From positions 1-40,289 of the forward strand of contig PAQM01000014.1 in assembly GCA_002709305.1 (NCBI GenBank): a DNA stretch of 40,289 bases. The letters run 5' to 3'. The notes under the pieces are model-generated. The model was not told the origin of the DNA. It searched no databases and saw nothing but the letters and a program-made list of their open reading frames with translations. This stretch comes from Crocinitomicaceae bacterium. GTDB taxonomy: Bacteria > Bacteroidota > Bacteroidia > Flavobacteriales_D > Crocinitomicaceae. How positions within the stretch are numbered: the first letter of the stretch is position 1; every line of letters starts with the position of its first letter. Positions 1-40,289 of this stretch are shown here, piece by piece. The position numbers and the translations under genes were made by a program.

Positions 1-99
1 GCGCCGGAGACTGTCGCCGACAATCTCCCAAACCGCGTAATGGGCGAAAGCCGCCCGGATGTGTTGTTTTTGCTTGCGCGTGAGCTTTTCAGTCTGCAT
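1..99 (-). CDS. Partial small early protein, 3' end cut by the window
   Basis: An open frame begins with ATG at 97-99 on the minus strand (MQTEKLTRKQKQ...) and stays open for 33 codons to the window edge. Its start overlaps the stop of the preceding 110-residue gene (stop at 89-91) by 11 bases, the tight packing seen in the rest of this cluster. The visible part is basic and then aromatic/hydrophobic. I do not recognise it. It would be the last visible member of the leftward early block. Confidence 0.5.
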   Translation of the reverse strand, partial: MQTEKLTRKQKQHIRAAFAHYAVWEIVGDSLRR

Positions 100-421
100 G
101 GAGCCGCACCTCGTCGATCGTTGCGAAGCGGACCTCAGCGCCCAGGGCGTGCAGGGCTTGCTCATACAGGTGCGCGTGACTCCTGAGCGCGTTCTGATGC
201 CGCGCCAGGAAGTAAAGGCGGCGGAACTGATAAACGGTGAGGGCGACCATATCGGCGGGCGCAGATTTGAACAGCTCGACGAGTTCGCGGGTGTCTTTGG
301 AGCCGGGGAGGATCACGTCGCCCAGCTGAACGGATTTGAGATTTCTGATGCGGTGGTTCAGCCTGAAGGCTTCGACAAGGTCGGTCGGGAGGTAGTGGTC
401 GCCGATGCGTGTTTCTTTCAT
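89..421 (-). CDS. Small early protein, 110 aa, unknown
   Basis: Begins MKETRIGDHYLP and is mostly predicted helix with many charged residues. It has no membrane segment and no cysteine motif, and I recognise no family. It is the second gene of the cassette driven by the repeat at 661-716, after the 58-residue gene, and is separated from it by the GGCC hairpin at 448-464. No Shine-Dalgarno is visible before the ATG; instead there is a pyrimidine-rich CTCTCTACCC, a degenerate form of the GTTCTACC motif found before several SD-less starts here. Confidence 0.7.
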   Translation of the reverse strand: MKETRIGDHYLPTDLVEAFRLNHRIRNLKSVQLGDVILPGSKDTRELVELFKSAPADMVALTVYQFRRLYFLARHQNALRSHAHLYEQALHALGAEVRFATIDEVRLHAD

Positions 422-447
422 GGGTAGAGAGCGAGAGAGGAAAGGGA

Positions 448-464
448 GAGGCCCAGGGGGCCTC
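448..464 (-). other. GGCC hairpin straddling a stop codon
   Basis: GAGGCCC at 448-454 pairs with GGGCCTC at 458-464, leaving a 3-base loop. On the minus strand the stop TGA of the 58-residue gene (463-465) is part of the stem. The following tract is pyrimidine-rich rather than a clean U-run. It could be a weak terminator, an RNA-processing or stability element, or a modulator between the two genes of the cassette. Nearly the same hairpin recurs at 1002-1017, with weaker versions at 1673-1686 and 2221-2235. Confidence 0.55.
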
Positions 465-639
465 AGTCCACGGTGTCGATGAAGTCGCTGATGGCCTCGG
501 TGCCGTCAAGCTCCATCAGGCGGTTGAGCACGATGTCGATGCACTGGAAAGGCATCTCTTGAGCGAACAGCTGGCGGTAGAGGTCGCGGAGTGAAGCGGA
601 GTCGAGGGTGGCGACTTTGGCGGTGAAGGTGTCGAGCAT
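463..639 (-). CDS. Small early protein, 58 aa, unknown
   Basis: Start chosen at the ATG at 637-639 (MLDTFTAKVATLDS...). A longer frame would run back into the promoter-like repeat at 661-716 and is unlikely to be translated. The protein is acidic and helical, ending DFIDTVD. It is the first gene of its cassette, about 25 bases downstream of the -10-like element. The leader resembles those of the other cassettes (CAACGCACCCCA before ATG). I recognise no function. Confidence 0.65.
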   Translation of the reverse strand: MLDTFTAKVATLDSASLRDLYRQLFAQEMPFQCIDIVLNRLMELDGTEAISDFIDTVD

Positions 640-660
640 TGGGGTGCGTTGCTGATGAAC

Positions 661-716
661 ATAGTATGACACCAGTTCGCCAGATCCTGCCACCACCTAG
701 ACACAGTTCGTCATCT
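661..716 (-). promoter_or_regulatory. Cassette promoter/operator repeat, copy A
   Basis: Read on the minus strand it carries TGGCA-type half-sites, TGGCAG as a -35-like box, an 18-base spacer holding a further TGGCG, and the extended -10 TGTCATACT. It is the most diverged of five copies: the leftmost half-site is TGACG instead of TGGCA. The stop of the upstream 87-residue gene falls inside it. It is inferred to drive 463-639 and 89-421. Confidence 0.6.
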
Positions 717-974
717 GTCCACTCCGACGCCTAGAAGGTTGTGACGCTTGGCGGCTTCAAAGCAGGGCTCCGGGTCGATTTTGTAGGTCTCGCAAACGTA
801 GAGAACGGACCGGAACAAAAGAACCATCAGCTCCGCGGCTGTTTTCGTGCTCCATTCGTAGTGACTGCGGTTGTGCAGCTTGGCCAGGCTCTGAACGTAT
901 TTGTTCGCCTTGCGGCTGCGAACGCACGCCAGGCGGCGCCATGCCTGGGCTTTGGTTTCTGTGGCTGTGGTCAT
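711..974 (-). CDS. Small early protein, 87 aa, MTTAT start
   Basis: Start taken at the ATG at 972-974 (MTTATETKAQAW...). The longer frame runs back across the hairpin and GTTCTACC region. The protein is basic in its first half (RRLACVRSRKANKYVQ) and has a hydrophobic helix LMVLLFRSVLYVCETY. Family unknown. It is the second gene of the cassette headed by copy B. No SD precedes it; GTTCTACC lies 10 bases before the ATG. The first codons (ATGACCACAGCC) match those of the 92-residue gene at 1308-1586 almost exactly. Confidence 0.65.
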   Translation of the reverse strand: MTTATETKAQAWRRLACVRSRKANKYVQSLAKLHNRSHYEWSTKTAAELMVLLFRSVLYVCETYKIDPEPCFEAAKRHNLLGVGVDR

Positions 975-984
975 GGTTTCAGAA

Positions 985-992
985 GGTAGAAC
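985..992 (-). promoter_or_regulatory. GTTCTACC motif before an SD-less start
   Basis: GTTCTACC on the minus strand ends 10 bases before the ATG of 711-974. Identical octamers lie 10 bases before the ATGs of 1308-1586 (1597-1604) and 6630-6908 (6919-6926), and 9 bases before 11642-11998 (11625-11632). Another sits 1 base before the exonuclease start (8907-8914). None of these starts has a recognisable SD. The motif could be a promoter element of near-leaderless messages, an operator or a translational element. Confidence 0.45.
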
Positions 993-1001
993 GAAAGAAG
1001 A

Positions 1002-1017
1002 GAGGCCCAGGGGCCTC
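1002..1017 (-). other. GGCC hairpin straddling a stop codon
   Basis: GAGGCCC at 1002-1008 and GGGCCTC at 1011-1017 form an inverted repeat. The TGA stop of 1016-1228 is at 1016-1018, inside the stem. It is the near-identical counterpart of 448-464 and has the same place between the first and second genes of its cassette. Confidence 0.55.
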
Positions 1018-1228
1018 AGAACCAACCAATCGTCATGTGAGGATTGGGGATGAACACCTCAACAAAGCAGCGAGTCTCTGCAGGGTTCCATTCAGTGCGA
1101 AAAACTAAATCCACATCATCGGCGCACCATTCCTGGCCGAACTCCCTGGCCTCGGCTTCTGTCTTGAAGCCTTCGGGATGGTTGTTCATGATTCCGACTG
1201 GTGAGCAGCCTGTGAATTTTCCGATCAT
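1016..1228 (-). CDS. Small early protein, 70 aa, unknown
   Basis: Begins MIGKFTGCSPVGIMNN and contains an EAEAREFGQEW helix followed by a likely beta hairpin (DLVFRTEWN, CFVEVFIPN). The TEAEAREFGQEW pattern resembles small phage proteins of unknown role, but I cannot name a family. An SD-like AGGGGAA lies 8 bases before the ATG. It is the first gene of the cassette headed by copy B. Confidence 0.7.
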   Translation of the reverse strand: MIGKFTGCSPVGIMNNHPEGFKTEAEAREFGQEWCADDVDLVFRTEWNPAETRCFVEVFIPNPHMTIGWF

Positions 1229-1251
1229 CGGGTTTTCCCCTGAACTGATCT

Positions 1252-1314
1252 AAGTATGACACCACCCTGCCAAAGTCTGACAGGGGGCTGTCACAGTTTG
1301 CCAGGTGTCACCCG
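1252..1314 (-). promoter_or_regulatory. Cassette promoter/operator repeat, copy B
   Basis: On the minus strand it reads GTGACAC, CTGGCAAAC, TGTGACAG, CTGTCAG, TTTGGCAGGG, then GTGTCATACTT. The half-sites recur at about 10-12 base spacing, so they lie on one face of the helix. The extended -10 is TGTCATACT, with a TGTCAG/TGGCAG-type -35 18 bases upstream in all copies. The TGA stop of 1308-1586 is the TGA of the first GTGACAC box. Inferred to drive 1016-1228 and 711-974. Confidence 0.65.
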
Positions 1315-1586
1315 CAGATGATCACTTCCTCGGTCTCCAGGTTGACGATCACGTAACCGGGGACGTGCTGCCACTTGCGGATCAGGCGTTTGATGTCCTT
1401 CGACGCGGTAGTTCTCTCCGGCATGGCCAGACAGAAGGCAACGCCCTGGGCGCCCCCCTGGGCCTGGCGCTTGGCGCTGACGCCGTTGCTGAGATTGATC
1501 CGGTAGTGATAGCAGGTGTCACCCCTTGCGCCCGGTTGGTTTTTCGTGGTGCTGGTGACGTTGGCGGTCAGTGTTGCTGTGGTCAT
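1308..1586 (-). CDS. Small early protein, 92 aa, MTTAT start
   Basis: Start chosen at the ATG at 1584-1586 (MTTATLTANVTSTTKNQ...), 10 bases after a GTTCTACC motif; there is no SD. The first ~20 residues are Thr/Asn-rich. The rest has a basic patch around SAKRQAQGG and a C-terminal beta-type tail (GYVIVNLETEEVIICG). Two upstream in-frame residues beyond the motif do not look coding. It is the second gene of the copy C cassette, and its stop lies inside copy B. No family recognised. Confidence 0.7.
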   Translation of the reverse strand: MTTATLTANVTSTTKNQPGARGDTCYHYRINLSNGVSAKRQAQGGAQGVAFCLAMPERTTASKDIKRLIRKWQHVPGYVIVNLETEEVIICG

Positions 1587-1596
1587 GATTTTGAAA

Positions 1597-1604
1597 GGTA
1601 GAAC
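1597..1604 (-). promoter_or_regulatory. GTTCTACC motif before an SD-less start
   Basis: Minus-strand GTTCTACC followed by a 10-base A/T-rich spacer and the ATG of 1308-1586. The spacing is the same as at 985-992 and 6919-6926. Confidence 0.45.
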
Positions 1605-1672
1605 GTTGGAAGTTGGGCGGGGTGTTGGCAAGCTCTCACGGGTTCGCGCTCTCGCTCCTTACCGGGTTCCAT

Positions 1673-1686
1673 GGCCCCGCTGGGCC
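1673..1686 (-). other. GGCC hairpin next to a stop codon
   Basis: GGCCC at 1673-1677 pairs with GGGCC at 1682-1686, directly after the TGA of 1687-1929 (1687-1689). It is a weaker member of the stop-codon hairpin set at 448, 1002 and 2221. The roughly 85 bases between it and the next start (to 1587) hold only the GTTCTACC motif. Confidence 0.4.
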
Positions 1687-1929
1687 TCATCTTTGCTTTT
1701 TCTGGGCGGCTGCGATCTCCTGAGCGTGGCGCTGGCGGCGTGTCAGCTCCATCCCGAAGGTGGAAGCCTGATCGCTATAGAAACCCTCCTTAACGGGGTT
1801 CCAGCCGCGCATGGCTTTTTCGGCTTCCTGGCAATCGCGGACGGTGTAAACCAGCTCGCGAAAGGTCATCGTTTTGGCCTTGGCTTCCCAGGCGGTGAAG
1901 TCGGCGGGGGTGGCGTACTCGGGGCGCAT
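1687..1929 (-). CDS. Small early protein, 80 aa, unknown
   Basis: MRPEYATPADFTAWEAK... is a mostly helical, charged protein with a basic C-terminal helix (LTRRQRHAQEIAAAQKKQR). It is the first gene of the copy C cassette, 25-30 bases downstream of the -10-like box, and its leader (CAACCGCACAGCACCC) is shared with other cassettes. The leader has only a weak SD. No family recognised; a nucleic-acid-binding or adaptor role would be a guess. Confidence 0.7.
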   Translation of the reverse strand: MRPEYATPADFTAWEAKAKTMTFRELVYTVRDCQEAEKAMRGWNPVKEGFYSDQASTFGMELTRRQRHAQEIAAAQKKQR

Positions 1930-1952
1930 GGGGTGCTGTGCGGTTGACTCTT

Positions 1953-2014
1953 AAAGTATGACACAGGGTTGCCAGATGCTGCCATGCCTGTGCCACAGTT
2001 CGCCAAGTGTCACA
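1953..2014 (-). promoter_or_regulatory. Cassette promoter/operator repeat, copy C
   Basis: The minus strand reads TGTGACAC, TTGGCGAAC, TGTGGCAC, ATGGCAGC, TCTGGCAACCC, TGTGTCATACTTT. It has the same box order and spacing as copies B and D. The TGA at 2010-2012 ending the 60-residue gene lies in the first box. Inferred to drive 1687-1929 and 1308-1586. Confidence 0.65.
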
Positions 2015-2192
2015 TCTCCAGAACTCCGGTGTCCAGCATCCTGACCAGCTTCGCGCGGTGCCGATAGACAAAATTGAGATGTTCCTGAACCGACTTCGGG
2101 CGCAGGTCTTCCGACCGGCTCATTTCTTTCGTGATGAACAGATCACACTCAGCGATGGCGTGTTGAATGCGGGCGATTTTGTCGGAAGTCAT
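2010..2192 (-). CDS. Small early protein, 60 aa, unknown
   Basis: Start chosen at the ATG at 2190-2192 (MTSDKIARIQHAIAECDL...), because the longer frame would begin inside the preceding gene's 3' end and hairpin. Almost wholly helical and charged, ending KLVRMLDTGVLEM. It is the second gene of the copy D cassette. The upstream AACCTCTCGCC is pyrimidine-rich with no SD. Function unknown. Confidence 0.65.
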   Translation of the reverse strand: MTSDKIARIQHAIAECDLFITKEMSRSEDLRPKSVQEHLNFVYRHRAKLVRMLDTGVLEM

Positions 2193-2220
2193 GGCGAGAG
2201 GTTTCAGGGTTTGCAGTGAT

Positions 2221-2235
2221 TGGCCCATCAGGCCA
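2221..2235 (-). other. Short GGCC hairpin around a stop codon
   Basis: TGGCC at 2221-2225 pairs with GGCCA at 2231-2235. The TGA stop of 2228-2467 sits across the loop and stem. It is the fourth and weakest of the hairpins found at the end of the first gene in each two-gene cassette. Confidence 0.35.
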
Positions 2236-2467
2236 CACGGGAAGCGCGGACACAAGGGGCCATGCTGTAGCGGCCCAGGGGGTAGGCCAGCTCAGAGCCC
2301 TGATCGTCGGTCTTGATGGCAACGCGAGCCACGGGGCCGAACCCGTCGACCTCGAAGGTGACGAACTTGGCGGTGCGCTTGATCACCTTGCAAGCGGTGA
2401 GGGCGTCAGCGTCGCCAACCCAGCGCATCGCGTAGGTGGTGCCGGTTTGAAAGGTTGCGGTGGTCAT
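2228..2467 (-). CDS. Small early protein, 79 aa, MTTAT start
   Basis: Start at the ATG at 2465-2467 (MTTATFQTGTTYAMRW...), with an SD-like AAGGGA 4 bases upstream. Predicted mostly beta: WVGDADALTACKVIKRT, then FVTFEVDGFGPVARVAIKTD. This suggests a small beta-barrel or OB-like fold, but I cannot assign a family. It is the first gene of the copy D cassette. It shares the MTTAT start and ATGACCACCGC codons with other cassette genes. Confidence 0.7.
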   Translation of the reverse strand: MTTATFQTGTTYAMRWVGDADALTACKVIKRTAKFVTFEVDGFGPVARVAIKTDDQGSELAYPLGRYSMAPCVRASRVA

Positions 2468-2490
2468 GTGTCCCTTGCGGTTGATGCCAT

Positions 2491-2551
2491 AAGTATGACA
2501 CCACCCCGCCACACTCTGCCGCGCCTATGTCACACTCTGCCAGGTGTCACA
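2491..2551 (-). promoter_or_regulatory. Cassette promoter/operator repeat, copy D
   Basis: The minus strand reads GTGTGACAC, CTGGCAGAG, TGTGACAT, GCGGCAGAG, TGTGGCGGGG, TGGTGTCATACTT. It matches copies B and C box by box. The TGA of the 86-residue gene (2547-2549) is in the first box. Inferred to drive 2228-2467 and 2010-2192. Confidence 0.65.
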
Positions 2552-2807
2552 CAGTCGGCTCATTCTTCCCGGGGCGCTCATATCCCCAGGCCGCGAGCCA
2601 TTCCCTCAGAGCCTGCCCGGTTGGCGTGCTCGCTGGCCACCTGCAGAGCCTCAGGATCTTCGAGAATGCTTCGGCGTCATCCCCGCCCACGCCCTGGGCG
2701 ACATCAGGCCGCCAAACGATCCAGACAGGGGCCGGGCCTTCCCTGACGTTCAGCCGTCGAACTATCAGCGACCCATGGCGGACAAACTCGGCGGGCGGTT
2801 TTTCCAT
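2547..2807 (-). CDS. Small early protein, 86 aa, unknown
   Basis: Begins MEKPPAEFVRHGSLIVRRL, with a beta-rich N-terminal half and a tryptophan-rich C-terminal half (LCRWPASTP, LREWLAAWGY). The ATG at 2805-2807 follows the U-tract of a terminator hairpin by only a few bases, so there is no room for a standard SD. Either expression depends on read-through or the true start is internal. Its stop lies in copy D, as expected for a cassette's last gene. Family unknown. Confidence 0.55.
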   Translation of the reverse strand: MEKPPAEFVRHGSLIVRRLNVREGPAPVWIVWRPDVAQGVGGDDAEAFSKILRLCRWPASTPTGQALREWLAAWGYERPGKNEPTV

Positions 2808-2811
2808 GGCA

Positions 2812-2850
2812 CAAAAAAACGGGGCCAGTCCGTTGACACCTGGCCCCGCC
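2812..2850 (-). terminator. Rho-independent terminator, leftward
   Basis: GGGGCCAG at 2821-2828 and CTGGCCCC at 2840-2847 form a perfect 8-bp stem with an 11-base loop. On the minus strand this is followed by G and a run of seven T (2813-2819). It is the clearest intrinsic terminator in the early region and closes the four-gene group that starts at 3653. It lies just upstream of the 86-residue gene, so it may act as an attenuator for it. Confidence 0.8.
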
Positions 2851-2873
2851 TACTCTCGCATCCCCACACTAGG

Positions 2874-2993
2874 TTAAAGCTTCCGACATTGTTCGACAGT
2901 TCCATAACATCTCTCAACGTTGCTCAGCTCGCTACCTGCGAAACCGAACGCGCAGCCGACGAGGAAAAGAAGGGCGATGATTTTGAGGTTCAT
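2874..2993 (-). CDS. Tiny possible lipoprotein, 39 aa
   Basis: Frame MNLKIIALLFLVGCAFGFAG... with a Lys-containing n-region, a hydrophobic core of about 10 residues and a lipobox LVGC with Cys14. Two more cysteines (28 and 36) follow in a short polar tail. The ATG overlaps the TGA of the preceding gene (ATGA at 2990-2993), which suggests translational coupling. A short phage lipoprotein could be a superinfection-exclusion, outer-membrane-acting or o-spanin-like factor, but that is inference. A cleavable signal peptide (after GFA) is the alternative reading. Confidence 0.6.
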   Translation of the reverse strand: MNLKIIALLFLVGCAFGFAGSELSNVERCYGTVEQCRKL

Positions 2994-3211
2994 TGTTCGA
3001 CAGCTCGGCGGGGCATCATGGGCGCGCCAGTGATGAAGTCATCCTGGCCCCTTTCAATGATCCTCAGCTCCTCCTCAGGGCGGCCGCTGCTCTTCCATAT
3101 TCTGATTTTCTTTTGAGCCGCGCCGATGGTGAAATGCTGCGAAAGCAGGACCCAGCTCCCGGCTCTGTAGGCCTGCAGCTGAAAAGGCATGTGTGATTGT
3201 TTGATTCTCAT
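2990..3211 (-). CDS. Small early protein, 73 aa, unknown
   Basis: Start set at the ATG at 3209-3211 (MRIKQSHMPFQLQAYR...), just after the stop of the 75-residue gene. The ATG at 3188-3190 is a possible alternative, and the longer upstream frame overlaps the previous gene. It has a beta-like start (FQLQAYRAGSWVLLSQHFT), a basic helix (AAQKKIRIWKSS), then EEELRIIERGQ. The pattern resembles small phage proteins of unknown role. Its stop overlaps the start of the lipoprotein-like gene. Confidence 0.6.
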   Translation of the reverse strand: MRIKQSHMPFQLQAYRAGSWVLLSQHFTIGAAQKKIRIWKSSGRPEEELRIIERGQDDFITGAPMMPRRAVEQ

Positions 3212-3228
3212 GGGGTCAAGTGGACGCA

Positions 3229-3456
3229 TCAGATCATGTGTGAATGTGTGGCGATCCCTTCGGCGGCTGCATCTTCGAGGCTGTCGCCAGCCTTGCGGCA
3301 GATCTCGGCAGTGAACGCGGCGCACTCCAGAAAATGCTGGTTTGTGCCAATGTCGATTCCGGCTCGCTCAGCCTCTGACTTTATTAGTTCGATCCAGTAC
3401 ATGAACGGGAAAGCTTCAGTGATCAGCTCGGGAAGGGTTAAGGGTGGCAGGGCCAT
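3229..3456 (-). CDS. Small early protein, 75 aa, unknown
   Basis: MALPPLTLPELITEAFPFMYW... is mostly helical, with two cysteines (CAAFTAEIC) and no membrane span. Its ATG overlaps the TGA of the upstream 65-residue gene (3454-3458), so it is probably translationally coupled. It is the second gene of the copy E group. I recognise no family. Confidence 0.65.
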   Translation of the reverse strand: MALPPLTLPELITEAFPFMYWIELIKSEAERAGIDIGTNQHFLECAAFTAEICRKAGDSLEDAAAEGIATHSHMI

Positions 3457-3653
3457 CAGGCCCGAACCACTTTCGGTGTGCTGTTGGCGATAGAGACGCC
3501 TGCGGACTGTGCCCAGTAGGCCCAGAACTTGGCGTTGCTCACCAGGGCCTCACGGGCGATCTGCTCTGTGGGGTAGCTGGTCAGGATGGACTTGCCCGCG
3601 CAGATTGACCACTTGCGGCCGGTCTTGCGAACTTCGAGGGAAACGGTGGTCAT
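3456..3653 (-). CDS. Small early protein, 65 aa, MTT start
   Basis: Start at the ATG at 3651-3653 (MTTVSLEVRKTGRKWSI...); the longer frame would begin inside the copy E repeat. It has a beta-rich first half and then a helix with aromatic residues (AKFWAYWAQS). An SD-like CAGGAG lies just after the -10-like box of copy E, but about 20 bases from the ATG, so initiation is uncertain. It is the first gene of the rightmost early group. Function unknown. Confidence 0.65.
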   Translation of the reverse strand: MTTVSLEVRKTGRKWSICAGKSILTSYPTEQIAREALVSNAKFWAYWAQSAGVSIANSTPKVVRA

Positions 3654-3677
3654 CGGGTGCGGTGCGTTCGACTCCTG

Positions 3678-3740
3678 AAGTATGACACCCCCTTGCCAGA
3701 ACTTGCCAGCAATCTGCCACACCTTGCCAACTGGCACACG
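3678..3740 (-). promoter_or_regulatory. Cassette promoter/operator repeat, copy E
   Basis: The minus strand reads GTGTGCCAG, TTGGCAAGG, TGTGGCAGA, GCTGGCAAG, TTCTGGCAAGG, GGGTGTCATACTT. It has the most regular TGGCA half-sites of the five copies. No gene stop is embedded here, because this is the upstream end of the cluster. Inferred to drive 3456-3653, 3229-3456, 2990-3211 and 2874-2993. Confidence 0.65.
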
Positions 3741-3897
3741 GTGAATGGGTGGGGGGTTGTCACGCCTGGCTGTGTCCCTAGCTCTCCGCTCTGTTATCCC
3801 CCCGGCGCCATTGTCGCGGCTTTTTGGCGTCTGTGCCCTGATGAACGACCTGTAGCAACGGCTACCGATAACATTCGGTCCCCTATCGGAGAAAACG

Positions 3898-4044
3898 ATG
3901 ATCGCAACCTATCGAGGCAACACCTACGAAACCGAACAGCAGAAAGGACAGGAAGCGCAGCCCCCTGCCCTGACTTATCGAGGCGTGCCCTATCAGCCCC
4001 AGGCTAGAAACCATCGGCCCTATCAGCCGCAATCGGAACGCTGA
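3898..4044 (+). CDS. DUF4278-like small protein, 48 aa
   Basis: The frame opens MIATYRGNTYETE and repeats the theme at residues 26-32 as TYRGVPY. This [T/L]-YRG-x-x-Y signature is typical of the DUF4278 family as I recall it. GGAG lies 6 bases before the ATG. It is the only rightward gene in the first 8.8 kb, and its last 41 bases overlap the 3' end of the convergent primase gene. The upstream 3845-3895 contains two small inverted repeats (GTAGC/GCTAC and CCGATA/TATCGG), but no clear promoter. The family's function is unknown. Confidence 0.65.
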   Translation: MIATYRGNTYETEQQKGQEAQPPALTYRGVPYQPQARNHRPYQPQSER

Positions 4045-6625
4045 CGCCTCGGCTTTGATGCCCCCCGGTGAAATACATCGACGGGGTCACCTCAGCGCCT
4101 GGGATCTGTTTCAGCACAGTTCGCCAGTCGTTTGACCAGGGCGTTTTTTCCAGGATCTTGGCAATGGCTGAATGATTGGCCGAGACGATAAGACGCCCAC
4201 TCACAACCTTCAGCCCCGACCGCTGCAGAAGATCCCCGGCGCGCTTGCTGGTTATCTCAGCGTGCAGATTCCGGTTCAGGTGGATCTCTAGCAGCTCACC
4301 CATGGGCAGCTCAGTGTCAGTGCCCGACATCCTCACGCGGCTTTCGAGAATGCGATTCAGGCACCGCTCATGATCAGCAGAATCCCGGGCGGGCTCTAGG
4401 AACTCCTCCCAGTGATATTGACCGATGAACGCTGCCGCCGTTTCGAGGGTGGCCTCGTCATCGCTGACCATGGAGAACGCCCCGGCCATCAATGCGCCGA
4501 ACTGATCCCCGGCTCGTCGGTTGCCGAACAACTCAGAGCACACATCAGAGAACAGCTGAACCTCACGCAACAGCATCGGCAGGCGTTGCACGGTGCGGGC
4601 GATCAGTCGCTTTCCGGTGTTGGCGTCGATCTTTGCCAGACGTTGGCGCAGGATCTCCCAGCTTTCGGCGTGCTCGACCTGTTCGGCCGGTGTGTCGTTT
4701 GCGGGGTTTCGCAGCTGCAACAGAGCAAAGCGGCTCTTATCGCTGCCTTGCTTCAGGCTCGACGTGATCGAGCTGAGCAGAAACATCGATCGGATCAAAT
4801 ACTCTTGCCCGGTGCCGCTGGCGGTGCCCTTGAGGGTCTTTGCGCCGGTCTCAGAGCTTGACGCCCTGGCCAGCTCCATGATCGCCTGCAGGCGTTCCTC
4901 ATCGCGCGCCTGGGCCTGCTCTGCTTCATCCATCAGAACGGGGATGGCATCGCTTCCCAGGTGTTGGCGGAGACCGGCCTCAGTGCTGGCGCCTAAGACG
5001 CTCGTTTCCATCTCGCCCAGTAAGGGCTTGACGTACATCGACAGAACCGATGATTTTCCTGAGCCTGCCCCGCCAACAATCCAGGCATGGGATCGCCAGT
5101 TAAGGGCGCCACATACGGGGGCGAGAGCCACCCATCCTGCGAGCATAGCCGCCGAGCCCGGATGCTCCCATCTGCAAAGCTTGGCAGTCTCGAAAAGGCC
5201 CCGGGACTCCTCAACCGTCATCGGTTGATCGAGCTTCGGCCCGGCCAAGGCTGCGCCCTGTTCATAGATGAACCGGCTCTCCACCTTGCCCACCTCCACC
5301 TGGGCGCCGTCGCAGATGACGCGCTCCCCTAAGTGGATGACGACTCGCTCTGCGTCGATCCAGCATCCCCGCCCCCTAACTCGGCGAGGGTCATAAACAC
5401 CCTGAGCATGCTGATTTTCGTAGAGCCAGGAACACGCGGCGCCCCAGTTGACAGAAACATCACCGTTTCGGGTGCGTTTCTCGAAATGTTCGAGCCACCA
5501 GGCTCCGGGGGCGAGAGTGAGCAAACGTCGCTCGACGTGGCCTGAGGCGCTGATTCCGATGACCTGCTTTTGTCCTCGGGGCAGATAGAAATACTGGTCT
5601 TTGTTGAATCCGAGGAATTGGAAGGGGGATTCATCGGTGACCTGTGGCGGCTGTGGTGGCTCATCGCGCCTCGCCTGGGTGTTGTTCCCACGTTGCCGCC
5701 TTTGCGCTGCGTCGAGGCAGCCGCGCAGCTTGTCGTCAGAGAGGCACGGCTCAGGTGTCCCCTTGCTTGCACTGCTCCAGATCAGAGTTGCTTCCCTGGC
5801 ATTCAGCGGAGGGCTGCAGCGGGCGCAAAACTCATTGAACAGCATCCGGGCAGAACCTGACAGCCTGACGCCGTTTGACCCTGCCCAGGCTTCGACGCCT
5901 AGAAGATCCGCCGCCAGTTTGAAACCGGCATTGTTTCGGCCGCCCTCCCCGCAACCTTTCGCGATCAGCTCACGATGCTCGCGGGCTAACAGCTTCTCAA
6001 TGGGCATCTCATCAGGGAGTGCCGGGGCTTTCTGCAGCTGTTCGAGCAAGGGCGCTGAATTGCGTTCTTTCCTCTGCATTGCCTGAAGCAACACAGCGGG
6101 CGCCTCGGCGATCCCGGCCTTATCGAAACCCACGACCCACTGATAGGGGTTGCCGGTCTGCGGATGAATCCCGGCCACGACCTGCTGACCCGTCCAGCGC
6201 AGCTCTAGGGCCTCCTCTTTGCCGTCTGGGCCTTTCACGCCCGTCTTGATCGTCGTGTGCTGTATGGCATCGCGCAGGCGATCGGGCACGGTGTAGAAGC
6301 AGCAAAACCGCCCGGGCTTGCCTGAGGTGATCGTCGGCGTCATGGGCAGTCGCTCAATTCCGAACCGCTCTTTCAGCAGGTTCGAGGCGGCTTGCCCGTC
6401 AACATCAACAGCCAACAGCGAACCCGACGCCTCCCCGAGCACAACACCGACCATCGAGGCCCGGCGTTTGTTCACAGGATCCTTAAGCAATTCAGAGATT
6501 TTCCCTGCGTCCTGCTTCAGGTTGCGCCAGTTTTGTTGGTAGGCCTTTTTGGTGTCCCCCTTGCCCTCGACGAGCACAAAATTCCAGCCCTTCGGTAGGG
6601 CCTCAATCTCTTCTCTTAATCCCAC
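4004..6625 (-). CDS. Primase-polymerase/helicase fusion, 873 aa
   Basis: Replication protein with three parts. Residues about 10-180 match the bifunctional primase/polymerase fold, with LAVDVDG giving metal-binding Asp74 and Asp76 and a conserved His in VVAGIHP at about 154. Residues about 205-310 look like a PriCT-type helical linker. Residues about 330-790 resemble the DUF927-type helicase domain, with Walker A GGAGSGKSS at about 518-526 and Walker B IPVLMDEAEQ at about 561-570. It should synthesise primers and unwind DNA at the phage origin. It starts with GTG at 6623-6625, just after the 92-residue gene, and overlaps the DUF4278-like gene tail to tail. Confidence 0.88.
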   Translation of the reverse strand: MGLREEIEALPKGWNFVLVEGKGDTKKAYQQNWRNLKQDAGKISELLKDPVNKRRASMVGVVLGEASGSLLAVDVDGQAASNLLKERFGIERLPMTPTITSGKPGRFCCFYTVPDRLRDAIQHTTIKTGVKGPDGKEEALELRWTGQQVVAGIHPQTGNPYQWVVGFDKAGIAEAPAVLLQAMQRKERNSAPLLEQLQKAPALPDEMPIEKLLAREHRELIAKGCGEGGRNNAGFKLAADLLGVEAWAGSNGVRLSGSARMLFNEFCARCSPPLNAREATLIWSSASKGTPEPCLSDDKLRGCLDAAQRRQRGNNTQARRDEPPQPPQVTDESPFQFLGFNKDQYFYLPRGQKQVIGISASGHVERRLLTLAPGAWWLEHFEKRTRNGDVSVNWGAACSWLYENQHAQGVYDPRRVRGRGCWIDAERVVIHLGERVICDGAQVEVGKVESRFIYEQGAALAGPKLDQPMTVEESRGLFETAKLCRWEHPGSAAMLAGWVALAPVCGALNWRSHAWIVGGAGSGKSSVLSMYVKPLLGEMETSVLGASTEAGLRQHLGSDAIPVLMDEAEQAQARDEERLQAIMELARASSSETGAKTLKGTASGTGQEYLIRSMFLLSSITSSLKQGSDKSRFALLQLRNPANDTPAEQVEHAESWEILRQRLAKIDANTGKRLIARTVQRLPMLLREVQLFSDVCSELFGNRRAGDQFGALMAGAFSMVSDDEATLETAAAFIGQYHWEEFLEPARDSADHERCLNRILESRVRMSGTDTELPMGELLEIHLNRNLHAEITSKRAGDLLQRSGLKVVSGRLIVSANHSAIAKILEKTPWSNDWRTVLKQIPGAEVTPSMYFTGGHQSRGVSVPIAADRADGF

Positions 6626-6629
6626 TCGC

Positions 6630-6908
6630 TCAGTTCTCCAGAATGGGCGTCGCCCAGATGTAAAGCTGACGGACCCGGTTCACGACGGGCTCAGCTCGTT
6701 TGTAGTTCCACCCTGAAGGGCGGTCTCGGATGGCCTTAGTTGCCCAGACTTCGGGGAATTTCGCAAAATTCCAGATGTCGACTTCTGAGACCGGATACTG
6801 AAGTGGCCGCTGATTGCACTGCCTGTAAAGGGTTTCTAGTGCGGCGAGAGCGTAACGAGGCTCCCGGATGTCGACCCTCTCCTCGGGGGGTCGCGGTTTG
6901 GGCGGCAT
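6630..6908 (-). CDS. Small protein in replication operon, 92 aa
   Basis: Start chosen at the ATG at 6906-6908 (MPPKPRPPEERVDIRE...); the longer frame overlaps the VRR-NUC gene. It has a Pro/charged N-terminus, then helical segments with conserved-looking tryptophans (DIWNFAKFPEVWATK, PSGWNYKR, LYIWATP). No family recognised. A GTTCTACC motif lies 10 bases before the ATG and no SD is present. It lies between the nuclease and the primase, so a replication accessory role is plausible but unproven. Confidence 0.65.
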   Translation of the reverse strand: MPPKPRPPEERVDIREPRYALAALETLYRQCNQRPLQYPVSEVDIWNFAKFPEVWATKAIRDRPSGWNYKRAEPVVNRVRQLYIWATPILEN

Positions 6909-6918
6909 TTTTGCGGTA

Positions 6919-6926
6919 GGTAGAAC
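6919..6926 (-). promoter_or_regulatory. GTTCTACC motif before an SD-less start
   Basis: Minus-strand GTTCTACC, then TACCGCAAAA and the ATG of 6630-6908. The 10-base spacing is identical to that of the early-cassette examples, although this gene is in the replication operon. Confidence 0.45.
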
Positions 6927-6960
6927 GCGCCTCGAACTTATCGAATGTGAATCTGAGCGG

Positions 6961-7320
6961 CTAGCCCTTAACAAACGTTGACATAATTTTTTTCGCATCC
7001 TCGACGCTCCTCGCTATCCCTGCAAAACCCCCGGCGGCCTGAACCACACTGATGAATTTTTTCTGTTCTTTCGTTGGCCTGCCTTTGTCCTTGACTTCGA
7101 CAGCCGTAAAAACTGCGACCCTCTCACCGATCATTTCCTCGGTGATTGTGATCGTCTTCCAACCAATCAGATCACTCGATCCTTTGGCCAAACCAAAACA
7201 AACGATCCGCCCGCGATCATTTCTTAAGCATCCGGTGTTATTGCGGAACAACCGGCAATCTTCATGCCCAAGCTCTAAGCGGATCTCATTCTGTATCGCC
7301 TGCTCATAAGAAACGGCCAC
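6961..7320 (-). CDS. VRR-NUC family nuclease, 119 aa
   Basis: A stand-alone VRR-NUC domain, the small PD-(D/E)XK nuclease found in many phages. Visible motifs: N-terminal helix with EIR (residues 12-14), GSSDLIG with Asp50, the catalytic strand TAVEVKDK with Glu75 and Lys77, then the conserved TKEQKKFI helix with Gln86. The family cuts structured or damaged DNA; phage members may act on replication or recombination intermediates. It starts with GTG at 7318-7320, with AGGAG about 11 bases upstream. It overlaps the helicase 3' end by 17 bases, which suggests coupled expression. Confidence 0.88.
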   Translation of the reverse strand: MAVSYEQAIQNEIRLELGHEDCRLFRNNTGCLRNDRGRIVCFGLAKGSSDLIGWKTITITEEMIGERVAVFTAVEVKDKGRPTKEQKKFISVVQAAGGFAGIARSVEDAKKIMSTFVKG

Positions 7321-8725
7321 GCTCGTTTCTGCTCCTGTGAATGTGATATGCCCAACCCGGAGAGTAACCGCGCTCCCTCGCGAGTGCTTGAAGTTCCTGC
7401 AGCGTGCGGGCCTGCGCCTGTTGTTTTTTCTTTCTGCGTTTGTCTTCTTTCTCCCTTTGTCTGATCAATGCCTCGGTGACTTTTAGCTCTCGAAGTTCAC
7501 CATCACCGAATGCGACGGGTTTGACTTTGGGCTTTGGCGGCTCTGCGCCGCAGTAGGGGCAAGGCGAGCCACCGCCTGGGATTGCCGCGAAACACTCCGG
7601 GCAAACAGTCACCCAGGGCGCAGCCCGTTTTTCTTCCTGTTCTTTCCTCTCTTTGGAACCGTCGAGGCTCCATATCCGCAGGTCTTGCGGCAGGCCGTGG
7701 CGCCGTATGTTCCCCGCATGGTCAAGGATGACCGCCTGAGTTTTCCCCGGAGCTGGGCGCAGACATCGGCCGACCTGTTGCAGAAAAAGGCTGAGGCTGT
7801 TTGTCGGCCTGCAGAGTATTGCCCCGCCGACGCTGGGAACGTCTGTCCCTTCGCTTATCACCTCGCAGCTGCACAAAACCTGAACCTCCCCGGTTCGCAG
7901 CCCGTCGATCAATTTTCGACGAACAGATGGGCTAAGGGTGCCGTCTATCACTGCCGCGCGCACGCCTGAGGCCTGAAACTTTGCAGCTATGGCCTCAGCA
8001 TGGGCAACAGTGACACAGAAGCAGATTGCAGTTTTTGGCTCTAGGTGCTTTTTGTAGTGCTCGACAACGTCACCCATGAGCCGGGCGTTCGCCATCGCGT
8101 CGCTCGCGTCGTCTTTCCTGAAGTCGCCGCCCAGGACCCGAAGCTTTTTGAAGTCAACGCCGGTCGGGGGACAGAGGATTTTTGTTTGGCACAGATGCCC
8201 CGCCTTCATCAGATCCCAGGTCCCCGGGCCACAGATCAGCTCGTCAAACCAGGGGCGCAGGGCTTTGCCGTCTAGTCGCTCAGGTGTTGCAGTCACGCCC
8301 AGCCGGTGCGCGTCGGGGAAAGCCTGTAAGCATTTCTGCCAACTCCCGGCCGCTGCATGGTGCGCCTCATCGATCACCACAAAATCGAAAACCCCGGCCC
8401 ATCGATTGAGCCGACGTGCCAGGGATTGAACCGACGCAACCTGAACCATCTTTTTCGGTTGCTCAGGTTCGCCCGGTGCGATCACGCCAACATCGAGCCC
8501 CAGGTTTTCGAGTGCTTCGCGGGCCTGCGTGACCAGCTCTTGACGGTGAACGAGGATCACCACGCGCCGCCCCTTCATGGTTGCGGCCTCGGCGACATAG
8601 CAAAACACCACTGTTTTTCCGCCACCCGTGGGGAGACAGAACAAAACAGACCGCTTCCCGGCCGCGTAAGCCGCGCGAATCCAGTTCACCGCGTTTTGCT
8701 GATAGTCCCGAAGGGTCACCCGCAT
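7304..8725 (-). CDS. SF2 DEAD/DEAH helicase, 473 aa
   Basis: Superfamily 2 ATPase of the ResIII/Rad3-like phage type. Motif I LPTGGGKT at residues 31-38, motif II DEAH at 119-122, motif III TAT at about 144-146, motif VI QQVGRCLRP at 316-324. Near the C-terminus is a four-cysteine zinc ribbon (CPEC at 375-378, CPYC at 389-392), followed by a very basic stretch (REKEDKRRKKKQQ). It is expected to unwind or remodel DNA in phage replication or recombination. It is the first gene of the leftward replication operon, reading out of the divergent control region; AAGGA precedes the start. Confidence 0.9.
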   Translation of the reverse strand: MRVTLRDYQQNAVNWIRAAYAAGKRSVLFCLPTGGGKTVVFCYVAEAATMKGRRVVILVHRQELVTQAREALENLGLDVGVIAPGEPEQPKKMVQVASVQSLARRLNRWAGVFDFVVIDEAHHAAAGSWQKCLQAFPDAHRLGVTATPERLDGKALRPWFDELICGPGTWDLMKAGHLCQTKILCPPTGVDFKKLRVLGGDFRKDDASDAMANARLMGDVVEHYKKHLEPKTAICFCVTVAHAEAIAAKFQASGVRAAVIDGTLSPSVRRKLIDGLRTGEVQVLCSCEVISEGTDVPSVGGAILCRPTNSLSLFLQQVGRCLRPAPGKTQAVILDHAGNIRRHGLPQDLRIWSLDGSKERKEQEEKRAAPWVTVCPECFAAIPGGGSPCPYCGAEPPKPKVKPVAFGDGELRELKVTEALIRQREKEDKRRKKKQQAQARTLQELQALARERGYSPGWAYHIHRSRNERGRFL

Positions 8726-8850
8726 TTCATTTTTTCCTTGACTTGATTCCTTGCATCTTTTAGGCCTACGGAAAGGCTAAGCACTTGAAAACAAAAGAAA
8801 AAGTATCGTTAGGGAATTTGGAAGAAAATCGATGAAACAGAAGGAACTCA
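8726..8850 (+). promoter_or_regulatory. Divergent control region between replication and recombination operons
   Basis: This 125-base A/T-rich stretch separates the leftward helicase from the rightward leader/exonuclease operon, so it must hold promoters for both directions. TTGAAA near 8785 is a possible rightward -35, but I see no convincing -10 partner. None of the TGGCA/TGTCATACT boxes of the early cassettes occur here, so this region is probably under different control. It would also be a natural place for a repressor operator. Confidence 0.45.
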
Positions 8851-8919
8851 ATGCAAAAACCATTACCCTCTAAGCGCCGCGATGACCTCGCGGGAACTCA
8901 CAGGACGTTCTACCCATGA
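8851..8919 (+). CDS. 22-codon leader ORF coupled to exonuclease
   Basis: MQKPLPSKRRDDLAGTHRTF then YP and stop. A good SD (AAGGA, 8840-8844) lies 6 bases before the ATG. The TGA (8917-8919) overlaps the ATG of the exonuclease gene at 8916. The exonuclease start has no SD of its own, so translation of this ORF probably delivers ribosomes to it. Its last codons contain the GTTCTACC motif (8907-8914). It may be a functionless leader or a real small basic peptide. Confidence 0.55.
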   Translation: MQKPLPSKRRDDLAGTHRTFYP

Positions 8920-9740
8920 AAATGCCAGACCCGGATTACCGGGCTCTGCAGGCGGTGAATTATTCTGGCCTCAAGCTTTTCGCTGAGTGCCCTCTCTACT
9001 ACTGGGATCGCTATCTGAACCCGGACAGAGAGCCTGAGCCCAGAACTCCCGCCTTAGTTATCGGCAGTGCCACTCACTGCCGGATTCTCGAAGGCCTCGA
9101 AGAATACGCGGCCCGCTACATCAGAGAGGGCGTCTTTGACAAGCGAACGAAAGCAGGCAAGGAAGCTCACGCCCAGTGGCTGCAGAACGTGGGCGACCGC
9201 GAACCGCTGCCAGCTGACGAATGGGACTTGATCGAAAAGCTTGCCGCCTCTGTTCTGGGATCGCCTAATGCTTCCGCCCTCGTCGAGGGGCCGAACGGCT
9301 ACTCGGAGGAAGTGTGCCAGGCGATCGACCCGGAAACGGGGATGCTCCTGAAATGCAAAGTCGACCGGATCCAGACCATCGGCGGAAAAACCTATGTCGT
9401 CGATTTGAAAACCTGCAGCCGCCGCTATGGCGGGGCCAGCCCGAACGGGTTCGGAAAGTCAGTGGCCAATTTTAAGTATCACTGGCAAGCAGCTTTTTAT
9501 ACGGACCTCCTGAACGCTTCGGGGGACTGGGGACCGATCGAAAATTTCATTTTCGTTTGCGTCGAAAAAGAAGCCCCGCACGCGGTCGCTATTTACGAAT
9601 GCGATGACCAGCTGATGGAAGCTGGCCGCCGACAGTACCGGGAAGCCTTGCACCGTTTCGGCGAATGCCAGGACAAAAACAGCTGGCCCGGATTTGACAG
9701 CTCTATCACTTCTCTTTCCCTCCCGAGGTGGGCACTATGA
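8916..9740 (+). CDS. PD-(D/E)XK exonuclease, RecE/DUF3799-like, 274 aa
   Basis: Matches the RecE C-terminal-like family (putative exodeoxyribonuclease VIII, PF12684-type). Residues 13-24 are VNYSGLKLFAEC, then GSATHCRILEG with His54, CKVDRI with Asp150, and the catalytic strand VVDLKTC with Asp163 and Lys165. A Gln/Tyr helix (HWQAAFYTDLL) follows at about 189-199. It should resect 5' strands of duplex DNA to load the RecT protein encoded next. Its stop overlaps the recT start (ATGA), and it is itself coupled to the leader ORF. Confidence 0.88.
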   Translation: MKMPDPDYRALQAVNYSGLKLFAECPLYYWDRYLNPDREPEPRTPALVIGSATHCRILEGLEEYAARYIREGVFDKRTKAGKEAHAQWLQNVGDREPLPADEWDLIEKLAASVLGSPNASALVEGPNGYSEEVCQAIDPETGMLLKCKVDRIQTIGGKTYVVDLKTCSRRYGGASPNGFGKSVANFKYHWQAAFYTDLLNASGDWGPIENFIFVCVEKEAPHAVAIYECDDQLMEAGRRQYREALHRFGECQDKNSWPGFDSSITSLSLPRWAL

Positions 9741-10513
9741 CCGAGGAAAACAACGCAATCACGATCGATGTCCCTGACGCTCCGACTCCTGGCAACACAT
9801 CCGCTGATGTCATCGCTGATCATTGGCGGTGGGCTAATGCTTATGCCAGCAGTGCGATCGTGCCTCAGCACTTTCAAGGAAAGCCGCAAGATTGCTTCGT
9901 CATCGTCCAACTCGCTAGCGAGCTGGGAATCAATGCAGCTACAGCGCTTCAGAATGTTTCACTGATCAACGGGCGGCCTGTCTATTCGACAAAGTTCGCC
10001 ATCGCCCTGGCCAACCGCGCGAAGGTTTTCGCTGGCCCGATCCGCTGGAAAATCAACAAAGCCGAAAAGCCAGAGGATCTGTCTGTCACGGCATACGCGC
10101 CGCTGAATGACGGGGACCTGGCCGAGGTGACTGTCTCGATGGCAATAGCCCGCGCGGAAGGGTGGACGCGAAACAAAAAATATCAGACCATCCCTGAGCA
10201 AATGCTTCGCTGGCGATCAGCGAAATGGCTGATTGATCTGCATTGTCCTGAGATCTTGCTGGGCTTTGATGTCGCTGACGTGACAGAAATTGGCGGGAAT
10301 TATTTGACAACTGCACAAAAATCAGGCGAAATGTTATCTCATAACATTGCCAGCTCAAGTGCCAGCGATAATCACTCGCAAACGCTTCAGCAGGCGATCG
10401 AAAACCAGAGGGCTCAATTAGAACCCTCGAAAGTTGAGGAAGAGCAGCTGAAACAAAACCCAGCGCCACAGGCAGGCCCCGGCAAAGACAGCGAGGAGAA
10501 ACCCCATGAATAA
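9737..10513 (+). CDS. recT: RecT-family single-strand annealing protein, 258 aa
   Basis: Start chosen at the ATG at 9737-9739, which has GAGGTGGG 5 bases upstream and overlaps the exonuclease stop (ATGA). A start nine bases earlier is possible. RecT signature: DCFVIVQLASELGINAATAL, then SLINGRPVYSTKFAIALANR, and the family block KYQTIPEQMLRWRSAKWLI near residues 150-170. The C-terminal 60 residues are Gln/Glu/Pro-rich and probably disordered. With the exonuclease it forms a RecE/RecT-type recombination pair acting on ssDNA ends. Confidence 0.88.
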   Translation: MTEENNAITIDVPDAPTPGNTSADVIADHWRWANAYASSAIVPQHFQGKPQDCFVIVQLASELGINAATALQNVSLINGRPVYSTKFAIALANRAKVFAGPIRWKINKAEKPEDLSVTAYAPLNDGDLAEVTVSMAIARAEGWTRNKKYQTIPEQMLRWRSAKWLIDLHCPEILLGFDVADVTEIGGNYLTTAQKSGEMLSHNIASSSASDNHSQTLQQAIENQRAQLEPSKVEEEQLKQNPAPQAGPGKDSEEKPHE

Positions 10514-10742
10514 ATCACTCACCCCAAACACAGTTCGCAGGAGAAACGTTGGTTTCTATCAACCGGACCCGCCCACGTCAGGGGACCTCTCAGGCATGCG
10601 TCGTTCTGATCCTCGGTGGCAGTCGCGTTTCGGTTATTCGTCAGGGGCCGGGTGCTTTATGGCAATCCCGGTGAGTTCATGGAGCTGCCCCCAGCATGCT
10701 CCGCCAACGTTTGGGAGGTGGCGCTATGTCAGATCGAGATGA
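10506..10742 (+). CDS. Uncertain small ORF, 78 aa
   Basis: Begins MNKSLTPNTVRRRNVGFY and overlaps the recT end. GAGGAG lies 7 bases before the ATG, a good SD. It has a basic start and a Cys/Trp/Pro-rich C-terminus of unusual composition. Other frames in this 210-base gap are also partly open, including one reading LYGNPGEFMELPPAC that looks at least as protein-like. The reading frame may therefore be wrong or the gene degraded. No family recognised. Confidence 0.4.
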   Translation: MNKSLTPNTVRRRNVGFYQPDPPTSGDLSGMRRSDPRWQSRFGYSSGAGCFMAIPVSSWSCPQHAPPTFGRWRYVRSR

Positions 10743-10968
10743 CGACCATATCCTTCGGGAGCTGAAAAGCGGGGACGGCCTGCCAAAGGCCAACCTAACC
10801 CCGAAGGAACTGGCCGAGTTCTGGTGTATGGCCGATCATACGCTCGCCAACTGGCGACACCAGGGCATCGGTCCCAAGTTCACAAAGGTGGGCGCCCGCA
10901 TTCTCTACAAAGTCGAGGATGTGATCGCCTATGAAAAAACTCACAACCCTGCAGACAAAGACTCATGA
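10726..10968 (+). CDS. Excisionase-like HTH protein, 80 aa
   Basis: Start at the ATG at 10726-10728, preceded by GGGAGGTGG; an upstream in-frame ATG lacks an SD. Residues about 20-65 are a MerR/excisionase-type winged helix: LTPKELAEFWCMADHTLANW, then GPKFTKVGARILYKVEDVIAYE. Such proteins bind DNA as recombination directionality factors or small regulators. With an integrase 2.4 kb downstream it is the best excisionase candidate in the window. Position in the recombination operon would equally fit a regulator. Its stop overlaps the ssb start. Confidence 0.8.
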   Translation: MSDRDDDHILRELKSGDGLPKANLTPKELAEFWCMADHTLANWRHQGIGPKFTKVGARILYKVEDVIAYEKTHNPADKDS

Positions 10969-11450
10969 CGACGACCATTCAGACAGTCGGCAACCTCGGA
11001 AGAAATCCAGAGATCAAGTATTTCGAGAGCGGCAGTATCAAGTGCAGTTTCACCATGGCGGCGAAACAGAAAGGCATTAAGCAGAAGGATGGCACCTGGC
11101 TCGACCCTGAGCCCTTTTGGCTCGCGGTTGAAGTATGGGGCAAGCAAGGCGAAAACCTGGCCAACAAACTGCACAAAGGCGACACCGTCGACGTGCGGGG
11201 AGAACTGAAACGCGAGACATTCACTCGACGTGACGGGACTACCGGGGAAAAATTGATTGTGGTTTATCCCTCTGTGGACGTGATCAAAAGCAAAAATCAG
11301 CCCAGCCAGCAACAGCAACAGCAGCCGCCAGCTGCGGGAGACACGGGCGCTTGCCCGATGCCTAATCCAAAGCCCCCGGCTTCGAGCGAGCCGCCAGCAC
11401 AATGGAACACCGCGCCGCTGGTGCCTGATTCAGACGACATTCCGTTTTGA
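10965..11450 (+). CDS. ssb: Single-stranded DNA-binding protein, 161 aa
   Basis: OB-fold SSB over residues 1-110: TVGNLGRNPEIKYFESG, CSFTMAAKQK, PFWLAVEVWGKQGENLANK and KGDTVDVRGELKRET. A Gln/Pro-rich linker follows, then the acidic tip DSDDIPF that in SSBs recruits partner proteins. It coats ssDNA during replication and RecT recombination. ATG overlaps the upstream TGA. The last 21 bases overlap a convergent minus-strand gene. Confidence 0.92.
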   Translation: MTTTIQTVGNLGRNPEIKYFESGSIKCSFTMAAKQKGIKQKDGTWLDPEPFWLAVEVWGKQGENLANKLHKGDTVDVRGELKRETFTRRDGTTGEKLIVVYPSVDVIKSKNQPSQQQQQQPPAAGDTGACPMPNPKPPASSEPPAQWNTAPLVPDSDDIPF

Positions 11451-11612
11451 TCGTCTGATGTTGTTCTGATCTTGATCGTCTGCGGTCATGTCCAGATAAG
11501 CAATCGCGGCGGCCACATTTTGAAAGTAGGCCGTCGCGAAACCATCCTGAACAACAACGCACCCACCTGGGGCCGTGTCTGAACAGATCACCTGAGCGCC
11601 CTTGTAATTCAT
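11430..11612 (-). CDS. Small protein, 60 aa, unknown
   Basis: MNYKGAQVICSDTAPGGCVV... has a beta-rich start and then a helix (NVAAAIAYLD), ending in a charged tail. AGGGAG lies 5 bases before the ATG. It is antisense to the gene stretch between ssb and 11642 and overlaps the ssb end by 21 bases. It is a lone leftward gene in a rightward region, often the position of a moron-type or regulatory gene, but I recognise no family. Confidence 0.6.
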   Translation of the reverse strand: MNYKGAQVICSDTAPGGCVVVQDGFATAYFQNVAAAIAYLDMTADDQDQNNIRRSKRNVV

Positions 11613-11641
11613 TTTTCTCCCTGAGTTCTACCTACAAAAAA
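11613..11641 (+). promoter_or_regulatory. Short divergent intergenic with GTTCTACC
   Basis: Only 29 bases separate the leftward 60-residue gene from the rightward 118-residue gene. They hold the SD of the leftward gene and, for the rightward one, GTTCTACC at 11625-11632 followed by 9 A-rich bases and ATG. There is no SD for the rightward gene. Any promoter must overlap one of the two coding regions. Confidence 0.45.
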
Positions 11642-11998
11642 ATGAGAACCATCACCGCCTGGGTTCATCGGAACCTCGAAGCGACAGAGCAGAAGATCAT
11701 CGCCCGCGACGGTCTCGACGTTTGCGAAACGACTTATCAACTGATCAACAACTCAGACAAGGTCTGCAAAACATACCTCGATCATGCCGCGAGCATTTGG
11801 ATGATGCTTGACGAAAAGGCGGAGCAATACGGATCCCGCCCGCTGCAGATCCTCGATGAATACGGAATGAAGGGCGACCGCTGGCCCTGCAGTCATGAGA
11901 GTTTTTGTGAGGTGGCCTTGTTATGGGCCATTGAGCAGCAATGTAAGGAAAACTGCCCTGACTGGGACTGGCGCAACCGCCTGAGGGTTGCAGCATGA
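11642..11998 (+). CDS. Unknown protein, 118 aa
   Basis: MRTITAWVHRNLEATEQKI... has a mixed fold, with several cysteines spread over the sequence (CETTYQ, CKTYLD, CSHESFC, CKENC). It has no membrane span or known motif. It starts without an SD, after a GTTCTACC motif. It is the first of three overlapping genes (11642, 11995, 12291), probably one operon. A role in host takeover or exclusion would be a guess. Confidence 0.65.
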   Translation: MRTITAWVHRNLEATEQKIIARDGLDVCETTYQLINNSDKVCKTYLDHAASIWMMLDEKAEQYGSRPLQILDEYGMKGDRWPCSHESFCEVALLWAIEQQCKENCPDWDWRNRLRVAA

Positions 11999-12294
11999 AC
12001 AGCTCAAAATCGAAAAAAGGCGTCGAGCTTTTCCCCTACCCACAGACAGTGTCGGCCCTTGCCCGCGCCATGGCGAAACAACAGATTAAAAATCAGGTGA
12101 AGCTGAGCAGAACCCGGCGAAGCATTGCCCGGCTGGGCTGGGCCATTCTCGGCTCTTATCTGCTCATTCTTGCGGCATTCTTTGGGGTGACGTTTTCGGA
12201 TTGGGAGCAGAAGCGCCTGATCCATGCGTGTCACGTCGCAGGCAGCGCAGAAGCCTGCGCGGAGATCAAACAGCGAGCCGGAGCGAGGCCATGA
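11995..12294 (+). CDS. Single-span membrane protein, 99 aa
   Basis: A basic N-terminal half (residues 1-45, with KSKK, KQQIKNQVK and RTRRSIAR) is followed by one transmembrane helix at about 47-68 (GWAILGSYLLILAAFFGVTF). A short external tail with two cysteines (HACHVAGSAEACAE) comes last. The positive-inside rule suggests a cytoplasmic N-terminus and periplasmic tail. It could be an exclusion or holin-like protein, but nothing decides. ATG overlaps the upstream TGA (ATGA). Confidence 0.65.
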   Translation: MNSSKSKKGVELFPYPQTVSALARAMAKQQIKNQVKLSRTRRSIARLGWAILGSYLLILAAFFGVTFSDWEQKRLIHACHVAGSAEACAEIKQRAGARP

Positions 12295-12512
12295 GTTCAT
12301 CACATCCAGATTCAAAATTTGCTGTCGAGGGGCCTGAGGGCTTTCTGTGTTTTACCAATGCGGGAGGGATCCGCTGGGCCGAGGAAATTTTCGCGTGGCG
12401 GTTTCTTACCGCTGAGCGCGCGTGGATGGTCCTTTATGAGTTGGGGCTCGTCAACTGCGGCAGTTTTCGAGTGGTCACGATCCAGGATCGGCCTCGCACA
12501 GATCGTCGATGA
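12291..12512 (+). CDS. Small protein, 73 aa, unknown
   Basis: Start at the ATG at 12291-12293, overlapping the TGA of the membrane protein gene; a longer frame runs antiparallel to nothing useful and lacks an SD. The sequence is aromatic-rich (GFLCFTNAGGIRWAEEIFAW, then RAWMVLYELGLVNCG). Its last 38 bases overlap the convergent gene 12475-12732. No family recognised. Confidence 0.6.
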   Translation: MSSSHPDSKFAVEGPEGFLCFTNAGGIRWAEEIFAWRFLTAERAWMVLYELGLVNCGSFRVVTIQDRPRTDRR

Positions 12513-12732
12513 CAGCCTCAAGGTGAGCGACCCGGTCGATTGACTGGCGGAGCATGTTCACTAGCCGGAAGTTGTGCCGTAAGCAGACCTTGATCAGTTC
12601 GATGGTCTGCTCATCGGTCAGCTCGTCGACTCGCCTGATGACGGACTCGCATTCAAAGTCCATCTCAATGGGCAGCTCCATATTCATCCATTGCGGACCA
12701 GCTGCAGCGTCTTCTAGCTTTTCGGAGTCCAT
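12475..12732 (-). CDS. Acidic helical protein, 85 aa, unknown
   Basis: MDSEKLEDAAAGPQWMNMEL... is strongly acidic at its N-terminus, then helical with heptad-like hydrophobics (VDELTDEQTIELIKVCLRH, LRQSIDRVAHLEAVIDDL). A coiled coil or dimerising adaptor is likely. It lies leftward with 12754-13035, close to attP. Function unknown. Confidence 0.65.
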   Translation of the reverse strand: MDSEKLEDAAAGPQWMNMELPIEMDFECESVIRRVDELTDEQTIELIKVCLRHNFRLVNMLRQSIDRVAHLEAVIDDLCEADPGS

Positions 12733-12753
12733 AGGCCCACGCTACCGGGCTTT

Positions 12754-13035
12754 TCAGTCGTGGAAACCTGGCAAAAATTCGTCAAAGCCTGAGCCCCCGG
12801 TGTCCCCGATGTCCAGCTCCTCGGCCATCGCGTCGGAGAATGCCGCCCGCTTGGCCCAAGTGTCCTTTGACGGGTTGCCTTTGAATTGGTTGATGCACCC
12901 GCCTCCGCGCTGCACCTGGGGGAGATCACAGACCAGATTTGCCAGAACCTCAGGATCACCGGCTTTGCCCGTCGCCCAGTAAAGGCGCCCATTCATGAAC
13001 TTAGCCCCACACTTCGGGCACATCTTGCATTCCAT
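12754..13035 (-). CDS. Zinc-ribbon-like small protein, 93 aa
   Basis: N-terminal MECKMCPKCGAKFMNGRLYW holds Cys3, Cys6 and Cys9, with more cysteines near 36 and 47, a possible zinc ribbon. The C-terminal half is acidic (MAEELDIGDTGGSGFDE). No SD is obvious before the ATG at 13033-13035. It is the gene nearest to attP on the left. It could be a small DNA- or RNA-binding regulator; I do not recognise a family. Confidence 0.6.
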   Translation of the reverse strand: MECKMCPKCGAKFMNGRLYWATGKAGDPEVLANLVCDLPQVQRGGGCINQFKGNPSKDTWAKRAAFSDAMAEELDIGDTGGSGFDEFLPGFHD

Positions 13036-13095
13036 GTGCGGCAGGATGTCGCAGGGCTATTCATGGATTGTGCCGCATATCACACGCGAAACCCA

Positions 13096-13114
13096 CACGG
13101 TCCCTGCACGGTCC
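13096..13114. repeat. Left integrase arm sites, two CACGGTCC
   Basis: CACGGTCC occurs at 13096-13103 and 13107-13114, one helical turn (11 bp) apart. The whole 19-base block recurs exactly at 13336-13354, on the other side of the tRNA-like core. This is how arm-type binding sites of a tyrosine integrase are arranged. Confidence 0.75.
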
Positions 13115-13172
13115 GAGCGTTACAAGCCGTCACCTAACCTGTTGAAAACGTTGGGGAAATGTGGAAAACAGC

Positions 13173-13221
13173 CCAGGTTTTCAACCTGGAAAGACGAGTT
13201 CGATTCTCGTACGGGCTGCCA
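13173..13221 (+). other. attP core: 3' half of a tRNA gene
   Basis: The segment folds as a tRNA 3' half. Anticodon stem CCAGG/CCTGG (13173-13177, 13185-13189) with loop TTTTCAA, whose positions 34-36 read TTC (Glu-type). Variable region AAAG. T arm ACGAG-TTCGATT-CTCGT (13194-13210). Then 3' acceptor ACGGGCT, discriminator G, and encoded CCA at 13219-13221. No D arm or 5' acceptor strand lies upstream, so it is not a functional tRNA. It is the phage copy that restores the host tRNA 3' end on integration. The anticodon assignment is by geometry only. Confidence 0.8.
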
Positions 13222-13237
13222 TCATTTTTGTTCCTTC

Positions 13238-13251
13238 CGGGTCATAACCCG
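13238..13251 (+). terminator. Weak hairpin after the tRNA fragment
   Basis: CGGGT-CATA-ACCCG is a 5-bp stem with a 4-base loop, followed by TTGATTTTCTTTTC. After integration it would sit just downstream of the restored tRNA and could serve as its terminator. The stem is short, so this is tentative. Confidence 0.4.
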
Positions 13252-13319
13252 TTGATTTTCTTTTCTTTACTTCTTTGCCCGCGTTCTGCATGATTCCCGG
13301 CAGATAACGAGAAATCCTG

Positions 13320-13354
13320 CACGGTCCCAAAATTTCACGGTCCCTGCACGGTCC
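13320..13354. repeat. Right integrase arm sites, three CACGGTCC
   Basis: CACGGTCC occurs at 13320-13327, 13336-13343 and 13347-13354; the last two repeat the 11-bp phasing of the left pair. The block ends 16 bases before the integrase ATG, so integrase bound here may also repress its own gene. Confidence 0.75.
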
Positions 13355-13370
13355 AGAATCGGGGGATGCG

Positions 13371-14612
13371 ATGACGAAAAGATGGGAAAAAGATTCAAAG
13401 GTCGCGGGGCTGTTTGTTAGCCGGGGCACAGCGTACGTTTTCCGGTACGGCTTCGGGGCGCGCGGGTGGGACAAAAGCCTAAAGCTGGGCGACGTTGCCG
13501 ACCTGCCCCTCACCAAAGCGCGCAAGATCGCGGAAGGTTACCGGGCCGTCGTGGCTGCCGGGGGTGACCCAGCTGCGGTTAAGCGGCAGGGTAAAGCAGG
13601 TCACACGCTGGCTGATCTGCACCTCGCCTTTTTGGAACGTTGGGCGAAACCCCGAAAAGCTGAGGGGAGCTGGAAAAATGACGACTCTTATTTTCGGCTG
13701 CATTTGCTCCGCGCTCCCTTCGCCCGGCTGCGCCTGATCGACATTGACGAGGCGGCCCTTTGGGAGTGGCACGCAACACATCCAAAGCCGGTCACCGCTA
13801 ACCGCTGCCTTGAAACACTGTCGAAAGCTTTCGGTCTCGCCAAGCGCTGGGGATGGCTGCCCCGCGATCATCACAATCCCTGCCAGGGCATAGAACACCA
13901 CCCCGAAAAAGCTCGGCGACGGTATGCAACGCCTCAGGAAGTCGATCGGCTTTTGATTGAACTTCGGCGATTGAAAGAACTCGGCGGGATTCATTTTCGT
14001 TTCGCGTGTTTGGTTCAGCTGCTGATGCTCACGGGCGCCAGGCTTAACGAAATTATGTCGGCGAAATGGTCTGAAGTTTCGCTGAATGAAGGTGTCATTC
14101 GACCCACAAAACACAAACGCGACAGAACCGAACACAGAGAGGTTGTGCTCGGAACTGACGCGCTGCGCGTGGTTATGGAGCTGCGGAACCACGAAACGCC
14201 CGGCGAGTGGCTGATCAGAGGGAGAGGGAGAAATCACCTCAAGGAACACCACAAGCCATGGTCACGATTGAAAGACGCCGCAAGGATTGACGACCTTTGG
14301 ATTCATGACCTGCGCCACACCTTCGCGAGTTACCTGATCAGTTCAGGCCACACGCTGGGCGTGATTGGTGAGCTGTTGGGCCATGCGTCCACCGCCACAA
14401 CTGCCCGATATTCACACCTGATAACCACAGAGCGCCGCCGCGCCGTTGATCAGGCTGCGTCGTTTCTTAGCGACGATCGACTTTCTCAATCAGCCGGTCG
14501 ATATACCATCGAGCCTTGCGAAGATCCTCGGCCCCGCCCTTCGCTTTCCAGCGCCACAGATACTGAATCGCGCTCGCGGTGTAATGTGCTTCCGTTCCCG
14601 ACAGGTCGCTGA
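13371..14612 (+). CDS. int: Tyrosine recombinase (integrase), 413 aa
   Basis: Phage integrase that recombines attP with a host tRNA gene. N-terminal ~70 residues resemble an arm-binding domain (SLKLGDVADLPLTKARKIAEG). A core-binding domain covers about 75-165. The catalytic domain shows Arg224 (TGARLNE), His312-x-x-Arg315 (HDLRH), His338 (LLGHAS) and nucleophile Tyr347 (TARYSHL); Lys247/249 in PTKHKRD is the likely catalytic lysine. The 66 residues after Tyr347 are low-complexity. They run antisense to the DUF3310 gene, so they may be dispensable. ATG at 13371 follows the right arm sites; GGGGATG is a poor SD. Confidence 0.92.
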   Translation: MTKRWEKDSKVAGLFVSRGTAYVFRYGFGARGWDKSLKLGDVADLPLTKARKIAEGYRAVVAAGGDPAAVKRQGKAGHTLADLHLAFLERWAKPRKAEGSWKNDDSYFRLHLLRAPFARLRLIDIDEAALWEWHATHPKPVTANRCLETLSKAFGLAKRWGWLPRDHHNPCQGIEHHPEKARRRYATPQEVDRLLIELRRLKELGGIHFRFACLVQLLMLTGARLNEIMSAKWSEVSLNEGVIRPTKHKRDRTEHREVVLGTDALRVVMELRNHETPGEWLIRGRGRNHLKEHHKPWSRLKDAARIDDLWIHDLRHTFASYLISSGHTLGVIGELLGHASTATTARYSHLITTERRRAVDQAASFLSDDRLSQSAGRYTIEPCEDPRPRPSLSSATDTESRSRCNVLPFPTGR

Positions 14613-14688
14613 TCGCAACGTCCACGGCGTCGATACATTCGATCGGACCCTTGGCGTAGTGCTTCGGCTTGTAGACGGGGTGATTCAT
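14467..14688 (-). CDS. DUF3310 family protein, 73 aa
   Basis: Matches phage DUF3310: PVYKPKHYAKGPIECIDAV at residues 4-22, then SAIQYLWRWKAKGGAEDLRK and ARWYIDRLIEKV. The family is common in phages, with unknown function. Its ATG overlaps the lysozyme stop (ATGA), so it is the last gene of the late leftward block. All but 76 bases are antisense to the integrase C-terminal codons. Confidence 0.85.
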   Translation of the reverse strand: MNHPVYKPKHYAKGPIECIDAVDVAISDLSGTEAHYTASAIQYLWRWKAKGGAEDLRKARWYIDRLIEKVDRR

Positions 14689-15284
14689 ATCAGCTCCGGG
14701 GGAATGTGACCCGTGGCCATCATTTTGCTGAGGCGCTTTGCTCTCTGCCCGACCTGAGTGGCCCAGCGGCTGTCAAGCATCATCTCAGCGGCTTTCTCGT
14801 ATTGCTTCGCCCTGATCGCTTTCAAGGTTCGTTTGAACTTAAGAAGGCCAGAAATGCCGAGATTAAATGCCATATCCAGCAAAACTCTCTGACGCACTGG
14901 CGAAAGCTCCGCCATCCATGGAATCTCGCGCTTAAGCCTGTCTGCGAAATCGTCAATGTCATTGCTGAGCATGAGCTGAGCTTCCGCCTCAGTTATGCCG
15001 CGATCATCGAGGTTTCGCCCGACGCCGATGCTGAGCTTTCCACCTGTGCAGCGATAGGGCTTTAGCTCCATCCCTTCATGCAGAGTCAGCTGATGGATCA
15101 GGGCGTCTCTCTGTTTTTTGTTCTTCTCGACTATGGGCAGACGTAACGCTGATAGGTCCACCGAGCCGGGCCGCATCTGTTCCGATGTTGGCCGGGTCGA
15201 TGGGGTGCTCTGTGTAGACGGGGCCGGGAGCACGCCGTGATTGCTGGCGGTCCAGGTGACGAGCGATCTTAGAAATTTCAGCAT
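14685..15284 (-). CDS. GH24 lysozyme (endolysin), 199 aa
   Basis: T4-type muramidase domain at residues 58-195, which cuts the glycan backbone of peptidoglycan at lysis. The active-site loop HEGMELKPYRCTGGKLSIGV gives Glu70, Cys79 and Ser85, the E-8-x-5-x spacing of T4 Glu11/Asp20/Thr26. Cys for Asp is seen in some phage lysozymes; Ser for Thr is unusual. N-terminal ~50 residues are Ser/Thr/Pro-rich, with a weakly hydrophobic start (MLKFLRSLVTW) and no clear signal anchor. Good SD (GGGGGGAAA). Last lysis gene of the late block. Confidence 0.9.
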   Translation of the reverse strand: MLKFLRSLVTWTASNHGVLPAPSTQSTPSTRPTSEQMRPGSVDLSALRLPIVEKNKKQRDALIHQLTLHEGMELKPYRCTGGKLSIGVGRNLDDRGITEAEAQLMLSNDIDDFADRLKREIPWMAELSPVRQRVLLDMAFNLGISGLLKFKRTLKAIRAKQYEKAAEMMLDSRWATQVGQRAKRLSKMMATGHIPPELI

Positions 15285-15330
15285 CGAGTTTCCCCCCTAG
15301 CGTTGCGTGAAATTTTTTGGCAGCAAGAAA

Positions 15331-15382
15331 CCGCTGGATCTTTTCTAGCGGACTCCGAGAGTCGAAGGTGAAGATCCAGCGG
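15331..15382. repeat. 12-bp perfect inverted repeat, structured spacer
   Basis: CCGCTGGATCTT at 15331-15342 is the exact reverse complement of AAGATCCAGCGG at 15371-15382. The 28-base interior has its own stem (GACTC/GAGTC). It lies in the only sizeable gap of the late block, between the 50-residue gene and lysozyme. On the minus strand it is followed by TTTCTTGC, a poor U-tract, so it is an imperfect terminator. Partial termination, RNA processing or protein binding are all possible. Confidence 0.6.
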
Positions 15383-15404
15383 CCATCTGCCGGAATGAAA
15401 TTAT

Positions 15405-15557
15405 TCAGTTTTTTTTAGATGGCTTCAGCGAAAAGGCAGCCTTAAGCAGAAGCTGAATCATTGAATTTGACTGCAGCTTGCTCATTCCGATGACCTCGGA
15501 AATGGCGGTCAAAATGATCCAGGTTGCTGGGCTGTTAAGCAGCTCGAAGATGTCCAT
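15405..15557 (-). CDS. Small hydrophobic protein, 50 aa, lysis region
   Basis: MDIFELLNSPATWIILTAIS... with AGGAGA 6 bases before the ATG (15555-15557). It has a moderately hydrophobic helix at about 12-24, an amphipathic helix (MIQLLLKAAF) and a basic tail (KPSKKN). It overlaps the end of the C39-like peptidase gene by 23 bases. A membrane-associated lysis factor is plausible from the position, but the hydrophobic segment is short for a classic holin. Confidence 0.55.
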   Translation of the reverse strand: MDIFELLNSPATWIILTAISEVIGMSKLQSNSMIQLLLKAAFSLKPSKKN

Positions 15558-16239
15558 TTGGTGTCTCCTGTGTTTTGGAAGTTAGGAAGATCCGGCCCCA
15601 TCCTGACTCAGGACCTTCGCAAAGCCAACGGGCGGAAAGTTCCGACCATGGGTAACTAACGAATTTCCCGGTCTCAGCGTTGCCGGTGTAACCGTCTATC
15701 AGGGACCCGTAGGGGTCATGAAAGACGACTGCATTCTCTGAAGGGTCGAGGCCCACGGCCACGATCATGTGACCGCCCCACGGTCTCTCAATGGTCCCCT
15801 TGTGCAGGATACCTAGAACACACGGGCGGCCAGCTCGAAGCTCGCTCTCAAGGGTGGCCCGGCTCAGGTCATACCTGAAAACAGACTCAAGCCCATAGAG
15901 CCTCAAAATTTTTGTCATCGCCGCGTGGTTCGTCACGTCGTGCTTTCGGTTTACGAACTCGACGATCAGATCGTCGTCACCTTTGATGGATCCGGGCAGC
16001 AAGTAATTCAGACACATCGCGCAGCTCGAAGGGTTGCACGTCCGGTGAGCCATTAGGGCGTTGTCGAGCTGGGTGTAAAAAGGAACGTCGAGCATCAGGC
16101 CAGCATCTGCAGCTGGGCTGAAAACATCTGCAAACGCCCGGACAACATGCGGGGGCGTCATGCCCTCAAGCTTTGCCACTGCGTCCCGTTGATGGGGCAA
16201 TCCCTCGTAATGCTCGAAGGCCCGCGCAATGAATCCCAT
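15535..16239 (-). CDS. C39-like cysteine peptidase, 234 aa
   Basis: Start at the ATG at 16237-16239, with AAGGAGG 5 bases upstream (the longer frame lacks an SD). The domain matches the peptidase_C39_2-type papain fold. LDVPFYTQLDN (about residues 49-59) precedes the catalytic-site loop CNPSSCAMCLNYL; the His motif is GGHMIVAVGLD; VVFHDPYG supplies the Asp. It lies between the spanin-like gene and the 50-residue gene, upstream of lysozyme. A peptidoglycan-peptide or host-protein cutting role in lysis or entry is therefore likely. Which Cys is catalytic is not certain. Confidence 0.78.
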   Translation of the reverse strand: MGFIARAFEHYEGLPHQRDAVAKLEGMTPPHVVRAFADVFSPAADAGLMLDVPFYTQLDNALMAHRTCNPSSCAMCLNYLLPGSIKGDDDLIVEFVNRKHDVTNHAAMTKILRLYGLESVFRYDLSRATLESELRAGRPCVLGILHKGTIERPWGGHMIVAVGLDPSENAVVFHDPYGSLIDGYTGNAETGKFVSYPWSELSARWLCEGPESGWGRIFLTSKTQETPNGHLRAA

Positions 16240-16249
16240 TTTCCCCTCC

Positions 16250-16516
16250 TTAAGGTCGCCGACCTTCCAGCCGGTCAACCCGTCGCTCGATGTCTTTGAT
16301 CTCTTCTTTTAACCAGGCCAGGGCTTTCTCTCTCGCTTCCTCTGACCGCTCCAAAATTTGCAGCGTTTGATCCTGTTTCAACCGCAATTCAGACAGCTGA
16401 ATTTGAACGTTCACCATCAGCGTTCCGAACGCCACAAGTCCGCCAAGTAATGCAACCGGCAAAGCCTGACCCGTTCCATTCATTAGGTTTTGCCAGAGCG
16501 TCGGGCGCTGTGTCAT
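16250..16516 (-). CDS. Membrane coiled-coil protein, i-spanin-like, 88 aa
   Basis: Start at the ATG at 16514-16516 with GGAGG upstream; the longer frame extends into gene D. One transmembrane helix at about 17-38 (ALPVALLGGLVAFGTLMVNV) is followed by a long, highly charged coiled coil to the C-terminus (LRLKQDQTLQILERSEEAR...). This is the layout of inner-membrane spanin subunits (Rz type) and of some holin-associated proteins. No overlapping outer-membrane partner (Rz1) was found in the alternative frames I checked. Confidence 0.6.
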   Translation of the reverse strand: MTQRPTLWQNLMNGTGQALPVALLGGLVAFGTLMVNVQIQLSELRLKQDQTLQILERSEEAREKALAWLKEEIKDIERRVDRLEGRRP

Positions 16517-16548
16517 TTTTGGCCCTCCGTTCAGCCTTAGTTTAACGA

Positions 16549-17541
16549 TCAGTCCGGGCGCGATCCGGCGCTCACTTTTGTTGTGAGCCCCGAGCTGGCG
16601 AAAGTGTGACTCACAGTTTTCGCGATCCATTCGCCGGTCAAAGGTGAACGGAACCCCTCTAGTTTTATCGGCCTTTCTGCAAATAAATCAGGACGGCCGG
16701 GCATTGTGAAGTCAATTTGCACAGTCCCGCCCCGTAACCGATCTAGCTGAGCCTTCCCTGCCTGTTCCGCCATGTCCCGGGAGGTGTAAAGTTTTTTATC
16801 CCGGAAGACTGGGGCAGGCCCTAAGCGCGTCTGCCAGGCCTCAGTTGTTTCGACTTCGATCTCGCGATTGCTTTCCTTGTCGCGAAATCTGGTGATCACT
16901 CCTGAGAACTGGCCGCGCTCTTTTACGGTCGCGGAAAGGCTGGTGATTTCATCCTTTTCGATTATCGCGGCGCTCAATGTTTGGCCGCTTGTAGAGATCC
17001 CCTGGCCCTCGGGAATGAACAGCAACCGCCCATCAGCTGGTTTCGCCACGGCACCGTAAAGCTTGCCCAGGCGGGTCATGAAATGGGCATCGCTTTCGTT
17101 CTCCTGATCGATGTGGTCAATCAGCTCGTCGACATAGTCAACATGGATCGCAGGCACCAGGGCGTGCTCTTCGGCAATGGCGGTGATAATTTCGCCGATC
17201 GTTTGCTGATGCCAGCTGCGGGTTTTTGCGGCTTTGAACTCGGGGGAGCTGTCAGCTGCTTTGCCTCTGACGGTCATCGTGTCGGGGTTGGTTTTGAGTG
17301 AAACCTCGTCGATGGTGTAGCGCCCCATATAAGTCAGATCCTCGTCGTCATATCCGAGCCAGAGCTGCATTTCTGCGCGGGCCTCAGGGATCGACAGCAG
17401 ATTGTCGCGATCGTCGAGGGTGACATCGAGGGTGTCGGACTTCTGCCCCGCCTCATCGTTGACCTTGATTGAGATCACCCGGTCTGAGACTTTGTCGGTG
17501 ACATCGTTGCCAGCAATGTCGAGGCGGAAGCGCGGGCGCAT
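16549..17541 (-). CDS. D: Tail protein gpD (P2-type), 330 aa
   Basis: Homologous to P2 gpD and Mu gp44-type baseplate hub proteins: RFRLDIAGNDVTDKVSDRVI, then LWLGYDDEDLTYMGRYTIDE, the ESDAHFMTRLGKLYGA block and a C-terminal KTVSHTFASSGLTTKVSAGS. It forms the baseplate hub joining the tube to the spike. It is the last tail gene, after X and U, as in P2. Confidence 0.9.
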   Translation of the reverse strand: MRPRFRLDIAGNDVTDKVSDRVISIKVNDEAGQKSDTLDVTLDDRDNLLSIPEARAEMQLWLGYDDEDLTYMGRYTIDEVSLKTNPDTMTVRGKAADSSPEFKAAKTRSWHQQTIGEIITAIAEEHALVPAIHVDYVDELIDHIDQENESDAHFMTRLGKLYGAVAKPADGRLLFIPEGQGISTSGQTLSAAIIEKDEITSLSATVKERGQFSGVITRFRDKESNREIEVETTEAWQTRLGPAPVFRDKKLYTSRDMAEQAGKAQLDRLRGGTVQIDFTMPGRPDLFAERPIKLEGFRSPLTGEWIAKTVSHTFASSGLTTKVSAGSRPD

Positions 17542-17545
17542 CGGT

Positions 17546-17764
17546 TCAGCTCCAAAGTTTCAGGGTCTTGACGCCGGTTTCCTGCGGGGGCAGGTCGGGG
17601 AGATAAACCTGATCACCGGCCTGCAGGTCCGGGGTTTTCTTTGCCAGCTCTCGGTTGCTTTCGTGAGCGAGCACCGCCTCAGTGCTGCCCCGGCTGTAGC
17701 CGTAGATTTCTTTGCAGATAGCGTCGAGCTGATCGCCCTCCTTTGCTGTGTACCAGAGCGCCAT
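17546..17764 (-). CDS. X: Tail protein gpX (P2-type, LysM-like), 72 aa
   Basis: MALWYTAKEGDQLDAICKEIYG... ends with a DLQAGDQVYLPDLP strand, the small LysM-like fold of P2 gpX. Order U-X-D is conserved with P2. It probably binds the hub or peptidoglycan during tail assembly. Confidence 0.88.
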   Translation of the reverse strand: MALWYTAKEGDQLDAICKEIYGYSRGSTEAVLAHESNRELAKKTPDLQAGDQVYLPDLPPQETGVKTLKLWS

Positions 17765-17772
17765 GGGTCACC

Positions 17773-18228
17773 TCACGCGAAGAATGAAAGGAAATTGAAA
17801 AATCCGATGTTCCCATCACCACCGCTGCCGGTGCTCGCGTCTGGGCCGTAAGCCTCAAGCGTTAGAGAGAAATCAATGCAGCGGGGAATGGCCGGACCGA
17901 CAAACTGTTTCTCAGTGTCTTTAATGCTCGTTATGCACCACTGGCCGAGATTGTTTCCGCGCCCATCCACTAACGAAAGCGGCTCGCCCTTGTCGGCCTC
18001 AGCCCGCATCTCGTTAATCTGTTCCAGCCCACCTCTGAACGTTGGATAAATCCGCCCCTTCAGGCTGATGGATTCTTTCCCCGGCCCGACGAACTGAGAA
18101 GCAGGCTCACGCCCCAGCCGGGGCTGCGACGCCCAGCGATAGGCCTTTGACCTGCTCAGCGCATCATGGGCGGCTGTATCCATAGAGAACTGATATTTGC
18201 CAAGTGTGAGGAGAACTTCCTGAGCCAT
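17773..18228 (-). CDS. U: Tail protein gpU (P2-type), 151 aa
   Basis: Signature VLLTLGKYQFSMDTAAHDAL, WASQPRLGREPASQFVGPG, then KGRIYPTFRGGLEQINEMRA. This is the P2 gpU tail-completion/terminator family. It shares one base between the tape measure stop and its own ATG (18226-18230). The C-terminus is Gly/Phe-rich (GGDGNIGFFNFLSFFA). Confidence 0.9.
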   Translation of the reverse strand: MAQEVLLTLGKYQFSMDTAAHDALSRSKAYRWASQPRLGREPASQFVGPGKESISLKGRIYPTFRGGLEQINEMRAEADKGEPLSLVDGRGNNLGQWCITSIKDTEKQFVGPAIPRCIDFSLTLEAYGPDASTGSGGDGNIGFFNFLSFFA

Positions 18229-20447
18229 TAGTCATTCAACAGGGCGCGCATTCCCGCCTCTGCCTCCATTAACGCATCATCCAGCCCACGGGCCACAGCT
18301 GCCGCAATGTCTTCCGCGCTTGCGTTGCTTTCGGCCACGGTGATATTGATCGTCGGTGACATCGAGAGCGCGCCTGCTGTTCTGTTGTTGCTCAGGATCT
18401 GGCCAGACGCTGAGGGCGTGAAAAGCTCCGGCCCTTTTTCTCCGACGAGATAAGACCGCCCAGCTGTGACAGGACCGCCCAGGGCGCGCGCCATTGGCGA
18501 AACGCTGTAGTTTCTCGCCGGTGCCCCCGTCCCCACCCCGGGGGTTCTAGCGGGTGGAGCTGGCCGGTTGTTGCCCCCGCCAGTGAATGGAAGCCTCCAA
18601 TCCTTGAAAGGGTTGAGGGATTTTATCCAGTTGACTTTTTCCATCACCCAGGAAGAAAAAGCATTCCATCCGTCCTGAATGCCTTTGAGCATGTTGTCGA
18701 TCAGCTGCTTACCTGCCTTCATGAGATCCAGGTTGCTGATCCAGTCAACCAACCGAGTCCAGAGGTTTTTAATGAAATCAATCAGGGCAACCCAGGGGCG
18801 GAAGTAAGCCCGCACACCGGCCGCGATAACGCCGCCAATAACACCTAAGACATTGCCAATAAATGAGACGAACCCGTTCCACATATCCCCAACAATTTTG
18901 AAAAAATTCTTGAAGAAAAACTTAATATGATTGACAATTTTGCTGATATGTTTTGGCAGTTTTGAAAAGAACTTGACGACTTGCTTAACCAGAAATTTCA
19001 CCTCATTGACGACCGCTAAAACAAATTTTCTGAACGCTGGGACCTTATTAAACAGCAGCTGAAAAATTGCAATCACGCCAATGATTGCCGCAATGGTCAA
19101 GCCCACCGGCCCAGTGATCGCCAGCCACATTCCGCCTGCGGTGATACCCAGGGCAGCCATGGCGCCACTGACTGCGGCAATGATTGGGAGGATGACAACA
19201 AAGCCCACAAAGGCGGCAATCGCAGCAGCAGCTACAACGCCCAGAATGGGCATGTCTGTGAGCAGCCCTGCGATCGGTGAGGCGACAGCCGCCAAGGTTT
19301 CCGCCACCGCTGCGACCGGCCCCAGCAAGGGACCGCCAAACGAAATAGCTAAGCCTTCCAGGGCGGACTGCAGCCGCTTCATGGACCCGGCCAGGCCCTG
19401 CATTCTGGTTTTGGCCTGTGCTTCTGCTGATCCCTCGCTGTCGGCGACTGTGTCGATCATTTTGGCCAGCTCGCCATTGGCAGCTGCCTGCATCAGGATC
19501 CCGCCAGCTGCAGCCGTCCGAACGCCAAACAATCTTTTTTGCAGGTCTCCCATCTCCTGCGGAGTCTTTCCGAGGGCGACCATCTGGCTCTGAACGTCTT
19601 TCAAAACCTCGGGGAAGTCGCGCATATTGCCCTGGGAGTCTGCAACGGCCACGCCCAGCTCAGACAGTGCCTTTTTCGCGGTTGTATCGGTGGCAAGCCT
19701 TTGGAAGACGTTCCGCAGTGCTGTGCCAGCTTCTGCCGATTTCAGACCACTGTTGGCCAGGATGCCGGCCATGCCGGAAACCGTTTCAAGTGAAACGCCT
19801 AAGCCCGGTGCAACGCCGCCGACCTTCTCAAAGACGCCCGCCATCTCGCGCACGTTGGTGTTCGCGCTTGAGCTTGTCTTAGCCAGCACGTCATTGATTT
19901 TGCCTAGGTCGCTGACCTGCAGGCCCATGCCGCCCATCACGTTTGTGGCGATGTCGGCTGCCTCAGATAGCTCAATAGCGCCAGCGGCGGCCAGGTTCAG
20001 AGTCGGGCCTGTGGCTTTGAGAATCTGTTCTGTGGTCAGACCAGCCATGGAAAGCATTTCCATGGCGCCCGCCGCCTCTGTCGCAGAGAACTGCGTCGAT
20101 CGGCCAAGGTCTTTGGCCAATCCGGTCAGTGATGAAAAATCTTTGCCCGTGGCACCGCTAACGGCCGCCACTGCCTGCATGGACTTCTCAAAGTCCATCG
20201 CTGTGGTCACGGCTCCCTTGAGAGCCAGGCCCAGGCCCCCAGCGGCCACGGCTGCGGCCTGATAGCTGTCAGACCTCAGAACATTTTTGAACCCCTTTGT
20301 CGCGCCTCCGGCTGCGTCTGTGAAGCTGCGACGGACGTTCTGATTGAAAGTCGACAGCTGCCTTTGAGCTGTCTTAATTGATTTTTTGAAACTCGCCCCG
20401 ACTATGCCGCCGATCTCAAGGGTGAGCTTTGCCGGTCCTTTTGCCAT
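18228..20447 (-). CDS. T: Tail tape measure protein gpT, 739 aa
   Basis: The longest helical tail gene, setting tail length and delivered with the DNA. Phage-tail minor domain (TIGR01760/PF10145-type) over about residues 90-310: TAMDFEKSMQAVAAVSGATG, ATEAAGAMEMLSMAGLTTEQ, SVSGMAGILANSGLKSAEAG. Strong hydrophobic segments at about 360-460 suit a membrane channel. A Phe/Lys-rich stretch (FFKNFFKIVGDMWNG) follows, and a Pro/Gly linker near 630-650. AAGGAGGGG lies before the start, within the E' stop region. Length matches P2 T-class tails. Confidence 0.92.
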   Translation of the reverse strand: MAKGPAKLTLEIGGIVGASFKKSIKTAQRQLSTFNQNVRRSFTDAAGGATKGFKNVLRSDSYQAAAVAAGGLGLALKGAVTTAMDFEKSMQAVAAVSGATGKDFSSLTGLAKDLGRSTQFSATEAAGAMEMLSMAGLTTEQILKATGPTLNLAAAGAIELSEAADIATNVMGGMGLQVSDLGKINDVLAKTSSSANTNVREMAGVFEKVGGVAPGLGVSLETVSGMAGILANSGLKSAEAGTALRNVFQRLATDTTAKKALSELGVAVADSQGNMRDFPEVLKDVQSQMVALGKTPQEMGDLQKRLFGVRTAAAGGILMQAAANGELAKMIDTVADSEGSAEAQAKTRMQGLAGSMKRLQSALEGLAISFGGPLLGPVAAVAETLAAVASPIAGLLTDMPILGVVAAAAIAAFVGFVVILPIIAAVSGAMAALGITAGGMWLAITGPVGLTIAAIIGVIAIFQLLFNKVPAFRKFVLAVVNEVKFLVKQVVKFFSKLPKHISKIVNHIKFFFKNFFKIVGDMWNGFVSFIGNVLGVIGGVIAAGVRAYFRPWVALIDFIKNLWTRLVDWISNLDLMKAGKQLIDNMLKGIQDGWNAFSSWVMEKVNWIKSLNPFKDWRLPFTGGGNNRPAPPARTPGVGTGAPARNYSVSPMARALGGPVTAGRSYLVGEKGPELFTPSASGQILSNNRTAGALSMSPTINITVAESNASAEDIAAAVARGLDDALMEAEAGMRALLND

Positions 20448-20450
20448 TGC

Positions 20451-20881
20451 CTAGCCCCTCCTTGCTTGTGCTTTTGCTTGTTTGGCGATCTCTTTCTCGA
20501 TGTCCTGAGCTGTCTTAACCCAGGCTGTCAGATCTTCAATTTCGAGGTCGAGGATTTCATCGAGCCCCCACCCTGTGAGCTTCGCCAGAATGACGACGCC
20601 CCGCCTCAGGTCGTGGACGGGGGCGATTGGAAATCCTGCAACACCTCAGAGAGTCGAGTGAAATCGACTGTGTCCAGGGCCTCGATGGTTGACGGGGAAA
20701 CCTCGCAGAGATTGGCGAAAAATTTCACCGCTTTCTCTGTGTCGGTCCCCTTCATTTTGTCGACAATCATCTGATCGCGAACGGTCGGCCGTCTCATCGT
20801 TAAAGAGTCGACCGACACCCCATCAATCTCGACCTCATAAGCCAGATCGATGGTTTCAGTTGGGCGCGGTTTTGATGCCAT
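20451..20881 (-). CDS. gpE+E' -1 frameshift product (tail chaperone)
   Basis: After the E frame stops (20606) a second minus-strand frame continues to TAG at 20451-20453. It reads RRGVVILAKLTGWGLDEILD and then a helical, basic tail (KEIAKQAKAQARRG). It has no start of its own and is in the -1 frame. It is open only from just upstream of G-CCC-CCG at 20618-20624. This is the E/E' arrangement of P2-like phages, giving a short and an extended chaperone from one gene. GWxLxEIL is typical of E'. Confidence 0.78.
20606..20881 (-). CDS. E: Tail assembly chaperone gpE, 91 aa
   Basis: P2 gpE / Mu gp41-type: DLAYEVEIDGVSVDSLTMRR, PTVRDQMIVDKMKGTDTEKA, then FFANLCEVSPSTIEALDTVD. It coats the tape measure protein before tube polymerisation. 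It lies between FII (20886) and T, as in P2. The zero-frame product ends SPPSTT; the slip site is in its last codons. Confidence 0.88.
   Translation of the reverse strand: MASKPRPTETIDLAYEVEIDGVSVDSLTMRRPTVRDQMIVDKMKGTDTEKAVKFFANLCEVSPSTIEALDTVDFTRLSEVLQDFQSPPSTT
20618..20624 (-). promoter_or_regulatory. Candidate -1 slippery site G-CCC-CCG
   Basis: On the minus strand the zero frame reads TCG CCC CCG TCC. A one-base backward slip gives CCC GTC CAC GAC CTG AGG and bypasses the TGA. The -1 frame has a stop at TCT/GAG, about 30 bases upstream. The slip must therefore lie between that point and the E stop, and this C-run is the only good candidate. It differs from the T-TTT-TTG of P2. Confidence 0.65.
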
Positions 20882-20885
20882 CTAA

Positions 20886-21392
20886 TCAGACTCCCATGGC
20901 AGTCCGTAGAGACTGAAGCTGATCGGTTCCGTTAATCACTCGGGTCATGTTCTCAATGTCGACCTCATGCAGAACCTCGGCCGCGATGCTCAGCTTGTAA
21001 TAGCGAACAGCGAACTCAAAGGATGCCTCAGTCATCGCTCCGGCTTCGAGTGAACCGGGGTCGAACTGGCTGAAAGATCCGGTGAGGTTGACGACCATTG
21101 CAACCGCGTCGGTGTCACCGTTGCGCTGCAGGGCGCCGCGAACGGTCAGGTCGACGGCGTTCTGATCGTAGAGACCGAAAAGCTTGAGAACGTTCACGTC
21201 ATATTCGGCCAGGGTGAAACTGGCGCTCATCGACTCCATGCCCATATCGATGGCAATCGGGGCATCGAGACCGCCCGCCCTGTAATCCTCGGTCTGGATT
21301 GCCAGGGTGGGCAGGGTCATTTCAGTGACTTTTCCGGCGTAGCCGGTTCCATCAACAAAAAGCGAAAAGTTTCGCAGAGTGCGTGGCAGCAT
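20886..21392 (-). CDS. FII: Tail tube protein gpFII, 168 aa
   Basis: P2 FII family: MLPRTLRNFSLFVDGTGYAG, TEMTLPTLAIQTEDYRAGGL and MGMESMSASFTLAEYD, with the C-terminal EFAVRYYKLSIAAEVLHEVD and IENMTRVINGTDQL. It forms the inner tube of the contractile tail. It directly follows the sheath gene. Confidence 0.93.
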   Translation of the reverse strand: MLPRTLRNFSLFVDGTGYAGKVTEMTLPTLAIQTEDYRAGGLDAPIAIDMGMESMSASFTLAEYDVNVLKLFGLYDQNAVDLTVRGALQRNGDTDAVAMVVNLTGSFSQFDPGSLEAGAMTEASFEFAVRYYKLSIAAEVLHEVDIENMTRVINGTDQLQSLRTAMGV

Positions 21393-21405
21393 TGTTCAAT
21401 CCTCC

Positions 21406-22701
21406 TCAGGGTGTTGTGTCAGTAGAGCCAGAGCCGGACTGATCAGCTGTGGACTGATTGCCGGGGTTGTTCGTAGCTTGATCGCTTAAGGCTGACTCAT
21501 CATCTTTCTCGCTATCAGTGAGAACGTTGACGAGGAAACCATTTGTCAGGATCGAGCGGAAACGGACACGCTCGGCCGGGTATGTCGGCGTGATCTCGAA
21601 GTCGATCGTCACCTGGCCGTTGCTCACGTCGGTGATCGAGTTTGCGTCTGGATCGATGAAAACCCGGCTACCCAGGATTGCGCCGCGTGTTTCGAGGCTG
21701 CGGAGATAGGACGCCACAGACTCGGAGACATCGTTCAGATAAGTGCGAGTGATGCACCGATCGACAGCCCAGAGGTGCGCCCGCATCACGCTTTCATTGA
21801 CCATGTCAATGATCCGGCGAGTGCTCAGGAATTGCATCTGAGCGTCAGCGGTCGTGCTGTGATTGCCCCAGAGACGGAAGCCGTTCTCTCGAACAATGGT
21901 CGCAACGTCGTTTTCATTGAGGATGTTGGCCTCGGCGTTCTCATCGCCCAGGAAGAAACCGACAGCGCGGGAGGTTCCCACGATGCCCTGGATGATCCTG
22001 TTCGATGGGCTAAACCAGAAACCACGCTCAGCGTCAGATTTAGCGATGACGCCCGCGACGAAAGCGGAAGACGGCTGAACGGTTGTCGAGTCAGTTTTCA
22101 CCCAAGGATCGACGACATAAAGACGATCAGAGACGTGCAGATCCGCATAGGCCTGCGCGTCGGCTTGAGTTGTGTTGGGACCGTCAGCGACGACGACAGC
22201 GCGGAGCCGATCGCCGACACCGCTCGATCCTGACGAAATCGCGACGAGCTGGGCGACAACAGTATTTGCAACCTCTGACCCGGGTGTGAGGGTCGCCTGA
22301 TGGGTATAACCAGGGGCGACGAGAATTTTCGGGCTGAGCCCTAAAACGCTTTCAGCTTTAAGGAACGCCCAGACGCCGGTTTTCGCGGTGCTGTCGCCCT
22401 CAATGTTTGTAATAGTGGCCGCCTCGTCTGCCCCTTCGGCGACTCTGACGACAATCACAGTCGCGCCCACCTGGGCGAAAATCGCCTCCATGGCGTTTTT
22501 AAGGGTTCCGCCAGTTCCTAACAGATTGGCTTTGACTCGACTGCCCGAAATTAGAACGGGTTCATCGAGGGGGAACTCAGCTGCGTCTGCGTTTGGAGCT
22601 GTTCCGATCAATCCGATCACTGCTGATCGAACAGTTTGCAAGGGGCGGACCCCCTGAGTGAGTTCCACGACTTCGACGCCGTGAAGGAAGTTGGCTGGCA
22701 T
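21406..22701 (-). CDS. FI: Tail sheath protein gpFI, 431 aa
   Basis: Contractile sheath subunit of the P2 FI family: HGVEVVELTQGVRPLQTVRS, SAVIGLIGTAPNAD at the start, then ILVAPGYTHQATLTPGSEVA, and the C-terminal HLWAVDRCITRTYLNDVSES and FEITPTYPAERVRF blocks. The last ~25 residues are Ser/Thr/Gln/Asn-rich. Its SD (AGGAGG) lies within the last codons of the 36-residue gene upstream. Confidence 0.94.
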   Translation of the reverse strand: MPANFLHGVEVVELTQGVRPLQTVRSAVIGLIGTAPNADAAEFPLDEPVLISGSRVKANLLGTGGTLKNAMEAIFAQVGATVIVVRVAEGADEAATITNIEGDSTAKTGVWAFLKAESVLGLSPKILVAPGYTHQATLTPGSEVANTVVAQLVAISSGSSGVGDRLRAVVVADGPNTTQADAQAYADLHVSDRLYVVDPWVKTDSTTVQPSSAFVAGVIAKSDAERGFWFSPSNRIIQGIVGTSRAVGFFLGDENAEANILNENDVATIVRENGFRLWGNHSTTADAQMQFLSTRRIIDMVNESVMRAHLWAVDRCITRTYLNDVSESVASYLRSLETRGAILGSRVFIDPDANSITDVSNGQVTIDFEITPTYPAERVRFRSILTNGFLVNVLTDSEKDDESALSDQATNNPGNQSTADQSGSGSTDTTP

Positions 22702-22704
22702 GTT

Positions 22705-22815
22705 TTAAGGCCTCCTAGTCTGGGTTTGGTGGGGCCACTCGTCGGCTCCATAATCGTCCGCCTTATTGTAAGCGGCTTGTATTAAGTTGGTTTGTGCCGG
22801 GTTCAGCCACCTCAT
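22705..22815 (-). CDS. Tiny ORF, 36 aa, before the sheath gene
   Basis: MRWLNPAQTNLIQAAYNKAD followed by a polar tail with Trp. The ATG directly follows the TAA of the oxygenase gene (TAAATG at 22813-22818). Its stop comes 3 bases before the sheath ATG, and it contains the sheath SD. This packing suggests it is translated, but no family is recognised. Confidence 0.5.
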   Translation of the reverse strand: MRWLNPAQTNLIQAAYNKADDYGADEWPHQTQTRRP

Positions 22816-23343
22816 TTAAGCGTGCCCCCATAAAACGAGCGACGAGCGATGACCATCTCGAACCTCTAGGGCTCGATGTAAAAGCAAAGAAGGAAAAATG
22901 ATCATCCTCCCCTGTTTTTTTTCGGGCCTCGGGTTTTCGATGCTGTGAAATTCAAGCCCGCCACCTTTGAAAGTTTTTGGATCGCTTAGCTCGACTGTTG
23001 CCGAGAAATGGCGAGGCGGTCGATCTGGGCAGGCGTGCGCGTCATAGTGCCAGCCGTAAAAGTCTCCGGGGCCATAGTGAGTGAATTGAATGGGCTCGAC
23101 GGAAGCGAGGTGTAGGCCCAGGAAGGCGCGGACACCATCACCAAAAGCGGTCACACATTTTTGCATCAGCCGATCGATCTCCGGCTGTTCACCATTGGCA
23201 AACCAGTTGATAGAGCCCCGGCGTTTTTTGTCGTCGCCATTGCCCGTGCTGGCGCATTTCAGGTTTGCCCGGCCCGCCTCGATGACCTGCGCGCATTCTT
23301 CTGCTGTGAGCACAGCCTCGACTAATGCCCAGGCGGGGATCAT
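22816..23343 (-). CDS. 2-oxoglutarate/Fe(II) oxygenase (P4H-like), 175 aa
   Basis: Prolyl-4-hydroxylase-type double-stranded beta helix. Iron ligands are visible as His99-x-Asp101 (WHYDAH) and His156 (LLHRALEV), with the 2OG-binding Arg166 (GHRSSLV). A conserved GGGLEF precedes the distal His, and FTHYGPGDFYGWHYD is the family block. It should hydroxylate a protein or small substrate; with fibre genes next to it a tail-fibre or host-surface target is possible. It overlaps the next oxygenase by 4 bases (ATGA). Confidence 0.88.
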   Translation of the reverse strand: MIPAWALVEAVLTAEECAQVIEAGRANLKCASTGNGDDKKRRGSINWFANGEQPEIDRLMQKCVTAFGDGVRAFLGLHLASVEPIQFTHYGPGDFYGWHYDAHACPDRPPRHFSATVELSDPKTFKGGGLEFHSIENPRPEKKQGRMIIFPSLLLHRALEVRDGHRSSLVLWGHA

Positions 23344-24071
23344 TCTTTGCCCTTTTTGTTTGGGTTTTGCTTTGTGATGTCCACGCCGTCGTGGAGCTGA
23401 GCATTGAAGTTCACCTCTCCAAAATCAAGATTGAAGGAAATGATGATGCGATCATCTCCTGAAACGTTGGGGCGTGTGCAGTGAGGCAGCCAACTGGGGA
23501 ACAAAATCATGAGCCCGGGCTCGGGCGTGAATGAAAACGTCGTTCCGTCATGCGGGAATGTTTTATTACTTCCCCAGACATTCATTGTTTTTGCCACCCA
23601 GGAAGGGTCACGAAAAACAATGTCGCCGCAATTTTTAGGGGCTTTCACATAAAAAACGCCGCTGACACTGAAGCAAGCGTGAATGTGCTCAGGAACGAAA
23701 CCATCCTCGGGGTAGATGGTTGTCCACATATTGGCGATTTTCATCCCCTGGACGCTGTGATGCTCGCTGAGCATCGTTCCGGCCATGTTCAAAACAAAAT
23801 CGTAAGCGTCTGACCAGTCAGGGTTATGAATCAGGTTCTCATTGAAAAAGCTGGTGATCCCCTTTTTTTTCTTCTGCTCCGGGTCGTCAGTTATTTCGTG
23901 ATCAGTCCAACCCTCAGAGACCAGCCCCTCAGGCCTGTTCTCTTCATAGCTCTTTTTCAAATAGGCATAGGAAAGGGCCTCGATTGAGGCCCGTGTTTCC
24001 GCATCGTTGCTTGTCCCGACGAAAACGGGAGTCGGGAACAGGTCGCGGCGGAATTGTGAATTAGGACTCAT
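23340..24071 (-). CDS. 2OG/Fe(II) oxygenase, 2OG-FeII_Oxy_5-like, 243 aa
   Basis: Matches the TIGR02466/PF13759-type family of marine phages and bacteria. N-terminal LFPTPVFVGTSND, then PEHIHACFSVSGVFYVKAP with His129 and His131, and a distal GLMILFPSWLPHCTRPN with His197, followed by DDRIIISFNLDF with Arg208. The substrate is unknown. It lies directly after the fibre-assembly-like gene, and its ATG overlaps that gene's 3' end. Together with the next gene it makes a tandem oxygenase pair of different subfamilies. Confidence 0.85.
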   Translation of the reverse strand: MSPNSQFRRDLFPTPVFVGTSNDAETRASIEALSYAYLKKSYEENRPEGLVSEGWTDHEITDDPEQKKKKGITSFFNENLIHNPDWSDAYDFVLNMAGTMLSEHHSVQGMKIANMWTTIYPEDGFVPEHIHACFSVSGVFYVKAPKNCGDIVFRDPSWVAKTMNVWGSNKTFPHDGTTFSFTPEPGLMILFPSWLPHCTRPNVSGDDRIIISFNLDFGEVNFNAQLHDGVDITKQNPNKKGKE

Positions 24072-24318
24072 TCGGAATCGGGCCTACTGGTTCGGCTAAA
24101 TCCTCGCCTTCTTTTGCCGCCTCAAGCTTAGGGGCTTTCGGCTTTGGTAGCTCAAAGGTTTTGAATTTGCCAGTTTTGGCGTCATAGGTGTCCCGCTCCC
24201 CGACAGTGTCGGGGCAAGGAACAAACATGGCGACAAAATCGGGTGCGTATTTTCCGGCCGGGTCGAAATCGATGATCTCCATCACCGTGCCGTTTTCGAT
24301 GCGTGCGAACTTGCTCAT
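24061..24318 (-). CDS. Tail fibre assembly-like protein, 85 aa
   Basis: MSKFARIENGTVMEIIDFDP, then AGKYAPDFVAMFVPCPDTVG. This start, a small beta hairpin with a fixed EIIDFDPxGKYxP motif, resembles tail-fibre assembly chaperone N-termini. The C-terminal half is Pro/Glu/Lys-rich. Start set at 24318; a start at 24330 overlaps the adhesin stop and neither has an SD. It sits between adhesin and oxygenases, so it may chaperone the adhesin. Confidence 0.55.
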   Translation of the reverse strand: MSKFARIENGTVMEIIDFDPAGKYAPDFVAMFVPCPDTVGERDTYDAKTGKFKTFELPKPKAPKLEAAKEGEDLAEPVGPIPNES

Positions 24319-24323
24319 GAGGA

Positions 24324-25931
24324 TCACCATTCAATAAGGATGTAGCCAGGGCCGCCAGGGCCACCAGTGCCGTAATAGCTGCCGCCGCTGTAGTGGCCAC
24401 CGCCACCACCGCCGCCACCGCCGATGCCGCCTGCGCCTGCTGCTGCATACGCGGCAGATCCACCGCCGCCGCCCAGGGCGCCGCCATTGCCGCCATGGCC
24501 GTTCAGCCTGAAACCGTTTTCGGTCCAAGCGCTGTCATTGTGGCGGAAAGCGAGATTAGTCCAGTCCCAAGTCGCATAGACGGAATGATTGCGCTGGGCA
24601 CTGTTCCAGCTTGTAGTCGCACCGGCCGCGCCGCCGCCGCCACCGCCAGAACCACCGTCACCACCGCTGTGGTTGTAGTAGCCAAAGTTGGTGTCATGAC
24701 AGGGGGCACCGCCGCCGCCACCGCCCCAGAGGCGACCTAGAACGCCGTTATAGGACTTGTTTCTAGTGCCGGTTTTGGGCGCTTCTCCAGTGCGTTCAGA
24801 GGTGAATTGATCGTATTGGCTCAGGCTTCCAGCTGCACCGCGTTGGATGTAAGTGCTGCCGGTTAAGTCTGACGTGTTGCTCGATCCGCCGCCTGGATTT
24901 CGGAGCTGATAAACCACGGTCTCTCCGTCGCCATGACGCGCGCCGGGGGACTTTGTCATCAACTCGGTTCCTTCCCTGTAATCCATGGCGCACTGACCGT
25001 AAGCCATGAGCGTGCCGTCGTTAAAGTCGGCAGTCTGCGTCGCAGAGTAACGACCCTGACCGCCCTTGGCGCGGTAGCTTCCATCGTTGTACTTGTCGCC
25101 TTCACCGGCTGAGGCAGAGCCGCCGCCTGCGCCTGCGTGGTCCTGATATTGGTTTGAGGCTGAATTGACTTCTGCCCCGTAGCCGCGCCCACCAGTTCCA
25201 CCGATGCCGCCGCCACCGCCTGCGCTGTAGGTGTAACCGCCGTTATGGCCAGATCCACCCGTAGAGCCGTTGCCTAAGAAGCTGCCAGCTGAGCCGCCAC
25301 CGCCTGAGCCGTAGCCCTCAGGGCCAAAGCCGAACGAATAGCCGGAACCATTTCCGCCAGCGGCTCCATGTCCGCCCACGGTTGTGCCGCTAATTAGGGA
25401 GGTGCCACCTACTGAATGGCTGCTAGCACCTGCGCCGACTGTGCTGCTGTAATAGCCGCCGCTACCGCCAGCAGATGAAACAGAAACGGCGTTACCGCCA
25501 CTAGATGAATCGGTGACCGAGGATGTGCCTCCGTTGCCGCCGTAGCCGCCAGATTTGTGACCGCCACCGCCTGAGCCGGGAGTGACATTTAAGACATCGC
25601 CGGGGCTTACGGCGTATTCACCGGAAGCAAAACAAGCACCGCCGCCACCTGCGCCGCCGTAATAGGTGGAGCCGTAGACACCACCGCCGCCGCCGCCACC
25701 AATGCAGGTGACTCGGATTTTCGTGACTCCTGAGGGAACGGTGAAAGTGGTGCCGCTAGATCCAGGGCGACGGTTGACAGACACGCCGTTCACAGTTCGG
25801 GTTGCTTGCCCGATGTCGCTGTGAGAGTCGCCGGAATCACCGACAAAATCCTGCCAGTTTTTGAACTCCCTTAAATCGAGTTCATCAGTTGAGCCGCCTG
25901 TCGCGACTAGCGTAGAAAGAAGAATAGCCAT
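24324..25931 (-). CDS. Glycine-rich tail adhesin, 535 aa
   Basis: About 70 N-terminal residues (ATGGSTDELDLREFKNWQDF, then VNGVSVNRRPGSSGTTFTVP) lead to a start motif GVTKIRVTCIGGGGGGG. A long array of poly-Gly runs (up to nine Gly) alternates with short variable segments rich in Tyr, Ser, His and Asn. The end is GGPGGPGYILIEW. The layout recalls the poly-glycine sandwich adhesins of T4-like phages (gp38 type) and host-range loops. It probably binds the host receptor at the fibre tip. It ends at the start of the assembly-like gene. Confidence 0.8.
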   Translation of the reverse strand: MAILLSTLVATGGSTDELDLREFKNWQDFVGDSGDSHSDIGQATRTVNGVSVNRRPGSSGTTFTVPSGVTKIRVTCIGGGGGGGVYGSTYYGGAGGGGACFASGEYAVSPGDVLNVTPGSGGGGHKSGGYGGNGGTSSVTDSSSGGNAVSVSSAGGSGGYYSSTVGAGASSHSVGGTSLISGTTVGGHGAAGGNGSGYSFGFGPEGYGSGGGGSAGSFLGNGSTGGSGHNGGYTYSAGGGGGIGGTGGRGYGAEVNSASNQYQDHAGAGGGSASAGEGDKYNDGSYRAKGGQGRYSATQTADFNDGTLMAYGQCAMDYREGTELMTKSPGARHGDGETVVYQLRNPGGGSSNTSDLTGSTYIQRGAAGSLSQYDQFTSERTGEAPKTGTRNKSYNGVLGRLWGGGGGGAPCHDTNFGYYNHSGGDGGSGGGGGGAAGATTSWNSAQRNHSVYATWDWTNLAFRHNDSAWTENGFRLNGHGGNGGALGGGGGSAAYAAAGAGGIGGGGGGGGGHYSGGSYYGTGGPGGPGYILIEW

Positions 25932-26614
25932 CAGGCGAGCCTCCAGCCGTTGGTTGAATCAGTGAAAACAAGTTTGAAACCGTGATTGTCTACATCGATT
26001 TCTAAATCATCGCCGGTGCTCTGAATGTTTGAGCCGTTGCGAACTACGGTGACGCTGTTAGTCGAAAGCTGCCCAGCGCCGTCTGCAAACTGCACATAAT
26101 CACCTTGTGAAGGCGACGATGGCAGGGTCACAGTGAAGGCACCGCCTGAGCTATCGAGCATCAAACGATCACCACTGGAAGCGGCGTAAGTGTTGCTTAC
26201 GAGCTGCCAATTCTTCTCATGACCCTCAACCGTTTGCTCTGTGTAGAGAGCGGTTGAGGCCTGCAGAGTTCCAGCGGTTGGATTGTTAGGCAGGGTGATT
26301 TGCCCGCTTAAAACCCCGCCAGTTTTGTCGAGCTTTGTGGCCAGATCTGTGGCAATGTTTGCCGCCAGATTTGCATCATCCCCAAGGGATGCGGCCAGCT
26401 CGTTAAGCGTATCCAGGGCGGCAGGTGCGCCATCTAGGAGTTGATTGACGGCCGTATCGATCAGGCCGTTGATGGCCGCCGTGTCAGGGCGGGCGGCCAT
26501 GTCGGTATCGATCGCGTCCAGGGCGTCCCTGAGTCGGATCACGTCAGCCGCTAGCAGGTTGCTAGGGAACGGCTTCGGATAGTTTCGGTTGGTTGTTCTG
26601 GTGTCGGTTGTCAT
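25931..26614 (-). CDS. Tail fibre protein, 227 aa
   Basis: The N-terminal part has a fibre-type motif (ALDTLNELAASLGDDANLA, then TDLATKLDKTGGVLSGQITL) common in trimeric tail fibres. The C-terminal half is beta-rich (SGDRLMLDSSGGAFTVTLPS, then DDLEIDVDNHGFKLVFTDST, GWRLA). It lies between the DUF4815 protein and the adhesin and shares one base with the adhesin start. Probably a fibre shaft or connector. Confidence 0.75.
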   Translation of the reverse strand: MTTDTRTTNRNYPKPFPSNLLAADVIRLRDALDAIDTDMAARPDTAAINGLIDTAVNQLLDGAPAALDTLNELAASLGDDANLAANIATDLATKLDKTGGVLSGQITLPNNPTAGTLQASTALYTEQTVEGHEKNWQLVSNTYAASSGDRLMLDSSGGAFTVTLPSSPSQGDYVQFADGAGQLSTNSVTVVRNGSNIQSTGDDLEIDVDNHGFKLVFTDSTNGWRLA

Positions 26615-26618
26615 AGGT

Positions 26619-29600
26619 TCAGACCATCACTGCGCGAATGTTGCGGACAATGGGACGGCCTGCAGCCGTTCCGGTGAGATTCAATTTCACGCGGGTTGCC
26701 GTCAAAGCGACGATCCCGGTGTCCTCGAAAACGAACTCAACAAAACCCTCACCCACAGGGGTGGAGCTTGCGAGCTGCATTGATTGGAATCCTCCGTTGT
26801 CATATTGAGGGACAACACCAGCGCCGCCCGGGAGCTGCGCCTCGAAGATCACCCGAATGGTTGATCCTCCATTTGTGAGGTCGAACTGTCGGCCCACATA
26901 AGTGCCGGCAGTGTCCAATGTCGCAGGGATGCTCAGGACGCCAGGGTGAAGGGTTGGCGACTCTGTAGACGAGCCAGTGAGGATCGCCTGAACCTGCATG
27001 GTGTCTGAAACCGCTGCGTCCAGCTTGATCGACTGATCAGGCGCGAGGAGAAATTCCTCGCCGGTGCTGCGGGTGTACTTGAAAGTGATCCGCGAGCTGG
27101 TGGCTGGAATGTCGACCGGAGCGGTGACCAGAAGATCGGTCATGTTGGAGACCGTGATGCTGCCCAGATTGACCGTTGCAGTCGTCGATGTGAACTCGGC
27201 GCCTAGCAGTTTGAAAGTCAGATCTTTGTCGTTGTGAACTGTCCAGCTCGAAGCGTTGGAGCTGCTGAGCAGAACGCCCACGGTGTAGGGCTGCTGAGTG
27301 ACGAACTCCTGAGAAGCGCTGTCGAATTTGCCAAGCTCGGCAATTCTGAGAGCGTGATCAGGGTCGTCGGTCATGATGACCATGAAATACTCTTGACCGC
27401 CCTCTAGGTAAATCGGGAAATCGAAGTTTGCGCGCACATAACCGCTAGTGGTGATGTCTGCGCCTTTGATCCGGGTCCGAGTGATGGGCAGGCGTCCGGG
27501 GAAACCGTTGTCACCTTCGACAATGTCGATCGTGACATCATTTGAATCCAGGCCCTTAACCGCGAATTGCAGATCAACTGCGGTGATGTGTCGGCCCTCA
27601 GGCAACACAAAGGACTGAGCCAGGGGATCCCATCCACGGGGCGGTGGCGGTGGGCTCCACCATCTCCACGTTGTGGTGGTGGTGATGCTGTTCCATTCGC
27701 GCTCGACGAGCGTGCCCTGTCCGGTGTAGGTCGCCGATCCGAAGTTGCCCTGATTGCCCAGGAAGCTCACCTCTTTCGATCCGCTGGGAATGTCAGCCGG
27801 GACAGTGAACTGCCCTGTCACCTCGCCCTGGGCGTTGGCGACTTCGCCGTTGTTGCCGAGGTTGATTCCGTCGAAGGTGATCGAACTAAGCGCCTCGCCA
27901 TCGTCGAAACCTTCGATCGTGAAATCGACGGTCGTTTGCCGCAGATTGGCGATGCTTGTCTCAACCTCAGAGGCCAATTCGACGACGGTTGCGGTCGATG
28001 ATGACGACTGATCGCCAGAGCCGATCGTGAACGAACGGGTCGAAAATGTGGTGTTTTCCTCGGTGATGATCCACAGGTCAACTGCGGGGTCGAGGGTCAC
28101 ATCAGCGGGAACGGCGTCGAAATTGCCGTAAGGGTTCACGGCCATGAAGCCGGTTGCCAGCTCCTGCGTGACAAGCTCCACATCCTGGAAGGGGAGCAGC
28201 TGATGGGTGTCGTTATTTTGGGCGGCCCTTACAGGTGCGCCGTTGATGGCCAGCTGTAGGTTTTGATTGACGATGACTGCGTCCTGAGCAACGCCAGCAT
28301 CGCGAAGGTCGCCATCTAGTAGAGGATCGGCGAAAACACCGAATTTTGCGGTCGGCTCGCGTGAGCTGATGTCACGCTCCAGGCGCTCGGTGGCAACCAA
28401 TCCATAAAGCTCAGCGATGGCTTTTTTCATCTGGCGCTGTTCGCGCACAGAAACCACCTTTGTGCCGCTGTTGTCGACGCGGGGCTTATCGACTGAGTTC
28501 CAATTTTGGTAATACTCAGCGATCAGCAGCTCGTTATAGGGAACGGCTGGGCAGACAGGATTAAACGCCGTCGAAACGCCTTTGACGCGATGAAAGAATC
28601 CGTCAGAGTCCAGAGCGATGACATCGATCCGGGGCATTTTCCAGCTGTAGTCAACCAGAACCAAAGTCGAGGCCACAGCGTCGACGATGTCGAAAGCGCC
28701 GGTGTCTGGGTCGATGTTGGTTGCGGTTGTGCTGGTGAGGAACCGATAAGTCACGTCATAGGTCGAACCCGGTGCAGGCTCAGCGCCTGAGGGTGACCAG
28801 TCAACTTGATCGGCTGTGAGGTTGTAGTCAGTGCCAGCACTGAAAGTTGTGCCGGACTGGCTCACGCTCTCAATGCTCAGAACTGAGGTGTCGGGCAGTT
28901 GATCCAGGGCGCCGTTAAAGCTGCCATGAGTCAGGGTGACCGTTTTCTCTTTCGTGATCACCACATCATTGATGGTGCTCAGCGGGAAACGGTTGACGTT
29001 CAAAGTCTGAGACGTTGGCCCAGCTGAGACCTTCGGCTCGTTGTCGATCGTCTGGAGGTCTGGGTCGATCGGGAAGCTCAGGCCGGTAGCCGTGGGCTTA
29101 TTGATCTTTGAACCCCAAACGTTCGCAATACCTTCAGACGCGGTAAACACATAATTTGAGTTTGTGGCGTCTTTGTTCAGCGAAGTGACGCGCAGACCGG
29201 AAACGATGTAGCTCCCGTTGGCGTCGCGGTCATATTGAGCGACAAGCTTTTTCGCAGCGTCGAGAACTGGGGGCGGCTCGATCGTGACCAGGGCGCCATT
29301 CAGAACGTCATAAACGCCGTAGAAGTCGCCGGTTCCACCATCGCCAGACCAGCCCCACTCAAGGGTGCGCTTGGTGCGGCCTGCGCCGGGTTCCTGGAAG
29401 TTCCGGGTTCCTTGTGCAGGATCGCGAAGGCTTGCATCCTCAAGCTCGGTCACTGTTGAGGTGGTCAGCCTCACGCCCAGCTGACAGCCGCCAGTTGTCG
29501 GAACGGTGAACGTTCCCTCTCCAACTGTGCGAACAGCGCCTAAGACATAAAGCGAACCGGGCTGCAGAACCACATAACCCGTTTGGGGATCGATCTGAAC

Positions 29601-29783
29601 AGATCCACCGGAAATGATCGCGCCATCTTGAAAAAGAGCATTCGCGATTTTGGTGATGCGGTCAGAGAGAATCGACTGACTCTCATTCAGCTCAGCTGAT
29701 TGCAGACCTTTGCTTGCGCGGAAAAGCAGCTCATCGTATTGATCAGCTACTGAAAATCGGTTGTAGTAACCCTGAAGACTCAT
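26619..29783 (-). CDS. DUF4815 baseplate/fibre protein, 1054 aa
   Basis: Opens YYNRFSVADQYDELLFRASK, LQSAELNESQSILSDRITKI, ALFQDGAIISGGSVQIDPQT: the DUF4815 family seen in baseplate and fibre genes of large myoviruses. The rest is a beta-rich chain with Ig-like parts, and a Pro/Trp segment near residue 710 (WRWWSPPPPPRGWDPLAQSF). It probably forms a long fibre or baseplate wedge that carries the distal adhesin. Confidence 0.8.
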   Translation of the reverse strand: MSLQGYYNRFSVADQYDELLFRASKGLQSAELNESQSILSDRITKIANALFQDGAIISGGSVQIDPQTGYVVLQPGSLYVLGAVRTVGEGTFTVPTTGGCQLGVRLTTSTVTELEDASLRDPAQGTRNFQEPGAGRTKRTLEWGWSGDGGTGDFYGVYDVLNGALVTIEPPPVLDAAKKLVAQYDRDANGSYIVSGLRVTSLNKDATNSNYVFTASEGIANVWGSKINKPTATGLSFPIDPDLQTIDNEPKVSAGPTSQTLNVNRFPLSTINDVVITKEKTVTLTHGSFNGALDQLPDTSVLSIESVSQSGTTFSAGTDYNLTADQVDWSPSGAEPAPGSTYDVTYRFLTSTTATNIDPDTGAFDIVDAVASTLVLVDYSWKMPRIDVIALDSDGFFHRVKGVSTAFNPVCPAVPYNELLIAEYYQNWNSVDKPRVDNSGTKVVSVREQRQMKKAIAELYGLVATERLERDISSREPTAKFGVFADPLLDGDLRDAGVAQDAVIVNQNLQLAINGAPVRAAQNNDTHQLLPFQDVELVTQELATGFMAVNPYGNFDAVPADVTLDPAVDLWIITEENTTFSTRSFTIGSGDQSSSSTATVVELASEVETSIANLRQTTVDFTIEGFDDGEALSSITFDGINLGNNGEVANAQGEVTGQFTVPADIPSGSKEVSFLGNQGNFGSATYTGQGTLVEREWNSITTTTTWRWWSPPPPPRGWDPLAQSFVLPEGRHITAVDLQFAVKGLDSNDVTIDIVEGDNGFPGRLPITRTRIKGADITTSGYVRANFDFPIYLEGGQEYFMVIMTDDPDHALRIAELGKFDSASQEFVTQQPYTVGVLLSSSNASSWTVHNDKDLTFKLLGAEFTSTTATVNLGSITVSNMTDLLVTAPVDIPATSSRITFKYTRSTGEEFLLAPDQSIKLDAAVSDTMQVQAILTGSSTESPTLHPGVLSIPATLDTAGTYVGRQFDLTNGGSTIRVIFEAQLPGGAGVVPQYDNGGFQSMQLASSTPVGEGFVEFVFEDTGIVALTATRVKLNLTGTAAGRPIVRNIRAVMV

Positions 29784-29794
29784 GGTTTTTTCCT

Positions 29795-30283
29795 TTAGAA
29801 CGTGAGAACAAACTCGAACGTTTCCCGAGTTGCCGGGGTCCGAATGATTGAGGAAACGTGCTCGATCAGATAGAGCGTCCCTGAGCTGGTTACCTCAGAA
29901 GCTGCGTCAAAAAACATTTGACCAGCGGGCAACCCTGACCCGGTCACAACGTCTAGGAAAATTCCCGTTTCTCTAATCGTCGCAGTGGATGCGTCCGAAA
30001 AATCAAGGGTGAACTTGCAATAAAGCAAATTCGTTTCTGATGCGCTCACGTCATATCGACCGCTGGGCAAACTGATTGCCCCCTGTGCAGCTGTGGTCAC
30101 AAAATCAACCTGTGCAGCTTTGCGGTATCCGATAGCGTCATAAAGAGCTGTCGAATTGATGTTTTCGGGATCGACGCCGTTCGCGTCCCAGGCAGTTTGA
30201 CCAGCGCCAATGCCGAGGAAAATTTCGCGGGCTTTAACAGAGGCGGCCAGTCCGGCCCGCCCTGTCGTTACAAGTGTCGCCAA
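29795..30283 (-). CDS. Tail-collar fibre N-terminal-like protein, 162 aa
   Basis: MATLVTTGRAGLAASVKARE resembles the conserved attachment end of P2 gpH-type fibres (ALVTxxGxAALAAAxxxG), followed by WDANGVDPENINSTALYDAI and a beta-rich C-terminus. It is much shorter than gpH, so it is probably a stand-alone attachment module that docks the fibres to the baseplate. It lies directly after gpI. Confidence 0.65.
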   Translation of the reverse strand: MATLVTTGRAGLAASVKAREIFLGIGAGQTAWDANGVDPENINSTALYDAIGYRKAAQVDFVTTAAQGAISLPSGRYDVSASETNLLYCKFTLDFSDASTATIRETGIFLDVVTGSGLPAGQMFFDAASEVTSSGTLYLIEHVSSIIRTPATRETFEFVLTF

Positions 30284-30322
30284 GGGCTCACCTCCATGGT
30301 TGTTTGCATTATATGGGCTTGT

Positions 30323-32596
30323 TTAAGTGTGGGTCTCGTGGACCGCTTCGACCACAAGGCTGGCAATTTGCCACCTCGCAATTTTGCCCCACATAGTTTG
30401 ATTGGCCCATGTGATTGTGGCCTGATCAATCCAATCGACTGATGCCCAACTACCAGACGCCCAATCAAAGGTAGTTTCGACCCAGTCTGTCGCATCTGGC
30501 CCGGCCCAGTCGCCAGATTGCCAACCCGGCTCCTCGAAACGAGAGATCGCGACGAACACGCTGCGGGTGTGTTGCCGGGTCGTGAATGATTGCCGGTTTT
30601 CTGTTGCTTGCGCGAAGTGCAGCCGATCGAAGCGCTGGGAAAGGTTGTAGCCCAGCGTTGCATTCGTGCCGCCCAATCCATCGTCAGTGTCTGACAGATA
30701 GAGATGCGTTGTGTAATGGTTGCTGATCCTTTCGAGCTGCGGGAAGCGCTGCCAGGTGTAGGCCTCGCGCCATGACGGCTCATTGTCTGCATCGAACCAA
30801 CCGGGGAAGCTCCAATCATTCCCAGGCTCAGACCATGCCGGGCTGGTGTCTGCCCAGCGATCAAACTGCTCTGTGTGCCAGGTTGCGGCGCTGCCGTGCT
30901 CGCGAGTGATCGCCTGCTCATTAAAGAGTGGGATGTGTTCGCTGAGCCGCGTGCGTGAAAGCTCGAACAGATCGTCATAGGCCAGCGTCGCGAACCGCTC
31001 GCGGTGCAGGTAGAAGAACCCAGACGGGTTGTGAGCCGTCGAGGTTGTGCCATGGCTGCGCTCGATGCGCTCATCCTCGAAGTGGCCCAGCGTTGCGTGG
31101 GTGTCGCCGAGGATCCCGTCAGAGTCGGAAAGGTGCCCATTCTCTGAAAGGGTGAGCATGGTTCGGCTAAAGCCGAGCACCTGCTCCAACTGCGGATAAT
31201 TTGTCCAGCTGAACGTGTTGGCCCAGGTGTCAACCTCGGTGAAGTTGGTCTCAAACCAGCCGTCATCGCCATCCCATGTGGCGGAATCCCAGGTCTGATT
31301 ATTGAATCGCCACTGATAACCCTGGGACAGTTCAACTGCTTCGGCCGTCGTGTGCGACCGAGTGTTCGACGAAATGTTCGGGATCGGGACAAACTCACTG
31401 AGCCGCGACCGTGACAGCTCGAAGCTGTCGTCATAACTAAAGATCCGCTTATGTTCGCGTTTGAGGGATAGCTCGGCGCCATCGCCCATCTGGTGAACGC
31501 TGCCGATGTGCGTTTGCTCGGCGTCGGTGTTGCGCTCAAACCGCTCATTGATCTCGACAAGCTCAACCCGTGAGATGTGTTCGCTGAGGATCCCCTCGCC
31601 TGTGTCGAGGTTGCCCTCTGAGAGAACCATCGGCCCATCGCCGAACTCTGAGAGTTCGGTGCAAGGGAAACAGGCATTCGTGTCCCCGAGGTCGGCATAG
31701 TCGCTGAGATAGAGACCAGCGCGCGCAAACTTGAGAGCCGGGGTGAACTTGTTCTGTAGGTCTGCCCAGTCGAAGGTTTGGCCCCAGCTGTAAGGAACGT
31801 CCCAAGTCGTGGTCCGCTTCCAGAACGGGCCAACAACCGAGAAATGCAGTCGACTAATGACCGAGGAAAGATCCTCGATGTGCAGAGTGCGCCAGCTGGT
31901 TTCACCCAGCACAGAATTGCTGAGATAAGTTCGGTCCTCGTAAAGACCGTTAATCGCGGTATTGCGATGAATGCCGAGGGCTCCGGCCAGATCGCCGGAA
32001 ATGTCGCCCTGCTCATCCTTGAACTCGCGACCGAATGAAAGCTGTGGCCATTCACTCTTGAGATAAACCCCCGTGTGATCGCAGAGAGTATCTAGGCCGC
32101 TCAGCTTGTGATCGTCGAGGTTGAACCGGCGCCCGTCATACCATCCGCCATAAATGCGAAACAGCGAAGATCGAACCGGGGAAGATAATCGGCCAATCTC
32201 CACGACTGAGTCAGTCTGTGACAGGTCAACCGGGGCGGATGCAAGCCCTAACTGAAATTGTGACCAGCGAGACGTTCCTCCCTCTGATTCCTCAATGATC
32301 CCGTCGTTTCCGATCCAGCCCAGAGCGATCCTGAAACTCTGAGGCGTTCCGCGCAGTCTTTGCCACAGAACGCCGGTCGCGATGGCTGTTCGAGGGTCCG
32401 AAAGGTAGGGCAACAGCTCGCCGAGCCCGTACTCATAAATCAGAAACGGAACGACAGAGTCGGGGATGTTTTCCCGCTTTGCGGTCCGTATTAACTCAGC
32501 CGCAGGCCCAACCCGTGGCAGCGGGTTTGACGACGCCGAGAGATCGCGTTCTAGCGCGGTCGCAGAGCTGGGCAGTAGCAGGCCGGTGTCACTCAT
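30323..32596 (-). CDS. I: Tail protein gpI with repeat extension, 757 aa
   Basis: Residues 1-100 are the P2 gpI domain (LLPSSATALERDLSASSNPL, AAELIRTAKRENIPDSVVPF, RLRGTPQSFRIALGWIG), which links the baseplate to the fibre. P2 gpI is about 180 residues; here ~550 more follow, as divergent repeats rich in Trp, Asp and Thr. A unit of about 150 residues recurs: FELSRSRLSEF at 392-402 and FELSRTRLSEH at 543-553; LSDSDGILGDTHATLG and LSDTDDGLGGTNATLG about 145 residues apart; a partial third copy near 263-308. ATG overlaps the J stop (TGATG). Confidence 0.8.
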   Translation of the reverse strand: MSDTGLLLPSSATALERDLSASSNPLPRVGPAAELIRTAKRENIPDSVVPFLIYEYGLGELLPYLSDPRTAIATGVLWQRLRGTPQSFRIALGWIGNDGIIEESEGGTSRWSQFQLGLASAPVDLSQTDSVVEIGRLSSPVRSSLFRIYGGWYDGRRFNLDDHKLSGLDTLCDHTGVYLKSEWPQLSFGREFKDEQGDISGDLAGALGIHRNTAINGLYEDRTYLSNSVLGETSWRTLHIEDLSSVISRLHFSVVGPFWKRTTTWDVPYSWGQTFDWADLQNKFTPALKFARAGLYLSDYADLGDTNACFPCTELSEFGDGPMVLSEGNLDTGEGILSEHISRVELVEINERFERNTDAEQTHIGSVHQMGDGAELSLKREHKRIFSYDDSFELSRSRLSEFVPIPNISSNTRSHTTAEAVELSQGYQWRFNNQTWDSATWDGDDGWFETNFTEVDTWANTFSWTNYPQLEQVLGFSRTMLTLSENGHLSDSDGILGDTHATLGHFEDERIERSHGTTSTAHNPSGFFYLHRERFATLAYDDLFELSRTRLSEHIPLFNEQAITREHGSAATWHTEQFDRWADTSPAWSEPGNDWSFPGWFDADNEPSWREAYTWQRFPQLERISNHYTTHLYLSDTDDGLGGTNATLGYNLSQRFDRLHFAQATENRQSFTTRQHTRSVFVAISRFEEPGWQSGDWAGPDATDWVETTFDWASGSWASVDWIDQATITWANQTMWGKIARWQIASLVVEAVHETHT

Positions 32597-33582
32597 CAGC
32601 GGTCATATCCTTTGTTTTCGATCGTGACGGTGCCGATGCTGATTGCGGTTCCGTCGTCGGCGACTCGATTTGTCGAGGGCGAAACCAGCTCGACCCGCTG
32701 CACGCCGTCACGGTGAATCGTCTTGATCAGCCATGACATCGTCAGATCCCACCCGAGGCCACCCTCCTGGGCGACGCCGTCGCGGATGGCCTGCTCAATC
32801 CCATCGAGCACATTTGCGGAGCTGTCCGGGTAGAGATAAACGCACGCATGAACGTCAACGCTGACCACGTTTGCGCTGGCAGTCGTGACCGTGTCGGTGA
32901 TCACTCTGACCTCATCGTTTTGCATGACAGCATCGACAACCGCCAGCATTTGCGAAGTGGCGGTGCCGTTCGGCCCGGCTGCGTCGATCACTGCGCGCAC
33001 TTGTGGGGCGATCGTCGAATCTTTTGAATTTTCATTTGTTGCCACCCCATAGAAAGCGGCAAGCGTTGCCATCTCAGTGCTTAATGCGTTGGGATCAGTG
33101 CCCAGGGCTTCGAGGTTTTCGATTTCTTTGCTGAGCAGCGCCACAGACACCTCACCGGGGGCGGGGCTGGTGACCCGGGCATCCCTAACACCCGTGTTCG
33201 CTGAGAGTGCTTGGAAGCGATACCAGGCCGCGCCGCCTGCTGTCGAGCTGCCCTGAATCCTGTTGATCGTTCTGTCTTTCAGTTCGGCGTCCGTCTCCTG
33301 AGCAATCCGGGTTAAGCCATAGAACGCGGCGAGGTTGTCCAGGTCGGTGCCAGCTGCGAAAGCCAAAAGCGTGGCCTTAAATGCGTCATTGACGCGGGCG
33401 CGCAGAATTGTCTCGCGATAGGCCGCGACTTCGAGCAATTTGATCGCCGGGTCAGATTCAACTAGCGCGGAAAACTCAGGGAACCTCGCGCCGAAATCTG
33501 CGCGCAATTCGTTGAAAATAGTTTGAAAACTCAGATCCTCGACGATCTCAGGATCTGGGAGAGATGAAAGGTTGTAGGCCAT
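32596..33582 (-). CDS. J: Baseplate protein gpJ, 328 aa
   Basis: P2 gpJ family: LPDPEIVEDLSFQTIFNELR, SALVESDPAIKLLEVAAYRE, FKATLLAFAAGTDLDNLAAF, then RINRIQGSS... and the C-terminal IEQAIRDGVAQEGGLGWDLT. It forms the baseplate wedge edge that joins W and I. Order W-J-I is as in P2. Confidence 0.92.
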   Translation of the reverse strand: MAYNLSSLPDPEIVEDLSFQTIFNELRADFGARFPEFSALVESDPAIKLLEVAAYRETILRARVNDAFKATLLAFAAGTDLDNLAAFYGLTRIAQETDAELKDRTINRIQGSSTAGGAAWYRFQALSANTGVRDARVTSPAPGEVSVALLSKEIENLEALGTDPNALSTEMATLAAFYGVATNENSKDSTIAPQVRAVIDAAGPNGTATSQMLAVVDAVMQNDEVRVITDTVTTASANVVSVDVHACVYLYPDSSANVLDGIEQAIRDGVAQEGGLGWDLTMSWLIKTIHRDGVQRVELVSPSTNRVADDGTAISIGTVTIENKGYDR

Positions 33583-33923
33583 CAGATGGTGACTCCTTTT
33601 AATGCGATCACCTGGCCGTTCGGCAGGTAAACCAGCTCTAGGTCAAAAGTCAGCTGTCCAGAGGCCAGAACCTCTGTCAGGGTGACCCTATTGATTTTCA
33701 TGCGCGGCTCCCAGACGTTAAGCGCGTTGATAACGTCGGCCTTAATGGCTGCGATTGTCGAGCGGTTGATCGGCTCATCTACCAGCTCGGGAATGTTGCT
33801 CCCATAGTCGCGCAGCATTGTGCGCGTGCCGATCCTCGTCGACAAAATATCTCTGATTGATTGGCGGAGATGGTCCGCGTCTGACAACGGCTTGCCCGTT
33901 TCTCTATTCATTCCAACCGCCAT
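33582..33923 (-). CDS. W: Baseplate wedge gpW (gp25-like), 113 aa
   Basis: Start set at the ATG at 33921-33923, overlapping the TGA of the PAAR gene (TGATG); a longer frame exists. Blocks LRQSIRDILSTRIGTRTMLR, YGSNIPELVDEPIN and IKADVINALNVWEPRMKINR are typical of gpW/T4 gp25. It is the wedge subunit that initiates the sheath. Its last base is shared with the gpJ start. Confidence 0.92.
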   Translation of the reverse strand: MAVGMNRETGKPLSDADHLRQSIRDILSTRIGTRTMLRDYGSNIPELVDEPINRSTIAAIKADVINALNVWEPRMKINRVTLTEVLASGQLTFDLELVYLPNGQVIALKGVTI

Positions 33924-34189
33924 CAGCCTGCCCTCACGTCGCCGGATCCAGTGACGACGACTGCGCCACATCCGGCCTTCTCACCAATCGTAGCGATAGG
34001 CTTTCCCTCGACCCGGACTGATGGCTTACCGGGAAAGATTGGAGTCGGTGGATGAAACGGAATCGGGCAAACGTGAATCGTGCCCAGGTGGGCAGTTGGC
34101 CGCCCATTCGTTCTCACACTTTTCGCCACGGGCAGGGTTAAAAAACCCCCGTGACTCGAAATGTCGCCTAGTCGCGCAACACCTGGCAT
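33923..34189 (-). CDS. PAAR-motif spike-tip protein, 88 aa
   Basis: MPGVARLGDISSHGGFLTLP with the PAAR-type pattern GRPTAHLGTIHVCPIPFHPP, GKPSVRVEGKPIATIGEKAG and GCGAVVVTGSGDV. His, Cys and His residues could bind the metal at the tip. Such proteins cap the spike and pierce the host membrane. It lies directly after gpV, so it probably sits on its end. P2 itself has no separate PAAR gene; other myoviruses do. Confidence 0.88.
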   Translation of the reverse strand: MPGVARLGDISSHGGFLTLPVAKSVRTNGRPTAHLGTIHVCPIPFHPPTPIFPGKPSVRVEGKPIATIGEKAGCGAVVVTGSGDVRAG

Positions 34190-34198
34190 TTTTCCCCC

Positions 34199-36004
34199 TT
34201 AGGCATAATTTGTGTTCCAATCGCTGTAACTGTTGGGAACGTCGGTAACAGTCCCATCCGGGACATAGTTTCCGCTCCCCTCGTCTTTTGTTGTTCCCTT
34301 TTTCGGGCTTGTGTCTGAATTTGCCGCGCTGCTCATGTCGCGACGAGGTGCAGCCCCAGGGGCCGCCCGCTCGAAGTAGTCAAAGAATTTTTGAACGCCT
34401 GATCCAGCACCTGAGCCCGCCTGGGCTGCTGTAGCAGCTGCGTCGGGGTCGTTCTGAAAAATGCTGTTCAGGTCGAGCACCTGGGCCAGGGTGATGGCCC
34501 CGGAGCTGATCAGGGTTCCGATCCCCTCGCCGCCATCGACGCCCGCCTCAACCAATGCCTGCAGGTTTGTGACTAGGCCCAGCTCGCTCATTTTGTGAAT
34601 CACCTGCTTCGCAGTGACGCCCGCCTGTCCCCCGAGCAAACCACCGATGATGTCGGCGCCGTTGCGTTCGATAAGGTCGCCCGAAAAATCCAACAGCTCG
34701 GGACCGGCTACAAGGTTGCCGTCATCATCCAAAACCGCATCGGTTGCCGCCAGAGCAAGATTGATCGCGTTTCCGATGTTGCCGGAAGGAACCAACCCGG
34801 AACTAGAAACGACGCCCATCACATCGTTGATCGTGAGCTGGCCGCCATCGATCACGCTTCCAATCACGCTAAGCGCGCCACTGTCGCTGAGGTTGTTTAG
34901 CGCCGGGATGTTGAACTGTGTTCCGATCGCACCGGCCAGGCTGCCGAGGCCTGAGAATGCTCCTGTGAGATCCAGGCCGCTGCCGCTTGTAATGCCCTGG
35001 GTCAACAGAGGCAGGCCGCCTGCATCCGTTAGGAATGTCCCGGCAAAACCTAAGCCGTTGAAAACCTCGCCCAGAACGGGAAGGCTGCCGGTCACGTTCA
35101 TGGCTGCGCCAATGCCTGAAATGTTCAGGCCGTTCGCTGCAGTGAAAAGAGAGTTCAGGCCGCCCGACCCTAAGACGTTGTTCGCGAGCCCGTTAAGGCC
35201 CCCGAGAAGGCTTCCGTTTTGGGCCATGATGTCGCCCAGCTGGCCCAGCGATAAGGTCCCGCCAGTGACCGCGCCAAGCAACCCGGCCAAAATCCCCAAC
35301 ACTCCGCCGTTGCTGTTGAGGTTGATTGGATCGCCGACTAGGTCGAGGCTCTTAAGCCCGTTTCCGTCTTTCTCAACGCCGATAATTCTTCCGGTCTGCA
35401 TCAGCTGGCCGGTGATATGAACGTCCCCGTCGAGCTTGATCAGCGGGGCTCTGATGTGAACGATCCCCTGATCAGTGTCCGCGTCGATATAAATAAATTT
35501 CTCTGACTTTGCGTGGATCAGTTCCCCGCCATAAATCCGGCTCTGTTTCTGCTCTAGTCGGAACTGATTTTTGACGGCGTCGTTTTCGAGGATCCCGCCG
35601 TCTGCAAAAATCCACCGCCAAACGGTTGTCCGGGGATCGCCTAAGCCGCCCCAGATGAACTCAAGATCTGAAAAATCGAACGGCCAGGTCCCGTTTTGGT
35701 TTGTCTGCAACGCTGGCAAAACGACCGCGTTATTCAGCTCACCAGACGGGCTCAGAACTAGAACCGTCTCATCGACAGAAGGCGCAGACCAGAAAACATT
35801 TCCCCCGGCCCTGGCGGTGATCCAGGGCAGGTCGTCTGTCTGCAGTTTCTCCTGAAGTTCGACGCGACAAGTCCGTTTCTGATTGTCAACGCTGAGCACT
35901 TTTCCGAACCTAAGAAGCGACCCGATATTTCGGGCCGTGTCTGTCAGTTCGTAGTCCCCAACTCCCGAAGTCCTGCGGCTTGACCGTGGGACCGCAAAAC
36001 TCAT
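34199..36004 (-). CDS. V: Baseplate spike gpV with long extension, 601 aa
   Basis: Residues 1-210 are P2 gpV-like: an OB fold (FGKVLSVDNQKRTCRVELQE, WSAPSVDETVLVLSPSGELN, AVVLPAL) and a beta-helix-like spike (AKSEKFIYIDADTDQ, HIRAPLIKLDGDVHITGQL). From about 230 comes an unusual ~370-residue Gly/Leu/Asn-rich extension (GVLGILAGLLGAVTGGTLSL, LGGLNGLANNVLGSG, GDIIGGLLGGQAG), ending in a Ser/Thr/Asp/Tyr tail. Typical gpV is about 210 residues. The extension could be a coating, an assembly scaffold or a membrane-active part. Confidence 0.8.
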   Translation of the reverse strand: MSFAVPRSSRRTSGVGDYELTDTARNIGSLLRFGKVLSVDNQKRTCRVELQEKLQTDDLPWITARAGGNVFWSAPSVDETVLVLSPSGELNNAVVLPALQTNQNGTWPFDFSDLEFIWGGLGDPRTTVWRWIFADGGILENDAVKNQFRLEQKQSRIYGGELIHAKSEKFIYIDADTDQGIVHIRAPLIKLDGDVHITGQLMQTGRIIGVEKDGNGLKSLDLVGDPINLNSNGGVLGILAGLLGAVTGGTLSLGQLGDIMAQNGSLLGGLNGLANNVLGSGGLNSLFTAANGLNISGIGAAMNVTGSLPVLGEVFNGLGFAGTFLTDAGGLPLLTQGITSGSGLDLTGAFSGLGSLAGAIGTQFNIPALNNLSDSGALSVIGSVIDGGQLTINDVMGVVSSSGLVPSGNIGNAINLALAATDAVLDDDGNLVAGPELLDFSGDLIERNGADIIGGLLGGQAGVTAKQVIHKMSELGLVTNLQALVEAGVDGGEGIGTLISSGAITLAQVLDLNSIFQNDPDAAATAAQAGSGAGSGVQKFFDYFERAAPGAAPRRDMSSAANSDTSPKKGTTKDEGSGNYVPDGTVTDVPNSYSDWNTNYA

Positions 36005-36309
36005 CAGGCCTTAGCGTCTTCCATGGCTGTGATGATCATGTAACGCACTTTCAAAGGAATCTCTTTGAGCTGTTTAATGGTTTTCGCTTTTGTCATTTGC
36101 AGCCATGCAGCGCAGTGAAGCAGCGCCATGGTGGCGACCTGTGACTCTTTCATTTCGTCGCCTGCGAAAGAGTTGCAGACGTTTTGCGCTGCGTCGCAGT
36201 AAACCTTCAGGCCTTTGTCATTCTTGAGACCCATAAAGCTGGCCAGCTGTTCGGGTGAGATTGCTGCTTTCGCCTTAGCGGGTTCTTTGGTTGCTGCTTT
36301 TTTTGCCAT
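36004..36309 (-). CDS. Small structural-region protein, 101 aa
   Basis: A Lys/Ala-rich N-terminus (MAKKAATKEPAKAKAAISPE) followed by a helical domain with four cysteines (VYCDAAQNVCNSFAG, ALLHCAAWLQMTKAK). It shares a base with the V start. Its position between the 236-residue gene and V suggests a head-tail connector or chaperone. No family recognised. Confidence 0.6.
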   Translation of the reverse strand: MAKKAATKEPAKAKAAISPEQLASFMGLKNDKGLKVYCDAAQNVCNSFAGDEMKESQVATMALLHCAAWLQMTKAKTIKQLKEIPLKVRYMIITAMEDAKA

Positions 36310-36321
36310 GGGTGGAACTCC

Positions 36322-37032
36322 TTAGAAGTCTTCGGGGTGGGTGTAAGTCTCTGTTCCGAAGTTATTTCGGACAACGACGGTTTGCACGGGTGGCACTAGG
36401 CCAGTGTTTGCGAGGCATGCGCCATCACGATCCCAGAGGCCAAAGTCGACGCCCAGGCGCGGACACATATAGCGTATCTCGAACATCAGGGACCCAACAG
36501 CCACGGGCTGGCTGTTATCAAACTCGGTCTCATATTCAGTGGATGCGAGTAATGGTTCGGTGTTGTAGGCCTTGAGATCAAAGCCATTCATGCAGGCTTC
36601 GATATAAAAAGCCATTTCATCTAGCAGCTGTTCGGCCGATTCTCCGGGCGTCACAAGCACATAAGGCTCAATGCTTAAATCGATCTGCCTTAGGTCATAG
36701 CCATCCCATCCGGCCTTAGCGCGTTCTAAAACTTTCTCGCCCTGATACCTGAGAAGGATCAAAGGCATGTCGCCAAAATCGATCTCAACCTCTTTGCGCT
36801 GAAAAACATTTGGCCCGGCTGGCGTCCAGTATTTGTCAACTAGAACCGGGGCGATATAGCCCGCGTCACCCTCAGACAGATTTGTGTTGTATCCGAGCGG
36901 ATAATCCTGCTCATCGACTTGACCCACAGGCGTCTTAAACCTTGTATGGATCGCGTCCCGGATCGTTTTACGCGGGTGCTCTGTCGCCTTGAAAAAGCGA
37001 GCCGGAAAAAGATTTTGTGCGAACGTGCCCAT
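36322..37032 (-). CDS. Tail completion/minor tail-like protein, 236 aa
   Basis: A soluble mixed alpha/beta protein (TFAQNLFPARFFKATEHPRK, then ILLRYQGEKVLERAKAGWDG, YDLRQIDLSIEPYVLVTPGE, SLMFEIRYMCPR). The pattern of an N-terminal helix followed by beta strands recalls tail-completion or minor tail proteins of lambda-like phages, but I cannot assign it with certainty. It lies after the head-tail joining gene. Confidence 0.6.
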   Translation of the reverse strand: MGTFAQNLFPARFFKATEHPRKTIRDAIHTRFKTPVGQVDEQDYPLGYNTNLSEGDAGYIAPVLVDKYWTPAGPNVFQRKEVEIDFGDMPLILLRYQGEKVLERAKAGWDGYDLRQIDLSIEPYVLVTPGESAEQLLDEMAFYIEACMNGFDLKAYNTEPLLASTEYETEFDNSQPVAVGSLMFEIRYMCPRLGVDFGLWDRDGACLANTGLVPPVQTVVVRNNFGTETYTHPEDF

Positions 37033-37043
37033 TCGGCCCCTCC

Positions 37044-37373
37044 TTACAGGTAGTTGTTCGCCTGCGCCTGATACATCAAAAGAATGAGCCCGCCTTCGCC
37101 ATCGGCTCTCGTCTCTCGAACCATGAAGGTTCGCCCGTCAGCGATCGTCACTCGATCATTTCCTTTCGGGTCAATCGACAGGTCTGCGCTGTTAATAGTG
37201 AGCGAGGGGATTTGAGAGGTGACGTTCAACCCAGTGTCGATGTCGACCTCGGAATGCGTCTCGCTATAAATCCCCCGCAGTTGATAGCTCACGCCATCAC
37301 GGGACAGCGTGACAGGTTCCCCTAGTCGCGCTGTCGCCGCTTTCAGGATCCGATTAGTCAGATCCTGCCTCAT
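37044..37373 (-). CDS. Head-tail joining protein (lambda FII-like), 109 aa
   Basis: MRQDLTNRILKAATARLGEP, VTLSRDGVSYQLRGIYSETH, TSQIPSLTINSADLSIDPKG, then DRVTIADGRTFMVRETRADG. This is the Phage_attach-type (lambda FII-like) beta barrel that sits at the head-tail interface. It lies directly after the decoration protein; the ATG overlaps that gene's stop. Confidence 0.75.
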   Translation of the reverse strand: MRQDLTNRILKAATARLGEPVTLSRDGVSYQLRGIYSETHSEVDIDTGLNVTSQIPSLTINSADLSIDPKGNDRVTIADGRTFMVRETRADGEGGLILLMYQAQANNYL

Positions 37374-37696
37374 TAGGCCACCTTGCGCCCGAAGATTTTC
37401 ACATCAACGGTGGAAGTGGTGACGGCCACCACCAGGCCCACAGCGGGGTTGCTGGTAGCGGTGTCGGTCAGTTTGCCGGTGCTGTTGAGATAAGCCACGT
37501 CGCCCACGGCAAGGGTTGCGCCGGATGCCTTGGCACCCTGATAAACCCCTTCGGTAGCGATGGCGCCGGATGCGCCGTTGGCAATGTCAGTGACTGCCAC
37601 GCCGACGAGATCGCCGACGACAACAAAATCACCTGATGAAATCGCAGAGCTGGCCGTGATGGTCAGATTTGCGCCGTTTTGAACAAAGTTTTTCAT
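37373..37696 (-). CDS. DUF2190 capsid decoration-like protein, 107 aa
   Basis: MKNFVQNGANLTITASSAIS, VVVGDLVGVAVTDIANGASG, AIATEGVYQGAKASGATLAV, GDVAYLNSTGKLT. It matches the DUF2190 family of beta-rich head proteins that decorate capsids. It directly follows the capsid gene, as usual for a decoration protein. Confidence 0.85.
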   Translation of the reverse strand: MKNFVQNGANLTITASSAISSGDFVVVGDLVGVAVTDIANGASGAIATEGVYQGAKASGATLAVGDVAYLNSTGKLTDTATSNPAVGLVVAVTTSTVDVKIFGRKVA

Positions 37697-37714
37697 GGGT
37701 TAATCCTCCTTAGA

Positions 37715-39874
37715 TCAGGCGCCAGTGGACTTGTAGAAACCGCGGTGATTCAGAACGGCGCAGCCGAAATCAATGCGGGAGAGAATGGTGATCCCGTCAG
37801 GATCGCGCTCATCCACAGTGGTGACCTGTGGGCCAGCTTCCCCGGCAAGGTAGCCATAAACCATCATGTCGACCTGTGCGGGGTCGGCGGTGACGTAATA
37901 GGCAGTGGAGCTGGCATCGTCGAGGCGAGGCTCAGCGATGATCTGCAGCTTGCCGCTGAAGGGGTTCACGTCGGAGACCTGGGCAGGTGTGAACGGTGCC
38001 AGGAATTGCTCGGCGTCAGTCTCAAGCGCGGTCGGAATGACCAGATAACGCGCGCGAAGGTTCACGCGGTTGCCTGCAGGATCAGACTGATTCCGCAGAG
38101 CGAAACGAGCATCAGAAAGAGCATCAACGCCGATCGCGCCGGTGCCGCTGTTGTCGTGGTCAGCGTGGAACAGAACCTTTCCGTCTTCGCCCATGGTGGG
38201 GTTGCCGGTCAGGTTGGCCCACATTTTGTTTGACTCAAACAGGCTGTAGCCTCGGCCGATCATCTGAGGAATGCGACCCAGGAAATCCAGGTCATCATTG
38301 ATCACCAGATTGCGAGTCACGCGAATTTTCTTCGCATAGCTCTGAAGGTTCCAGCTGGTTTGCGCCTCAGAGACTGTGGCGGTTTTGTACTCTCCGCCTT
38401 CTGCCAGTTCTTCGGGCAGGAACTGACCGTTGACCTGCACCTCGTAAACGGGGCGGAAGTCGGGCAGGTTGCGCTGACGGCTAAGCGGGCGCCAGGTCTG
38501 CTGTTCGGCCTCATAACCGGCCATCAGAGACTTGCGAGCAATGTTGCTCAGAAGCAGCGGAAAATCTGAGGTGGAGTGCATGGCACGGTATGCCAGCTCA
38601 GACTTGCTCAGTCCGTTGACGCTTGCGCCAGTGCGGCTGAGGCTTTCCTTGGCCATGTCGAGCATGGTGGAAGCTTGCTCAGCGCGGGCCTGATCGGTCC
38701 ACTCACCCAGGCCGACGCGGGCCTCAAGTGCAGCCTCGAAGCATCCGGCGCGCTTGTCGCTGGCATCTTCGGTGACTGAAATGTGCTGCACGGTTGGGGT
38801 GGCAGCCTGGCGGGTGGCCAGTTGATCGAGCACAGCCTTGCGAGCTGCGTCGACTTCGACACCCTCAGTGATCATGCTTTCTGCCACAGAGTCTTCGAGA
38901 CCTGCAGCGCGAACAGCTGAACGGATGTCAGCAGCGCGGGCACGTTCGGCCTTGATCGCTGCTTCGATAGCTTTTGAATTATCGGGAGCAGTTGCGACAG
39001 CCTCGACGGGCGCCGCCTGCTCCAATTCACGGGTTTCGTCCATGATGGGCTCCTGTTTTTCGGTTGGTTCCTGAACTTTTTCAAGTTCGCGAATAGACGC
39101 TGAGGCGTCTGCGGGCACGGGCACCAAACTCAACTCCATAGGAGTCCAGCTTGTAGCCCGAAGGGTGTGAGGTTCGCCCTCACGTTTGGCATCAATTCGC
39201 TCATATTCCTCGACGGCATAGCCGACAGAGATGTTCCGAATGATGCCGTTCTGAACGTCGCGCCATATAGGCTCAACCTCAGAACGATCGGAGAAACGCA
39301 CAACCGCGCGGCCCTCCTTTTCATCAGTCCAAGCCCTCTCAACCACTCCGACAATGTCGGAAAGATCAGAGGCCTTATGACTGTTTAGAAGGGGCGCACC
39401 ATTGTTTAAGCGCTCCATGTTGACCGCATCGCCTAGCGAAAGTTCCTCGTAATAAGAACCCCCAACATTGCGACGCAACACAGGCGCCCCAGTTGTCCAA
39501 GTCACCTCAACCGATCTGGCCTCAGTGTCTACAGACGACGGGATGAATTGAGCCCTAGTTTGATAAAGCTCGCCCATGCGCTCGGTGTAAACCGCGCCCA
39601 TTTTATCCACACCCGCGCTGGCACGCTTTTTGTTCAGTGTGCTGAACTTATGGCCAACGATGGTCTCAGTAGGTTCGTCATCCCGATAAACCCGAATGAG
39701 CGCGGCGGGATCGTCGGGCGTTCCTGTCACAGAAAAGCTTGAATCAGGAACGTCGAGCGTTCCATCTGTTGCAATTCTGGTGATCTTTCCTGAGGCGGAG
39801 CCACCCGAACTATTCCAGGTGACCATATCGCCCACAGACAAACTGCCGGGCTCCGCTCTTATTTCGTCAGTCAT
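37715..39874 (-). CDS. Tudor-like/prohead protease/major capsid fusion, 719 aa
   Basis: Three parts in one chain. Residues 8-77 resemble the DUF2945/Hva1-Tudor domain (VGDMVTWNSSGGSASGKITR, TGTPDDPAALIRVY). Residues about 90-265 are an HK97-type prohead protease with His166 (LLNSHKASD), Ser216 (RNISVGYAVEE) and Glu247 (PMELSLVPVPAD). A helical, charged delta-like linker runs about 265-370. From 370 to 719 is an HK97-fold capsid (FPLLLSNIARKSLMAGYEAE, RVTRNLVINDDLDFLGRI, FGCAVLNHRGFYKSTGA). The protease should cut itself free during head maturation. Confidence 0.88.
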   Translation of the reverse strand: MTDEIRAEPGSLSVGDMVTWNSSGGSASGKITRIATDGTLDVPDSSFSVTGTPDDPAALIRVYRDDEPTETIVGHKFSTLNKKRASAGVDKMGAVYTERMGELYQTRAQFIPSSVDTEARSVEVTWTTGAPVLRRNVGGSYYEELSLGDAVNMERLNNGAPLLNSHKASDLSDIVGVVERAWTDEKEGRAVVRFSDRSEVEPIWRDVQNGIIRNISVGYAVEEYERIDAKREGEPHTLRATSWTPMELSLVPVPADASASIRELEKVQEPTEKQEPIMDETRELEQAAPVEAVATAPDNSKAIEAAIKAERARAADIRSAVRAAGLEDSVAESMITEGVEVDAARKAVLDQLATRQAATPTVQHISVTEDASDKRAGCFEAALEARVGLGEWTDQARAEQASTMLDMAKESLSRTGASVNGLSKSELAYRAMHSTSDFPLLLSNIARKSLMAGYEAEQQTWRPLSRQRNLPDFRPVYEVQVNGQFLPEELAEGGEYKTATVSEAQTSWNLQSYAKKIRVTRNLVINDDLDFLGRIPQMIGRGYSLFESNKMWANLTGNPTMGEDGKVLFHADHDNSGTGAIGVDALSDARFALRNQSDPAGNRVNLRARYLVIPTALETDAEQFLAPFTPAQVSDVNPFSGKLQIIAEPRLDDASSTAYYVTADPAQVDMMVYGYLAGEAGPQVTTVDERDPDGITILSRIDFGCAVLNHRGFYKSTGA

Positions 39875-40289
39875 TAGGCTGTGCCTCCTGTTGTGGTTCT
39901 GAATCCATTTGCAGCATTCCAGCCGCTGTTACGTTGCGCGGGTCTGTGTCAAGGATAAGGCCCAATTCATCGAGCATGGCCGCATCGCGGGCGATCTCAG
40001 CCATCACCTCGCCGGGCTCATATCCAGATCGCCGAATTGCTTCGGACAAACTCATCAAACCACCTCGAACCGCTTCGATAATTGCGCCGACTTCTTTTTG
40101 TGGGTCGATTAGCTCTCGGCGGGCTGGGGTCCATTGCATCCGCACATCGCCGGGATCATCCCCGACAATCTCGGCCGCTTGCTTAAACCAGCCCCAAACA
40201 GGCCCCAACATTTGAGAAATCAGGATCTGTTTTTGCCAGCAATCAATGTTCCTCGAAAACTCAAGGTGACCCATTCGGGCCGCCGAGTA
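39867..40289 (-). CDS. Portal protein (lambda-type), partial C-terminus
   Basis: Open through the right window edge; the visible 140 C-terminal residues carry the Phage_portal_2-type block RMQWTPARRELIDPQKEVGA, IIEAVRGGLMSLSEAIRRSG, YEPGEVMAEIARDAAMLDEL. It forms the dodecameric DNA entry ring at the capsid vertex. An internal ATG at 40274 is not the start. It overlaps the capsid start by 8 bases. The terminase genes are expected further right. Confidence 0.85.
   Translation of the reverse strand, partial: YSAARMGHLEFSRNIDCWQKQILISQMLGPVWGWFKQAAEIVGDDPGDVRMQWTPARRELIDPQKEVGAIIEAVRGGLMSLSEAIRRSGYEPGEVMAEIARDAAMLDELGLILDTDPRNVTAAGMLQMDSEPQQEAQPND

Follow-up and report, generated by a model that had tools for sequence, protein, structure and literature searches.

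What drives the small leftward genes at the start of this 40,289-nucleotide stretch of DNA (the window), and how did they come to stand behind copies of the same repeat? A sequence-only reading had placed five related elements at the head of successive groups of these genes. All five were recovered where it had placed them, with TGTCATACT starting at 671, 1261, 1963, 2500 and 3687 on the minus strand, which is the sense of the elements; we name each element by this position. The contig studied (C14) comprises the window and a part past the window end, where two further copies lie. With these copies and the overlapping contig ends, the array comprises seven elements rather than five. Each contains an inverted repeat (dyad) and a -10 box.

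661-722, minus strand: element 671; dyad 722-699 (a poor match), extended -10 TGTCATACT 671-663
1251-1312, minus strand: element 1261; dyad 1312-1289, -10 box 1258-1253
1953-2014, minus strand: element 1963; dyad 2014-1991 (top dyad score in C14), -10 box 1960-1955
2490-2551, minus strand: element 2500; dyad 2551-2528, -10 box 2497-2492
3677-3738, minus strand: element 3687; dyad 3738-3715, -10 box 3684-3679

The five elements are genuine, their similarity lying far above what chance would give. They form a 61-nt repeat family (D1) in the window, four copies being 61-80% identical to the reference copy. In a gap-free alignment of the seven C14 copies, 26 of 60 columns are invariant; 2000 random sets gave a mean of 0.015 such columns and a maximum of 1. 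The seven copies hold 28 TGNCA half-sites (4.0 per element; exact counts 6, 6, 5, 4, 4, 2 and 1), while random genomic 60-mers average 0.25, with a maximum of 3 over as many as 20,000 draws. The claim of at least four half-sites per element thus stands for four of the five window elements and fails for element 671, which has two. As to the roughly helical spacing, 13 of 21 neighbour spacings in the seven copies equal 10 or 11 nt. A matrix built from the seven copies scores these same copies, its training set, at 69-79 bits, the best of 30 shuffles reaching 6.4. In all seven elements the -10 sits 30 nt past the dyad.

Judged from sequence, these promoter-like elements appear to adjoin small variable genes and, as had been proposed, to stand at the head of leftward ones. 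Several of the genes have homologues in a relative, G003.

463-639 and 89-421, minus strand: cargo of element 671, together with a third one that runs across the contig end; for the first (58 aa), the weak homologue (E 2e-5) at 3553-3777 of viral contig G243 likewise comes right after an element
1016-1228 and 711-974, minus strand: cargo of element 1261, with a minus-strand terminator-like site (1017-1002) between; the second is gene G (87 aa; G003 homologue 3625-3870)
1687-1929 and 1308-1586, minus strand: cargo of element 1963; for the second (92 aa), a homologue was not found in the array of G003
2228-2467 and 2010-2192, minus strand: cargo of element 2500; the first is gene F (79 aa; G003 homologue 6103-6339, first in the first cassette)
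3456-3653, 3229-3456, 2990-3229 and 2874-2993, minus strand: cargo of element 3687; the first is gene A (65 aa; G003 homologue 4520-4708, likewise directly after an element), the second gene B (75 aa; G003 homologue 5876-6133, after gene F)
2547-2807, minus strand: gene E (86 aa), possible fifth cargo gene of element 3687, preceded by a minus-strand terminator-like site (2834-2818); its TGA stop lies within the dyad of element 2500
3898-4044, plus strand: DUF4278 protein (48 aa), between array and primase; likely cyanobacterial marker
4004-6625, minus strand: primase; nearest named relative, Synechococcus phage S-H1

The rule that four of the five elements control exactly two genes did not survive: by open reading frames it is nearer three of five (2500, 1963 and 1261), element 3687 being followed by up to five genes and element 671 by two plus the one across the contig end. 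Because terminator-like sites lie inside modules 1261 and 3687, co-transcription of whole modules is not sure.

The array probably belongs to a cyanophage. C14 has 57% GC, while four of six sampled contigs of its bin have 28-31%, one 43% and one 67.5%. DUF4278 is present in C14, in none of 19 other related genomes and, among 14 controls, only in Synechococcus elongatus. The same GC mismatch and DUF4278 distribution make a prophage of the bin's bacterium unlikely. The bin lacks photosystem family PF00124, and a 16S rRNA gene was not found in it either; the latter shows only an assembly gap. C14 encodes an integrase and is therefore probably temperate; a host junction is not seen because the contig ends overlap. 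The phage is not T4-like, carrying a P2-type tail tube FII protein and S-H1-like replication genes. A near-match DNA search of window positions 1-25000 against phages gave no match, a distant search with 1-8000 gave a single 102-base helicase match, and a primase search of genome contigs gave no relative.

The upstream part of each element is a diverged 24-bp dyad, TGTGCCASTT-NNNN-AASTGGCACA. A matrix trained on 85 sites of other viruses only, chosen by pattern, places its five top-scoring sites in C14 within five of the seven elements and its five top-scoring sites in G003 within five of the six elements there. The remaining two C14 elements score poorly, and the top single score in C14 was 16.6, with one of 100 shuffled genomes reaching 19.5. 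As read from the DNA, C14 carries both marks of a wider family, TGTGNCANNTNNNNAASTGNNNCA or a diverged form of the dyad, and a predicted -10 hexamer at 28-30 nt. The composite of dyad and -10 is rare outside viruses: at least 120 viral-contig stretches carry it, versus 29 in a 257-Gb cellular genome set. The dyad is present in 11 of 14 named cyanophages; S-H1, S-RIM12 and Ma-LMM01 contain no dyad within two mismatches. A BLAST search with one metagenomic copy returned just four Vibrio phage records, over 20-25-base stretches at E 0.7.

The distance from dyad to -10 is near-fixed in most phages examined. Synechococcus phage ACG-2014f has 34 dyads (none in its reversed sequence), with 15-26 BLAST-matching copies in each of 37 rows among the matches listed; a -10 hexamer lies 28-30 nt beyond the dyad on the gene strand in 30 of the 34 and on the opposite strand in none, the figure for random points being 0.8%. 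Across 96 dyads from the whole of Mic1 and stretches of five further phages, picked by dyad score and searched on both sides for any of 11 hexamers, 22 and 21 -10 matches fell at offsets 29 and 30 and at most 8 at any other. Taken singly, the -10 lies at 28-31 nt in 13 of 48 matrix-called dyads of Mic1, 3 of 6 of S-PM2 and 1 of 14 of S-CRM01, the last rising to 4 of 14 when TATGCT is taken as the -10 instead. The sequence between dyad and -10 varies widely between phages, its length being 28, 29 and 30 in 5, 61 and 30 of 96 sites, a set picked by the 28-30 pattern, so that only the split among these lengths is informative. Of the arrangement expected to be conserved in relatives, the 24-bp dyad and its near-fixed distance to the -10 are kept, and the string of TGGCA half-sites was seen only in C14 and G003.

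With moderate confidence, we propose that the elements are sigma-70 promoter cassettes that depend on an activator and serve as points of exchange for small genes, like the PeSLs of T4. Each element would be a sigma-70-type promoter in which a putative dimeric factor binds the inverted repeat, diverged here from the canonical form, immediately ahead of a weak -35 region; were transcription to start 6-7 nt past the -10, the dyad centre would lie at about -54. Such a factor, possibly one for all copies, may help the host RNA polymerase in vivo to use the -10, an extended TGTCATACT in this phage and TATACT or TATAAT elsewhere. A consensus sigma-70 promoter was not found at the five window elements, as expected if the polymerase needs help. 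The first ATG follows 22-25 nt past the -10.

The same sites could be operators at which the phage's lysogeny repressor, or a silencing factor, blocks the promoters until induction. The integrase, which makes a temperate phage probable, is consistent with this, as are the C14 TGGCA sites, which are spaced by 10-11 nt and overlap both the -35 and the -10 region. However, the canonical dyad is commonly found in T4-like cyanomyoviruses, phages regarded as lytic, and most of those tested keep the same spacing. The dyad also lies upstream of the -35, in a position more usual for activators, and no repressor gene conserved along with it was found. We consider repression unlikely. PhoB-type boxes consist of direct repeats spaced at 11 bp, and the 10- and 11-nt phasing of TGNCA in C14 (less regular in G003) might suggest that the direct repeats, at a phase of about 10.5 bp, are binding sites for a PhoB/OmpR-type response regulator of the host. 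This is highly improbable, given that the repeat of the wider family is inverted, not direct, and that cyanobacterial genomes hardly ever contain the strict dyad: it occurs in 4 of 388, with 5 sites in total, a count that includes the centre genome, chosen for a match. The dyad is thus not a common host site, although hosts may have weaker ones. Regulation by the bin's own bacterium was also rejected: among 240 genomes from the family of the bin, the C14-type pattern was found in G000 alone, through C14 itself.

Activation by a dimeric factor, the reading we prefer, raises the question of which protein would bind. Two candidates were discarded: an HTH_17 protein (10696-10968), found in C14, G003, S-H1 and G243 with no match in ACG-2014f or Mic1, and a MerR/excisionase-like protein (C14:46364-46714), which matched G003 and no other compared phage. 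No open reading frame was common to C14 or G003 and Mic1 at E 1e-3. Since the comparison turned up no phage gene shared by C14 and Mic1, the factor may be a conserved cyanobacterial protein, exploited at a super-site that hosts hardly use. Tentatively, unrelated cyanophages (T4-like myoviruses, Mic1 and temperate P2-tailed phages such as C14) might share a virus-only promoter class and one trans-acting factor. How early and middle transcription proceeds in T4-like cyanophages, which lack motA and asiA, was left open by a 2010 review (PMC2984593). Given its occurrence in most sampled cyanophages and its spacing, the dyad offers a concrete target for finding the early/middle transcription switch.

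Among known systems, the start-associated sequences (SAS/ESAS) of cluster K mycobacteriophages are reportedly short repeated elements before many small genes, as the C14 elements are; to our knowledge, the two are unrelated in sequence, host and position. In late promoters activated by P2 Ogr or P4 delta, the dyad centre lies near -55. These promoters also share with the cyanophage elements an upstream TGT...ACA dyad and the lack of a sigma-70 consensus, according to the available text of PMC3931495 and PMC5694545. However, the sites given there are TGT-N12-ACA or TGTTGT-N13-ACAACA, whereas the cyanophage dyad is TGT-N18-ACA and does not fit TGT-N12-ACA. Ogr and delta serve late operons, whereas the C14 elements precede small ORFans, and the name Ogr was absent from Pfam scans of 35 distinct selected proteins. 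The sequence-only reading knew of no described element, yet the same dyad is printed, as GTGCCAGTTYATAAAGTGTCACA, in a repeated motif of Mic1 ahead of a predicted -35 and -10 (PMC7156551), and shuffled promoter cassettes (PeSL) have been described (PMC4503421), as far as the available parts of both papers go. In that portion of PMC7156551, the motif is described for one phage, neither as a dyad nor as common to other cyanophages; among the papers listed by a search of open-licence literature, this was the only one in which the motif letters were found.

Finally, the cassettes appear to be mobile. C14 and G003 share homologous genes whose order among the elements is permuted, in line with the earlier proposal of units that can be added or lost. 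Among ACG-2014f relatives, two pairs of which were mapped by local blocks (global alignment split the replaced block into many gaps), one gene block has been replaced (3.5 kb against 1.0 kb), and the breakpoint on either side falls at an element: homology stops at C90 36356 and restarts at 39853. The two-breakpoint exchange is one case, in these relatives; for C14 the observation is the permuted order against G003 alone. Promoter-early stem-loop (PeSL) cassettes of T4-type phages, reportedly described by Arbiol (2010) and Comeau (2014), are similar in that repeated promoter-like cassettes stand between small variable genes and exchange occurs at them, here in that single ACG-2014f case. In contrast to PeSLs, the present elements have a conserved 24-bp dyad at a near-fixed distance from the -10, C14 is not a T4-type myovirus, and no stem-loop terminator lies within the window elements of C14, although by eye several ACG-2014f copies have one. 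For the ORFan region of S-PM2, the available text of PMC4503421 judges PeSL action unlikely for lack of density.

Alternatively, the dyad could act mainly as RNA or DNA in termination and recombination, as a 3'-end hairpin and exchange site, with the -10 distance reflecting only descent of whole cassettes. A hairpin of 10 bp could form from a perfect dyad, several ACG-2014f copies show (by eye) GC hairpins with T runs after the dyad, and the exchange breakpoints fall at elements. Against this, offsets 29-30 dominate even though the middle differs widely between phages, and base identity is conserved beyond pairing, albeit in pattern-picked training sites. C14 dyads also have broken pairs (by eye), and none of the 10 terminator-like sites in window 1-4100 (3.7 in shuffles) lies inside the five elements. 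We regard this alternative as quite unlikely. Under the promoter-cassette reading, the cassettes would sit between small ORFan genes, and recombination between copies, favoured by their likeness, could add, lose and permute gene units. Exchange at elements suggests one route of ORFan region turnover. A second insert in C90 has one end only near an element. In three in-window cases, gene E among them, the TGA stop of the upstream gene lies inside the dyad.

The sequence-only reading had proposed five related elements heading groups of small leftward genes, and these 60-bp elements were borne out at its positions, with the minus strand as sense. Their contig, C14 (PAQM01000014.1, the same contig as IMGVR_UViG_2778261443_000001), is 48,061 bases long, of which the window covers 1-40289. 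Two extra copies were found past the window end, giving seven in all, named here by box position, with gene counts by ORFs:

671, minus strand, element heading two genes and a third across the contig end
1261, minus strand, element heading two genes
1963, minus strand, element heading two genes
2500, minus strand, element heading two genes
3687, minus strand, element heading up to five genes
46986 of C14, element beyond the window
47555 of C14, element beyond the window

By this count, three of the five window elements (2500, 1963 and 1261) head exactly two genes, not the four first proposed. As the contig ends overlap (341 bases, 95.3% identity), we took the genome as circular, at ~47.7 kb, and the seven copies as one array, located on the primase side leading to the packaging genes. 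Head (1-341) and tail (47720-48060) mismatch at 16 of the 341 overlap bases, reflecting either two phage variants or an assembly error. In a gap-free alignment of the seven elements, 26 of 60 columns were invariant (random sets averaged 0.015); the -10 to ATG distance, read from the sequence, is 22-25 nt throughout. Together the elements hold 28 TGNCA sites, with 13 of 21 neighbour spacings being 10 or 11 nt; the earlier description of four or more helically phased half-sites fits most copies, but not 671 (two exact TGNCA) or 46986 (one).

Comparison of relatives revealed TGTGCCASTT-NNNN-AASTGGCACA, followed 28-30 nt later by a -10 hexamer, and the upstream part of the element is therefore an inverted repeat (dyad). 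One related phage contig, G003 (47,975 bases, with a 192-base terminal overlap of 99.5% identity), has a primase 75% identical to that of C14 and carries six elements of the C14 type. The best named primase match, Synechococcus phage S-H1 (43%), carries five weaker look-alikes. Pattern scans of viral contigs found more phages, some with several copies. Using BLAST, one viral-contig copy matched 25 phage records, all cyanophages (partial matches, E up to 1); another matched only 4 Vibrio phages over 20-25-base stretches (E 0.7). The composite of dyad and -10 hexamer occurred in at least 120 stretches in viral contigs and in 29 stretches in 257 Gb of cellular genomes. Many of these 29 look like chance, lacking canonical half-sites, and at least two look like phage copies. 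These two, from a Nonlabens xiamenensis contig and Flavobacteriales TMED113, are canonical-looking dyad promoters in cellular assemblies and are possibly on phage contigs; the former precedes an MRKI-type gene start also found in viral contigs.

At up to 2 mismatches, 14 named cyanophages contained 131 dyads, versus 1 for the reversed pattern; among them, Ma-LMM01, S-RIM12 and S-H1 had none. In Synechococcus phage ACG-2014f (KJ019059, complete), 34 dyads reached 14 bits, against 0 in the reversed sequence, and 29 lie at 30-60 kb, amid small ORFs. A -10 hexamer follows 30 of the 34 by 28-30 nt on the gene strand, with 0 at that range on the other strand and 0.8% at random points. We extended the survey to 96 dyads, taken from the whole of Microcystis phage Mic1 and from stretches surrounding known dyads in P-SSM2, S-SSM7, S-CRM01, S-PM2 and P-HM2, allowing 11 hexamers and examining both sides. 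Offsets 29 (n = 22) and 30 (n = 21) dominated, every other offset reaching at most 8. A -10 lay within 28-31 nt of the dyad in P-SSM2 (11/11), S-SSM7 (11/12), P-HM2 (4/5), S-PM2 (3/6), Mic1 (13/48) and S-CRM01 (1/14); the last seems to use TATGCT instead, found at 4 of its 14 dyads, always at 29 nt. In the viral set, a TTGACA-like -35 (at least 4/6 matches), where there was one, was mostly positioned 16-17 nt upstream of the -10, as in 26 of 38 counts. A stretch of Mic1 at 65.9-72.1 kb (minus strand) has tiny genes interspersed with dozens of dyads, some only 56-70 bp apart, a density exceeding the need of one promoter per gene.

A dyad matrix was trained without C14 on 85 unique sites from the listed viral stretches (80 of at least 120). 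Its five best C14 sites were elements 1963, 3687, 1261, 2500 and 47555 (16.6 to 8.3 bits); the next scored at most 0.5 bits, including 46986 (-1.9), and 671 was not among the best 16 sites listed. A score of 19.5 bits turned up in one of 100 shuffles, so individual C14 sites are not significant by themselves; what is significant is that the best sites coincide with the elements. In the right half of the C14 sites, TGTGGCA or TGTGACA mostly takes the place of the dyad's TGGCACA. Both forms occur in G003, which suggests that the phased TGGCA string arose by drift from the dyad.

The dyad lies upstream of a weak -35, at a nearly constant distance from the -10 even where the intervening sequences are unrelated; together with the extended -10 in C14, this suits an activator that would contact RNA polymerase. 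ORF comparison found no regulator gene common to Mic1 and either C14 or G003, and the strict dyad occurred in 4 of 388 cyanobacterial genomes; accordingly, either different phage groups have different dyad-binding factors, or the factor is a host protein that uses other sites in the host itself. The Mic1 genome paper prints this motif in 8 copies and predicts it to be a promoter (PMC7156551). A review, citing another paper, mentions that P-SSM4 and Syn9 have a putative middle promoter (PMC2984593), which may or may not be the dyad element. The closest described kind is PeSLs (promoter-early stem-loop cassettes; PMC4503421).

Gene order around the elements differs between relatives, being A-B-C-D-E, F, G, H, I in C14 and F-B, C-D-E, A, G, H, I in G003, with A and F each standing directly behind an element in both; G003 lacks homologues of several C14 array genes. 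Across the 37 ACG-2014f rows listed, of 49 records matched, there were 15-26 matching places per record. Between isolates C90 and US17 (flanks 99.0% and 97.9% identical), homology stops at C90 36356, directly past the -10 of one element, and restarts at 39853, within the dyad of another; the replaced block is 3.5 kb with a methyltransferase and helicase in C90 versus 1.0 kb with other genes in US17. Not every event uses elements: in another C90 insert, which carries an HNH endonuclease, just one of the two ends is close to an element.

Within the array, modules 1261 and 3687 each contain a minus-strand terminator-like site, making co-transcription of whole modules uncertain. In all, ten terminator-like sites lie in window 1-4100 on both strands, compared with 3.7 in shuffles. 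The TGA stops of genes upstream of 2500, 1963 and 1261 fall, as read from the sequence, within the dyad. Pfam matched none of 17 array proteins at E 0.01 (20 scanned, three outside the array). Among ten array proteins searched against PHROGs, seven had no match, two weakly matched families of unknown function and one, encoded at C14:46364-46714, hit an excisionase family (E 9e-5).

The GC content of C14 is 57%, with sampled contigs of its bin mostly ~30% and another, C8, at 67.5%; the bin looks mixed. PF00124 is absent from it. A DUF4278 protein (window 3898-4044, plus strand; 28.4 bits, cut-off 25.3) is likely a host marker carried by a phage: none of 19 related genomes has the family, and Synechococcus elongatus is the only one of 14 control genomes to contain it. 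C14 has genes in common with S-H1, ACG-2014f and the viral contig G243, whereas its terminase is nearest to those of Wolbachia phage WO and Rhodobacter phages. With an encoded integrase and P2-type tail tube, C14 probably represents a temperate cyanophage that was assigned to a bin where it does not belong. A 2OG-Fe(II) oxygenase (window 22816-23343, minus strand) resembles four ORFs of the cyanomyovirus ACG-2014f, and a C39-type cysteine peptidase (15535-16278, minus strand) resembles an ACG-2014f protein (E 5e-51) whose gene adjoins antenna and ferrochelatase genes.
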